In this document: one piece after another, positions 1-64,000 of the stretch
How the letters are laid out: every line of letters starts with the position of its first letter
Numbering within the stretch: the stretch's first letter is position 1
Program-made: the position numbers and the translations under genes
Source: Arcuatula senhousia
Lineage: Eukaryota; Mollusca; Bivalvia; Mytilida; Mytilidae
DNA: 64,000 bases
Direction: 5' to 3'
Assembly: GCA_963971305.1 (NCBI GenBank)
Contig: OZ020317.1
Span: forward strand, 18,060,001-18,124,000
The notes under the pieces: model-generated
The model's input: the letters and a program-made list of their open reading frames with translations, nothing else
The model's database searches: none
What the model was told of the DNA's origin: nothing

Positions 1-2
1 GT

Positions 3-1238
3 TACTTACATTCTATCGTCACGCCATCACCTTTATTGCATGTCCATAGCGTCACGAATAAAACAGTAGAACAAGAAGAGGAGAACATTTTTGAAACCTC
101 TTTTGTGATTCGTAAACTCAAAACAGAGGACAAGATAATAAATACACCGTCTCCAGTTGAAAGTAAAAAATGTATTGAACCAAAGAGAAAAATTGCACTT
201 TTGAAAACACACAAGACAGCTGGTTCCACTGTAGCAAATATTCTTAGGAGATATGGTTACGTCAGGAACCTTACGTTTGCTCTGCCATTCAAAGAGCTCG
301 ATACTTATCGATACAACTATTTCGGACAGCCAGGAGATTCGTTATCTGCGAAAAACATTATTCCAAAAGGAGAAGCGTTTCAGTATGATATCATGTGTAA
401 CCACGTGACCTATGAAGAAGCAGCTTTCCGAGACGTCTTACCACGCGATATGTTTCTGTTCACAATAATACGCGAACCGTTCGATCAATTCGTATCAACC
501 ATCAATTACTATGGACATGCCACTTATGGATACATAAATGATTTTTTGAGCAAAAAAACCCCAAATTCAGTGTCTGCATATTTGTTCTCTCCGTGGACAT
601 TTGAACCAACAAGTCCGTATTTATCCATGACGAACAATAGGATGTCCATAGATCTTGGACTTCCGGTTCAGCAAGTAAGAAATGGAACATTTATTAAATC
701 GTATATCAAAAGATTAAATCAGAATTTTGATTTGGTTCTTCTTCGAGAATATTTCGACGAATCATTAATTTTACTTAAGAGACACACATGTTGGACATTC
801 AAGGACTTGCTGTACGTAAAGCATAACGAATGGCCTATCCATATGGCATTAAACGTAACAGCAGACGATCTTCAACGTCATAGGCGGTGGAATGTAGCAG
901 ACTATATCTTATATGACACGTTTTTTAACATCTTTTGGGATAAAATTAAAGTACAGGACAATTTTTTTAAAGAACTTTTATATTTTAAAAAAGTTATTAA
1001 GAAAGTGACCTTATTTTGTTCTGAAGGAAGACAAAAGTCGCTGACTGTTGGAGATTCAAAATGGAGCCCTGGTTTTATTCTAACGCAAGATGATTGCAAG
1101 TTAATACGGATGGGCGAGAAAGAATTTATGAAAATTTTGCATACAAAAATGATGTCGAGTGCGTTTCCAAAAGGATATTCGTTTCCCAAATCCACAACTA
1201 TTGAGCTTGATATAGAAAAAGCCGATTTGTTCAACTAA
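3..1238 (+). CDS. Galactose 3-O-sulfotransferase family protein (Gal3ST-like), 5' partial
   Basis: Predicted Golgi type II sulfotransferase that moves sulfate from PAPS to the 3-OH of galactose on glycolipids or glycans. The frame is open to the left edge, so the N-terminal cytosolic/membrane segment, and possibly a splice acceptor in the first ~100 bases, lies outside or at the edge. Seen in the sequence: a Lys-rich stem, then CIEPKRKIALLKTHKTAGST (about 172-231), which matches the family's 5'-phosphosulfate-binding loop with the LKTHKTA core; then IIREPFDQFVSTINYYG (about 466-516), which fits the 3'-phosphate-binding motif (R, S). About 400 residues are visible, close to the whole catalytic domain of the family. 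It ends at TAA 1236-1238 with an AATAAA just after. It is convergent with the kalirin-like gene. Family assignment is firm; acceptor specificity (cerebroside or glycoprotein) cannot be read. Confidence 0.88.
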   Translation, partial: YLHSIVTPSPLLHVHSVTNKTVEQEEENIFETSFVIRKLKTEDKIINTPSPVESKKCIEPKRKIALLKTHKTAGSTVANILRRYGYVRNLTFALPFKELDTYRYNYFGQPGDSLSAKNIIPKGEAFQYDIMCNHVTYEEAAFRDVLPRDMFLFTIIREPFDQFVSTINYYGHATYGYINDFLSKKTPNSVSAYLFSPWTFEPTSPYLSMTNNRMSIDLGLPVQQVRNGTFIKSYIKRLNQNFDLVLLREYFDESLILLKRHTCWTFKDLLYVKHNEWPIHMALNVTADDLQRHRRWNVADYILYDTFFNIFWDKIKVQDNFFKELLYFKKVIKKVTLFCSEGRQKSLTVGDSKWSPGFILTQDDCKLIRMGEKEFMKILHTKMMSSAFPKGYSFPKSTTIELDIEKADLFN

Positions 1239-1248
1239 AACTTTCTCA

Positions 1249-1254
1249 ATAAAT
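1249..1254 (+). promoter_or_regulatory. Poly(A) signal AATAAA of the sulfotransferase gene
   Basis: A canonical AATAAA 10 bases after the stop codon. This would give a very short 3' UTR. It is a motif match only. Confidence 0.55.
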
Positions 1255-3793
1255 CTTTTGTGTAGCAGTGAAGATGGTTTTCCACTGAGCTTATGACTCG
1301 TGTTTATTTTTTATTTTATTTCTATTGCATCAAAAGTAATCACTTTAAGTACTAGTATTTATTTGGAAGAGAATTTGGTGACTTGCACAAATTGATAATA
1401 CCACTATTAAAGCGTTTATAACTGATTTAAATACATAATTAAAAGCAGAGTTGAAGACCCTAGATACACTGATGATGAGATAAATTTTCGAACATTTGGA
1501 TCATTCAATCTCCACAGCTTTGCACTGACTTTTCGACTTTTGACTTTTTCATTTGATGATTTAGAATTTCTTAAAACTGACATTTTACAATCTCGGTCGA
1601 CGCACTTCTTCTCGCGTACGTTGAAATATTACTACGCTGACGAACATCGTTGCTCGTATTCTTCGCTCTGGACAATTTTGTTAGTTTCAGATTGAGCTTG
1701 TTTTTGACCATCAATATCAATTTTATCGCTATTTCAGGTTATCATCTTCTGTGCAAAGTCAAAGAAGCAATGAGGCACCAATATTCGAGTGTCAAAATTC
1801 TCATAGGGCGGCAACGACCAAACCGGTTAACACAAACACGAACAGCACGAGGAAACACAAAACACACAAAAACACCCAAACAGAAATCAACAACGATAAC
1901 TCAAGTCGAAACGAGAGTGAACTCATGTGCACCGGAAGAGTAAGCGGTTCATGCCTTCTTTAGAACACCTGTCGCGCTGCAAATTTCTAACGCAGTGTGT
2001 CAAATCCGGTAAAGGAAGGCAAATCAATATCCTATGAAAAACCAACATCTGCACACATCTAAAGATGAGTGCATTATCCTGTCTACCGTAAAGACAGCAA
2101 CCGAGGAGCAACATAACCTTGTGTTAGCAATTTTTGTGTCAGACGTGACGCTCTGTCAAGGAAATCTATGTAATTTCCGCAAGCTCTATTGTTACGACAA
2201 ATGTTAGACAAATAACTTATTATCATTCACCAGGCAACGAAAGGCAACGCACACATTATGGTTTGCCTGAGTGACAGTTAATAAAACACCACAATTTAAA
2301 ATATGAATTTTATTAACATGATGATTATTAAATTATCTTATTATCAAGTACATAATACAGTCAGATAATAATAATAAAATGTATTCACAGTCATGGATAA
2401 TTTATACAAATGGATATATGAAAAAAAAACATGGCCATCCTTTTGGGCTTATGATTCCAATAAAACATCTACATGTATTAAAAGTTACATTAGTCTGATA
2501 ATACATTATCCAATTGAAATCTTTTGCTGATTGAAACAAAATCAATAGATGGACATAACAAGTCATGTGGCATCCAGAAAAATATAAATAACAAATTTTC
2601 CTGAGTTCTCAGAATTCATGTATTATACCTTGTAATATTAATCGAGACAACTTTTGCAGTCATGCAATTGCAATTAAGCTTACAAATACTAAATCTTGAA
2701 ACTGCAAAAAGCATAGATATTCTTGAAAATATCAGCTGTGGATTAAATTGAAGATGTGGAAAAATTCAATTTCATTTTATATGATAATTATGCTTGAGGG
2801 AAATTATTCTTGAGGTATAAGCAATGTTGTTTTTTATTTGTTCCATTTTATCTACAGACAATCGCTGAATCAATGTCATCCTTTCATTTCTGTCTATAGG
2901 GATTAGGCATTGATCCTTGGCCATTTTTGTTCCAGATTCAAAATTCCATTTGCGATAAATTGTAGTTTTTTTACTTGTTACGTATAATCTTACTATAGGC
3001 TACAGCATTCAAATTGTTTATGCATATGAGAAAACTTGGCAACTGCCATAAAGTAAATATCTATCACCAAGGAGTGTTTTTGGTAATGTTTTTCACCAGC
3101 AGTGTAATAGATGTTCCTGTCTCCTGTATTGCATTGTAGTTGCTCCTAGCTTGGCAAAATATTTTAGGAGTGGAGAGAACTGAACAATTGTCAGGAGAAT
3201 AATTCCAAAGACTAAAATAAAACAAAAAACTTGTTAGAAGCAAAGATTGTTAATTCAAGTGTTTTGAATACAATGAGATTAAAAAAGTGTCATTATTTTC
3301 ATATTTTAATGGTGTAAAAAAAATTGCTGGCAAATTTGGAATGGAATTATAAGTTTTGTAGATCTGAAAGAGTCTAGCACTTGAGTTTACTATCGTGAAT
3401 TCGCTCGGCAGTTTAAATGTGTTATGTGTATTTACCGTGTTGATTTCTTCGTGTTGTTGTCTTTTTTCTTGCCTATTTTCATGCTCCGGCATCAAAACTT
3501 TTGTGTTGAAGAACACATCAAAGCTATAAATTATCCGTTTAAATTCCAAAATTGTCTTAACCCTTAGGTTCTGCCTTCCTCAAACATAGGTTGATCTTAA
3601 TCAAAATTTGGTTTTCCTATTCGGTATTTTTTGTTTTATTGTTCAATGCTCTTCATATTCGGGATAAAAAAAAGTTTGGCTCTTTTAATAATTTGGTATA
3701 GCGCCTCTGATGAGTCTTAATAGACGAAGCGCGTTAGGTGTAACAAAATTCATTGTCTGGAACTTTGCTGTAGTTTTTGTATATAGACATAAT
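1255..3793. other. Intergenic region between the two convergent genes
   Basis: No supportable gene. It holds a SINE-like repeat (about 1742-1945). From 2290 on it is AT-rich with TTTATT motifs, for example at about 2302, which read as AATAAA on the minus strand and could be alternative distal poly(A) signals of the kalirin-like gene. Open frames here are short and show no recognisable domain. Confidence 0.5.
1742..1945 (-). repeat. SINE-like dispersed repeat ('CTTCCGG...CACC' family)
   Basis: This unit (GAGGCACCAATATTCGAGTG ... GTGCACCGGAAGAGTAAGC) recurs with divergence at about 35583-35760 in the same direction and at 41692-41885 in reverse, with weaker relatives at 23168-23430, 24934-25150 and 36370-36510. 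The head reads GCTTAC-CTTCCGG-GCACC on the minus strand. This is a family I associate with mussel genomes. Confidence 0.6.
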
Positions 3794-3799
3794 TTTATT
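3794..3799 (-). promoter_or_regulatory. Poly(A) signal (AATAAA on minus) of the kalirin-like gene
   Basis: TTTATT on the plus strand reads AATAAA on the minus, about 90 bases after the stop at 3891. It is a candidate proximal poly(A) site; longer 3' UTRs reaching toward 2300 are also possible. Confidence 0.4.
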
Positions 3800-3890
3800 T
3801 AGTAAAACAACCAATTTAGCAATAGAGCGACAATATCCTCAGCGTGAAGCAATTACATTCACCTCAGTGCTTTCTTTTGATATTCATGTT

Positions 3891-4032
3891 CTATACCTGT
3901 AATCTCTTTCTCTCTACGAAGTCTTTCAGTCTGTTTGTCGGAATGGATTTCTGTCTGGGCTGGGACGTCGATGGACCACAGTATTTACGTATCCAGGAAG
4001 CCTCTAGGCATTTACTTGCGCTTGGTCTTGAA
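3891..4032 (-). CDS. KALRN: Kalirin-like exon 23: end of kinase and C-terminus
   Basis: (D)[19 protein letters not shown], then [15 protein letters not shown] and TAG. RPSASxxLxxxW is the last kinase helix, and [11 protein letters not shown] matches SRLTSFIERRK of Trio. Stop TAG is at 3891-3893. The stop overlaps CAG|GTATAG, which also reads as a possible donor, so a longer spliced tail cannot be excluded. I found no exon resembling the vertebrate tail further on. Confidence 0.9.
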
Positions 4033-7000
4033 CTGTAAAACCAAGACATCTTCATATAAGGACGTTTTGCTTTTTGTGCAACTGTACAAATTGACATTTT
4101 TTTTCGGAATTACTCAATCGACCCGGTGTTTTTCCCATGTAAAGTTTTTATTTTGCGCGATTTTCTTTGTGCCATAAAATCATTTTGATCAAACTCTCCA
4201 TATTTTAAAGTGCATGTATATTGTAAATATCCCTATTGGTCTGAAAAGGTTATATGCTACTATCGGTCCCTAGGGTCGCAATTAAAGAGGACGATTTGGC
4301 GCTATAAAACCTGGTGTTACTCACCATTTCTTTTTAAATGACTGTACGAAGTCAGGACCATTAGCATTTTCAATTTCTCCGGTAGGTCTTTCTTGTTTTG
4401 TCTTTTCTCTTGGACATTTAAAACTTATCCAAGTTTGGTAGTTTTATAATTACAGAAATAAATTGAAGCAAGTTAAAACAACAGGCAAACCATTAGTAAA
4501 AGCATTTCACCAGTTCAGAACGGATGAATCCTGCTTTTCTATTTAACTATAACAACGAAATCATTTACTCTTCTTCTGATGTGTCTTTACATTGTTGGAT
4601 TTTTTTTTGCATCCTAAAAGAACTTAGTTTTATGTGCATTTATTTATTTTTGTTTTTCCAGTATCATGCGATTCATATAAATCTTTGGTATTATTCTTTT
4701 GTCGTTAGTTTGTCTTTTCAATGCTTTCGACGTGTTTTCAAAAGACTCCATCCTCACAACCGTTGACTTAGATTCGGAAACAAGCTACATGTATAAGCTT
4801 TAAAGTTTGTGTGATTATCAATTGTAGCAGCCGTCACTCAGCATACTCATATATTTAGCGATCTATACTTACTCAATATCTTCTACGAGTATTTCTCTGA
4901 TGAAACATTCCGCTTCATTAGATATTATGCCAAAGTACTCGTCGGGAAAGCTATAGTCACACTGGACTATGTTAGAGCACGTTTCTTCCTGGCTATCGTC
5001 AAGGAAGGGGGATAATCCACTTAAAAGGGCATACGTTACAACTCCTATGCTCCTATATCAAAAGAAAATTAAAGTTTGTCCTAAAGTTCCAAGTTCAAAG
5101 GTCCGTTCCTCCAATAAAAGTTTGAGGATTAAAATTTCCTGATAAAATGAAAATGAACAAATAAATGTAGCACAAGCTACATACCAAGATTCATAAATTC
5201 TGTATAGTAGTTTCAGATAAATTGCATGGAAAAGATGATAGGTGAAGATTTTCAGCATATTGATAAGTTAAAAGGGCTATTTCTCGCATTTTTTCTTGTA
5301 AAATGCACAACTACATATAGCGTGCTGACTATTTAATCGATTGGCTTCATGAAATTTCAAACAGTAGCTTCGTGTACTTTGGTTGACAGGATGATAAATG
5401 AGTATTTTTCGGCAAGTTTCTAAGTTCAAAGTGCCATTACTCCTACAAAAATTTGAGTACAAAAATTCCCCTGTGATATGCACAACTATATAATATGATG
5501 TACTTCTTACGTACCAAATTTCATTTAATTCTGTTAATGTCATAATGAATAATGAAGCAGGTTTTATAGCTTAATAATATCCAATGTATCATAAGTTGAT
5601 AATTACTCCATATTACAGTCAACAATAATTATGAAAAAGGTAGGAAGGTGCCGCCAGCCAAAAAAACTCTTTAGTTTCCGAAATATATTTTTACTACTTT
5701 GCACGAAATTTTAATGTGAAAAGAAACAAATATGTACCCCTAATACGTTCACAAAAATTATTAACGAAGATTGACAGACGGACGGATGTTCCAAGTGAAA
5801 AGTACAAGGTTTCCGCGTCCTTGATGGGTAAAATAAATTAATGTATTTCTAATTGAATTACCAGATATCTGTTAGCAAGCCCACAGAGCACCCCTTAATG
5901 ATTTCTGGTGCAAGAAACTCTGGACATTCCCGAAATGGGTGGACATAAAAACTGTTATAAATATGTCTTGCATCACCAAAGTCACATAACTTCAGTCTGG
6001 TCTCTCCCATCACCATTTCTATAAGGAGATTTTCAGGCTGGAAAAAAAATATTGCATATGAAGACAAAACCGTGTGAGTATGTCCGTAGTGGCAATAATT
6101 TAGCTCCAGTTCTTTAACACTCAACCAAAAATATTAAAGAAGCTATATTATTGTAGCTTGTCTATAATAATTATTTTTGAATTCTTTAGACAGTAAAACT
6201 TTCCTTAAAGTAAAGTACGATTTGAATTATAATCATTATGATGAATATCACATTATTAAATAAAATCAAAATCTTACTAGAATCAACTTTTTCTTTTATT
6301 TGTATTCAATTGTTATCTGTGTAAACTCTTGCGTCTAGTAAGGACATATATAAATACCTTAATATCTAGGTGAGCGATCCGACAGTTGTGAAGATATTGT
6401 GTTACAGTGAGTAACTGAGCAATATAACCTGCAGCCTCGTTTTCATCAAAGTATGGTCGTCTGCATACAAATTCGAACAAACGCCCAAGTGGCATTCTAT
6501 AAACGATATAATTGCAATGTTTGAAATATTATAATTCAGTATGGTAATACAAAAGGGATTTTGAAATGTATTTATTGTTTTTGTGTATGGAAATATTCCG
6601 ATTTTGCTCCAGGGATCACTTTTGAATTTCAAAAGCCAGATATAAGATACATGTAGGCAAGGCTTACCTACGAAAGACCGGTAGTGCCATCGGTTCTGTC
6701 ACATTTCTCGATTGATGCGAGAAATTTTTCATTTCCAAGTTGACATGTCAACTTGGAACTGAGAAATGTTAAGTTGGAACTGAGAAATGTTGAGTTGGAA
6801 CTGAGAAATGTCAACTGGGAACTGTGAAATGTCAAGTTGGAACTGAGAAATGTCAACTTGGAACTGAGAAATGTTAAGTTGGAGCTGAGAAATGTCAACT
6901 GGGAACTGAGAAATGACAACTTGGAACTGAGAAATGTCAACTTGGAAGTGCGAAATGTCAACTTGGAAATGAGAAATTTCTCGCATCAATCGAGAAATGT

Positions 7001-10000
7001 GACAGAACCAATGGCACTACCGTTCTTTCGTACTAACCATTATCTCATATTGCATTCAGGGTTCCATCTTTTGGTATGTGTTCTATTTTTTCTTTGTTCA
7101 TTTTTCCAAACGCCACGCTATTTTCAACTTTTGAACCACAGGTCTGTCACCTAGCGGTCGATCCTATTTAACATTAACTGATTGTGATTAACTACTTACA
7201 ATGGCATGATGATGACGTAAGCTGATTGGGTGGTATAAATATCATGAACAGGTACCAAATTTTCATGTTGGAGAGATTGCATTGTATTATATTCAGCTTC
7301 CACCAGGTCTACGTCGCTCAGACGTTTATGTATGCATTTGGCCACAAAGTCCCGGTTTGTACAGTTTTTAGTAACCTTCTTCACTATGGAAAACCTGCCC
7401 CTGTTATATAAAAGAAACATTTGTATATTTCAAAATGACTTTTCCCTTTTAAGATTACTATATACACTTCATTCAAAAACTTCAGTTTATAGTAATAAAA
7501 TCTCAGCAAAATAAAAACAAAAGAATAGAAAATAATGAGGTGTGGAATAAGTGTATGCGACACAGCTCACATAACAAGCGGCAATTATGAAAAAAAAAAA
7601 CACAATGGAAAACCTCCGGGAAATAGTCTAAGATACCCCCTTCAAGGAACAGAAAACATCAAAAAGACAAGTACAAACAAAGGCTTTGTTAAATATCCCT
7701 GGCTTAGGACTGGCACATATAAAATTTGGCGGGTTCAACTAGTTTTTGGGCCCAACCTTCCCGCTATCAATAATCCCAGACTAAGCGGCACAAAAATTAA
7801 TACACAATAAAAATCAAATAGATCAACGTTCAATTTCACAAGAGAAAACCTTAGACAAAAGGCAATAAGAACAAATGAATGGTAGAGGAACTCTCTTCAG
7901 AACACTCGCTGTTACTGACAGCTAGCTAAGAATCATTAAACGACTGATGTAAAAAATCAATTTTAAATATATCAATATATCAAAGATATTAATTTCAAAT
8001 TCGACACATCACTTCAAACAATTAATTCAAATTCAAATTTTATTTAGCACAAGTTACGCCCAATGAAGGGCCAAAGGCTACAGACAATAGATTGACAAAA
8101 ATAATGATTTGGTCGAGTATCATCACACAAAACCGACATACTTGATCGCTATAATGCTGGAAAATGACAATTAGTTTAAAAAAAACTTAATAAAGTTTTA
8201 AAGTAAGTTTCAAGTATATCAATATATAGAAATTATTAGAACAAGTTAGGCAATAGGGTAATAATCTAAACTACTTCTATATTTTAATTTTTTCTGCTCT
8301 GAAGACATGAAAGAAGTCAATATATACTCATTACATCGCACAAACAGGCAATTCTCTATTCCTTGTATTCACCATATATGGATGTGTTACTGTAAGAATA
8401 ACTTCTGTGTATAAGAAATCGAGTGTTAAGAGTTGCCATGTCTTTCTCTTTGGCATATCATGACCATTTGGTAAAGCTAATTTCCTCTCTTAAACAGCAT
8501 TTGCATTTTGGAAGGTAAGGAGCCAACAGTAAGTATCAAAGTCTGTCAGAGATTTTTTTCTGGTCTCCCTCCTTTTGTTTTGTTTTTATTTTTCATTTTT
8601 GTTTTTGTATTTCATTTACGAAAGTCTATATTAGTCTGTTTTGGATATAGCACATGTACTTGATTAGGTTTGAACATAAAAGATGAAAAATAGGTAAAAT
8701 TTATTGAATCATATGAACCCCAATGTTCTAGTTTGCAGACTATCAATACAAGTATCCCTAAATAAGGATAAATTTAAGCTACATCAAAATAATTAGATAT
8801 TAACATCAGTTTAGAATTAAATCCATGGACACTTATTTATTTTGTTTCAAATATAATTAGAACCTTCAAGATAATTAAAACTTAGTTTAAGGCAAAAGCA
8901 CATGTACTTGAGCATATGGCCACCGATGGTAAAGATAATTAAAACTAATTAAAGGCCAAAGCTTATGAAATAGGGCATATGGCCACCGATTTGTAAAACT
9001 TATCAAACAATCATTGTTCTATGTCATAAATATTTGGTTACATAATTCTATAGTGTATAAAATGGGAATCTGAAAATCCACTGGTTATTACAGGTATCTT
9101 TTTGTCACAGGAAGGCAAATTCTAAGACGCATCATGAAGGTAAGCTACTGTTGACGGACGTTATATTTGCTCACAAGGGTGCCCTAATTCAAGTATTCGT
9201 TATCCCTTGCAAATTAGATGGGCTTAAATGTACCAACAGTCACTGTGAAACGGCACACTGGCCAAATCGCCGTTAAGTTATATATTATTCAAATGGTGCA
9301 AGCCTGTTTCGATCGGTGTTAGGACATGGTAAATATAGATACTGCAAAATATTACAAAACGAATAAAATAAACGAATTTTTTATTATAAATATAACAAAG
9401 GAATTATAATGTCTTGAATCAGATATATTATTCAAACTAACTTAGTGTTATAAAAAACAAATGGGCGGAGTCTTAATTTTTAGCTTTGATATACTGTAGT
9501 AATACATTTTTCGGGAGAGTTACTTGCATTTTTGCTGGGTCTAAATATGGTATCGTTTTAATCATATTTAGAGAACCACCTGACATAAGTTTATTTAAAC
9601 AGTATTATTTTTGTTTACCTTTTTAAGGAAGGCGCTTTGTCATTTGTTTTTTTTTTAAATAATTTAAGCCATTTTTGAGAAAAGTGCCTTTCTCTTTTCC
9701 TTCGGTTTAAAATATCATCATTTTAATCCATTTTTAGGGAAAGCACCCTTTTCTCTTGTTTTGTTTAAAAATTGTATCATATTGATCTTCCATGTTCGGT
9801 AATTCTGTAATTTCTTTATTAATCTTTTCTTAGGGAAAGCACCTTGCACTTTTGTTGTGTCTTGCTGTTGCCTTACTCGCCACCACCACGGAGGCGGCTG
9901 ACGATGCAGTTAAATTATGCAAAGGGGATTGCAAAGCCGTCATGAAAGAATGCAAGTCGACCTGCGAAGACAAAAAATGTAAGAAGGCCTGTAAGAAGGA

Positions 10001-13000
10001 GGCAAAGAGATGTAAAAAGGAATGCAAAAATGTAGCGGTTGATCCCGCGGTTGATGGAGTCTAAAGTTGGGTGTTTTTACAATTCCGAGCCTGGCGATTA
10101 AAAACAAGAATTGAATGTTTTTTTTGTTGTCAAAACCTTTAATTGTTCTTGTCTTTTATTTGCAAAAATGTATCAGAAATAAAAGAAATATAAATCAAAA
10201 TGTGCATATTTATCAATAGTTTTCCGTTTGGTTCAATTTTTATGCAGTTGATTTTGATGTCGGCATAGATTACATTTATACTGCAAGCTGAACGGGGATT
10301 TATATCAGCATTAAAGCTGATATAAGCTTGTTTCTCAATCCAGGATAAATAAATGTTTAAGAATATATTTTAACCCTCATTCCTTAAGAATTAATATTAT
10401 CCTCATAGACAAAACATTCTAGGTAAATAGAATACACTAGAAAACTCTTCCATATTGATACCCTCGCCAAAAAGTGTCTGATTATAGTGAAAAGTTAAAG
10501 ATTGCGTTTCATATCTAGTTAGCAAGCGGAAAAAGTTTCAGAATTTAAAAAAAAAATTGTAACAAAATTCCAGACGAACAACTGACGCTCAGAGGCTGTG
10601 CCAGATTACTCTTTGAATTTGAATATAAGAGCCAAAACTTTGATGTACTGAATGAAACGCCGAGAAGTGTTGGTGTCAAACGTCACGTATATTTATCACA
10701 GGATTTATTTTTTTATTGTGTTTTTGAAATTGTTTGTATGTTTTTTTTGTTTTGCTTTATGTATTGCTTGACCCTAATGGGTGTAGTTTTGCAATAAACA
10801 TTTAGTTTTGCAATAAAGATTTATCTAATTTATAAAAAAAAAATGACAATTAACATTATAAATGGCGTCTGTCTATTTTTTTTGTCAACTTCATTTTTAT
10901 TTAACGCTATAACTGATTCCAATTGTATGCGACTTTATAAAGCAGTCACTGGTACTACGAAAATAGGGTCGTCCACATTGGTCAAAATGTTCTCAAAACT
11001 ATAACTCCATCTGTTAATGTACTGTATACTCTGTTGCTTTCGGTATTTGTTTTGCAGTTGAAAAATTACAGGTTTGGAAATAACATTTGCAAAAACCTGT
11101 CACATAAAGTTAACACCTCTTGAAAGGTCAAACTGTTTACAATGTTTAATTTGCGAAAAGTGTGAACGAACAAACAACCATATTTGTCAAAGACTTTCTT
11201 AAATTTGTTTGTTCAAATATCTAAAATCAAACATATAAGAACATATACACCTGCATTAAACATATCGACCTTTCTATTCTGACTCTTAAAAAAAAACAAC
11301 AACCTCATAGTTCGAGAGCACGAAGTTGGGTACTGCCTGGAGAGAGCTGGAAAAGATAGCACTGAACAGAGATGAATGAAGAATATCCCTTGTCCCAAAA
11401 TTTAGGGTCGTATTTTGAGTCAAATTTGAAATGCTGATAGACGGTGTAAACTAGATCAAGTCACCTTTGCACACAGCCTTAGGCTGTCGACCCTTTTCTG
11501 CTCTTGTCCGTAGTTCAAGGACAAGGTAGGTTCCACATTTTCAGAATACATTTATATATGTTACATAGGGTTAAAGTGTTATCCAATTGATCCACACTTC
11601 AATGGCGTATTGATACAGTCGAGTCATCAAAAATTTCATACGAAATTTCTTCATTAATTAATGCCTTAAATTGGTCTACTAGCAGTTTTTGTTGTCAATT
11701 CTATTGAACATTTTTTGAAAATACTTTGATATGCCCTTAAGAATTACGGAAATTAAAACAGGTGTTCACAAGTAATACTGTGAGCGAGCTCACAAAAGGA
11801 TACCCCCGCTTTATATTGAACTCTGTACTGTAAAAGAAAAATCTCAAGTCCAGTTATCTCCCCTCGATGATAACCGAGAGCAATACAAATTCTTCATGCA
11901 CATCTACAGATGATGTACTATCTTCATGTAAAGTTTTAACACAATCCATCAAACATTATAGGAGGAGTTGCGCTTACGATGTTTCCCATTGAATAATGTA
12001 TTTAAAAAGTCTAAGTCCAAGTATCTCCCCTGAATGATGTCTGATTGCGATGAATATTCTTCATGCACATTTACACATGATGTACTTCCCTCATGTAAAG
12101 TTTTATCAAAATCCTTCAAGCGGTTAAGGAGGAGTTGCGCTTAAGAGGTCTCCCATTGAATAATGTATTTTAAAAGATCTCCCCTGAATGATGTCTGATT
12201 GCGATGAAAATTCTTCATGCACATCTACATATGATGTACTTCCTTCATGTTTCATCAAAATCCTTCAAGCGGATTAGGAGGAGAAGCGCTTACGAGTTAT
12301 GTGGACAGACGGACGGACAGACAGACAGGGTGTTTCCTATATACCCCTAAACTTTGTTTGCGGGAAGTATAATAAACAGTAAAGGTTGTTATGTTAGTTA
12401 TGCATATTCCCAGAGATAGCTTCATGCAAAAATAGAAAAAAAAACTCTTTCCCTTTTGTTTCTTCACAACCGTGTTGTGTTTTGTGTTGTTGCCGGACCC
12501 TGGGATCGCACTGGAAAAGGGAGGCTTGGTGCGCCATTAAACCTGGTTTTACCCACCATTTCTTTTGAAAGTATGGGACCAAGTCAGGACCATTGCGATC
12601 TTCTAATTTTTCCGGTGTGTTCTTCCCTCCAAGTCCGGTAATTTTGTTATTACCTTTATTTGACCTTTAAAGGGCCCTTTAAATGGACTTCTGACAAGTT
12701 TGACTCACTGGAGACTTTTGAAGAGCTCAATGAGCTGGATGTTAAGGCAAGAAACAGACTATAGTTTCGCATTGGGTCAAGACTAAAATACCGACTAAAA
12801 ATACAATACATAAAATTCAATACCAACCCTCTGAATTTTTAGGTTATAAGGCAAATATAACCTCTTTATATTAAAAGGGCCATAAGTTATACAAGGGGTC
12901 GGGTCGTCTGACAACAACGATTAGCCTAACGCATCAATGTGTTAAGTTCAATCAGCTTAAGCATTTAAGCAATCAAAAGATTTAAGAATCTATACAAATG

Positions 13001-16000
13001 AAAGAACCTTAGTTCAAGCAGCTGCACACTCGAATAAAAAAAATTGATAACATCCAGATGTACATACATGTATGCAATACTCCTTGCATACCAATTTTCA
13101 TTAAATTCTGTTCAGTAGTTTGGGAGGAGTTGCGTCCACAACAGGATTTTCAAGTCCGAGAGGTGCCATAACTCCCATAAAAAATTGCAGACCAAAGATC
13201 CTGGTAACATGCACACACATAGGGTGTACTTCTTGCGAACCAAGTTTCAATGAGTTATGATAAGTAGTTTCAGTTAAGTCCACAAGATGATGAATCAGGA
13301 TTTTCGGCAAATTTCGAATTCCAAAGGGCCATAACTCCCACAAAAATTTGCAGACGAAAAATTCGTCGTAATATGCACAAGATGATGAATCATGATTTAC
13401 ATCAAGTTTTGTTAAATTCCATTGAGTGGTTTTAGAGAAGTTGCGTCCACAAACTGTGGTTACAGGCGGACAGACGGACTGTCAGACCAGTAAAAACCCT
13501 CATACCCTCTGCAATTTGTTGCGTGGTGTATAATAAAGAGAGACCAAAATCAGCCCCATTCAATCTTTTATGGTACGAAACATTAATGTACAATTTCAAA
13601 GCATTTCTTTGACCAAAACAAAAGTTATTTGGGAACACACACAAAAATGGTAGCATTTGAGCGCCCCTCATTTTTAAACGAAAAAAGGTGGGAACCCCGA
13701 GACTCAATCCATCCATCCGTTTATGGTAAGGAACATCATTAGTCAAATTGCATAACAATCGGACAGCTGAAAGTATAGTTATTGTTGGAACACTTTAGTA
13801 AACAGACAACGACGACGACCATAATACATCCGCATTTTTTGTGGTCGTATAAAAGCTATGGTCTGACCCCCTTGTTTTATTTCAGAAATAGATAGAAAAC
13901 TCTCTAAATTAAAAAAAGAGCTAAAAACTGTGTGTACTTAAATGCTTTTTATAAATGTTGGTGTTGAACGTCCTTTTATACTTTTTTTTAACAGAAATAA
14001 TAATGAAAAGAATAAATGGTTGATCACTGGGTTTTTTTTTCAGAAATCATTAGTTACCAACTCTAATATGCAATTAAAAAGTAAAATGACAAAGCCATTG
14101 AAATAATTATTGGATAAAAAATTTCACATTTCCATCAAGTTCACATTTTTTGCTGCGTCATGCATGTTTGAAAGGTCAGATTGTTTACAATGCTATAGAT
14201 ATGGAAAATGTGTGAACGAACAAACAAACATATTTGTTAAAGACTTCTTAAATTTTAAGCATTATCGATAACATTTAAGATCAACAATATACGGACATAT
14301 ACACTTGCAATAAACTGATAGTCCGAGATCACGAAGTTAGGAACTGACAAAAGCACGTGCAGAACAGAGAAAGGGGATAACTCGGCGGCCATTTTGGTTG
14401 GGTGATGTGCCATAATCTAACACAATTCGTAGAGGACATCCAAAAACACCAAATGTACAAAGTTGGAAAGCAAGCCCAGAAGATCAATACAGAAATGCAC
14501 GTTTGAAAGATCAAATTGTTAACAATGCTAGATATGAAAAGAAAAGTGAATGAGCAAACAACCATATTTGTTAAAGACTTGTTTGTTAAAATTCAAACAT
14601 TATGAACAACATTTAAAATCAATCATATAAGGACATATACACTTGCATTAAAGCTGATAGTCCGAGATCACGAAGTTAGGTACGAAAGCAATCCCAGAAG
14701 ATCAATAAAGAAAAGTTAACAGACAGAAGCGACGGACGGAAGACGGACGACTAATAATGAGACAACAGCTCACATGACTTTCGGGTCAGGTGGGCTATAA
14801 AGCCAGGGTTGGTGTTTTCCAATCTACTTGTAGTATCTTAGGACTAAGAATCGTCCTTTTTAAGACTCGACTTGGTCTTATGCCGTGTTCTTGAAGCGCT
14901 GTTCTATTGGCCACATTTTTAGGATAAAGGCTTCAAACAAGATTACGTCAATTAGACGACCTTATCTTAATTTTTACACGTCTTATACACAATAACTCAC
15001 ATTTCGTTACAAGTGATAGTGGTATGTCAGTAAAAGATCGCCCCGAAGGCCGGAGTGGGTGATTTAACTGACACAAAACTATTTTACGTCCCAGCCTTCA
15101 AAATATGCCATGTAAAATTTAAATACAAACATTAGAATACATTCTGTGCGTTTAGAATCAATTAGAAAACATTTTTATAATATATAATAGTTCAATTTTG
15201 ACTGGTAAGTTTCGGTTCTTCGTTAGTTATTGCTTTACTCCATAGCAGCGTGGTTTCGTCTATATCCGGGTAGTGAACATGAATGAACATGAAATAATGA
15301 TGAAGTGGAGGAAAGAAGGGCACATAGCCAATTGGAGAGGAGAATATTAACTTCCAATAAACAAGGGGCTCCCAGGAGCCTGAATCGCTCACCTGAACTA
15401 CACATATACACATATTTTCTAGATATTAGTGTGCTTGACCATGTGCAATTTAAATTTCTGAAATATCTAATTAAGTTTCCAAGATATAAGGCTTAAATAA
15501 GTGCAAAATTTGGCAAAAATAACCTCTGTATATTAAAAGGGCCATAAGTTATACAAGGGTCGTCTGACAACAACGATTAGCCTAACGCTTCAACGTGTTA
15601 AGTTCAATCAGCAAAAGCATTTAAGCAATCAAAAGATTTAAGACCTATACAAGTGAGCACACTCGAATAAAAAAAATGTGATAACATCCAGAAGTACATA
15701 CATGTATGCAATACTTCTTGCATACCAATTTTCATTAAATTCTTTTCAGTAGTTTGGGAGGAGTTGCGTCCACAACAGGATTTTCAAGTCCGAGAGGTGC
15801 CATAATCCTACAAAAATTGCAGACCAAAGATCCTGGTAACATGCACACACAATGAATTATGATAAGTAGTTTCAGTTAAGTCCACAAGATGATGAATCAT
15901 AACTCCAACAAAAAAATTGCGGACGAAAAATTCGTCGTAATATGCACAAGATGATGAATCATGATTTACATCAAGTTTTGTTAAATTCCGTTGAGTGGTT

Positions 16001-19000
16001 TTAGAGAAGTTGCGTCCACAAACTGTGGTTACAGGCGGACAGACGGACTGTCGGACCAGTCAAAACTCTCATACCCTCTGCAATTCGTTGCATGGTTTAT
16101 AATGAAGAGAGACCAAAATCAGCCCCATTCACCCTATCATGGTACGAAACATTAATGTAAAATGTAAAAAAAAAGCATTTGTTTGACCAAAACAAAAGTT
16201 AATTGGGAACACACCAAAAAATGGTAGCATTTGGGCGCCCCTCATTTTTAAACGAAAAAAGGTGGGAACCCCGAGACTCAATCCCATCCATCCGTTTATG
16301 GTAAGGAACATTATTGTCAAATTGCATAACTATCGGACAGCTGAAAGTATAGTTATTGTGGAAACACTTTAGTAAACAGACAACGACGACGACCATAATA
16401 CATCCGCATTTTTTTGCGGTCTTATAAAAACTATGGGTTGACCCCCTTGTTTTATTTCAGAATCAGATAGAAAACTCTCTAAATTAAAAAAAAAGAGCTA
16501 AAAACTGTGTGTACTTAAATGCTTTTTATAAGTGTTGGTGTTGGTTTTTATACCTTTTTTTAAGAAATAATAATGAACAGAATAAATGGTTGCTCTCTGT
16601 TTTTTTTTTCAGAAATCATTAGTTACCAACTCTAATATGCAATTAAGAGCCAATCTGTGAGAAAACCATGCAATTTTGTTCCAAACCAATATTTTCATAT
16701 CAACTTTAGGGATGGTTTAACAAAAAGACCTTCATGAAAGACTTATTTTGGTAAAATATTTTTTCCGGGAAATTCAAGATGGCCGACCTGCAGGGTTCAT
16801 CAAAAGTTCTGATTATTGATCCAACAGAATGCTCTTTTGTCTCTTAGAAATTATGTTTTCAAGTATGTTAGCGGTCATAATTTTCAAGATAGAGGCATCC
16901 AAAAATGGCATTAGGTCATTTTCGACATAGTCACAAAACGTGCTTCTGTACACCACTTTAGCGACATTTTTTTTACAGAAGTTGTTGAATGAATAGTAAA
17001 CAGTTGATTTTTTCAAAGGTGCCCGTTAAATGTTTGTTCAAAATTGGCAAAAGCATATATTGGCCAAAAACATCACGACCCCCCAAAAAAAACTAAGTAA
17101 AAAAAAATTGTTTTCTGAAAGGTATCTGAGACGATGTCTTATAGTATTAACCACATGAAAAGAAGTGTAAAAAATTGCATTGCCTGGTACACATTTTTTT
17201 TTTCAATTTTTTTTCGGACAGTTTTTTTAAAGGTAGATAGCAATTTCAGCCACATAACACATTTTGTCATTTTTGACCAAATTTATCTAAGTCAAATTTA
17301 TACAGATTCTTTTGATATTGATTGCTGGCATGTAGACGTAAGCATACTTTAGAATAAATAAAAACACCTTTTCCCTGTATAGAACAACTTTAAAAAAAAT
17401 GCTACCAAATGGGCCCAGAAGCTCAATTTTGGACTATGAAGAAAATGACCAAATGCCATTTTTGGATGCCTCTATCTTGAAAATTATGACCGCTAACATA
17501 CTTGAAAACATTATTTCTAAGAGACAAAAGAGCATTCTTTTGGATCAATAATCAGAACTTTTGACTGGATTTATCATGGGTCTGCCTTCATCATCTAAAT
17601 TTGACAATATCTTCAATTTATCAATTATTCTTGAAAAATACACCAATTTGACTCTTGAATTGCACTTATTCTGCAACTCGAAGACAGTTACATTTATTTT
17701 TATTGTAACAACATATCTTGTCACTTATTAAAAATGCACTTTGTTTGAGATTGAACACAAGCATGTTTTTACAAATGTTGTCAAAAACTAAGAAATTTTC
17801 TACCAAAATGTGAGATTGACCCACTTCTCTGACTTTTAGCGATGTCATAAAGCATGAGCCGAGCTCTATTTTTTAATACATTTGACATTAAAGCCTTTTG
17901 TTAAAGTATATGGGAGTCAATTTGATTTAAAGAGCCTGCCTTAGACATAAAACAATGCTAAAATTCAAGTATTTTGATGGTTTTTTTTTTACAATTTGGA
18001 AAATTGCCCATGTCACCCCCTAGGGACGCTGGGTTTTTAAAACTTTCATCTATTTTGAAGGCAAATGTATTACCCTTTAGATATTTACTGTTCAATTTTT
18101 GATAATTTGAAGATAAATGGACCAAATGAAACATTGAAACACATGAGGTTTTGTAATTATTCAAGCTGATATTGTAAAGAACCCAGGAATACTGATTACT
18201 GATGAACCCTGTAGGTCGGCCATCTTGAATTTCCCGGAAAAAATATTTTGCCTAAATTAGTCTTTCATGAAGGCCTTTTAGTTAAACCATCCCTTAAGTT
18301 GATATGAAAATATTGTTTTGGAACAAAATTTAGGATTTTGCATGGAATTCTGGCAGATTGGCTGTTAAAAAGTAAAATGACAAAGCCATTGAAATAATTA
18401 TTGGATAAAAAGTTACACAGTTCCATCAAGTTCACATTTTTGCTGCGTCATGCATGTTTGAAAGGTCAGATTGTTTACAATGCAAGATATGGAAAATGTG
18501 TGAACGAATAAACAATCATATTTGTCAAAGACTTCTTAAATTTTAATGCATTATCGATAACATTTAAGATCAACAATATACGGACATGTACACTTGCAAT
18601 AAACTAATAGTCCGAGATCACGAAGTTAGGAACTGAAAAAAAGCACGGGCAGAACAGAGAAAGGGGATAACTCGTCAGCCATTTTGGTTGGTTGATGTGC
18701 CATAATTTAACACACTTCGTAGAGGACATCCAAAAACACCAAATGTACAAAGTTGGAAAGCAAGCCCAGAAGATCAATACAGAAATGCACGTTTGAAAGA
18801 TCAAATTGTTAACAATGCTAGATATGAAAAGAAAAGTGAATGAGCAAACAACCATATTTGTTAAAGACTTGTTTGTTAAAATTCAAACATTATGAACAAC
18901 ATTTAAAATCAATCATATAAGGACATATACACTTGCATTAAAGCTGATAGTCCGAGATCACGAAGTTAGGTACGAAAGCAATCCCAGAAGATCAATAAAG

Positions 19001-22000
19001 AAAAGTTAACAGACAGAAGCGACGGACGGAAGACGGACGACTAATAATGAGACAACAGCTCACATGACTTTCGGGTCAGGTGGGCTTGTAAAGCCAGGGT
19101 TGGTGTTTTCCAATCTACTAGTAGAGCTTAGGACTAAGAATCGTCCTTTTTGAGACTAGACTTGGTGTTATGCCGTGTTCTCGAAGCTGTTCTATTGGCC
19201 ACATTTTTAGGATAAAGACTTCAAATAAGATTACGTCAATTATAGACCTTTACACATCTTATACACTCACATTTCGTTACAAGTGATAGTGGTATGTCAG
19301 TAAAAGATCGCCCCGACGACCGGAGACCGGAGTGTGTGATATAACTGACACAAAACTATTTTACATCCCAGCCTTCAAAATATGCCATGCAAAATTTTAA
19401 TACAAACCATTAGATTTACATTCTGTGCGTTTAGAATCAATTAGAAAACATTTTAATTAAATATAATAGTTCAATTTTGACTGGTAAGTTTCGGTTCTTC
19501 GTTAGTTATTGCTTTACTCTAAAGCAGCGTGGTTTCGTCTATATCCGGGTAGTGAACATGAAATGGGTGATATAATGAACATGAAATGATGATGAAGTGG
19601 AGAAAAGAAGGACACAAAGCCAATTTTAACTTCCAAAAAACAAGGGGCTCCCAGGAGCCTGAATATCTCACCTGAACTATACAGATACACATATTTTGTA
19701 GATATTAGTGTGCTTAACCATGTGCGATTTAAATTTCTGAAATATCTTATTAAGTTTTCAAGATATAGGGCTTAAATAAGTGCAAAATTTGGCAAAAATT
19801 ACGAAAACAACTCCCACTTCAACAGTAGGATCTTTTTCAAAATTTCAGAGCAGGTAGATCTTTATATGCTGATCACTTTTGATTTGCACAATTTTGATAT
19901 CTGTAACCATTTTTGAGTTATTAGCAAAACCCTGTAATTTACCCCTATGTTCTATTTTTAGCCATGGCGGCCATATTTTTTACCAATCAAAAATCCAAAC
20001 GATAGAATTGTAGCAGATATTCTATTGAACATGTGTGCCAAGTTTAAATGCAGTTGGTCTTATGGTGTCAGACAAGTAAATCTTTGAAAATCAGGGGAAA
20101 AGAAATGAAAAGTGGTAAATTTTGACGTTTTAAGGGCCACAACTCCTAAAAGAAATAGTTCTACAGCTTTGACCTAATTACATTAAATGTAGATCTTGAA
20201 GGTGTAGATCTTAATAATATGCAATTTAAATTTTTGAAATATCTTGCATAGTTTTCAAGATATAGAACTAAATAAGTGCAAATTTTTGAAAAAAAATCCG
20301 GAAATAGGGCAATAACTCCTACATCAGTTGTTGGATCTTCTTGAAAATTTCAAAGCAGGTAGATCTTGAGGTGCTGATCACTTTTACTTATGCCAGAATT
20401 TTGATATCTGTTACCGTTTTTGAGTTATTAGCAAAAAACTGAAATTTACCCCTATGTTTTATTTTTAGCCACGGCGGCCATGTTTTTTCGACAAATCAAA
20501 AAATCCAAACGACAGTTTTGTAGCACAAATGCTAATAAACAACTGTGCTAAGTTTGGTTGAAGTTGGATGTATGGTGTCAGACGAGTTAAGCTTTGAAAA
20601 GGTTTACGGACGGACGACGGACGCACGACGGACGCTTTCGGGTCAGGTGAGCTAAAAAAGAAGTGATGGACAGGGACCTGCAATTGAATGGACATCCTAA
20701 GGGTCCTACTCTTACCAAGACCTGCAGCAGGGTTCTTTAATGTGCGAAGAAAGCGACATTTTTCCCCGACACTGCACTTAGGGCACACATCCCAGTCGCT
20801 TTGTTGGCAAAGCGGTCCGACCCGACGTCAGGCTTCCAAGTGCTCTCCGACAAGCTTAGCGCTGATGTCAGTCTATTCGCCACCCAGGACTAGCACGGGT
20901 TAGTTTCGGTACTTCATAACGAACAAAAGTTTATTTTCCTCATCAATTGCAACATACTTAGTTTAAACCCGCCACATTTATTTAAATATGTGTCTGTCCT
21001 AAACCAGGAATCCTTGACTAAGCTTTTGTTTGCATTTGTCAGTTTTATTTTTTTGTTATTTGTTTGAGAAGGGGATCTTTCTCTGAGTTTTCCAGGCCTG
21101 GGCGCCACAAACCTAAAAATATACTGAAGTCCGAGAATGATTCTTATTTTCCATGGCGACTTCCATAGTTTTTCATGTATTGTGCCGCCCAGGCCATGGC
21201 TGGATTTGAATTGTTAATGCATCTTATCTTTGGCCGATTGCAAAACGGTGAGCAGCGCGTTTAAGGTTGCTAGCTGTTTTTCATTGTGTTTTTTTTTAAT
21301 TTCTGGTTGTTTATGCGGGTCTATTCCGCATGTCAATATCTCCTATTGTTGTATACTAATCCCAATTTCCCACTGAAACACTTATCTGAATGTGAATTAT
21401 AACATATACACATCAGTTTCGAAATGTTAGAATTATATGAAGATTAGTGATTGCATATTCAATATTGCAAGACTGGAACTAGGAAGTCAAAACTGCAATA
21501 CATTTTCTGAACACGCATAATGTTATTTTTTTCCAAACAGATAGAAGCTTCAAAGCCATTTGATTATTGTTAAAAAAAATATCAAAAACTCCTTAAAAAT
21601 ATTTGTTTTTAATTTAAAATCTGAGAATTTAAAAAATATATAGATTTTTACCCTTTAATGGTAGGAAAGGTTCATTCTCTTTTCAGTGAATTTCTGATCG
21701 ATATGGGTATTTTTAAAAAAGCAATGAGACGATCGAATTTTATTTCATGGAAATTGCATTGGCTGGTATCGTTTTTTTATGCCTATATCATATATTTTTT
21801 TACTTGCCCCAAAGTACAATCGTGGCATTCAAGAACTCCATGTACACCTACCTGGCTAATTCCTCCACCTCGGCGAAGTCACGTTCATACGTCGATTTCC
21901 ACCTGGATGTTGAACTCTCTATTCTTTCATTCAGTTCTGAAAAAAAATATCATATGATATTTTGAATGAAGCAAACAAGTACCAACAGGCCATTCGAATG

Positions 22001-25000
22001 TCGCATGTCGGAAAAGTAAACACAAGATCAACTTTGACATAACACGAAAAAAAAAACATTACATATCAAACACACATAAACACACACAATATCGCATTAC
22101 TTAGAGATTTACTATAGTAAAGCTGTTTTTAGTTACGCTGTTTAAAGTTTGTGCGGAGGATATAGGAAGGGCACTATACCCCTTTTACAAATAAAAAAGT
22201 GCTGAACGAACACATCTTTGACCCCGTATTCTAATTCTCCATCCTTTGAAACCACTAGATATAAAATTTTGTTGAAATCGAAGCATATAGACTAATTGCA
22301 CATGTTTGGGCCCGAAAATCGCATTTTCGCAAATAACTCGAAAACCGTAAATATCACTTCAACTTGTATTTCGAATTATTGAAGAGCTCCTTTTGCTCTA
22401 TTTACCTTACAAATTTCAGCCTTCTACCCACCTAGGTTATTACATTAAGTATGGATGAAATCGGTCATTTTTTACAACTTTGAAAATTTAAATTATAGAT
22501 TGGGGGTCGGCTTATGATAATATATTTATATACCAAGCTTGGTGCATGCCAGCCATTTTGAATATGGCGACTATTTTGATTTTTTTTAACCAATCAGGTT
22601 CTCTTTAATTTTGTCAATGAACGTCCAAATTTGGTCGAAATCTTTCCAGAGGTTTCCGAGTTAATTTTGGGGTACCGTTGGAAATGGCGGCCATTTTGAA
22701 AATTCTAAAAACCTTATGCACATCTTCAGTAACCCATCTTCCATCATATGTTGTTTTGTGAAAATCCTTCAAGTCGTTTATGAGAAAAGTTGCGGACACG
22801 TTCATGCCGCGGAGAAAGAAGGAAAAAATAGTAAGAAACAGAATAAAAACAATATGTCTCCAAACTTTCGTTTGGAATACATAATAATACATAATAACAA
22901 GAGGAACTGCTTACAAACACAATATTACGCAAAAATACTGTCGAAAGGTGCACCGGAAGTGTAAGCAGTTCATACTCGATAGTTTATTATAGTGTCATTC
23001 CTACACACATCCTACACACAAGCTTAATACGGTTTAATACGTACATTTCAATGACATGTTTGTCAACGTGACAATGTTTGAAAAATGTGAGACTCGTGTG
23101 TGAAATCAAAATATGTTTAGTCTAACCAAAGCGGAACATTTTCCAAGCAAGTTGCGACGTGTTTTATTGTAAAAAGGGGGAACTGCTTACCCTTCCTGAT
23201 CACCTGAGTACACTTTTGTTACATGTGGGTGCTGGTTACAGTTTTTTAATGCTTATCTGTTTCTCCATGTTATTTTCGTGTATATTGACTGGTTTATTTT
23301 GCGCATTCGGACTTTGACCTCGAATGATTCATTGGTACTTCTTTGCTTCTTGTACATGGTCTCTAAATCATAAAGGCTGGTAGAAAGCACTTGATGTCCT
23401 CTACACGTGGTAAAACCAAATATAGTATTGAGTAATCAAAGTTTCTATTGATTGATAAGATCAGATGTATAGAACCATGGAAGTAATATAGACTCAATAT
23501 TACTTCCATGATAGACCTTATTTAACTTAAAAATGTAAAAACGGGTTGTTTTTTTTCAGGTAATTTCGTTATGTTGTATAGGCATATTTCAAATAGTAAC
23601 CCCTCATCACTCATCAGCAGTATTTGAATCAAAACATTGGAAGAAACGTAGTAAAAACTAAAAAGTTCGAACAGGAAAGCCAAACCCTTAGCCGAAATCT
23701 ATATATGTTACAGTAAAAGTGTATAATTAGGAATTATACATAATTCCTGAAAATTTCAGTAAATATGTATAATTACTGGCCTCATTAGTTATTATACATA
23801 ATTACTGAAATTTTCAGGAATTATGCATAATTACTAAAATATTGAGCAGTAATTATGTATAATTCCTAAAGACTAATGAAATGGTATTAAACTTGTTCTT
23901 ATTTGTTAAAAAACATGTCAGGCAAAGCAAAATAAGCACAATGCATTTCACAAAATTCTAATCCCTTTAGATTACACATATTTATTATGGATGTTGGATT
24001 TGGAAATATCTCCAGTTCTTATATTGTGCAAGTGACTGGCACATTATTAAATTTAAAGAAATGTACAAATCGCAACTTATTGCACATTTAACTGTCTTTT
24101 CATCACAAACATTTGTTTGTTTCAAACCTGTATTAGCTTATGTATATGAAACCGAATCAGTTTAGCTAAAATAGAATTTTAGTTAAAATTTAAGTTTGTT
24201 TTATTTAATTAAGTTAGATTATTTACAAGGATCAAATATAGGCCAGTCAATTTAACTGTAAGGCTAGGGAATCCTGCAATACTACCCAAAATACACACGA
24301 GTCTTAAACAGTTGCCCATGATGTGGACATTTCAATGCTAAGAATTAAAGCCTGAGTTGTATATTCTTTGACGCACTTTCTGATACTGTTTTTAAACGGA
24401 AAATAAATACATGTAGAGACTTTTAAAAGATTTTTAAGCTGTTTTTTCCTCTGACCAAAACTTAGCAAAACAATATTCAAAAAACTGTTCACTAACTTTA
24501 AATTTACTTAAATTGACTTCACTATCATAATTTTTTTTCATTTTTATACCATAACTGAAATTTTCAAAATACTTAACATATTAAAAGAGAATTAATGAGT
24601 GGTTGAATAAAACAATCAGAGTTATTTAAAAGTATTAGCTTGATAAAATTTGTGTAAAGAGATTGATAATTTCAACAGATATAGTACAAATGTATTGGAA
24701 TGGTTGTGCCCTATTTTACAAATTTACTGAAATCAAATCAGTAAATTTGTATAAAAACTTCTATAAAAATCAGTATTTATGTATAATTACTGGTCAGAAT
24801 TAGGAATTATATATAATTCCTAACCCATTTAGTAATTATACATATTTACTGAAATTTCAGGAATTATGTATAATTCCTAATTATACACTTTTACTGTAAC
24901 ATATATACCACATTCAATACAAGCAGAAACTCTTCTTGCCCTTCACGAGTACCTGAATTCACTTTCGTTACGAATAAAAATGTCGTCGCTGATCTACGTT

Positions 25001-28000
25001 ACAGTTCGGTTGATTTTTTTTGGATTTTTTTTTATCTGTTTCTCCCTGTAATTTTCGTTTACATTTTTGACTTGTATTATCTATGCCTTTACGGACATTT
25101 GGCATTCGAATTGTCTCATTGGTGGTTCTTTGCTTCTTGTATATAGGCTCTATTCCTCACTGCCGAGAGAAAGCTCTTGTCAAATATTGAGCTTTTCAAA
25201 ATATGAACCGATACAATGTTAATTGATTGGGTCAGATACGGAACTTACAAACAAAAGAACGTGCGCATTGACGTCATTGTTGGACACGTGCTTTTGTTTG
25301 TAAGATCAGTGCAGCTGATTTCTTATTAACACTAACGAAATCGAACTCATGACCCCTGTTTGGAACGTAAGCAATTGTCTTTGTTTTTCTGGTATGTTTT
25401 AAAGGAACCGGCTAAGTCGTTTAAAGTTCAAACGATCAGCTCTCACACTTGTTTTAATCTGAAACATACTACAGGTACATTGGAAATTAAATAATTGGAC
25501 TTTTTTAAACGATATTTTGAATGATTTATTTTTATTTCAAATATGAACACAATGACTGTTGTGTAATTTTGTATGCCAAAAAGTTACAGCGCTCACAGGG
25601 ACTTGCTCCCCTCTATCAATATTTTGTTAGAGTCAATGTGCGGTACAAAAAAAAACCGTACCGCACATTGACTCTTAACAAAATATTGATAAAGGGGAGT
25701 AAGTCCCTGTGCAGCGCTTCGAACTTCTATAGGAAAGAGCTGACACGATTAGGATACGATAAGGGATACACAGCTATACGATTGGGATAGACCTTTATTT
25801 GTTCAGTAAAAGGATGGTTGTATACGATAAAGACAACAGCTATATGTTAAGAACAGAGCTATAAATGTCCGATTTAAGGAACAGCTATACGATAGGGGTA
25901 TGAATGTCAATGAAGCGTGAAGCTAAACGATCAAGACATGTACAGCTATACATGTACGATAAAGGGTGGAGCTATAAGATAAAATGAACAGCTATACGAT
26001 CAAGGTAAAGCTATGAGGCTTGCTTAGGGTATATTGGGATATGGGATATTCACACATTTTTTTCATGGGATAAGGGATATTTGAGGCAAAACTTACTGGG
26101 ATATGGGATATTTTAGTCCATTTAATTTAAAGGGATATGGGATACTAGAAAAACACTTTTTGGGATATGGGATATTTGATGAAAAATTTACGGGGATATG
26201 GGATATTGGTACTCCCCCTAAACAAGCCCCAGCTATGCATGTATGAGAAAGAGTACAGCTTTACCTTAAATAGACCAACTATTCGATAAAAGGTAAAGAT
26301 AAATATGTGCAATAAACGGTACAGCCATATTAATAATTATTCGACAATAATAGAGACACATGTACCATAAAAGATATAGGTGAGGAAAATCTATACATGC
26401 ACAATAAAGGGTGGATAAAATAAAATAAAGGGTGGAGATATACTATGGAAAGAACAGCTATGCGATCGATGTAAAGATAAAGGGTACAGCTATATCATAA
26501 AGAGGAGAGCTATTCGATAAAGGTAGAGAAAACATGTACTATGAAAGCTAGATAAGGTAAAGCTATACATGTACAAGCACGATAAAAGGTAAAGCTATAC
26601 GATGAAAGAACAGGTGAACGATATAGGTAAAGCTATTACATGTTCGCAAATGGGTACGGTTATATCATTTAGAGACCAGCTACTCGATAAAGGTAAAGCT
26701 ATTACCTGTATGTTCGACAAAAGGTAACAGCTTAGCCACAAAGAGACCAGCTAACCGATCATGGTAAAGATAAAATGAAAAGCTAAACGATCAAGGGAAA
26801 GCTATACACGTGTGACAAAAAGTACAGCTTTACCAAAAAATGGACCAGCTATTCGATATAGCCTTTTTTATAGGTAAAGATATAAATGTGCGATAAACGG
26901 TACAGCTATACCAATAATTATTCGGCAAGGGTAAAAACATACATGCACTATAACAAGGAGGTCTAACCGTTTATCGAGAAATATGGTCCGTTAAAAGGTG
27001 TTTCATGGTTTTTGTGGTCCGTTAAAGTCGCCGTGACAGTCTGTTAAGTAGTTTTATGAAGAAGAAAAAGTATTTATTTTTACGAAATTAACTCTGAGGC
27101 TAAAATATAGTAAATAGGTGTGGTCTGTTCACTGATACCTACCGTTATCTGAAGGAATGGCACAGGCTGAGACGGTGTGCTCGGTTCACTGATACCTACC
27201 GTTATCTGAAGGAATAACCACATGCTGAGACGGTGTGCTCGGTTCACTGATACCTACCGTTATCTGAAGGCATGGCCACATGCTGAGACGGTGTGCTCGG
27301 TTCACTGATACCTACCGTTATCTGAAGGAATAGTCAAAGGCTGAGACGGTGTGCTCGGTTCACTGATACCTACCGTTATCTGAAGGAATAGCCACAGGCT
27401 GAGACGGTGTGCTCGGTTCACTGATACCTACCGTTATCTGAAGGAATAGCCACAGGCTGAGACGGTGTGCTCGGTTCACAGATACCTACCGTTATCTGAA
27501 GGAATAGCCACAGGCTGAGACGGTGTGCTCGGTTCACTGATACCCACCGTTATCTGAAGGAATAGCCACAGGCTGAGACGGTGTGCTCGGTTCACAGATA
27601 CCTACCGTTATCTGAAGGAATAGCCACAGGCTGAGACGGTGTGCTCGGTTCACTGATACCTACCGTTATCTGAAGGAATGGCACAGGCTGAGACGGTGTG
27701 CTCGGTTCACTGATACCTACCGTTATCTGAAGGAATAACCACATGCTGAGACGGTGTGCTCGGTTCACTGATACCTACCGTTATCTGAAGGAATAACCAC
27801 ATGCTGAGACGGTGTGCTCGGTTCACTGATACCTACCGTTATCTGAAGGAATAGCCACAGGCTGAGACGGTGTGCTCGGTTCACAGATACCTACTGTTAT
27901 CTGAAGGAATAGCCACTGGCTGAGACGGTGTGGTCTGTTCACTGATACCTACCGTTATCTGAAGGAATGGCACAGGCTGAGACGGTGTGCTCGGTTCACT

Positions 28001-31000
28001 GATACCTACCGTTATCTGAAGGCATGGCCACATGCTGAGACGGTGTGCTCGGTTCACTGATACCTACCGTTATCTGAAGGAATAGTCAAAGGCTGAGACG
28101 GTGTGCTCGGTTCACTGATACCTACCGTTATCTGAAGGAATAGCCACAGGCTGAGACGGTGTGCTCGGTTCACTGATACCTACCGTTATCTGAAGGAATA
28201 GCCACAGGCTGAGACGGTGTGCTCGGTTCACTGATACCTACCGTTATCTGAAGGAATGGCACAGGCTGAGACGGTGTGCTCGGTTCACTGATACCTACCG
28301 TTATCTGAAGGAATAACCACATGCTGAGACGGTGTGCTCGGTTCACTGATACCTACCGTTATCTGAAGGAATAACCACATGCTGAGACGGTGTGCTCGGT
28401 TCACTGATACCTACCGTTATCTGAAGGAATAGTCAAAGGCTGAGACGGTGTGCTCGGTTCACTGATACCTACCGTTATCGGAAGGAATAGCCACATGCTG
28501 AGACGGTGTGCTCGGTTCACTGATACCTACCGTTATCTGAAGGCATGGCCACATGCTGAGACGGTGTGCTCGGTTCACTGATACCTACCGTTATCTGAAG
28601 GCATGGCCACATGCTGAGACGGTGTGCTCGGTTCACTTATACCTACCGTTATCTGAAGGAATAGCCATAGGCTGAGACGGTGTGCTCGGTTCACTGATAC
28701 CTACCGTTATCTGAAGGAATAACCACATGCTGAGACGATGTGCTCGGTTCACTGATACCTACCGTTATCTGAAGGAATAGCCACAGGCTGAGACGGTGTG
28801 CTCGGTTCACTGATACCTACCGTTATCTGAAGGAATAGCCACAGGCTGAGACGGTGTGCTCGGTTCACAGATACCTACCGTTATCTGAAGGAATAGCCAC
28901 AGGCTGAGACGGTGTGCTCGGTTCACTGATACCTACCGTTATCTGAAGGAATAGCCACTGGCTGAGACGGTGTGGTCTGTTCACTGATACTTACCGTTAT
29001 CTGAAGGAATGGCACAGGCTGAGACGGTGTGCTCGGTTCACTGATACCTACCGTTATCTGAAGGAATAACCACATGCTGAGACGGTGTGCTCGGTTCACT
29101 GATACCTACCGTTATCTGAAGGAATAACCACATGATGAGACGGTGTGCTCGGTTCACTGATACCTACCGTTATCTGAAGGAATAGTCAAAGGCTGAGACG
29201 GTGTGCTCGGTTCACTGATACCTACCGTTATCGGAAGGAATAGCCACATGCTGAGACGGTGTGCTCGGTTCACTTATACCTACCGTTATCTGAAGGAATA
29301 GCCATAGGCTGAGACGGTGTGCTCGGTTCACTGATACCTACCGTTATCTGAAGGAATAACCACATGCTGAGACGGTGTGCTCGGTTCACTGATACCTACC
29401 GTTATCGGAAGGAATAGCCACAGGCTGAGACGGTGTGCTCGGTTCACTGATACTAATGCTATTATTTGAACAGACTCGAAACTGGTATGTAGTTCCTGGT
29501 TTCAAATCTCCAATGAACTGTGACGTGTTTGGAACATATGGAATAGCAGTCTGCCACGCTTCACTACCTGTGAATTAAAGAGTGACGAAAATGCAATTAT
29601 TAAGCTTTTACTACATGAGCAAAACGAGAAATAAACTTAAATTTGAATTTTTACTTCGAAAAAAAATTGTGTTTAAAAGACTTTACACCTCACTTGCTTC
29701 CGTTTTTTTTTTTTAGGTATTTCGCTTTGAGATACATCGATCTTGGTTTATAAGATAGTGATTAGCATTGCTATTATGAAAAAAAATTCTATTCGCTTAA
29801 AAATGCACTCGAGTTTATGAGAGAAATGTTGGAAGCACAAAATTTGTTAATATAAAAAAAACAGTTGGATATTCAAGTAGAATGAGTATGTACATGACAC
29901 AATATCGCAGCAATTTAAAAATCCGGAAAATAAAGTCTTCATTGTTAAATAACATTTGAAGAATAGTATATATAATATTTTACCATTTTCTCTATACTCT
30001 ATAGTAAAGCCCTGTATCTGAACATTTCCAGGCGGCGGTGCCCATTCTAGGTGAACCGAAGTCCCCACGTGACTACGTATAACTGGTCGAGACGGTGGCA
30101 GAGGGCGATCTACAAAAAAAGTTTGATTCAGTGTGATACGCAATGACAGATTTAAGGGGCGGGTAGCCCGGGATCCACCTTATGAAACGACTTTCATTTA
30201 CTTTAAAATACTTAATTAAGATTAAAAAATTATTCGGATTGTGAATGTGCAATTGAGTATCGTCACTTACCAATAACGTTTAGAGTAGCTTTGGTAACGG
30301 TTGACCCGATTTCACTTGTTGCGATGCAGGAGTATTCTCCACTGTCAGCTGGGGTAGCATTGTGTATCTGAAATGAACATAAAAATGATGGGACTACATA
30401 AAATTTCTGATCTGATTCACAGGCACTTGTTTCGAGAAAAAATAACTTATATACTAACCATACCATGGTTAGTATGTAATAGACGATAAAGAGATGTGGA
30501 TTAAGTGTACGCGACACGACCAACATTAAAGAAACGGCAATTTAAAAAGTCACAATGGAAATCAGCCAGCAGTCTTCAACATGACCAAAGGTCACTGCTC
30601 GCCGTCTTGCATTGGCCCAAGACTAAAAATACAATACATAAGATTCAAACAAATCCCTAGAATATCAAAGAAAGACCCATTTCTGGACATAAAACAAAAA
30701 ACAGATAGTAGACAAGGACAAACAAAAGCTTTGACAAGGATTCCTGGCTAAGGACAGGCACATATAAAATGTGGCGGGGTTAAAACTAGTTTTTTGGGCC
30801 CAACCTATTGTTTATCTTGTATAAAGCACAAAAAATAACACACTTTAAAAATCAAATCGAAAAAAGTTAAATTCACCAAGAGAGAACCTGAGACAACAGT
30901 ACTTTACGAGAACAACGAAACGTAAAGGAACTCCCTTGAGAACACTCGCAGTTATTGACAGCTAGCTAAGAAGCATTTATCGACTGGTGTAAAAAAATCA

Positions 31001-34000
31001 AACATATCGATTCTACATCCAACATAACACTTCAAACAACTAATTATTTAGTATCATATCATCATACAAAACCGACATATTTGATCGCTGTAATGCTTCG
31101 AAATAATACAATAGTCAAAAAGTAAAAGATTAATGTTTTAGAGTAACTATCAAATTACCAATATTTCTACCAAAAAACACAAAATTTAAAGATTTTACCA
31201 TAACTTTCAACTTGTATCCTTTCTTTAATATTTTTTTAAGCCAAATTACCATGTCAAGAGGATTGTTTTTGAATTTACGTGCCTTATAAACTACATTTCC
31301 ATAGAATTCGGGATGTGATATTCCTTTTACAATCAAAAAACGACGTGTACAGTTAAATTTTTCAATAAGATACCCATATTTATGAACGAATTTAGTAAAA
31401 GATTTGACTAATTTGTGGTATCGATAACCTTGTTTTAGCAATTTTTCTGTAATGAAACGGTTTTTGTCATTAAAATCAGAAACACCACTGCAAATTCGAG
31501 CATATCTGACTAACTGTGAAATGTACACTCCGTAAGATGGAGCTAGCGGTACATCACCTTCAAGAAAAGGAAAGTTTACAATTGGGAAAGAAAAGTCATC
31601 ACGTTTATCATAGACTTTAGTGTGCAATTTTCCATTGAAAATGCTTAAATCTAAATCCAGTTTATTTTTTACTAGAAACAAGTGCCTGTGATCTGATTGC
31701 AAACTTCTGGGATGGCAAGTTGCAAGTAGGTTGGCAGGAAAATATGTTCGTAACAGTTTTAAAGCAACTACTTATTAAAACCCATTGGTATTTGGTATGC
31801 ATCATCAGCAGAGGTCCCATAGAGTGGCTCTGTCACACACCTTCATCCTGTTTAATGAAATTGGGCCAATTTGTCTATGGTCCATCTTTACTTATATAAT
31901 CATTTCAATTCCATTTCCATTTCATGAAATCACAAATCTCGGACACTTTACCGACAAACCAAAATACATACTAGTGGGAATTTTAGGTGTCGCTGGACTT
32001 CGTTTGTCTAACACCGAGCGCAAAAAAAAAATCCAAGTCTCCTCATAAACAGAAAGTAGATAAGCAACAGACTTGGCGAAAAATGCACCATACTTCATGA
32101 GACTACTTCGTAAAGCTGCATATCAAATATCGAAAGCCTTCTAATAATATATATCTTCTTTATTTGCAAAATACACCCATATGGGTCAAAGCAAAAAAAA
32201 CAAAAACAAGTAAAATACAAAACATATACAGAAGACAACAGAGTATACAGTACATTAACATATGGAGTTTATAGTTTTAAGAAAATTTTTTACCCATGTG
32301 GACCCTATTTTCGTAGTACCAATGACTGCTTTATAAAGTCGCATACAATTGGAATCAGTTCTATATCGGGATTCAAAATTCGTTGCATATGTATAATTTT
32401 ATTATTTAAGTCGATGTTTTGATTTAGATTTAATTTATCAAACATAATTTGTCGTAATTGTTTGTTAATAATATAAGCTGGAAATAAAATCTTTGTCGGA
32501 TCATGAAAGAGGAAGTACTATAAAAAGCAACAGACCTGCACTCATCCCACCACATGAAACCGGCCCCCTTTATTTGCACGCCAAATATTAAAAGCCTGTG
32601 AGTAGTAGTAGCTGAGACATCTGTTACATGTATGAAAATGTTTTCCAATTTTCGACTCTAAAAAAGTTCTTAGTCGCTAGGTTCGTTATACAGAGAGTAG
32701 ACTTCTACATAAGCAACGGACATGAAAATGCATCCCACAATATGAGACACATACCTGAAGATGCATACCAAATATGAAAAACATACGAGTAATAGAGAGT
32801 AGGTAAGAAATCTGTTACGCACATAAACGCACATACACACACGAACAGATGCCGGTCTCTGCGTTTCGGCGGATTACAAAAGGAACCATTGAATTGTCCA
32901 TGAACACAATATTTCTACGAAATGAATCATAAGAAAGATTTGGGTATAAATCCTTTGTATGTTCATGATTAATGAAATTTGACAATAGATTTTTGCATTT
33001 ATGAATTTATTTTTCAACTTTCTGTTGTCATTTATATCAGAATTAAACAATTGATAAAAAGCTTACCTTCAGAGTGGCGAAACCACCCTCGTCGTACATA
33101 ATGTTGATACGATGATTAGTCGCTAGGTTTATGCTGTCATTAAGCCTCCAGGTAATATTGGGCCTAGGTCGCCCGCAGATTCTACACGTTAGGACGGCGG
33201 TGTCGGAAGCATTGACTACCGCGCTAGTCAGCGGCTGATGAATCGATGGAGACATCTCATACTGAAGATCATGATGCGAGATCTGAAATAAAAGATCATT
33301 CATGCATAACATTGTTAACATGAATTTCGGTTGTTTTAAAAGCTGCAGGTAAAACAAGCAAATTAAAACAAAAATAAACATTAATGACAAAAAACAGAAC
33401 TGGCCAAAAACCAAAGGTTCTCTTCTGCTTTTCTTACATAAACTGTTAACACAGAGACATGTCTCGCCTGTCGCAACTGGACACAGTATAAAATGAAGTA
33501 AAAATCCTCCTTAAACTTATCTTAACTGATGCTTAAGCAGCTGCATACCAAATATAAATGGTGAATAAAGAACACTCATGCCATAAGTAAAAAGTTAATA
33601 AGTGTAAAATCTCAAAGTCAGTAGACCGTACCCACAGGAGCATACAGATATAACACTTTTGAAATTGATCTGTACTGATGCTAATGCATGTACATACCCA
33701 ATATCAATGATGCACCATAACTGCTTCATGTTAAACAGACGTAAGACAAAAGGTTAACCTCGGCCAAATCAGTGTAAACTTTCAAAGTCAGTAGACCGTG
33801 ACTGCAGGAGCATACAGATAAAACACTTTTGAAATTGATCTGTACTGGTGCTAATGCAAGTGCATACCAAATATATGATGTACCATAATTGCTTCATGTT
33901 AAACAGACGTAAGAAAAAAGGTTAACCTCGGCAAAATCAGTGTAAAATTTCAAAGTCATTAGACCGTGACTGCAGGAGCATACAGATGAAATGCTTTTGA

Positions 34001-37000
34001 AATTGATCTGTACTAATGCTAATTCAAGTGCATACCCAATATCAATGGTGAACCATAACTGCTTCATGTTAAACAGACGTAAGAAAAAAGGTTAACCTCG
34101 GCCAAATCAGTGTAAAATTTCAAAGTCATTAGACCGTGACTGCAGGAGCATACAGGTAGAATCCTTTTAAAACTGATTTGTACTGATGCTGATGCAACTG
34201 CATACCAAACATAACTAGTTCACACAAAACAGACTTAGACAAAAACTTTAACCAATTGTGGACGCCGCCACCGCCGTCGGAATCACCACACCTAAGTCTC
34301 GCCTTTTGCGACATTCGTCGCAGGCGAGACAAAAAATGGTGGTCATAGTTCTATTGATTAAACCTGAGAAAATGAAAACACGGAGAAACTCTTTAGTTTA
34401 ATTTTCTCAGATTAAACCCTAAATGCTTGTCTCCTCGCGCGAGTTTTAACGAGACGCCTTCAACTGGATGGAACAGACATCATCATGTTAAGTCCTAGTA
34501 CTAACTTTATACTTAATTTGTGAATTGACTATAGGTTTGTTTTAGGCACTGGATAGAGTTACCTGGAAAAGTAACAATAAGAAAAAAATTATTGTTACCT
34601 GACACCGGAAGGACGGACTAACGGAAAACCGTGTAACGGACGCGGACCTGTTTTAAGTAACAATAAGTATTTTTTCTTATTGTTACCTGGCGTTATTGTT
34701 ACCTGATTATGTGAATTTGAATATTCTTGCATTTCAGAAATTATTAACAATATGTACATTTCTTTATATATTATGCTTTTGTAATTGAAAACTTGAAATG
34801 ATCAATTATTTATTTTAACTATAAAATCACCGGTGACTTGAACTGTGGCCATGAAAATTCATATAATGAAACACCGCCTTTTCTTTAATATCGCCCAGGT
34901 CATTTGGTCTGTTTTTATACTCTTACGAGTCTGAATTTCTTCAGGAACTCGTAAAGAACAAGAAGATGAAAGAGGCAAGGTCATTTAACCTCACTTTCAG
35001 ATCTCTTTGTCAACAACTCGTCGTTTTGCAGACGGATTCCTTCAATATATCCTCCAGAACTAGAGATTAAAGAAACCACAGATTCCACTTGCTTTAGATC
35101 ATTCTTGGATCTACATCTCAAATTTGACCCGGGTGGTCATCTCAGTACAAAAATTTAAATAAAAAGAACGAGCGGTAACAATAAGAAAATTTCTTATTGT
35201 TACTTTAATAAAAACAGGTCCGCATCCGTGGACCGGTTAATATTTTACTTTGACTTCCGGCGACAGGTAACAATAATTTTTTTCTTATTGTTACTTTTCC
35301 AGGTAAATCCAGGTAATCGTAGCCACTTTGTTTGTTTTATCATTATTTGGTAGGTTAATTGGCGATCCTTGATAAAATTGTCCAGTTGTTATCAAAATAC
35401 AATGTAGTATTTTTACGTTCTGGTCCTGAACTTCCTTTGATACTGTAAAGATCAGGGTCAAAGTAAAAAAAAATATCATTAATATTATTAACTCATTTCA
35501 TGCTTCAATGTGTTTTCAATCTTTATTTCTGAACAGAATGAAATTTCGAGTCTTAAAACCATTTAAAATTGTTCTCTGAAGGAAGCAAAGAGGCACCAAT
35601 GGATTCGAGTGTCAAAAGTCCGAAAGGACAACGAGATTAAAATTTTTATATATACATTAATAATAAAATAAAATCTTGGACCCAAACGACTGTGGAGAAA
35701 ACCTGTAAACACGAACAAGGAAACACAAAACACAAAAGTCAAGACAAAAATCTTCAATTTGCGCCATTACAGATAATGGGACAACTTTGCTGCTCCATCA
35801 ACAATATTATTACAGATAGAGTTCTTCTCTCACGATTTCATCTTTTTTCTGTATGCATAAATGCTCCATAGTGAACATGATTTCTACATTAAGACACAAC
35901 AGTTGAAATGTTTTAGTAGAATATAGAAATCATTTTTTTTTATGAAAATTAGTAATTTGATCGGAAATAAGACAAATATGCAGTGTGTTTTTGAAAGACT
36001 TAACAAAACATAAATTTTTATTAGCTTATAACAAAAAAATAATAAACGTGATATATACAAGTAATAAACAACAAAAGAAAATATCTCCGTTTACCTTTCT
36101 AGGGATTTTCTCGGATCCTTCTCTGATTGGCAGAGGTAGGGTTTTACTACGACGATCAAGACTATAGAACATCACATCTGAAGCTCTCCTCTCCTGACCA
36201 GGCCGAAGCCCTTGCATCCGCATTTTGAACAACTGCCATGAACTTTTCCTTGATAGAAAAAGGTATAAGGCAAAATAAGTCCAGCACAAAGATACTTACA
36301 TAGTATAATTTGATTCACAACGCTGAATGACTATGGGTAATAATTCATTGTACAAAGACACCCCTCAGTACATTTTTCATGGTTTTCTTTTTGTGTGTTT
36401 ATATTATTTGATTTTTTTGTGATGTTCTTTTTTGTGTTTACTTGTTTTGTCTTTGCTCTTCCAAAGTTGATTATCGAATGCCTCATAGGTTCAACTATGT
36501 AGGAATTTGCTTCTTTCTTATTACATTATCATGTGTTTTAGTGTTGAAATAGGAATTTTGCTTGAAAGTTTTTGGTTACTTCTCAGACAAAGATTATATT
36601 GACATATTTAAAATAAGGTGTTTTATTCTCTGAGGCCAAGATTTTCAGAGGACATGAAATTGGAGATTGTTCTAACTCCCAATTCTGAACCTCGAAAAGT
36701 TACCTCAAACTACCGTCTCCGTCTCGTGGTCCAATTATACATCCGGGAATCAGTCCTTCTGCAGCCGGTGATGTAGCATTGGCGGGTCTATGGACTAGGA
36801 ACATGTTGTGTTGGTTAGTGGAGAGAATTTGTATAACTTCACCCTTCGTCACAGATATTTCGTCCTCTTTAAAAGCCGTATAATCACAAACAACTGTCCC
36901 GACATGGATCGCTCCGTCGTGCAACTGAATAGGGAAAAATATGCACAGGTAAGTTGATATTCATAAGTCACCCGAGTATTTCTGTTAAAACTAGTTTGCT

Positions 37001-40000
37001 CTTTTTTCTGTTTGGGGTTAAGATTAAATACAAAATGTACCCATACAATGCAAACAGCTGACTAGAAATTTGACCAGATCATATTTATTTATTTGGGTAG
37101 AATATAGTGACATAAAAGACGAAAGTTGTCTATATTTCCTTTTCTACTTTTATGTGAGCAGTTTCATAAAATTCCTTGAGGTGTTTCAGCATAAAATTTA
37201 GATCGTGTGGCCTATAACATATCACAATACTGCTAGACCTGTGACATTACAACATATCATCTAAAAATATTGCGTGTTCTCCCTATCCAATAAACTTTAG
37301 ATAAGCGCGCGTAAGTAGTAAATTTCAAGAAGACGACACACATGTAACAAGTTATGTTATAGAAACCAACTTCCAGGCCAAAATTTCTAATAACCTTTGA
37401 ATATGTGACTTGCATGTATACCATAATACCTATAAGCTGTAAATCAAAGAATGTTTCCTAAAAACATAATCTTTATTATGTGTAAGTATGGAGGCATCCA
37501 AATGTAATGCCCCGGTAACCAATTTTCAGCTTCGTTCAATATATGTTCGTGTTACCCATATTGACATCAAAGTCATAAAGTGTATTGCCTACCTGACAAA
37601 ATCCTATTCAAGTTTCATGAAATCTCAACCAATCAAAACTTCCTAAAGTTACGCCCTGTGAAAACCAGTTTATGATGGGTGGAGAAACAAAATTCGGGAT
37701 CCCCTTCAAAGCTTTCGCACCCTTACGCAGCTGCAATTGAACAACATCCAGCCCCTACAACGTTACCGCCATAGAACAACAGCAGTTTGACAACATCCTA
37801 ACACCTTCGTCGTTGCGGCACCATAACACAACTGCAAATGGACAACATCCTAACACCTTCGTCGTTGCGGCACCATAACACGACTGAAAATGGACAACAT
37901 CCTAACACCTTCGTCGTTGCGGCACCATAACACAACTGCCAATGGACAACATCCTAACACCTTCGTCGTTGCGGCACCATAACACGACTGCAAATGGACA
38001 ACATCCTAACATCTTCATCGTTGCGGCGCCATAACACAACTGCAAATGGACAACATCCAAACCCCTTCATTGTTGCGGCTTCATAACACAACTGCAAGTG
38101 GACAACATCCTAACACCTTCATCGTTGCGGCGCCATAACACAACTGCAAATGGACAACATCCAAACCCCTTCATTGTTGCGGCACCATAACACAACTGCA
38201 AATGGACAACATCCAAACCCCTTCAACGTTGCCAGGCCATAACATTACTGTAAATGGACAACATCCCAACACCTTCGTCGTTGTGGCACCATAACACAAC
38301 TGCCAATGGACAACATCCTTACACCTTCGTCGTTGCGGCACCATGACACAACTGCAAATGGACAACATCCTAACACCTTCATCGTTGCGGCACCATAACA
38401 CAACTGCAAATTGACAACATCCAATCCCCTTCAACGTTGCCAGGCCATAACATTACTGCATTGTAATTGAACAACATCCAGTCCCCTTCAATTTTTCCGC
38501 CACAAAACAACTAATATTGGACAACAAATTATTTAAGTGGTCATCCATGCATAATATATAGGCCACATCAAGCATCCAAAGTATGCATTGTGCTTAGCAT
38601 CACTAGGTGCACCTACCTACCTGACCAAGATGGTTGATGTGGCACTTGTTCGTCAGCGGGAATAGATTTTAACCATTCTTCTGTAAGAGGCAACTCATGC
38701 GAAAAATGTAGGTCATAGCCAGCGCTGTGCTTAGCACCACTAGGTGCATCTACCATACCAATATGGTTGATGTGGCACTTGTATGTGAGCGGAAATGGAC
38801 TTAAACTGGCCACTCATGCAGAAAATGTAGGTCACGGCATGTGTTGTGCTTAGAATACCATACCAATATGGTTGGTGTGGCACTTGTCTTTAAGCGGGAA
38901 TGGACTTTAACCACCTTAGTAAGTGGTCATCCATGCGGAAAATAAAGGTAACAAAAAGCATCCTTAGCGTTGATTGAGCTTAGAATTACTTGTACTTGTC
39001 TGTAAACGGGTATAGACCTTAACCACTCTCCTGTAAGTGGATGCGGACGCTGACGCCGATTCTCGGGACATCACATAAGTCCCGTCACTTTCATGAGGTA
39101 ATCTAAAACTGTTATTGGACAACATTAAGTGGCCTATAGTACCACCATCTTAAACTTCTGCAATTAGGAATCACTAGGTAGTTTTAAACGCTGCCACCTT
39201 TAAACAACTGCAACTTAGAGAACAGTGGTCCTTAACACTGCCACATTAAAACTATAACTAGACAACATCAAGTGGCCTTCATCACTGCCCCATTAAAAAC
39301 TATAATTGGAGAGCATTTAGTAGCAAATTAACAGACATACAGTTGTCTTCGATACTTTCACCTTCAAACATCTAAAATAAGACAGCAAACAGTCATTTTA
39401 ATCACTGCCACCATAAACCAAATTTGATTGAAAACATTAAGTGGCCTTCAACATTGCCACCATGAGATAACTGCAATTGAGACAGCATTCATCGTTGCTG
39501 CACATAACATAAATGCAAATAGACAATGACATCCAGTAGTCTTCAAGACTGTCACTATAAAACAATAGCAATATTTACATCCAGTAGTATTCAACGTCGT
39601 CGCAATAAAAATCGTAGCTGAACTAAAAACGCCGTCACCGTAAAACAATTAAACTGGACAACATACAGCCTCCTAAAATGTTGCCACCATAAAACTGCCA
39701 TTGAACGTGCGGTCACCTTCAAATGCAACCATAAAACAACATTAGACGACTGTCGTCTTAAAATTACTGTAACTGAACAACATCCACTGGCCTACAACAC
39801 CGCCATCTTATCTCAAAACCAACTGCAATTGAACAACATTCAGTGGTCTTCTATATTGCCACCATAAAACAACTGCAATGGAACAACATTCAGTGGTCTT
39901 CTATATTGCCACCATAAAACAACTGCAATGGAACAACATTCAGTGGTCTTCTATATTGCCACCATAAAACAACTGCAATGGAACAACTTCAGTGGTCTTC

Positions 40001-43000
40001 TATATTGCCACCATAAAACAACTGCAATGGAACAACATTCAGTGGTCTTCTATATTGCCACCATAAAACAACTGCAATGGAACAACTTCAGTGGTCTTCT
40101 ATATTGCCACCATAAAACAACTGCAATGGAACAACTTCAGTGGTCTTCTATATTGCCACCATAAAACAACTGCAATGGAACAACTTCAGTGGTCTTCTAT
40201 ATTGCCACCATAAAACAACTGCAATTGAACAACTTCAGTGGTCTTCTATATTGCCACCATAAAACAACTGCAATGGAACAACATACAGTGGTCTTCTATA
40301 TTGCCACCATAAAACAACTGCAATGGAACAACATACAGTGGTCTTCTATATTGCCACCATAAAACAACTGCAATTGAACAACATTCAGTGGTCTTCTATA
40401 TTGCCACCATAAAACAACTGCAATGGAACAACATTCAGTGGTCTTCTATATTGCCACCATAAAACAACTGCAATGGAACAACTTCAGTGGTCTTCTATAT
40501 TGCCACCATAAAACAACTGCAATGGAACAACATTCAGTGGTCTTCTATATTGCCACCATAAAACAACTGCAATGGAACAACTTCAGTGGTCTTCTATATT
40601 GCCACCATAAAACAACTGCAATGGAACAACTTCAGTGGTCTTCTATATTGCCACCATAAAACAACTGCAATTGAACAACTTCAGTGGTCTTCTATATTGC
40701 CACCATAAAACAACTGCAATGGAACAACATTCAGTGGTCTTCTATATTGCCACCATAAAACAACTGCAATGGAACAACATACAGTGGTCTTCTATATTGC
40801 CACCATAAAACAACTGCAATTGAACAACATTCAGTGGTCTTCTATATTGCCACCATAAAACAACTGCAATGGAACAACATTCAGTGGTCTTCTATATTGC
40901 CACCATAAAACAACTGCAATTGAACAACATTCAGTGGTCTTCTATATTGCCACCATAAAACAACTGCAATGGAACAACATACAGTGGTCTTCTATATTGC
41001 CACCATAAAACAACTGAAATGGAACATCTTCATTGGTCTTCTATATTGCCACCATAAAACAACTGCAATGGAACAACATACAGTGGTCTTCTATATTGCC
41101 ACCATAAAACAACTGCAATTGAACAACATTCAGTGGTCTTCTATATTACCACCATAAAACAACTGCAATGGAACAACATTCAGTGGTCTTCTATATTGCC
41201 ACCATAAAACAACTGCAATGGAACAACTTCAATGGTCTTTTATTTTTTTACGACCATAAAAATGCAATGGAACAACACACAGTGGTCTTCAATACTGCCA
41301 CCTTAAAAAAACTACAATAAGAGGTTGATCCGTCCACAGTAGAACTGTCCCTAGTTGTTCCAACTTCTAGTACAACAAACAGTCCCAATTAACATTGCCA
41401 CATCCAGTGGCTTTTGGACAACACCCAGCCTACTTCAACGTTGACACCATTTATACAACATCCAACGGCTTTAACACCATAAAACAATGGTAAAAGGACT
41501 CCTTTGGGGTTTGATTTCTCTCGTTAACTTCATGATTTTGTCTAAGATATTTTAATATTGACTTACTTCAATCTCTGAGACTTCAATTAAAAGTACTCAA
41601 TACTGTCTATTAGTGAAGGCAAATTTTATAAACGGTTGTTAATGAAAGGTCCCTTGAGGTGTTGAACTAATACCTGGGTGTGCTATAGCAGGCAGGTACT
41701 GCTTAATCTTCCGGAGCACCGGAGTTAATTCTCCTTAGGACTAGAGTTTGCGTTGTTAATTGATGTTCAGTGGTTTTTGTGTGTCTGTGTTTTATACGTT
41801 GTCTGCTTTTTCGTTTTGTCCTTGTTTGTGTTTGCTGGTTTTGTCTCTGCCCTTTCAGACATTGACATTTGGATGCCCCAGACTTACCTCTGCTTTCCTC
41901 AGTTGTCAGGTGATATTTGATTTTTCTTACAACTACATTGGTCACTTATACAATTAGCATTTTTTTCTAATCTATCTATTACTGACAGGTTTAAGGTCTA
42001 TGGTGATCATGCATTTCTAACAGGATTGGTGGGTTATTTGACAATCCATGATAAAATGCTATCAGATCTGCTAAAGACAATGATGTGCAGTGTAACAGCA
42101 GGCAGCATCCAGTGGTTTCACTACAGGCTATTTTAAAGTGATGCTCTTCATTTGAATGCCCCCCCCCCCAAAAAAAAGAAATCTTAAGACTTAGGCTCTA
42201 TCCTACAAGTTTGACTTATAAAATGTTCCTGTTGTTACTTAAAAAATGTCTGGTATCTGGTAACAAAACATCATCTCTAATGTTATAATGCACAAAAATA
42301 ACATTTTTATGAGGAAAGATAGATATAAATTTTACACTTTTTCCAGTGTGCAAAATAAAGGTTATCATACCTGCATCACTTGAACTTCAATCAAGGTGAT
42401 CCCTGCCACTGACAATATTAATGTTTATACTTTTTTTAGTTCTGTGGATTCATTTATTTTTGTGGGTACCAATTTTTGTGGTTTGATTAAAAAGGACCAT
42501 TTCGAGGATTCTTAAATTTGTGGTTCTGAGGTCTGCATCATACAGATCAATGTTAAAATTTTGCTTCGTGAAGAAATAATTTCCAAGGGCCAAAGCCATC
42601 CAGGAAAACTAATACCCAACGAATAAAAATGAAACCACAGTTTTAGACATTCAAGCAACATATTTATTTAAATAAAAGAATATGTCCAAAAGACATAATG
42701 CCCCATCTCACAACATTTTTTTTTTCCGCAATCACTAAAGCATCACCAGGTGCACCTACCATACCAATATGGTAGATGTGGCATTTGTCAGTAAGCAGGA
42801 ATGGACTTTAACCATTCTTCTATTAGTGGTCATTCATGTAGAAAATATAGGTCACAGCCATTATCCTAAGCATGTGTTGTGCTTAGCATCACTAGGTGCA
42901 CCAACCATACCCATATAGTTGATGCTGCACATGTCATTAAGTGGGAAAGGACTTTAACCATTCGTCAATATAAGGTCATCCATGTGGAAAATATAGGTCA

Positions 43001-46000
43001 CAGCCACCATCAGAAGCATGCATTGTGCTAAGCATCACTAGGGGCACCTACCATACCAATATGGTTGATGTGGCACTTGTCAGTAAGAAGGAATGGACTT
43101 TAACCATTCTTCTATAAGTGGTCATTCATGCGAAAAATATAGGCCACAGCCAGCATTCGAAGCATGCATTGTGCTTAGCATCACTAGGTGCACCTACCAT
43201 ACCAATATGGTTGATGTGGTACTTGTCAGTAAGTGGAAATAGACTTTAACCATTCTTCTGTAAGTGGTAATTTATGTGGAAAATAAAGGTCACATCCAGC
43301 ATCCGAAGCATGAATTGTGCACCTACCATACCAATATGATTGATGTGGCATTTGTCAGTAAATGGGAATTTGGAAATATGGGGATTAGGGATGGACAGAC
43401 GGATGAATGGATGGACGAACAGACAGACTGTATGCACCTCTACTTTCGTAGATGGGGCATAAAAATATTGAAAAAGTAAGTGAACACAACACCAACTTCA
43501 TAAGTCAGCCTCAATTTTAAATCCAAAGCAGCCTTTGAGGTAACCAATGATTTCTTGCAATTGCCCAAAGAAAACAATACAAGGCATTACATGGTTAAAA
43601 AAATAATCCTAGAATTGTCAGTGAAGTCCTCTTACTTGACATGAACATTAAAGGAAATATTGAAATATTATATAGCCAAAGGGAAATGACCCAATAACAA
43701 CATGAAGAAAAAGACAAATATGCTTATTTTCTAACCAACAAATTTTGAGAGTATCAAAAGCTTTCAATGTACATGTATTAGTTATTTTTTATCCATTTTC
43801 AACAAATATGACATAGATTTGCATCTTTGAATCCAGTTAATAGCATAACATTATGGCTGAAACACAAACAAACAACTGCAATAGAAATATTTTATTGTCT
43901 CGGTTTTTTGACAAAGCTATAAATAGCAGTTTGTGAACACTAAAAAATAACCTACCAAATAACAATTGAACACATGCTTTACCCTGCATAAACTGACATG
44001 ATGTAATAATACAATGTTCGTAATTTTGAGATGTATAAAACTTTTTTCTGATATAGGGAAAGGAGGACCAGATATCATATTCAACCTTAAAAAAATATCT
44101 GAATTTTAGCAAACAAACTCTTTTACTATATGTATGATAAAACAAAATTTAGGTGCAGAAAAAAATAAATTTATATGTGTTCCAACAGACAATTTAGTCT
44201 CAAATGAACTGTTCTTCTGTTGATTTCCTATAAAGTACCCTTGTATATAACACATATTGGTTACTGGAGATTGTTAAATATGGTTTTCTGTATAAGGGTT
44301 AAGGGTCCTCGAATGGTTTATAAAAATTAAATAAGGTTTTGATTTGATAATGGCTGAATTAACATTTAGAGTACTAGATAAAAATGGTTGTAAAAAACAT
44401 GTTTTTATGCAATTCTTGTCTTCGGATATAGACTCTACATAAGTAACTGCATAGTTATCATATCTTTTACAGGGGGTGTTGTAAAGAAATGTTGAAAGCA
44501 AATAAAAAAAACTTGTTTGGTCACAGATAACAACTTCAACATTTTAGGAAGCCTAAAATATTTCAATAGACTTTACGTAAAGAAACTGAAAATTCTGAAA
44601 AAATCTGAGAGATGTTCACAGAAGGATTACATACTGAAACAAATTAGGTACTAAGCATGCTTCTAACAAATCATTTTGTTTTATTTCTAAATAAAATTAA
44701 CAAAGATATTCAGATTCTCAAGGGCCATTTTTTAAAGGACTTGAAAACTTTTATAGCAATCTACAGAATTGCAAAGTTGGGGTAATGCTTCATGGCTTCT
44801 TTCAATAAAAATCTTTTGTTTTCCAAATGTGAAACCTTTCATTTTCTTTCACCTTCTAGTGTTGTACAAGCATCATCTAAATGTTTGTAATTTCTGCCCT
44901 AAAATATGCTGTTATTATTACACCATGTCATTTCACAGCTGATTCTTTTCCTCAACATTTAACTTGACACATCTTCCACACACACGTACATTTACACACA
45001 TGTACACTCATTTTTATACACATATACACAAATAAATACACAGTACTTTCTACAATCCTAAAACTTATGTACACTTAAAATAGATATCACAAAAAGATTG
45101 GTTAAAGTTAATGTAAAAAATTGTCTAACAGTTCTAGACTAATGATGGGCTAATTAAAATGTAAATGGTTCTGAACAAGGAGATGTTCTGGATTACAGAT
45201 GAAATATATGATGAGCAATGATACTTATGTAAAATTTAGGCAAGTTTTGTGTACTGGTTGTACTGAATTCTAAGTACTTATATTTTAGTCAAGTCATTGG
45301 CAGATCCAGAAAATTTAAAAATGGTTGACAACATTCATTCAGTGACAGATCCAGAAAAATAAAAGGGGGGTTGACAACCCATTGTTTCTTCTTGGACCTC
45401 TTTTTTTAATTAAATTCCCAAGTAACTAATCCACATCTTGGATCAACCTTTGTTGTCAAAGGAATCAGTTAAAAGATTCAACAATCAAATCTAAGGACTT
45501 CAAGAATTATTTGTCTTCATTTATTCATGGAATGTAAAAGGATATTTGAAAAAAACAAAACACTTAAGAGTGAAATTAGCTCAGTTCAATACAATTTCAT
45601 TCATATATTTGATTCAAAACAGTTATTCTATTAATATTTTCATAGAAAATAAACCTCTAAAAGGACAATAATACCTAAATTATGGGTGAGAAATATGCAC
45701 ATTGGTTTAGATTTCAAGAATTGGTTCCATGAGTGCAAGTTTGAACACGGTAATGTCATAATAAAAATTTGGATAAAAAGGTCAAAAACTTTAACACTAG
45801 GAAAGTTATTATTATTGTTAACTATTCATGCTCTACATAGTTTGGGACAGTAATTTTATGACTAGATTTTTTTACAACCAGAAAAATGTTTTTCTTAGGT
45901 TCATGCTTAATGTGGAAATTTTAACCCCTTCATGATATAAGAGGAAAACACATTTTGATATGCTTAAAACTACTAAAAACAGATATGGATATTTTTATGA

Positions 46001-49000
46001 AATTTCAATGAAAAAAATCGTCATTTACGATTCACAATAGTTTCACAATAAATTGAATCTTAAGCTTGTAAGGTAAAAAAAATTCAAGTAATTGCATCCA
46101 AAATCAAACAATGATTTATAACTGATGCAGACTGAATAATTGTCCATGGTTTTAATTAATTGGAAAGTATTCAATTTTTAATATAAAGAGCTTTTCTTCA
46201 ATAATCAATTATCAAAAAAATTACTGTAGGAAACTTATAAACTGTTACAAAGGTGTGTATAATTATTCTTGTACAAAATGTATGAAAAAAATAATGGAAA
46301 CAAATGTCATATTGTCATCAGCATAACCTTGTACATACAATGGAATAGTTCTTGTATTACAAAGTAAAATATTCACATGCCATGGTTAAAGTACCATCAA
46401 AGAAGTTATTAAACATGGGTGCAAGTTTTGTTTTGGCTAGGAATGATTTTGATACGTAGATCTGAAATAAGCTTTTGAAGCTGTTTAAAATAAATTTATG
46501 TGAAATCCTCCCCCAACATAATGGTTAATTTTACAAAAATAAAATTAAGTTAAACATGTTAAACTAGTGATTTAACACACTGAGGTATTTCCACATTTCT
46601 GACATTTTTTATGTTATGATGAACACATATTTTCATCTTTTTCAGGAGGAACTTTTATTCAAAAGATAAAGTCTTATATGTCAAATATGGGCTTTTCCAT
46701 GAAAAAGTGTCCAAGAGGTTTGGAACTCTGTTCAATTTTTATTTCATTGGTGGTGGGTTAACCATGTTTCTAAATGCTTAAAAGATAATAAAAAGATTAA
46801 AATTCTGGTGGTGGAACCCTAAATTGGAAGGCAAGTTCCAACCCCCTAGTACATTTTTTGCTGGAAAAGCCCTATCTTAACATCAATCTAGGGATGACGA
46901 AAGTTTCTTAAAACATGTTTGTTTCCCAAACTTGTACCCATGACAACAACTCCTTGACGGTAAAATGCTTTGTTATATCATGATGCAGAGAGTATATCAT
47001 ATTATGTCGAACATCTGTGTCACTAAAACGTTTCAGCACAGCACTTCCATCTACGATCACGATGCTGGTTGACTTACCGCTGCGTCGTTGTTGTTGTCCA
47101 GCGACGAGTTATGATTGGTCGAGCCGTCAGCATTATTGTCTGTGGAAGTCCTTACATCACTAGCTCCTATGACGTCATTTTTTGATTTTTTTGACAAACT
47201 TTTGAAGCCATTATCGTCATTGTTCTTCTTAGACAAGTCAGAAACGTCTCCTGAACAGGAAGAACTATTACACGGGGTAGTCAATTTATTTAATCTCTCT
47301 TGATCAAAGAGTTTATCTGAATCTGACGACAGTTTGTTAAAATCACTATGAGAACTAAGGTCCGTGAGCCCTTTCCCCATGGTGATAGGAACAGAGGTAC
47401 AACGAGAATACAGATCCTGTCCGCTGGCCGACACTGGGGGAGTACGAGATCGGTCCTTTTTAGGATGAGTCTGAGATTGTGTCTTCCTCAGCAGGCCTTC
47501 CCTGGGAGTGTGACCTAGTTCTGGAGTTGACCTACAAAAAGTAAATAATTTTAATTCCATAGTACATTGATTATTAAAGAAATACAATAAACAGATTTTA
47601 TCCATACAATTAAATAACAAGAATTGTTTAGGAAACAAAATATATTGACTTACTGAAAGTAATAAAAAAATAATAAAGTAAACTAAAAGAGAAAAAAAAA
47701 ATTCCCCCTAAATGCTGATATATGTTATTAAACTGAGTTATTTGACAAATAAGATACACAAAATAAAAATATAGTAATTAATATAAATGGGTTATGAACC
47801 ATGTTAAAATCTCCAACTGGACATAGTTTTTTTTATAACTACAAAAGCTTGGATTTGTTAATGGAAATTAGCTTGGATAGAAGATAAAATGATAGCTGGC
47901 TAAAAATATATATAAAATATTGTATACTTTGTAGGTAATAGAAAACAGAGAACAAGTATATAGGAGTAAAGAGAAGAACTAGCATCTTGATCACCATTTG
48001 AGTGCTGTTTATATCTAGCTATTTTTAAATATATGTATTAATTTTCAGAATACATTGTATCAATGTATGTATATTATAGAACAGAAAAAACTTCCCAAGA
48101 AAGGCTAGTATACGAGCTAGAAGTAGGACAGATTATGTTATAGTTAGTATAGTATTATATCATATGAAGTTAGCAATGCATACCCTAACTTTTACTGGAA
48201 GAACAAATCAAGTAAAATAATTAATAAATAACATTCTTAAAACCTTTTGCTATCTATTATTTCTTATCATTACCAATGATGTAAATAATTTAAAAAGTAA
48301 AAGATATTTCAGACATTCCTATGTCTTTCATCATTATACTGATGAAATACATACAAATGTCCGAAATATCTTTTAAATTATTTACAACATTGGTAATGTT
48401 GCCTACATTTTAACCTTATTGATTAGTGTTTTATGTATAGCATCGTTTTAGATACTTTGTATTTATTAACGATCCATTACTGTTTTGTGAGAGAAACATT
48501 GAAAAATTTTTTCAGATCGTTTTATTATTTCTTTTCGATATATCAATATCTTAGTTCATTTCTCCTATGAATATTTTCAAGTAATGTACTGAAATAACTA
48601 TGCTAAACACAAGAGTGGTTAATCCTATACACTACAGTCATAAATCATATACACCACAGTCAAAAGTCATTAGTATTTGTTAATTTTGAATACCTAATAG
48701 TTTGGTTGATGATCATAAAGAAAACCTATTATTTTGTACTTTTGTTAAAAAAATGTCAATTTGATAAAAACATTTTAACAAAGTCATGCGATAAGGTTAA
48801 AAATGTCTGAAATCTACAAGAACTAAGTTAACCTTATGTCAATGTGATAGTCTAAGTGAATAACTTACGTTTCTTTGCGGACTTTGTTTTGATACTCTAT
48901 AGGTGATTGTAATGCTGAAATAGAAAGTGAAAATGTTAAAATAGAAATGGTTTTATAAGTTTTAATAAGTTCATGTTAGTAATGTTTTAATGACTGAATT

Positions 49001-52000
49001 TTGAACAGTATTGTTGCAAATTGAGTTAGTAGTAATATATATCATAAAATATTCTTAGCTGTGGAAATTTTTAGAAAGTCAAATTTTTCAAGTTGTTGAA
49101 TATCCTATATCTGTAGTCTCTGAAGTTTAAATGTAGTTCAAGCTCATAAAGTCCTCGTTTAAGAACAACTTGAAACATATATCGGATTATAATTGTCAAT
49201 TGTATCCAAAGACGTATAACTCATTCTGCAAAAAATTACGATTTCATAATATTTTTCCTTTAAAAATATCATGACATTTTTGATCGTTTAAATAGTAACA
49301 TCGTCTTTATCTTGCATGTCAAAGTTGAAACAACTTTCTTTGTAGCACCATAGTTTAAACCTGTAAGTTTGAGAGTCCATTTGCACTACTTTATTAAACA
49401 GCACCAAATTATTATTACCTTTGAGAAAGTCCCCTTGCATATCTAAGAGAGATGTAATCTTCCTTGTCCATGTGTTTTTTACAGCTTCACTTGGAGCTTG
49501 GATGACAAACTTTGAATCTGACCCTGGTGTTTTGTTGATCAACAGAAATCGTAATGGTTCACCTTCCACTGTTTTGGTCAGTGCCATATTATTAACCTGA
49601 AACACAAACAAAATGTAAGGTTAAAATGTTGATTGAACGCTGAATAACATTTCAATGAGTAATGTTGGGGTTTAACAAACTTTTTGACAAAAATAAAGGG
49701 TGGTCAGTTATCAGGGGCTTGGCTGGATACAAAGGAAATCCTCGAAGCATGATCAAAGTGCTCCCCCCCCTTTAACCAGCCAGTTGACCCCCCTTTTGAA
49801 AAATTATTAGGAAATCCACCACTATTAATGGTAGAAGAAAACATATTTTAAAATCATATTTCAAAATTTACTATAGATTAGCTGGAATCATTACTTTCAT
49901 CACATAACAAAAAACATCTTAGTTAACATGCCACAAAAATGACATCTGTGTATAAATCATAACACATGGAGTGGTGCACATCTTTATTGTCTATGCAATC
50001 ACTGTGTAAAATTTCAGAGAAATCCAGGTTTTTACAAGCAAGTGTTAGAATAAATGATACAGGTACCCCTAATTTGGATCAGACAGCCAGTTTTATTTCT
50101 TCTTTGACCTTTTCCTGTCCTTTGGAGCATTCCAGGTAAAACCCAAAATTCATTCTCACATTAATTCTAATTTTCATTAGACATATGTTGCCCCTCTTTC
50201 TCTCACCTTAATACTATTTTTGTAAACATAATTTGCATAAGACATGTTCCTTTTTTTTCTCACCTTCATACTATTTTTGTAAACATAATTTGCATAAGAC
50301 ATGTTCCCTCTATTTTCTCACCTTAATACTATTTTTGTAAACATAATTTGCATTAGACATGTTGCCCCTCTTTTTATCTTCCTCACTGAAGATGATGATC
50401 TGTTCAAACAAGAAGACCCGTCTCTCTTTAAACTTGGGTTGTGATTGTCCCTGTGGTGACTCTGATACCAACAATGTATCCTGAAGCAGTAAATTCCCTT
50501 GAGCAGTTATCTTTCCCTGAAAAGACATACAACATAAGTTGATGAAAACAAAATCAAACACCGAAATTGGTACTCAACAACTCATTCTTTACTTTATCAT
50601 TCCCTGAAAAAGTAATTTGACACATAAAATAAATGGAAACCCAAAGTCTTTACTTTTATTTGCCTCTAGCTGTTAATATTCTGATGTGGTAGCAAATTAT
50701 GCTATACAATACTATCTTTATATAACCTGTAGATTATACCATTCAACTGACAAAAATTAACTCTGAAATAAGTGCTTACAACTTATTTATATTTCAAATT
50801 AATCTTGGTTGGACAATATCCAGTAGAGTCAAAGTTGGCTATTCACTGCTTTCCTTGTTAATTTCCTTGTTAATAGGATGTGAAATACATGCACATAACA
50901 TAACTGTAGTTATGATATGTGCATCTATTTTAAATCCTATTTCAATGGAGCTTGTTATGGATTCCTATCTTAATGCACTAACTTTAATGAAATACTATTT
51001 GGGACCAATAGAGGCAAACTTTAATCATAGGATCGGAAACCAGGAAATAACCTTAACAATAAAGTTGGATATGCATATCATTTAAAACCTTTTAATAATT
51101 ACTTGAGTAAGACCAACAAAGCCTTAAAATTTACATCAGAACTCTGAAGCAACAAACTCTAATATGATTTCAAATCCTAGCAATATTAGAATATCGGAAA
51201 AAGCCGTTTTACTAAGTTCATATCTGCTGACAAGAAATAACCCCTTGAAATATGTCCATATAAAAGCATCTTATTGACACCCACTTTGGTAGAGATGTAC
51301 TTTTAAACTTACATCAAAACCCTGAAGACGCCCAACTTGCATCATGTCATTGGCAGCCTTTGGGACCACACACATCACTTCTAATGCCTTCTTCAGTTGT
51401 TTTGTATTTTCGCCAGCTCTCTCTGTGTATTTCTGGATATCCTACAACAACAAAAGGAAACATAAATTTCAATCTTGGTTAAAAATGGGACAAATCATGA
51501 AATAAGTGCTACAATATCAGGCCCCCTGTTCTACATGTAATGCTGCATTCCAAACAAAGAGTTGCTACAAAGACTATAAATTTCCCCCCATAATCAATGC
51601 TACTCAAGATGTTCTGGTTTTCTCTAAATAATAGAAGCAAATTTTATTGGAAATCATTTGTTTAACAACAAGCATTCTGAGAGTATTACAAAACAATACA
51701 TAGTCCCCTACTGGCCTCATATTTCAGTCACTGGTAACAATTTGTCAAACAAATAAATACCTAAACTTGATCAGTCTATTAACTACAAGGAGCAATAAAA
51801 AAGTGTAGAAAATAAAATTGCAATGGATTTTCAAATTTCAAAGGGCCATAACTCCCACCAAAATTTGTGGACCGGCACGAAACTAAAACTTAATCTGTAA
51901 CTCATCATAGTAAAATCACATACCAAAAATCAGTTCATTATCTATAAGCGTTTAGAAAAAAAGTGCTGAAAACTGAAATTTAGTGAATTTTCAAAGTTCA

Positions 52001-55000
52001 AAGGGCCTAACTCCCATAAAAATTTGTTGACCATCATGAAACTCAAAATTATTCTGTAACTATTGATGGTAAAATCACATACCAAAAATCAGTTCATTAT
52101 ATATAAGCGTTTAGAAAAAAGGTGAGGAAAACTGAAATTTTAGTGAATTTTCAAAGTTCAAAGGGCCATAACTCCCATAAAAATTTGTGGACTGACTTGA
52201 AACTCAAACTTGATCTGTAACTCATCATGGTTAACTCAGATTAAAAATATCAGTTCATTATCTAAAGCCTTAAGAAAAAAAGTGCGGAAAACTGAAATTT
52301 TAGTGAATTTTCAAAGTTCAAAGGGCCATAACTCCCATAAAAATTTGTGGACTGACTTGAAACTCAAACTTGATCTGTAACTCATCATGGTTAACTCAGA
52401 TTAAAAATATCAGTTCATTATCTAAAGCCTTAAGAAAAAAAGTGCGGAAAACTGAAATTTTAGTGAATTTTCAAAGTTCAAAGGGCCATAACTCCCATAA
52501 AAATTTGTGGACTGACTTGAAACTCAAACTTGATCTGTAACTCATCATGGTTAACTCAGATTAAAAATATCAGTTCATTATCTAAAGCCTTAAGAAAAAA
52601 AGTGCGGAAAACTGAAATTTTAGTGAATTTTCAAAGTTCAAAGGGTCATAACTCCCATAAAAATTTATGGACCAGCACGAAACTCAAACTTATTCTGTAA
52701 CCATTGATGGTAAAATCACATACCAAAAATCAGTTCATTATCTATAAGCGTTTAGAAAAAAAGTGCAGAAAACTGAGGCGTGACAGACGGACAGACCGAC
52801 AGAGGGCAAACCTATAGTCCCCTTCGGCTTTCGCCGGTAGGGGACTAAGTAGGGGACTTAAAATGGTACATAGTTTAACAAAACCATTTTACTTATTGAG
52901 ACTTTGGTAAAGATTTTAAATTTTAATTCAAAGCATGAATTTAATGAATCTATCAGTGCTCTTTTGTACTTTGAGTGCACCTTTTAAAAGAGTTGCTACC
53001 TATGCACAGGAACTGAAATATCATTTCTCAATGAAAATCCATTCAGCAGATTAGAAGGAGTAGTGCATATCATTCTTAAACATAAGGTGCCTAAGTCAAT
53101 TTTTTTTGCATAGGAATCCCCAGATATCAATCTGAGATATCTATATACATGTAATATAAGGTACACATCTACAGTATGTCACAAAGGTTCTGTTTGTTTC
53201 ATGAAATTCATGTAGAAGTATAGAACAAGAAGCAGATAAACTAAATGTCAGATGGACTACTTGTGTACACTATACAAGAATCACCAATAAAACCTACAAG
53301 GAGCAGGCTGAACAAAATAAAGATTTCAAATCATTTTGTTTGCTTTGGAACCTACCCTGAGTAAAAGTTGATACTTCATAATTCTCTGTACTGGTTTGAT
53401 AAGAATGTCGGGTAACATTAATCTGTGTCCTAACTTCTGTCGTATGTCCTCGAACACGTCTAAATATTCTGCCACTATAAACTCTGACTTAGGCTTGTTC
53501 TCACAGTATTTGACATACATTCTAAGTCTACGCTCCTGTCAAATCAAGCAATGAAAAAATGAACATAATATTAAGACAACAAAGTTTCTGATCTCTGCTA
53601 CAAATTTCAATAGTGTTTAAATGGCTAAAAAATTGTTTTTTTTTTGTAATGAAAACTTTATTCCTTAAGGTGGAGCAGGACAGTGGTCATGTGACTTGTC
53701 CAAAATAAAATGAAATTTGAAAAATATTTTGAGATTTTTGTGTTTTTAGAATCTTTATACCTTGTTAAGGCACATTTTATCAATGGGATTAAAAGTTGTA
53801 TTCTAAAAGTAGTATAAATTCTTAGCTAAAGTATGGTCAAGGGAGATAATTTGGCAAAAATCATGAAAAATCATCGTTTTTGGCTCCTATTTTTGCTTGT
53901 ACATAAAAATCAAGGGAAGAAACCCCACTTTAAATTTATTTAAGATGATGAATTCTTGCAAGATCTATAAAATGTCAAAAAATGAGGGAAATCTATTGAC
54001 CGGAAAATAAATGATGGAACATTTTTGTGTGTTTTTATGGCTTTTCCTATATAATTCATAGTAAAATACTGATACTTTAACGTGATATAACTCGAAAAGT
54101 AGGGAAGAAACCCATGAATTTTGAATCAAATTATGAAAAAGTACATCATTTTGGACATTTATTTTAATTTTGAAGAAAATCTATTGACATATTAATTTTG
54201 GACCTAAGTGCCACGCTCTACCTTAAATATGATCATCAAGTTTGCACAATTGCCTTTAAATAACAATAGTAATCTGAGTATGTATACATGTCCAATTAAA
54301 ATGAATGTACTTGGTATCTTAAGCCATTGAAATTTTCCTTTATATACCATTTGGTTATAGAGTGATGTTTTTACAAATTCATTTAATAGTCATCTTTGCA
54401 AAGTAACAGAGAATTAAATCACTTTATAGATCTTCAAAAAACTAAAGGATATGCAGAGCATTTTCTTTCAACTTTAATGTCTGTGTTAGACTGTGTTGAT
54501 ATTATTAATATATTTTCATAAATTACACTTACATATCTAGTAAATAGACTAGCCATGCCATCAACGTCTTCAACACATTTCTCTACTTCAGGTAAAAAAT
54601 TTCTAAAAATACAGTAAAAACATACAAATCTTAACAAGTGAAAGGTTTCTCATAAGCAAAAAACAGCCTAACCCTCTGACACTATGAATTATTTTAAAAT
54701 TAGTCACATTTTCATTTCTTTGTTTTGGATACTGTTTATTTCTTTTCTTGGAATTCATAAATCATTGATGTGATTTAGTTAATATGAGTGTATTTGTTTG
54801 TTGTGTTGTTTTTTGCTTGATCTTGCTTGGCCTGTTTCCAACCAGATTTCTAAATCTCAGTTCCCCCAATCCTCCTTCAAACCTAAGTGTAAAACACCCT
54901 CCCTGTGCCAGTCATAGACCTGATGGTTATTTTAATGATTTTCTGACCTTAACCTTATCTCCCATTCATAAACTTGATTTCTATTTCCCGCATACATCCC

Positions 55001-58000
55001 CCCAATCCTTCAAGTAAACCTTTATCCCTGTATCAGTCATACATCTGATGGAAGTTACCAGACACTTTCTTATCTTTCTCATGTTTATCATTCACAAACT
55101 TGACTCTTAACCCCACTCCCCCAAATTATATCATGTCCGATTTCAGTTCTACCTCCCAACTCCCTTAATGCTAAATGTACAACTTACTCCCTGTGCCAGT
55201 CGTAGATCTGGTGAATGTTACCAAACACTATCTTGTCCTTGCCATGGAGATCTTCTGGCATCTCATGTTCTTTGAGATATTCCATATAGCCCTGCAAGAA
55301 CAAGTCAATGATCATATTATTATTTACTGTGAGTAAGATATTACATATAGCTCTACAAGTACAAGTCATTAATTATAAAATAAGACATGATGAGTAAGAT
55401 TTAGTTGAGATTCTGCTCTGCTCAATTTGGAATGAAATTGGTAGTGTTATGTTCATTTTTCCTCCCTGAATGATGTTCCAGAACATAGAAAATTCTTATT
55501 GCTGTAGAATATTTCTTTTATCAAATTCCAACTCTTGCATACATGACATTTTGACAGACAGACAGACAGACTGAGGGATTCTCATATATCCAAAAATTAC
55601 CAAGAGATATGAAATTATGAAAATTTACTTAACTTTAAATTATCATGAACAATATTCTGCATCATGGACTAAAACTTATTTATGTTCACTATAAGCTTTG
55701 TAGACAGGAAAATGGTTTAAGTGTTTCTGATATTCTGTGCTCACGATGTAATGAAATGATATCCTGGTTATTGACCTCTGTACTAGCAAGTTTTTAATGT
55801 TACCACTAATGGCAGTGTTTAATTATCATTTCATCTCGTACATTAATGGGTTCAGAATATTTAATTGTAAGTGTATGACTCTCATAATAGCTCTGCAACT
55901 TAATTGTCATTATATATTATTGGTTTTATCACAGCTCTGCATCATGTTAAAGGAATAAAATTTATCACATGCACATAATTTTAAAAGAGATTTTGCAACA
56001 TTTCTATAATCATTTAATGTAAACGCATTCAAATCTTTCTGAAAATAGGTCTTACAAGTCAGTAAAGGCCCAAGATAAAATTGCCACTTTAGTATAAAAC
56101 AAGTTTGAATTTTTTCACCAATATATCCAGATCTCTTAATGATTTAAAAAAAATAGAATTGCATCATTTTGTTAAATATTTATTATGGTAACAAACTTTA
56201 ACCCTCTTGGTGCGGGAGGGACAAATATGTCCTCATCTGTGCAAGTGCAGGAGGGACATTTATGTCCTTATCCGTGTACTGCGGGAAGGACATAAATGTC
56301 CTCTTTACAAAGTATAAAAGTTGTTATTTCGTCATGGTATTTGCTAAAATCACTTATTTTTTTAAGCAAAATGATTCAATATTGAACATCTGTGGTTTTG
56401 TAAAAATCAAAAATATTTGTTTTGCACTTCAAGACTTGTGCAAAAAGGGTAACATCATTATCAAAATGCGTCACAAATCTACTATGATGTCACGTTTATT
56501 TGCAATACTTTTTGTAACGTTTCTCGGATCGGTTCCCGAACCAAAAGGGTTAAGGAACAGCAGAGTAAATGACCCTAATATTATTTTTTAAAACACTCCA
56601 AGTTTGATTTCAAATTGTCAATAATAACGTCTGCAATTTGTTATTGCACCATTGAAAATGTATATATACCTCCACTATCAGTCCTAGATCTTTGACATAG
56701 TCTTGTTCTGTATCCAGCAACTCTTGCATAACATATCTACAAAATAATAGAAAAAATGTTGGAAAGAGCAGTGTTTTAACAAATTTCATATTTTACAAAA
56801 AATAACAATGTATGTCTGGAAACAAAAACTTATTACATAGATGCATATGAAATACCAATTTTTCCCAGTGTAATAATTTCTGGTAAATTCATAATGTAAA
56901 ACCAAAATATTTTCACTTTTGTGTCCTTTCCCGCCAAACTCAATTATGACATTGTGAATTGTATTGCCTTGTTGGCATGACTGCTGCTGTCTAAATTCAT
57001 ACGCCATTCAAACAAATTTGTTAAAAATGATTAAATATCGGCATTTTATCTATGTAATAAATACAATAATCAATTAAGTCTCATGAATAACAAAAATATG
57101 ATCACTCGTGTGGTGAATGCACTCAGATTTAACTTGTGCAAGTTCTGCGCACTCATTAAATCAAATGCGTCCACAGACTCTTGATAATATTTTGGTTATT
57201 CATTCGACACAATCAATTATCCTATAAATCTCACAAGATAGTGGGAAAATTGGAATACAGATTTTAAGGATCTCTGAATGCCCCAAATCCCCAAATCCAC
57301 TTTTTGTTAAATTTGATTTTGTGAGGCTTATTATCACAAATCTTTAGTAAAAAGCAACATTTTTTTATTAAACATACAACAATGAAACAATCATTCAATA
57401 AACTTTTACATAAGATAGGAGTTATTCAAGTAGACATGAAAATTATATCATTTGTTTTGTGTTTACATTTTCCAACTATAAGAAATTTGAGAATGCAGAC
57501 ATCAAGAATTTGTGGCTGGTTACCTTCTTTTATGTCTGTACTGTTCCTTTTTCTCCTCTGTCAGTTCTAGCGACTGGTCTTCAGCAGTTTCTCCACCAGA
57601 TTCTGACGATAACTGATGGTCAAATGGATTCTCATGACTGGGCTCCTAAGACATTGAAAACAAATATTGCTTTAACTATTTAGTACTATAAAATGAAACT
57701 ACATTCAAAATATCAAAACCCTGTGACATGTAACTTCCAAATGTGTATGATGTTGCAAAATGCAGCTAAAGTGACCCTCTTCAATGAAATATTTTAAAAA
57801 GTCTGCGAAAGTAAAAATTGGCCACATTTTGTTAAACAGGAAGTGGGTGAGTGATAGACCTGAAATCAAATCCCATGTGAATGGACCCCACCAGAATAAA
57901 TAGATGCATTCACCATTTCATAACCCTGATTTTTCACTTTGTGAAATTTGTCCAAAAATGGTTCTGATTAGAAATTGCATGACATTTAAGCACACAAATG

Positions 58001-58187
58001 CATTTCATTAGGTATGGTTAACACTTTATTACTGTTCTTTATAGGCTTTGAGTAATGGTGAGTCGACTATCTATATGAGTATAATATTGAGCACACTACC
58101 AGTACCTACCCCAACCCTCTGGTTGACCATGTCTTCTAAATCTTTTACAGCATTCTCAGTATCTGGTTGTATTGTCAATGCTGATGA
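3891..58187 (-). CDS. KALRN: Kalirin/Trio-like RhoGEF kinase, C-terminal half (23 exons, 5' partial)
   Basis: Multi-domain Rho GEF. In the known family the second DH-PH unit acts on RhoA, with an SH3, Ig, FN3 and a Ser/Thr kinase domain behind it. Joined exons in transcript order: 58187-58110, 57645-57524, 56736-56670, 55291-55188, 54602-54533, 53535-53356, 51441-51313, 50516-50322, 49596-49419, 48914-48869, 47531-47078, 36924-36704, 36248-36095, 33282-33067, 30367-30271, 30109-29984, 29567-29400, 21936-21852, 7400-7200, 6496-6358, 6037-5862, 5052-4873, 4032-3891. Every junction has GT..AG and all phases agree; the total is 3528 nt, or 1175 codons plus stop. Domain order DH2-PH2-SH3-Ig-FN3-kinase matches vertebrate kalirin, including the FN3. 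Sec14, spectrin, DH1/PH1 and SH3-1 should lie to the right of the window. Exon 1 here is only the first one visible. Whether one bivalve gene represents both Trio and kalirin is inference. Confidence 0.93.
4033..4872. other. Intron 22 with a dispersed repeat
   Basis: About 4238-4420 is similar to 12470-12640: both share ...ACCTGGT(G/T)TTAC(T/C)CACCATTTCTTTT... and AAGTCAGGACCATT. This is a dispersed repeat in two copies of the same orientation. Nothing else is recognisable. Confidence 0.5.
4873..5052 (-). CDS. KALRN: Kalirin-like exon 22: kinase C-lobe
   Basis: (W)[40 protein letters not shown] and [15 protein letters not shown]. Matches GVLTYVLLSGVSPFLDDSVEETCLNI of Trio. Acceptor GATATAG, donor GTAAGTA; ends with two bases of Asp. 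Confidence 0.95.
5053..5861. repeat. Intron 21: diverged ~215-bp tandem repeat of the 'GCCATAACTCC' type
   Basis: Two or more diverged units (GTTCCAAGTTCAAAGGTCCG at about 5085; GTTTCTAAGTTCAAAGTGCC at about 5418), each with the 'CATACCAAgaTTCAT...TTCTGT' half. It ends near 5770 with the GACAGACGGACGG tail common to this family. Confidence 0.5.
5862..6037 (-). CDS. KALRN: Kalirin-like exon 21: kinase, catalytic loop to APE
   Basis: [20 protein letters not shown] then [15 protein letters not shown]: the DFG Asp is present, and FLAPEIIKG provides the APE motif. Ends TDI plus two bases of Trp. Acceptor TTTCCAG, donor GTAATTC. All residues needed for activity are visible. Confidence 0.96.
6358..6496 (-). 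CDS. KALRN: Kalirin-like exon 20: kinase, helices D-E and catalytic loop start
   Basis: Encodes [20 protein letters not shown] and ends [16 protein letters not shown] replaces HRD, exactly as in vertebrate Trio/kalirin (CRIAHLDLK), and the catalytic Asp and Lys are kept. Acceptor TTATAG, donor GTATTT, phase 0 at the end. Confidence 0.96.
6668..7031. mobile_element. TIR element with a 21-bp minisatellite core
   Basis: Left end TACGAAAGACCGGTAGTGCC... (from 6669) and right end ...GGCACTACCGTTCTTTCGTA (to 7031) are inverted repeats of about 65-80 bp, extending through the shared block TCTGTCACATTTCTCGATTG. Between them, about 13 copies of a 21-bp unit of the type TCAACTTGGAACTGAGAAATG. It has no transposase and sits in the intron between kinase exons 19 and 20. 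Confidence 0.75.
7200..7400 (-). CDS. KALRN: Kalirin-like exon 19: kinase N-lobe
   Basis: [20 protein letters not shown] places the Gly loop and, in VAKCIHKR, the ATP-anchoring Lys. [17 protein letters not shown] is helix C with its Glu. Ends SAYVIIMP near the hinge plus two bases of a Leu codon. Acceptor ATAACAG, donor GTAAGTA. Confidence 0.96.
7520..8175 (-). mobile_element. Truncated retroelement 3' end (copy of 30480-31130)
   Basis: Parallels 30480-31105 over most of its length: GTGGAATAAGTGTATGCGAC, the GGCACATATAAAATTTGGCG block, GACAGCTAGCTAAGAA and CAAAACCGACATACTTGATC. Because the other copy is continuous with a reverse-transcriptase reading frame, this is read as a 5'-truncated retroelement copy holding only 3' UTR. 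Confidence 0.6.
8870..8998. repeat. Short direct duplication upstream of the peptide gene
   Basis: Two ~60-bp units with AGATAATTAAAACT...GCATATGGCCACCGAT (about 8870-8928 and 8933-8992). They lie 60-190 bp upstream of the TATA box at 9056 and could be duplicated promoter-proximal sequence. Confidence 0.5.
9056..9062 (+). promoter_or_regulatory. TATA box of the small cysteine-rich peptide gene
   Basis: TATAAAA 78 bases before the ATG. With the usual ~30-base spacing, transcription would start near 9087-9092, giving a 5' UTR of about 45 bases that contains no upstream ATG. Confidence 0.55.
9134..10064 (+). CDS. Small secreted Lys-rich eight-cysteine peptide (unrecognised family)
   Basis: Two exons: 9134-9139 (Met-Lys, then donor AAG|GTAAGC) and 9834-10064 (acceptor TTTTCTTAG), a phase-0 intron of 694 bp. 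The 76-residue product starts [20 protein letters not shown], a clear signal peptide with probable cleavage after TEA or EAA. The mature ~53 residues hold eight Cys in the pattern CX3CX6CX3CX4CX3CX6CX3C, i.e. two CX3C-X6-CX3C modules, with about 15 Lys and a net positive charge. Paired CX3C motifs are typical of helical-hairpin disulfide peptides. An antimicrobial or other extracellular role is inference from charge and secretion only. It lies antisense in the intron between kalirin-like exons 18 and 19, with its own TATA box and poly(A) signals, so it is probably an independent nested gene. No family could be named. Confidence 0.82.
9511..9833 (+). repeat. Degenerate ~55-bp repeats of the exon-2 acceptor region
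   Basis: The real acceptor/exon-2 start reads TCTTAGGGAAAGCACCTTGC (from 9828). Decayed copies precede it at about 9511 (CGGGAGAGTTACTTGCATTT), 9567, 9622, 9675 and 9732 (TTTTTAGGGAAAGCACCCTT), spaced 53-57 bp and separated by ATCATnnTTTTAATCCAT-like linkers. The 9732 copy still reads [10 protein letters not shown] in frame, close to the true [10 protein letters not shown], before a stop. Confidence 0.7.
10097..10183 (+). promoter_or_regulatory. Poly(A) signals of the peptide gene
   Basis: ATTAAA at 10097-10102 and AATAAA at 10178-10183, 33 and 114 bases after the stop codon. Either would give a short 3' UTR; a T-rich stretch follows the first. Confidence 0.5.
10745..11400. repeat. Dispersed repeat fragments
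   Basis: 10913-11045 is repeated inverted at about 32235-32365 (GATTCCAATTGTATGCGACT, CTGTATACTCTGTTG). 10745-10830 (GACCCTAATGGGTGTAGTTTTGCAATAAA) has an inverted relative at 32160-32215. 11075-11345 is a diverged relative of 14150-14340 (GTGTGAACGAACAAACAACC, CATATACACCTGCATTAAAC). They are probably retroelement 3' ends and a local family. Confidence 0.5.
11785..12372 (+). repeat. Element with ~165-bp tandem units and a GACGGAC tail
   Basis: Opens GTGAGCGAGCTCACAAAAGG, has three diverged units (ATCTCCCCT..GATGA, TTCATGCACATCTACA, AGGAGGAGTTGCGCTTA at about 11851, 12019 and 12174) and closes GACAGACGGACGGACAGACA then TATACCCC. Internal tandem units between constant ends are a common plan of bivalve repeats. 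Confidence 0.55.
12470..12640 (+). repeat. Dispersed repeat (pair of 4238-4420)
   Basis: Shares AAACCTGGTTTTACCCACCA and ACCAAGTCAGGACCATTGCG-like stretches with the copy at about 4290-4370. Function unknown. Confidence 0.5.
12850..15510 (+). repeat. Segmental tandem duplication, copy A
   Basis: Repeated in order at 15511-19800. Shared landmarks: AAGGGCCATAAGTTATACAA (12877 and 15538), ACAGGCGGACAGACGGACTG (13464 and 16030), GAAATCATTAGTTACCAACT (14043 and 16612), AAAATGACAAAGCCATTGAA (14083 and 18373), GACAACAGCTCACATGACTT (14761 and 19051). Single-base and small indel differences date the event as not very recent. Confidence 0.85.
15511..19800 (+). repeat. Segmental tandem duplication, copy B (with 1.7-kb insertion)
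   Basis: Same order of landmarks as copy A, about 2.57 kb once the TTAA-flanked insertion at 16647-18364 is removed. Copy ends share TAAGTGCAAAATTTGGCAAA (15497 and about 19780), the probable junction of the tandem event. No gene is seen in either copy. Confidence 0.85.
16647..18364. mobile_element. Non-autonomous TTAA-flanked DNA transposon (1718 bp)
   Basis: Flanked by TTAA at 16643-16646 and 18365-18368. Copy A of the duplication has the intact empty site with a single TTAA (ATGCAATTAAAAAGTAAAAT). Termini GAGCCAATCTG / CAGATTGGCTG begin inverted repeats of about 165 bp that both reach GATGGCCGACCT and CAGGGTTCATC. A second inverted pair lies inside (about 16803-16945 against 17430-17560, e.g. 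GAGGCATCCAAAAATGGCAT). No transposase frame. The TTAA target suggests piggyBac-type mobilisation. Confidence 0.85.
19850..20655 (+). repeat. Tandem ~505-bp repeat ending in GACGGACG tail
   Basis: Two copies of GAGCAGGTAGATCTTTATAT.../AAGCAGGTAGATCTTGAGGT (19847, 20352), each followed by GAGTTATTAGCAAAA, ACCCCTATGTT and CATGG/ACGGCGGCCAT. It ends with GGACGGACGACGGACGCAC near 20607. Confidence 0.65.
20660..20910. other. GC-richer island of unknown origin
   Basis: About 20690-20900 is clearly less AT-rich than its surroundings (CCCGACACTGCACTTAGGGC, GGTCCGACCCGACGTCAGGC). It holds open frames on both strands but no recognisable domain or splice pattern. It may be a piece of an older element. 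Confidence 0.35.
20925..21110 (+). mobile_element. Retroelement 3'-UTR fragment (reverse of 7520-8175)
   Basis: AACCCGCCACATTTA, GTGTCTGTCCTAAACCAGGA and AAGCTTTTGTTTG are the reverse complement of the GGCACATATAAAATGTGGCG and ACAAAAGCTTTGACAAGGAT block seen at 30718-30785. Confidence 0.5.
21852..21936 (-). CDS. KALRN: Kalirin-like exon 18: lead-in to the kinase domain
   Basis: A solitary 85-nt exon, 7.5 kb from one neighbour and 14.4 kb from the other. Encodes [20 protein letters not shown] plus AEVEELA, aligned with TWKDNFDSFYSEVAELG before the Gly-rich loop in Trio. A TTTTTTTTCAG acceptor and GTAGGT donor fit the phases (1 in, 2 out). With exon 19 it reads [13 protein letters not shown]; the first Gly of the vertebrate GRGRFS loop is Ala. 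Confidence 0.92.
23476..23510. repeat. Perfect 14-bp hairpin
   Basis: CATGGAAGTAATAT at 23476-23489 and its exact reverse complement at 23497-23510, with a 7-base loop. Possible small fold-back remnant. Confidence 0.6.
23700..24907. mobile_element. AT-rich TIR element (about 1.2 kb)
   Basis: Ends TATATATGTTACAGTAAAAG... and ...CTTTTACTGTAACATATATA are inverted repeats over about 80 bp. They are built from repeated TAATTCCTAATTATACA / TGTATAATTAGGAATTA palindromes. A further inner set of the same motif lies at 23779-23870 and 24770-24828. The interior (23880-24750) has no transposase. Probable TA target. Confidence 0.75.
25244..25304. repeat. Inverted repeat around a CRE-like palindrome
   Basis: CTTACAAACAAAAGAACGTG (25244-25263) pairs with CACGTGCTTTTGTTTGTAAG (25285-25304) at 19 of 20 positions; the loop contains TGACGTCA at 25269-25276. 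Confidence 0.55.
25584..25715. repeat. Near-perfect 60-bp fold-back
   Basis: The left arm (from about 25584, GCGCTCACAGGGACTTGCTC ... AATGTGCGGTAC) and the right arm (GTACCGCACATTGACTCTTA ... CCTGTGCAGCGC) are inverted copies with few mismatches and an A-rich loop near 25647-25657. Typical of a fold-back MITE. Confidence 0.75.
25785..26960. repeat. Degenerate minisatellite-like block
   Basis: Many irregular repeats of motifs such as ACAGCTATACGATAAAGG and GGTAAAGCTATACATGTACG. Interrupted at about 26025-26215 by five to six repeats around GGGATATGGGATATT. Low-complexity, no frame. Confidence 0.6.
27118..29399 (-). repeat. Minisatellite of ~40 FN3-exon-end plus 5' splice site copies
   Basis: Unit 57-58 bp. 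On the minus strand each unit reads GTATCAGTGAACCGAGCACA, CCGTCTCAGCCTGTGGC, TATTCCTTCAGATAACG, then G|GTAG. It is the last part of exon 17 (coding [17 protein letters not shown]) plus the donor. By eye I count 40 donor positions, all keeping GT; three vary (GTGGGT near 27541, an ACA|GTAGG near 27888, GTAAGT near 28985). A GGTGTGGTCTGTTC variant recurs at 27118, about 27930 and 28970, showing higher-order repeats of roughly 14 and 18 units. It lies immediately inside intron 17 and the exon end is its first unit. Confidence 0.93.
29400..29567 (-). CDS. KALRN: Kalirin-like exon 17: fibronectin type III domain, second part
   Basis: Encodes [13 protein letters not shown], then [20 protein letters not shown] and [15 protein letters not shown]. 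The LxPGTxYxFRV motif is strands E-F of FN3, and SEPSxPSQPV is its usual last strand. Donor AACG|GTAGGTATC. The last ~52 bases of the exon plus the donor form the repeat unit of the adjacent minisatellite, so the exon end is itself the first unit of the array. Confidence 0.94.
29984..30109 (-). CDS. KALRN: Kalirin-like exon 16: fibronectin type III domain, first part
   Basis: Encodes [40 protein letters not shown] and EN. The Trp of strand B and the GFTIEYR strand are classic FN3. Acceptor TTTGTAG, donor GTAAAAT. The FN3 resembles kalirin more than vertebrate Trio. Confidence 0.94.
30271..30367 (-). CDS. KALRN: Kalirin-like exon 15: Ig-like domain, second part
   Basis: Encodes [20 protein letters not shown] and [12 protein letters not shown]. 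The DSGEYSC motif supplies the F-strand Cys that pairs with exon 14. Ends with one base of a Gly/Asp codon; acceptor TTTCAG, donor GTAAGTG. Confidence 0.95.
30480..31740 (-). mobile_element. 5'-truncated retroelement with reverse-transcriptase C-terminal frame
   Basis: The minus strand carries the 190-codon frame at 31702-31130, then about 650 bp of 3' sequence shared with 7520-8175 and, as shorter pieces, with 20925-21110 and 63700-63840. It ends near AATCCACATCTCTTTAT. Lies in intron 14. Confidence 0.65.
31130..31702 (-). pseudogene. Reverse transcriptase C-terminal fragment
   Basis: 190 codons including [59 protein letters not shown] and [18 protein letters not shown]. This is the conserved region just after the RT catalytic core in a family of metazoan retroelements (the KxYDKRDDFxFxIVNFPF signature). 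The catalytic YxDD region is missing upstream, so this is a dead 5'-truncated copy. I cannot fix the clade (Penelope-like or another non-LTR type). Confidence 0.75.
32150..32370 (-). repeat. Dispersed retroelement-type 3' end (pair of 10745-11045)
   Basis: Reverse complement of the blocks at 10913-11045 and 10745-10830, here contiguous: ...CTGTATACTCTGTTG... then GACCCATATGGGTGTATTTT and GCAAATAAAG. The AATAAA near the end suggests a retroelement 3' UTR. Confidence 0.5.
33067..33282 (-). CDS. KALRN: Kalirin-like exon 14: Ig-like domain, first part
   Basis: 72 codons, phase 0-0. The B-strand Cys and C-strand Trp are in [20 protein letters not shown]; ends EGGFATLK. Matches VVLRCRVCGRPKASITWK of Trio. 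Acceptor ATTTCAG, donor GTAAGCT. Confidence 0.95.
33598..34200. repeat. ~168-bp tandem repeat, about 3.5 copies
   Basis: Units start at GTGTAAAATCTCAAAGTCAG (33602), 33772, 33942 and 34110. Each has AGACCGTGACTGCAGGAGCA, GAAATTGATCTGTACT and CATAACTGCTTCATGTTAAA. Intron 13. Confidence 0.75.
34559..35306. mobile_element. Fold-back element with GTAACAATAAG repeats (748 bp)
   Basis: Arms of about 140 bp: left begins TTACCTGGAAAAGTAACAAT, the right end is its inverse (ATTGTTACTTTTCCAGGTAA). Inner parts also match inverted (GGACGCGGACCTGTTTT at 34638 and AAAACAGGTCCGCATCC at 35211). GTAACAATAAG and its inverse recur about eight times. No coding capacity. Intron 13. Confidence 0.75.
35583..35760 (-). 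repeat. SINE-like dispersed repeat
   Basis: Diverged copy of 1742-1945 (AAGAGGCACCAATGGATTCG, AACACGAACAAGGAAACACA). Confidence 0.5.
36095..36248 (-). CDS. KALRN: Kalirin-like exon 13: basic linker between SH3 and Ig
   Basis: 51 codons after the split Arg: [20 protein letters not shown] ... [18 protein letters not shown]. Position and basic character match the KKSTSWHTALRLRKK linker of Trio. Acceptor TATCAAG (weak pyrimidine tract), donor GTAAACG, phase 0 at the end. Confidence 0.85.
36704..36924 (-). CDS. KALRN: Kalirin-like exon 12: SH3 domain
   Basis: Starts [20 protein letters not shown] and continues [20 protein letters not shown] and [10 protein letters not shown]. The ALYDY motif is represented by VVCDYTA and the usual ligand-binding Trp pair is absent, as in the second SH3 of vertebrate Trio/kalirin. 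The Trp of the vertebrate EGWIPG is Leu here. Ends with two bases of a split Arg codon; acceptor ATTCAG, donor GTAACTT. Confidence 0.95.
37740..38480. repeat. 52-bp tandem array, about 14 units
   Basis: Unit of the form GGACAACATCCTAACACCTT-CGTCGTTGCGGCACCATAAC-ACAACTGCAAAT. It is related to the 50-bp units at 39.8-41.3 kb (AACTGCAA..GAACAACAT). Intron 11. Confidence 0.85.
38560..39060. repeat. ~145-bp tandem repeat ('CACTAGGTGCACCTACC' family), three to four diverged units
   Basis: Shares CACTAGGTGCACCTACC, ATGGTTGATGTGGCACTTGT and GGACTTTAACCATTCTTCTG with 42730-43440 and 60300-61180. The constant flanks seen in those two copies are not intact here. Confidence 0.7.
39065..41290. repeat. 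50-bp satellite array with a decayed left flank and 495-bp higher-order repeat
   Basis: 39830-41270 holds about 29 units CCACCATAAAACAACTGCAA-TGGAACAACATTCAGTGGTC-TTCTATATTG (49-51 bp). 39928-40164 and 40423-40659 are identical in translation, giving a 495-bp (10-unit) higher-order period. 39065-39830 consists of increasingly decayed units of the same type. The frames [15 protein letters not shown]... are repeat artefacts. Confidence 0.9.
41692..41885 (+). repeat. SINE-like dispersed repeat
   Basis: GCAGGTACTGCTTAATCTTCCGGAGCACC..., then TTTTGTCCTTGTTTGTGTTT and CATTGACATTTGGATGCC. Inverse of 1742-1945. Confidence 0.6.
42673..43463. mobile_element. Mobile element with ~145-bp tandem core and inverted GCCCCATCT ends, copy 1
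   Basis: Starts TATGTCCAAAAGACATAATG-CCCCATCTC and ends ACTTTCGTAGATGGGGCATA; the ends share inverted ATGCCCCATCT / AGATGGGGCAT. Inside are about five units with CACTAGGTGCACCTACCATA, then a GGACAGACGGATG tail. The same plan occurs at 60147-61190. Confidence 0.75.
43470..47077. other. Right end of intron 11, nothing recognisable
   Basis: AT-rich, with short open frames and no splice-supported exon. A small CA-rich microsatellite-like stretch lies at about 44975-45045. Confidence 0.45.
47078..47531 (-). CDS. KALRN: Kalirin-like exon 11: low-complexity linker between PH2 and SH3
   Basis: 151 codons, mostly Ser, Asn, Asp and Lys, beginning [20 protein letters not shown] and ending [10 protein letters not shown]. 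No fold is recognisable. It has (R/K)-x-x-S/T-P-like patches ([10 protein letters not shown]) that could be phosphorylation sites. Vertebrate relatives carry a similarly long, unconserved Ser/Pro-rich linker here. Completes the Thr codon from exon 10; donor GTAAGTC, phase 0. Further alternative exons in the next 10-kb intron cannot be excluded. Confidence 0.88.
48266..48412. repeat. Fold-back repeat (~145 bp)
   Basis: CATTACCAATGATGTAAATA...AAAAGATATTTCAGACATT pairs with AATGTCCGAAATATCTTTTA...TACAACATTGGTAATGTT. Intron 10. MITE-like. Confidence 0.65.
48869..48914 (-). CDS. KALRN: Kalirin-like exon 10: post-PH microexon
   Basis: Only 46 nt, too short to show as an ORF. Reads (A)[14 protein letters not shown](T), matching the ALTSPIEYQRN that follows PH2 in vertebrate Trio. 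Acceptor TTTCAG, donor GTAAGTT; phases fit both neighbours. Confidence 0.92.
49419..49596 (-). CDS. KALRN: Kalirin-like exon 9: PH2, second half
   Basis: Encodes [20 protein letters not shown] and later [19 protein letters not shown], with the invariant Trp of the C-terminal PH helix in NTWTRKI. Ends DMQGDFLK plus one base; acceptor TTTCAG, donor GTAATA. Confidence 0.95.
50148..50321 (-). repeat. Tandem copies of PH-exon end plus 5' splice site
   Basis: Downstream of exon 8 on the minus strand, its last ~45 bases and donor recur. Exon-edge equivalents lie at 50322 (real), 50264 and 50207, i.e. periods 58 and 57, plus a weaker fourth near 50160. Copies read ATGCAAATTATGTTTACAAA-AATAGTAT(T/G)AAG|GTGAGAAA. 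Using a copy's donor would read V-R-K-stop. Confidence 0.85.
50322..50516 (-). CDS. KALRN: Kalirin-like exon 8: PH2, first half
   Basis: 65 codons, phase 0-0. [17 protein letters not shown], then [20 protein letters not shown] and [11 protein letters not shown]: strands 1-4 of the PH domain that packs against DH2. The last ~45 bases plus the donor GTGAGAAAA are copied in tandem downstream (see the repeat at 50148-50321). Confidence 0.96.
51313..51441 (-). CDS. KALRN: Kalirin-like exon 7: end of DH2, DH-PH junction
   Basis: 43 codons, phase 0-0. Starts [20 protein letters not shown] and ends [14 protein letters not shown], matching [15 protein letters not shown] of vertebrate Trio. Acceptor GTTGTAG, donor GTAAGTT. 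Confidence 0.95.
51831..52800. repeat. 160-bp tandem repeat, about six units
   Basis: Units with AAAGTTCAAAGGGCCATAAC-TCCCATAAAAATTTGTGGAC. The middle three (about 52110-52620) look identical, with TCTAAAGCCTTAAGAAAAAA at 52261, 52421 and 52581. Ends CAGACGGACAGACCGACAGA. Intron 6. Confidence 0.85.
53356..53535 (-). CDS. KALRN: Kalirin-like exon 6: DH2 core
   Basis: 60 codons, phase 0-0. Contains [20 protein letters not shown] and the CR3 block [20 protein letters not shown], which forms the main GTPase-binding surface of Dbl domains. Acceptor TTGACAG, donor GTAGGTT. Confidence 0.96.
54533..54602 (-). CDS. KALRN: Kalirin-like exon 5: DH2
   Basis: Encodes [20 protein letters not shown] plus TRY, aligned with the FFLGELEKCLEDPEKLGSLF segment of the vertebrate DH2. 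Completes the split Glu codon; donor GTAAGTG. Confidence 0.93.
55188..55291 (-). CDS. KALRN: Kalirin-like exon 4: DH2
   Basis: Starts [15 protein letters not shown] and continues [19 protein letters not shown], almost identical to vertebrate Trio/kalirin DH2 in the [18 protein letters not shown] block. Ends with two bases of a Glu codon; acceptor CTTGCAG, donor GTAAGTT. Confidence 0.95.
55550..55575. repeat. GACA microsatellite
   Basis: Short run of GACAGACAGACAGACAG within intron 3; the tail of a decayed 'CATACATGACATTTTGACAG' repeat. Confidence 0.5.
56202..56549. mobile_element. piggyBac-like MITE (348 bp)
   Basis: Flanked by TTAA (56198-56201 and 56550-56553). Ends CCCTCTTGGTGCGGGA and TTCCCGAACCAAAAGGG are inverted with few mismatches, matching the TTAA|CCC...GGG|TTAA plan of piggyBac elements. 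Near the left end are three ~37-bp units, each with a GGACAnnTATGTCC palindrome (56217-56302). No transposase. Intron 3. Confidence 0.8.
56670..56736 (-). CDS. KALRN: Kalirin-like exon 3: start of DH2 (CR1 helix)
   Basis: Encodes [20 protein letters not shown] plus VE. This is the first conserved helix of the Dbl-homology domain, with the ELLxTExxYVxDL signature that contacts the GTPase. Acceptor TTTGTAG, donor GTATAT. Confidence 0.93.
57524..57645 (-). CDS. KALRN: Kalirin-like exon 2: linker into DH2
   Basis: Starts [12 protein letters not shown] and ends [11 protein letters not shown], just before the DH domain. The basic stretch corresponds to the RKSSSLKRR run that precedes DH2 in vertebrate Trio. 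Starts in phase 0, ends with two bases of a split Arg codon; acceptor CTTAG, donor GTAACC. Confidence 0.85.
58110..58187 (-). CDS. KALRN: Kalirin-like exon 1 of window: linker before DH2
   Basis: 26 codons, phase 0 at both ends, flanked by TTTGTAG| and |GTAGGT on the minus strand. Encodes [20 protein letters not shown] and six more residues, an acidic helical linker. It is the least conserved exon of the chain and is kept because its splice sites and phase fit. The earlier exons are not visible in 58.2-64 kb. Confidence 0.75.
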
Positions 58188-60146
58188 CTACAAATGGAAA
58201 ATGATTGATAAGATTAGGGGCAATTTTCAGGACAAAAACACAGACATTGTGAAAGGGAGAAAGTGAGCAACAGTCACCGTTCTAAAAAGTCAGCAAAAGC
58301 CCTGTTTTTTTCCCAAAAAGAATTATGAAATTTAGAAATATTTGTTAATATAAGTTAAGTTACACCTAATTAGTGATTTAGTACCAGTATGTTCAAAATC
58401 ACAGAATAAACTGTGGACAACATGGAAACTTATAGGAATTCCACATCATGCTGGGCCCTAAGATTTTGTGAATAGATAATATCAATCATACTTATGGCAT
58501 GTAATAAGGACCAATTAATGCAAATTTTAGCAATAATTTTCTGAAACTTCTATGACTTTCTGCCTGGTATATATTATTAAAATGCTGGATCAGTAGATAT
58601 ACACAGACCACATATTCATGGCATAAAAAGCTTGGAACACAACACACAGAAGAAATCAATACATTCTTGGTATCTCTCCGACCCAAGAATCAATACAGAG
58701 AAAACCATCATGTTAAATGTTTATACAAGAAAGTTTCAATGTAAAAATAGATGTAACTTCTACAGAAAAGGGGGGATGCTTAAATAGAAAAGCATTTAGA
58801 TTAAATGTTTGTACAAAAAAGTTCCAATGTAAATATGAGATGGTTTCCACAGAAAAATTAAGGGCAGATGTTCATTCATATAGAATGCAATAAAATTTGA
58901 ATGTGAAAATTTAATTCTCATCACATGCACATAACAAAATGGGGAGGTTAAATTGTATATGTTTTTTTTTTGCTAATGAGTTATCAAGCACTTCAACCAG
59001 TTATGTAGATCCAGCAATTTTGAATTCCTAATAAAAAAAATTGGCAAACCATGTAAACCTAAGTCCTAACTTCCTCTTGAATAATCATAGATCAAAGTTT
59101 GACAAGTTTGACCCATATCCTTGTGAAAGCATGATTAGAATATAATCATGGGTTATTTTAATCAGAGGGACATATTTTTATACAAACTAGATTTTGTCAA
59201 CTTTAGTTATAAATGTATACATGTACAATTGCTGACTGCATGATGAGAAGTTTTGAGAAGTCCTTAAAAATGTCGAGATAATTTTGACAAAGTTTTCTGA
59301 AATCATTATTTTTTAGCATACAATTTCTAGAGCTATTGTAAGGAACCTTCAGGGATATTTAAGAGGCAGGCCAAAAAAAACCCCAGCCAAATAAGGACCT
59401 AATATCTCAGCTAAAAGACACTTTTCAAAACATAAACAGGCAGACAGATAACTTGTATTCATGTATTTTGTAAGACTGAATAATTAGTATACAAATGGAT
59501 TCATAATAAAACACATAATTGTATTTTTGCTAAGTAAAACACGAAGAACATTGTTAATGAACCATTTGGTGTAAATGTTAATATATTTAAAAAAAAATAC
59601 AAGATAGACACACAATGAGATCTATTTAGGCTATTTTTGATTTTGAAGGACGAAATCTTTAGAACATATGTGAATCATTATTTTCATCACAGTAATGCAT
59701 TATGTTTCATTTTCAGTGAATGATAAAATGCAAACTAAATGGGATCAACAACATGCAGATACCTAATCACTTTGTATCAACGGTCTGTGTTGAAATAACA
59801 GAAGTTCTTTATTTCAGATTTGTTTTAACTTATGTAATACACCTCATCAATAAACTGAGGTATGGTGCATCTCAAATTAAAACTTGCAATACATAATGTG
59901 CTATGCAACTGTTTATTTCTGCCTAATTTTGTCTGTAACACATCAGGAGTCCATAAAATATGACAATGAGAAATGAAAACAGTTAAAATGGGCAAACTGT
60001 GAAACTTGGTATGAATACTTGGAACATGTTTGAGGGTTATTCCCATTTTTCAAATAAAATAGGTTAAATAGGGGTTTTCACATTATTAACCAATGCAACA
60101 AGACATCATATTTGGCAGGTAAAAGGCCAACCTCATTAGATACCAG
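58188..60146. other. Non-coding flank of the first visible exon
   Basis: Presumably intron of the kalirin-like gene. Short open frames only; no exon with domain similarity and matching splice sites. Confidence 0.4.
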
Positions 60147-61193
60147 TTTTGAAAAGAATATGTCCAAAAGACATAATGCCCCATCTCGCAACATAAATTT
60201 TTTTTTCCACAATCAATAAACCATGAAGTTGTTCAAAAAGTATAATTTTATGTTGATTAAATGATTTATAAAGTTTCATGATACTATACTAACATCTTTG
60301 TAAGTGGTCATCCATATACGGTTGCTTTGGCACTTGTCAGTAAGAAGGAATGGACTTCAACCATTCTTCTATAAGTGGTCATTCATGTGGAAAATATAGG
60401 TCACAGCCAGCATCTGAAGCATACATTGTGCTTCACATCACTAGGTGCACCTACCATACCAATATAGTTGATGTGGCACATGTCAGTTAGAAGGAATGGA
60501 CTTTAACCATTCTTCTATAAGTGGTCATTCATGTGGAAAATATAGGTCACATCCAGCATCCGAAGCTTGGATTGTGCTAAGCATCACTAGGTGCACCTAC
60601 CATATCAATATGCAGTCAAACCTGCCTTAGCGGCCACCTCTATTAAGCAATCACCTGCTTTAGACAGCCACATGCTTTTTGTCCCTTTCTTTAATAAATC
60701 AATAAAAACAAACCTGGATTAAGCAGCCACCTGTCTTAAGTGGTCATTTTTTTCTCATCCCAAGGGTGGCCTCTTAAAACAGGGTTGACTGTGGTTTCTA
60801 TGGCACTTGTCAGTAAGAAGGAATGGACTTAAACCATTCTTCTTTAAGTGGTCATTCATGTGGAAAATATAGGTCTCATCCAGCATCCGAAGCATGCATT
60901 GTGCATAGCATCACTAGGTGCATCAACCATACCAATATGAATGATGAAGCATTTGTCATTAAGTGGGAATAGACTTTAACCATTCTTCTGTAAGTGGTCA
61001 TTCATGCGGAAAATATAGGTCACATCCTAAGTGTGCATTGTGCTTAGCATCACTAGGTGCACCTACCATACCAATATGATTGATGTGGCATTTGTCAGTA
61101 AGTGGGAATTTGGAAAATTGGGATTTGGGACGGAACAACGGACGAACGAATGTACCCGAACACTATATACTTTCGTAGATGCGGCATAATAAG
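60147..61193. mobile_element. Mobile element with ~145-bp tandem core, copy 2
   Basis: Same start (AATATGTCCAAAAGACATAATGCCCCATCTC, at 60157) and end (ACTTTCGTAGATGCGGCATAA) as copy 1, with about five core units and a GGAACAACGGACGAACG tail. A MITE is nested inside at 60613-60791. Confidence 0.75.
60613..60791. mobile_element. Nested 179-bp MITE
   Basis: Ends CAGTCAAACCTGCCTTAG and CAGGGTTGACTG are inverted over 12 bp (one mismatch). The interior has repeated 'TTAAGCNGCCACCTG' motifs, also in inverted order. It interrupts a core unit of the host element (CAATATG | TGGTTTCTATGGCAC). A 2-bp TG target duplication is possible but not certain. Confidence 0.7.
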
Positions 61194-64000
61194 TAGTAAG
61201 TCTCTACCACATTTTACAGTAGACCTGTCAAGATGTTGCTCTGAATTTATATCTAATGTCATATCAACAGACTGGGTATAATTTTTGTATAGTAATAATG
61301 CAAATATTGGAGAAACTCCAAAATAATGTTAGATATTATAAAACATTTTGACAAAGTGTATGTACATGTTTATTAACTAAAGGGTGCAGATCTTAAAACC
61401 AAATACATGCATATATATCCAGTTTGTTTGGATGTAAATTGTTTTCCTTGACTCCTGAATCCTAACATGTCATGTTGTTATAATTCTTTATTAAAAAAAA
61501 CCCATTGTAAATCAGAATAAAAGTGCTGTATTTAGCAATCTCTTCAGTACTTGTTGTTTAATATTAGCTCAGCCATATCCATCATGTTAAAGACCAGAAA
61601 AAGATAAAACAAAGCGAATGTAGAGCCTAATGCTTAGAAGCAAAAAAAAAAAAAAAATACTAGAAAAATCCAAGAAAAAAACCTCTAAATACTGTTGAGG
61701 GAATTAATATCTGATGCAAGACTAAAGATCCTGATTTCTAAAGTAAACGGAACCAAATTTTCAGAACATTTTTAATTCTCCTACCTTTATTAATTTAACA
61801 AATTCAGCCACAAAAACATATTTTGTCCTTTTTTCCTCCCTACACTGATCCATATTTATATCCTATCCTTCATAAATATATGATTTATTACTTATCCATA
61901 ACTGCCCAATACACTGAGAGTAGCTAAAATCATGTTAACAAGGTAGACATTTGACTAAGGGGCCTTCCAAAGGAAATTCTTAAAACAAAAATAAATGATT
62001 TTAAAGCAACATTTCAAATGTGGAAAAAAGACAATTTTATACATTGATGAAAAGGTAAAATACCCCTAAAATTAACTTTTTCATGATATTCAAGTTAAAA
62101 CATTGATATCCTGTTAAACTACCTACATAGGGCCCCTAATTAATTAATTAATTCTAATGATAACCTAAGTAATATCCTGATTAAGAGGTAACCTATCTGT
62201 ATCTTAGGTCAAGTTGTAAAACTAAGTAGAAGTGACAGGGCTATAGATAGATCAGAGCTAAAGTCAGTCAACTTACAGAAAGAGTAGCAAGCAATTGTCT
62301 TCAGTCAGTCAACTTATGAGGACCTGAACAGGGGGACCAGGCTTTAGAGGGCCAGAGACAGTGGTAATCTCTCTGTAGTAAGGTCAAGTTGTGAGGATAA
62401 GTGGAAGTGCTATAGATAAATCATAGAGAAGCGCACAATTGTCTTTAGTCAGTCAACTTACATGTATGAGGACCTGCACTGGGGGGACCAGGATTTTGAG
62501 GGCCAGAGACAGTGGTAATCTCTGTGTAGTAAGGTCAAGTTGTGAGGATTTGTGCTATAGATAAAACATAGAGAAGCCCACAATTGTCTTAAGGTTGCAA
62601 ACAAGATTGCTACACTTAGCAAATGTTCCCTGCTTCCACATTAAAGTTGAAAATTTATCAAAATTTGAAGAATTAAATGGCATAATAATATGAATACCTA
62701 CATATCATGACAAACAATTCTATAAAATTTCATCAAAATCTGTGCCTATGACCTTTAATGAACTAAGTTGATAAAGTCCAATAACCCCTATAAAATTTGT
62801 TGAATCGAAAAGGCAGTGCAATATGATCAACTACATATCATGACAAACAATCCTACAAAATTCAACAAAATCTGTTGAGCCATCTCAGAGGAGTAGTGCT
62901 CACAAATGAGTGATGCACACTCATAACAAGGTCGCACTCTGTCTCGTTGCAGCAGGGGACAAAAAGGCAACAACATTTATGATTTTATAAAATGTAGTTA
63001 TGACACTAAAAAATTTATTAGCTTTTTTTAGAAAGGGCTTGATTTTTAGATTCTATTAGGATGCAAATTTTAGGCAATATTCAAAATTTCTAAGGTCATT
63101 GACTTACTCAAAATACTCCAGACCTTTCAGGGGGTGGATTCAAAGAATTATGCAAAGATCTTCTCTATGTTAACAAATATATCCCTATAAAAGTTTTGAT
63201 GACAGCGGATAATAATTGCTAATTTTGTAAAGTAAAGCTATAAAATTGTAATGATTTTTTTTTAGTAATATGATTTGTTTGTAAAGTGACACATGTAGGA
63301 AGCTGAAACACAATGGTACAGCTGTTACAGAAAAAAGACATGAAATGCTACACACTAATAACTATTTGTTTTATAATCAGGAAACTTTAAGATTAACCTC
63401 AATAGGAAGATACATGATGTCATTGGAAATTACATAACGTTCAGATTCAGATGTTTGTATAAAAGAAGTAAAAAACAGAGAACAAATCAGAAACTCAGTT
63501 CTGTATTTTTTTACTTTAATCATCAGAAGAGCAAATATAACTCTAATTGAACTTAGTCTCTTTAACAATTGGGCAAAATCTCTCAAAAACATTATTCTCA
63601 ACAATTTCAGCCCATCTAGTTCGAATAAAACCATTTCTTTGGTCATTTTAATGCCTATTGGTTTAAATAAAGAATTGAAAAAATTAAAATCCATCACATT
63701 TTACCCTTTCAGACAAGGATCAGACCTCTCCTTATATTTTTGGTTGCCGTTTAATTGTGGGCTGTGTCGCGTACACTTATTCCACATCTCTTTATTTTCT
63801 ATTATATTTACATTCTTGCTCACTCTCAAAGCTTAACAACATGGTGTAGATGAGAGTTAGCAATTTGAATATTTGGCTAGCAAAGATGATTAACATATTA
63901 TTCAAGTACCAATTTATATAAGTTGTTGGTACTAGCCAACTCACTTGACCTTAATATTAGATCAATACTTCACCCGATTAGTAAACCTGTCAAACAAAGG
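61194..64000. other. Right end of window, no gene found
   Basis: 62190-62600 holds two to three ~190-bp tandem units (GACAGTGGTAATCTCT, AAGGTCAAGTTGTGAGGAT). 62600-62960 is a 'CATATCATGACAAACAATTC' repeat ending at a GTCTCGTTGCAGCAGGGGAC block. 63700-63840 is a retroelement 3'-end fragment. An ATTAATTAATTAATT microsatellite lies at 62138-62153. Presumed intron or upstream sequence of the kalirin-like gene. Confidence 0.45.
63700..63840 (+). mobile_element. Retroelement 3'-terminal fragment
   Basis: GCTGTGTCGCGTACACTTAT, then TCCACATCTCTTTATTTTCT is the reverse complement of 30478-30515 and 7505-7565. Confidence 0.5.

What the first reader, a model, noticed from the sequence alone, without database searches (positions are those of the whole stretch)
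27118..29452. An intron that begins with about 40 tandem copies of its own 5' splice site
The 57-58 bp unit spans the exon/intron border of the FN3 exon (last ~52 coding bases plus G|GTAG). About 40 copies follow, and by eye every one keeps the GT and nearly all keep AACG|GTAGGTATC. The array is therefore a bank of potential U1-binding sites just inside a 7.5-kb intron. If any later copy were used as donor, translation would read Gly-Arg-Tyr-Gln-stop, removing the kinase domain. The donor retention could be recent homogenisation or a functional constraint such as U1-based suppression of early poly(A) sites, decoy donors, or tunable kinase-less isoforms. I do not know of a described case like it.
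Basis: partly seen in the sequence, partly recalled or inferred. Interest (0 to 1): 0.88.

Follow-up and report, generated by a model that had tools for sequence, protein, structure and literature searches.

The report
Repeated splice sites in Trio/Kalirin gene
The Trio/Kalirin gene of a probable mollusc carries 40 near-identical 58-base copies of one exon's end with its splice site, an arrangement already known from lancelets and two human genes; it is likely a neutral by-product of frequent local duplication, although the extra sites would cut off the kinase end of the protein if they were used.

Summary
Window 27117-29453 holds 40 full units of 58 or 57 bp plus a 22-bp partial one. Each repeats the last 54 bases of an FN3 exon and the first 4 intron bases, so all 40 units carry a GT donor. 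The gene is Trio/Kalirin on the minus strand, with an intact kinase downstream.

Donor columns vary as often as the rest (3 of 9 against 14 of 49, p=1), though a post hoc singleton test hints at constraint (p=0.015). The kind is already described: lancelet 'mirages' (PMC3087553, PMC3902484), human ABCA7 (PMC5954066) and human IFI6.

New here: 9 of 110 splice boundaries of this gene have local duplicates, against 49 of 400 random intron sites and 0 of 54 exon-interior tests. Boundaries are hit at about the background rate. Outside the main array, copies of at least 85% identity keep GT/AG (10 of 10), older ones less often (3 of 5). The 40-copy array looks like the largest of a recurrent, probably neutral class. 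Use of later donors, predicted to give Gly-Arg-Tyr-Gln-stop, is untested.

The parts
27117..29453 (-). minisatellite of 40 full units (58/57 bp) plus a 22-bp partial unit; unit = 54 exon-end bases + 4 intron bases
29400..29567 (-). FN3 exon (168 nt); its last 54 nt are the exonic part of unit 1; authentic donor ACG|GTAGGT
21937..29399 (-). intron of 7463 nt; its first 2283 nt are array
21852..21936 (-). linker exon (85 nt) between FN3 and kinase, acceptor TTTTTCAG, donor CAG|GTAGGT
7200..7400 (-). first kinase exon (GRFSIVKK...)
6358..6496 (-). kinase exon
5862..6037 (-). kinase exon
4873..5052 (-). kinase exon
3897..4032 (-). C-terminal exon
3191..3211 (-). probable last coding exon, SLELFS-stop, placed by reading against the end of P0001
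30271..36924 (-). span holding the SH3 and Ig exons (36924-36704, 36248-36095, 33282-33067, 30367-30271)
29984..30109 (-). first FN3 exon
50168..50375 (-). second donor-spanning array (58 bp x 3.5) at the end of the GEF2 PH exon (donor AAG|GTGAGA, exon end 50322)
54872..55188 (-). donor of a DH exon and two degenerate downstream copies, both without GT
55291..55377 (-). acceptor of the same DH exon and one upstream copy keeping AG

Best explanation
This is a 'mirage', a minisatellite whose 58-bp unit spans an exon-intron boundary of a Trio/Kalirin gene, and it likely arose by neutral tandem duplication and was kept uniform by unequal exchange, with the first donor predicted to remain the main one used. 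Shown: the array, its 40 GT donors, block-wise repeats inside it, no excess of invariant donor columns, an intact downstream kinase, and eight other splice boundaries of the same gene with local duplicates at the cut used. Inferred: one duplication copied the end of the exon plus the first 4 intron bases; because GTAG is followed by the exonic GT of the next copy, each junction rebuilds a usable GTAGGT donor; multi-unit exchanges then grew the array to 40 copies. Inferred: the spliceosome mostly joins donor 1 to the linker exon, since the kinase exons stay open and conserved. Predicted and untested: some transcripts use later donors and, whichever one is used, add the same tail, Gly-Arg-Tyr-Gln-stop, giving a kinase-less protein or a degraded mRNA.
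For: Array and units. Homogenisation: 17 unit types among 40, 61 of 780 unit pairs identical, exact repeats of 258, 256 and 195 bp at offsets of about 10, 13 and 24 units. No donor constraint by columns: 3 of 9 donor columns variable against 14 of 49 others, Fisher p=1; chance that two given columns are both invariant is 0.50; variable columns by codon position 4, 4, 6. Background: 9 of 110 boundaries against 49 of 400 intronic sites, p=0.31, and 0 of 54 exon-interior tests. Splice dinucleotides in 15 copies outside the main array: 10 of 10 kept at >=85% identity, 3 of 5 below; the longer query adds two degenerate copies (at 177904 and 169284), both without it. Kinase intact. In the 13 homologous proteins printed the FN3 region runs through a short linker into the kinase; two partial Mya models (P0012, P0018) have an altered FN3 end. 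Precedent: lancelet mirages reported not to disturb splicing.
Against: All 3 donor-column variants are singletons while only 2 of 14 other variable columns are (post hoc p=0.015), and by cells donors differ less (3 of 360 against 69 of 1960); both could hint at constraint, though cells are not independent. RNA folding ranks donor 1 among the least accessible of 40 (ranks 38, 40, 39), which does not favour its preferential use. No RNA data. Only one gene was tested for the background rate, and the score cut was set after a first run.
Confidence: 0.8

Rival explanations
1. The array is a splicing rheostat: its 39 extra donors divert part of the transcripts to a kinase-less Trio/Kalirin, and copy number tunes the share.
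For: Any later donor gives the same GRYQ-stop. In human ABCA7, use of the donor one unit downstream is observed and VNTR length affects splicing. Human kalirin has kinase-less isoforms, but by alternative transcript ends. Donor 1 is predicted no more accessible than the others.
Against: No donor-column constraint. A search with a GRYQ-ended query, limited to proteins of about 182-579 aa, gave 2 hits at E<=1e-20, P0001 (505 aa) and P0005 (574 aa), both with kinase sequence and neither ending in GRYQ; this is weak, as the species' own RNA may not be in the database. Boundaries are duplicated at about background rate.
Confidence: 0.08
2. The array is a U1 decoy bank that protects the long intron from premature cleavage and polyadenylation.
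For: 37 of 200 GTs in the array part of the intron pair with a U1 9-mer (recalled sequence) at least as well as the authentic donor, against 2 of 312 GTs in the remaining 5180 nt; 15 AATAAA/ATTAAA signals lie in the rest of the intron, none in the array.
Against: No donor-column constraint; the signal count was not compared with other introns; no U1 or 3'-end data.
Confidence: 0.04
3. Each unit junction also holds AG|GT, so the array could be removed stepwise by dual-specific or recursive splicing.
For: 38 of 40 units end in AG followed by GT, and 37 of 40 carry CTTCAG just upstream of the donor. A paper on dual-specific AGGT sites describes 8 tandem repeats with such a site in the polyubiquitin gene UBC (PMC10809524, passages).
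Against: Pyrimidine tracts are short, and TAG|GTATCA pairs weakly with U1 (-5.6 against -8.5 kcal/mol). Nothing shows use.
Confidence: 0.03
4. The array is an assembly artefact or has a wrong copy number.
For: A 2.3-kb array of near-identical units is easily collapsed or expanded; no reads were available.
Against: Units fall into 17 types in a non-periodic order, the unit was found only at this locus, and degenerate boundary repeats occur elsewhere in the gene. Copy number itself remains unverified.
Confidence: 0.05

Closest known systems
Lancelet 'mirages' (Adh3, globins BflGb6/BflGb9, TnC, PGBD5); PMC3087553 and PMC3902484, passages read
   Same: Tandem repeats span an exon-intron boundary, many units carry AG/GT signals, unit lengths 10-160 bp, concerted evolution inside the cluster.
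   Different: Those are in cephalochordates, and the two BflGb6 haplotypes have 6 and 3 units; here a probable mollusc with 40 donor copies. RT-PCR evidence of normal splicing exists there, not here.
Human ABCA7 intron 18 VNTR; PMC5954066, passages read
   Same: The first GT of the 25-bp repeat is the exon donor; use of the donor one unit downstream frameshifts to a stop; reference allele has 23.7 units.
   Different: The repeat is placed in the intron beginning at GT; here the unit also repeats 54 coding bases. ABCA7 alleles of about 12 to 427 units are known; no population data here.
Human IFI6 (6-16/G1P3) minisatellite, Turri et al. 1995; not held, title in reference lists and citing sentences seen in PMC4526556 and PMC3618361
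   Same: A minisatellite supplies several splice donors to one transcript; two downstream units are cited as used.
   Different: Shorter unit (recalled, 12 bp); donor use there is cited as giving protein isoforms, here a stop is predicted.
Internal tandem repeats at exon-intron boundaries of human segmental-duplication genes; PMC2812944, passages read
   Same: Variable tandem repeats at a boundary, proposed to form novel introns through cryptic splice sites.
   Different: On average 4 repeats of 30 bp, in recent paralogues; here 40 units in one gene.
UBC polyubiquitin dual-specific splice sites; PMC10809524, passages read
   Same: Tandem units each with an AGGT core that might serve as splice site.
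   Different: There 8 tandem repeats in a polyubiquitin gene; here an intronic array with a stop in the first extension.
Trio/Kalirin family
   Same: SH3, Ig, FN3, kinase order by Pfam; upstream part aligned exon by exon to full-length orthologues.
   Different: No member with such an array came up in the searches made, which looked at proteins and not at introns of relatives.

Membership tests
Mirage (boundary-spanning minisatellite) | Tandem repeat unit spans an exon-intron boundary | tested here: met
   Unit 1 covers 29453-29396, exon ends at 29400
Mirage (boundary-spanning minisatellite) | Repeat units carry splice signals | tested here: met
   40 of 40 units with GT
Mirage (boundary-spanning minisatellite) | Concerted evolution inside the cluster, edges excluded | tested here: inconclusive
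   Block repeats up to 258 bp; unique unit types 8 of 20 near the exon and 2 of 20 at the far end, which hints at an edge effect on one side
Mirage (boundary-spanning minisatellite) | Length polymorphism | not testable with these tools
   One assembly, no reads, no second copy found
Mirage (boundary-spanning minisatellite) | Normal splicing not disturbed | not testable with these tools
   No RNA of this species; homologous proteins run from FN3 through a linker into the kinase
Trio/Kalirin gene | SH3_KALRN, I-set, fn3 and kinase domains in order | tested here: met
   PF23587 4.6e-24, PF07679 7.1e-20, PF00041 1.6e-13, PF00069 1.5e-45
Trio/Kalirin gene | Full-length colinearity with orthologues | tested here: met
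   Homologous exons from orthologue residue 18 to near the C terminus over about 176 kb; start codon not sought
ABCA7-type donor VNTR | A downstream unit's donor is used in RNA | not testable with these tools
   No RNA data

The most novel reading that the evidence does not exclude
The array is a working splicing rheostat: forty equal donors compete, and allele length sets how much Trio/Kalirin is made without its kinase, in a genome where such boundary repeats recur along a gene and so offer many dials.
Probability: 0.07. Interest if true: 0.85.

Novelty: new member of a known kind. Interest (0 to 1): 0.48.

Why it matters
It is a natural test of how a spliceosome chooses among 40 nearly identical donors in one intron. 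The wider result may matter more: in this one gene about 8% of tested splice boundaries (9 of 110) sit next to local duplicates, close to the intron rate (49 of 400). That suggests boundary repeats are tolerated rather than targeted, and that the lancelet phenomenon has a counterpart in another invertebrate group. Such repeats have been proposed as a source of new introns (PMC3087553, passages), so a genome rich in them would let that idea be tested.

Tried and rejected
Hairpin choice of donor: I considered that the junction might fold so as to expose donor 1; folding gave the opposite (ranks 38, 40 and 39 of 40 for accessibility).

Donor constraint: tested by variable columns, GT invariance, circular windows and singletons; the singleton test and the raw cell counts hint at constraint, the others do not.

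Truncated isoform in public proteins: a GRYQ-ended query found 2 proteins at E<=1e-20, P0001 and P0005, both with kinase sequence.

Paralogue or second haplotype: none with the 80-base array probe; the protein search for a Trio paralogue did not complete.

Background rate in a second gene: a CaMKII search returned mostly single-block kinase matches and was not used; a search for myosin exons did not complete. The rate therefore rests on one gene.

Boundary test choices: 56 exon clusters, 55 kept (1 dropped in refinement); the last short exon is not included; exon ends are heuristic; one boundary (PH exon donor) was corrected by eye from 50301 to 50322 after reading; the null was 60 random intron stretches and 150; the score cut of 19 was chosen after the first run. 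Without that cut the counts are 13 of 110, 59 of 400 and 4 of 54. With the earlier control they are 11 of 110 against 17 of 110; those control tests were paired forward and backward at shared positions, and one position lay in the main array. The exon at 64617 rests on one orthologue only and its unit is short and AT-rich. The donor at 51313 passed but not the cut and is not counted.

Mollusc precedent: an abalone TSSK1-like paper (PMC6905558, passages) describes a length-polymorphic 27-bp minisatellite in an intron; the passages do not say that it spans a boundary.

Species: not identified. A look at one bivalve genome paper failed twice on its search terms and was dropped.

Other ORFs of the window: 10 pieces, no Pfam match.
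Full report
WHAT IS THERE. TRF reports an array at window 27117-29453 with period 58 and 40.4 copies. Read on the minus strand it is 40 full units (35 of 58 bp, 5 of 57 bp) and a 22-bp partial unit. Unit 1 begins inside a coding exon: exon 29567-29400 ends in its first 54 bases, and the last 4 bases (GTAG) begin the intron. The next unit starts with GTATC as in the exon, so the junction reads ACG|GTAGGT and rebuilds a donor. All 40 units keep GT; 37 of 40 share one 9-mer. An 80-base probe of the unit matched only this locus in the 1.04-Gb assembly.

THE GENE. Pfam scans give SH3_KALRN, I-set, fn3 and Pkinase on the minus strand. The closest protein, P0001 (77% identity over 76% of the query; 505 aa, source without a name), let me find the linker exon at 21936-21852. 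The intron is 29399-21937, 7463 nt. With 160 kb more of the same contig, orthologues of a scallop, Solemya, a limpet and a clam (P0122, P0124, P0125, P0126; names) align along about 176 kb, 55 exons refined. The kinase exons are open and align to orthologues to near the C terminus.

WHAT LATER DONORS WOULD DO. From the exon frame the intron reads Gly-Arg-Tyr-Gln-stop. Any later donor therefore gives the same truncated end. By duplex energy with a recalled U1 9-mer the authentic donor (-8.5 kcal/mol) ranks fourth of the 11 gene donors scored; 36 of the 39 other copies have the same 9-mer, and the rest score -8.8, -8.1 and -4.8. Folding does not single out donor 1; it ranks 38, 40 and 39 of 40 for accessibility at three window sizes. 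Whether later donors are used cannot be said from sequence.

IS DONOR RETENTION SELECTED? Of 58 unit columns 17 vary. Donor columns: 3 of 9; others: 14 of 49; Fisher p=1. Two given columns are both invariant with probability 0.50. The donor window has 3 non-consensus cells of 360 against 69 of 1960 elsewhere, but cells are copies of shared events, and 21 of 58 circular windows do as well. Against my reading: the 3 donor variants are all singletons, which has a post hoc chance of 0.015. The array shows 17 unit types, 61 identical pairs of 780, and exact repeats of 258, 256 and 195 bp, the mark of multi-unit exchange. Variable columns fall on codon positions 1, 2, 3 as 4, 4, 6, so the units show no clear coding constraint.

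A RECURRENT CLASS. TRF also showed a 58-bp x 3.5 array at 50168-50375. It spans the donor of the GEF2 PH exon, and the two best-aligned copies keep GTGAGA. I then tested every refined boundary of the gene: a 50-base piece (40 exon, 10 intron) was aligned to the adjacent 2.5 kb and to distant introns. Nine of 110 boundaries have a local copy scoring at least 19 and above all null draws: donors 177904, 167204, 64617, 55188, 50322, 29400 and acceptors 169284, 146907, 55291 (coordinates with 1 = C15:18060001). The same test gave 49 of 400 random intronic pieces (main array excluded) and 0 of 54 exon-interior tests; boundaries against introns p=0.31. Without the score cut the counts are 13 of 110, 59 of 400 and 4 of 54. 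Alignments show copies covering the boundary for the 8 other boundaries. The acceptor at 146907 has four upstream copies, all with AG. Among 15 copies outside the main array, 10 of 10 with at least 85% identity keep GT or AG and 3 of 5 below that do; two more degenerate copies seen lack it. The numbers are small, but they fit decay with age rather than maintenance.

HOW IT MOST LIKELY WORKS. A genome with frequent local tandem duplication occasionally copies a segment that crosses a splice boundary. If the first donor still defines the exon, the change is tolerated. Exchange between units then lengthens and homogenises the array. This predicts variable length between individuals and low-level use of later donors; both are untested.

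COMPARISON. Tandem repeats spanning exon-intron boundaries were named 'mirages' in lancelet Adh3 and found in globin genes, with RT-PCR suggesting no disturbance of splicing (PMC3087553, passages). PMC3902484 adds PGBD5 and TnC (passage). In human ABCA7 a 25-bp VNTR begins with the exon 18 donor, and retention of one unit is observed (PMC5954066, passages). The IFI6 minisatellite paper (Turri 1995) is not held; I saw its title and citing sentences in two papers. Human segmental-duplication genes with tandem repeats at boundaries are described in PMC2812944 (passages). My search aimed at molluscs (one of its mollusc papers opened, the others seen as listing only) and searches with related terms (listings) showed me no boundary-spanning repeat in a mollusc, in a library that lacks most subscription papers. 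So this is a new member of a known kind, possibly the first seen in a mollusc, with more donor copies than the two BflGb6 haplotypes (6 and 3 units) though fewer than long ABCA7 alleles.

LIMITS. One assembly, one gene for the background rate, heuristic exon ends, no RNA, no population data, and a cut-off set after a first look.

Noticed in passing
window 50168-50375: Second donor-spanning array, 58 bp x 3.5, at the GEF2 PH exon of the same gene.
   Followed up: yes
L025 around 3907-4442 (region 146907-147442): Acceptor of an internal exon with four upstream copies of the intron-exon boundary, spaced roughly 110-145 bp, the nearest nearly identical.
   Followed up: partly
window 54872-55377: DH exon with copies of its boundary on both its acceptor and its donor side; the donor-side copies are degenerate.
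   Followed up: partly
G000:C5 about 32.73-33.03 Mb (also C740): Dozens of 249-aa kinase-like open frames with nearly the same score, many at about 1806-bp spacing.
   Followed up: no
window 39816-41318, 37789-38440, 51797-52776, 33597-34206, 42739-43320: Other sizeable tandem arrays in this 64-kb window.
   Followed up: no
window 31130-31771 minus: A 213-aa open frame inside an intron of the Ig region without a Pfam match.
   Followed up: partly
array units, column 47: 37 of 40 units carry CTTCAG upstream of the donor; the exonic unit and two others carry CTTCCG, a synonymous difference in the exon that removes an AG.
   Followed up: partly
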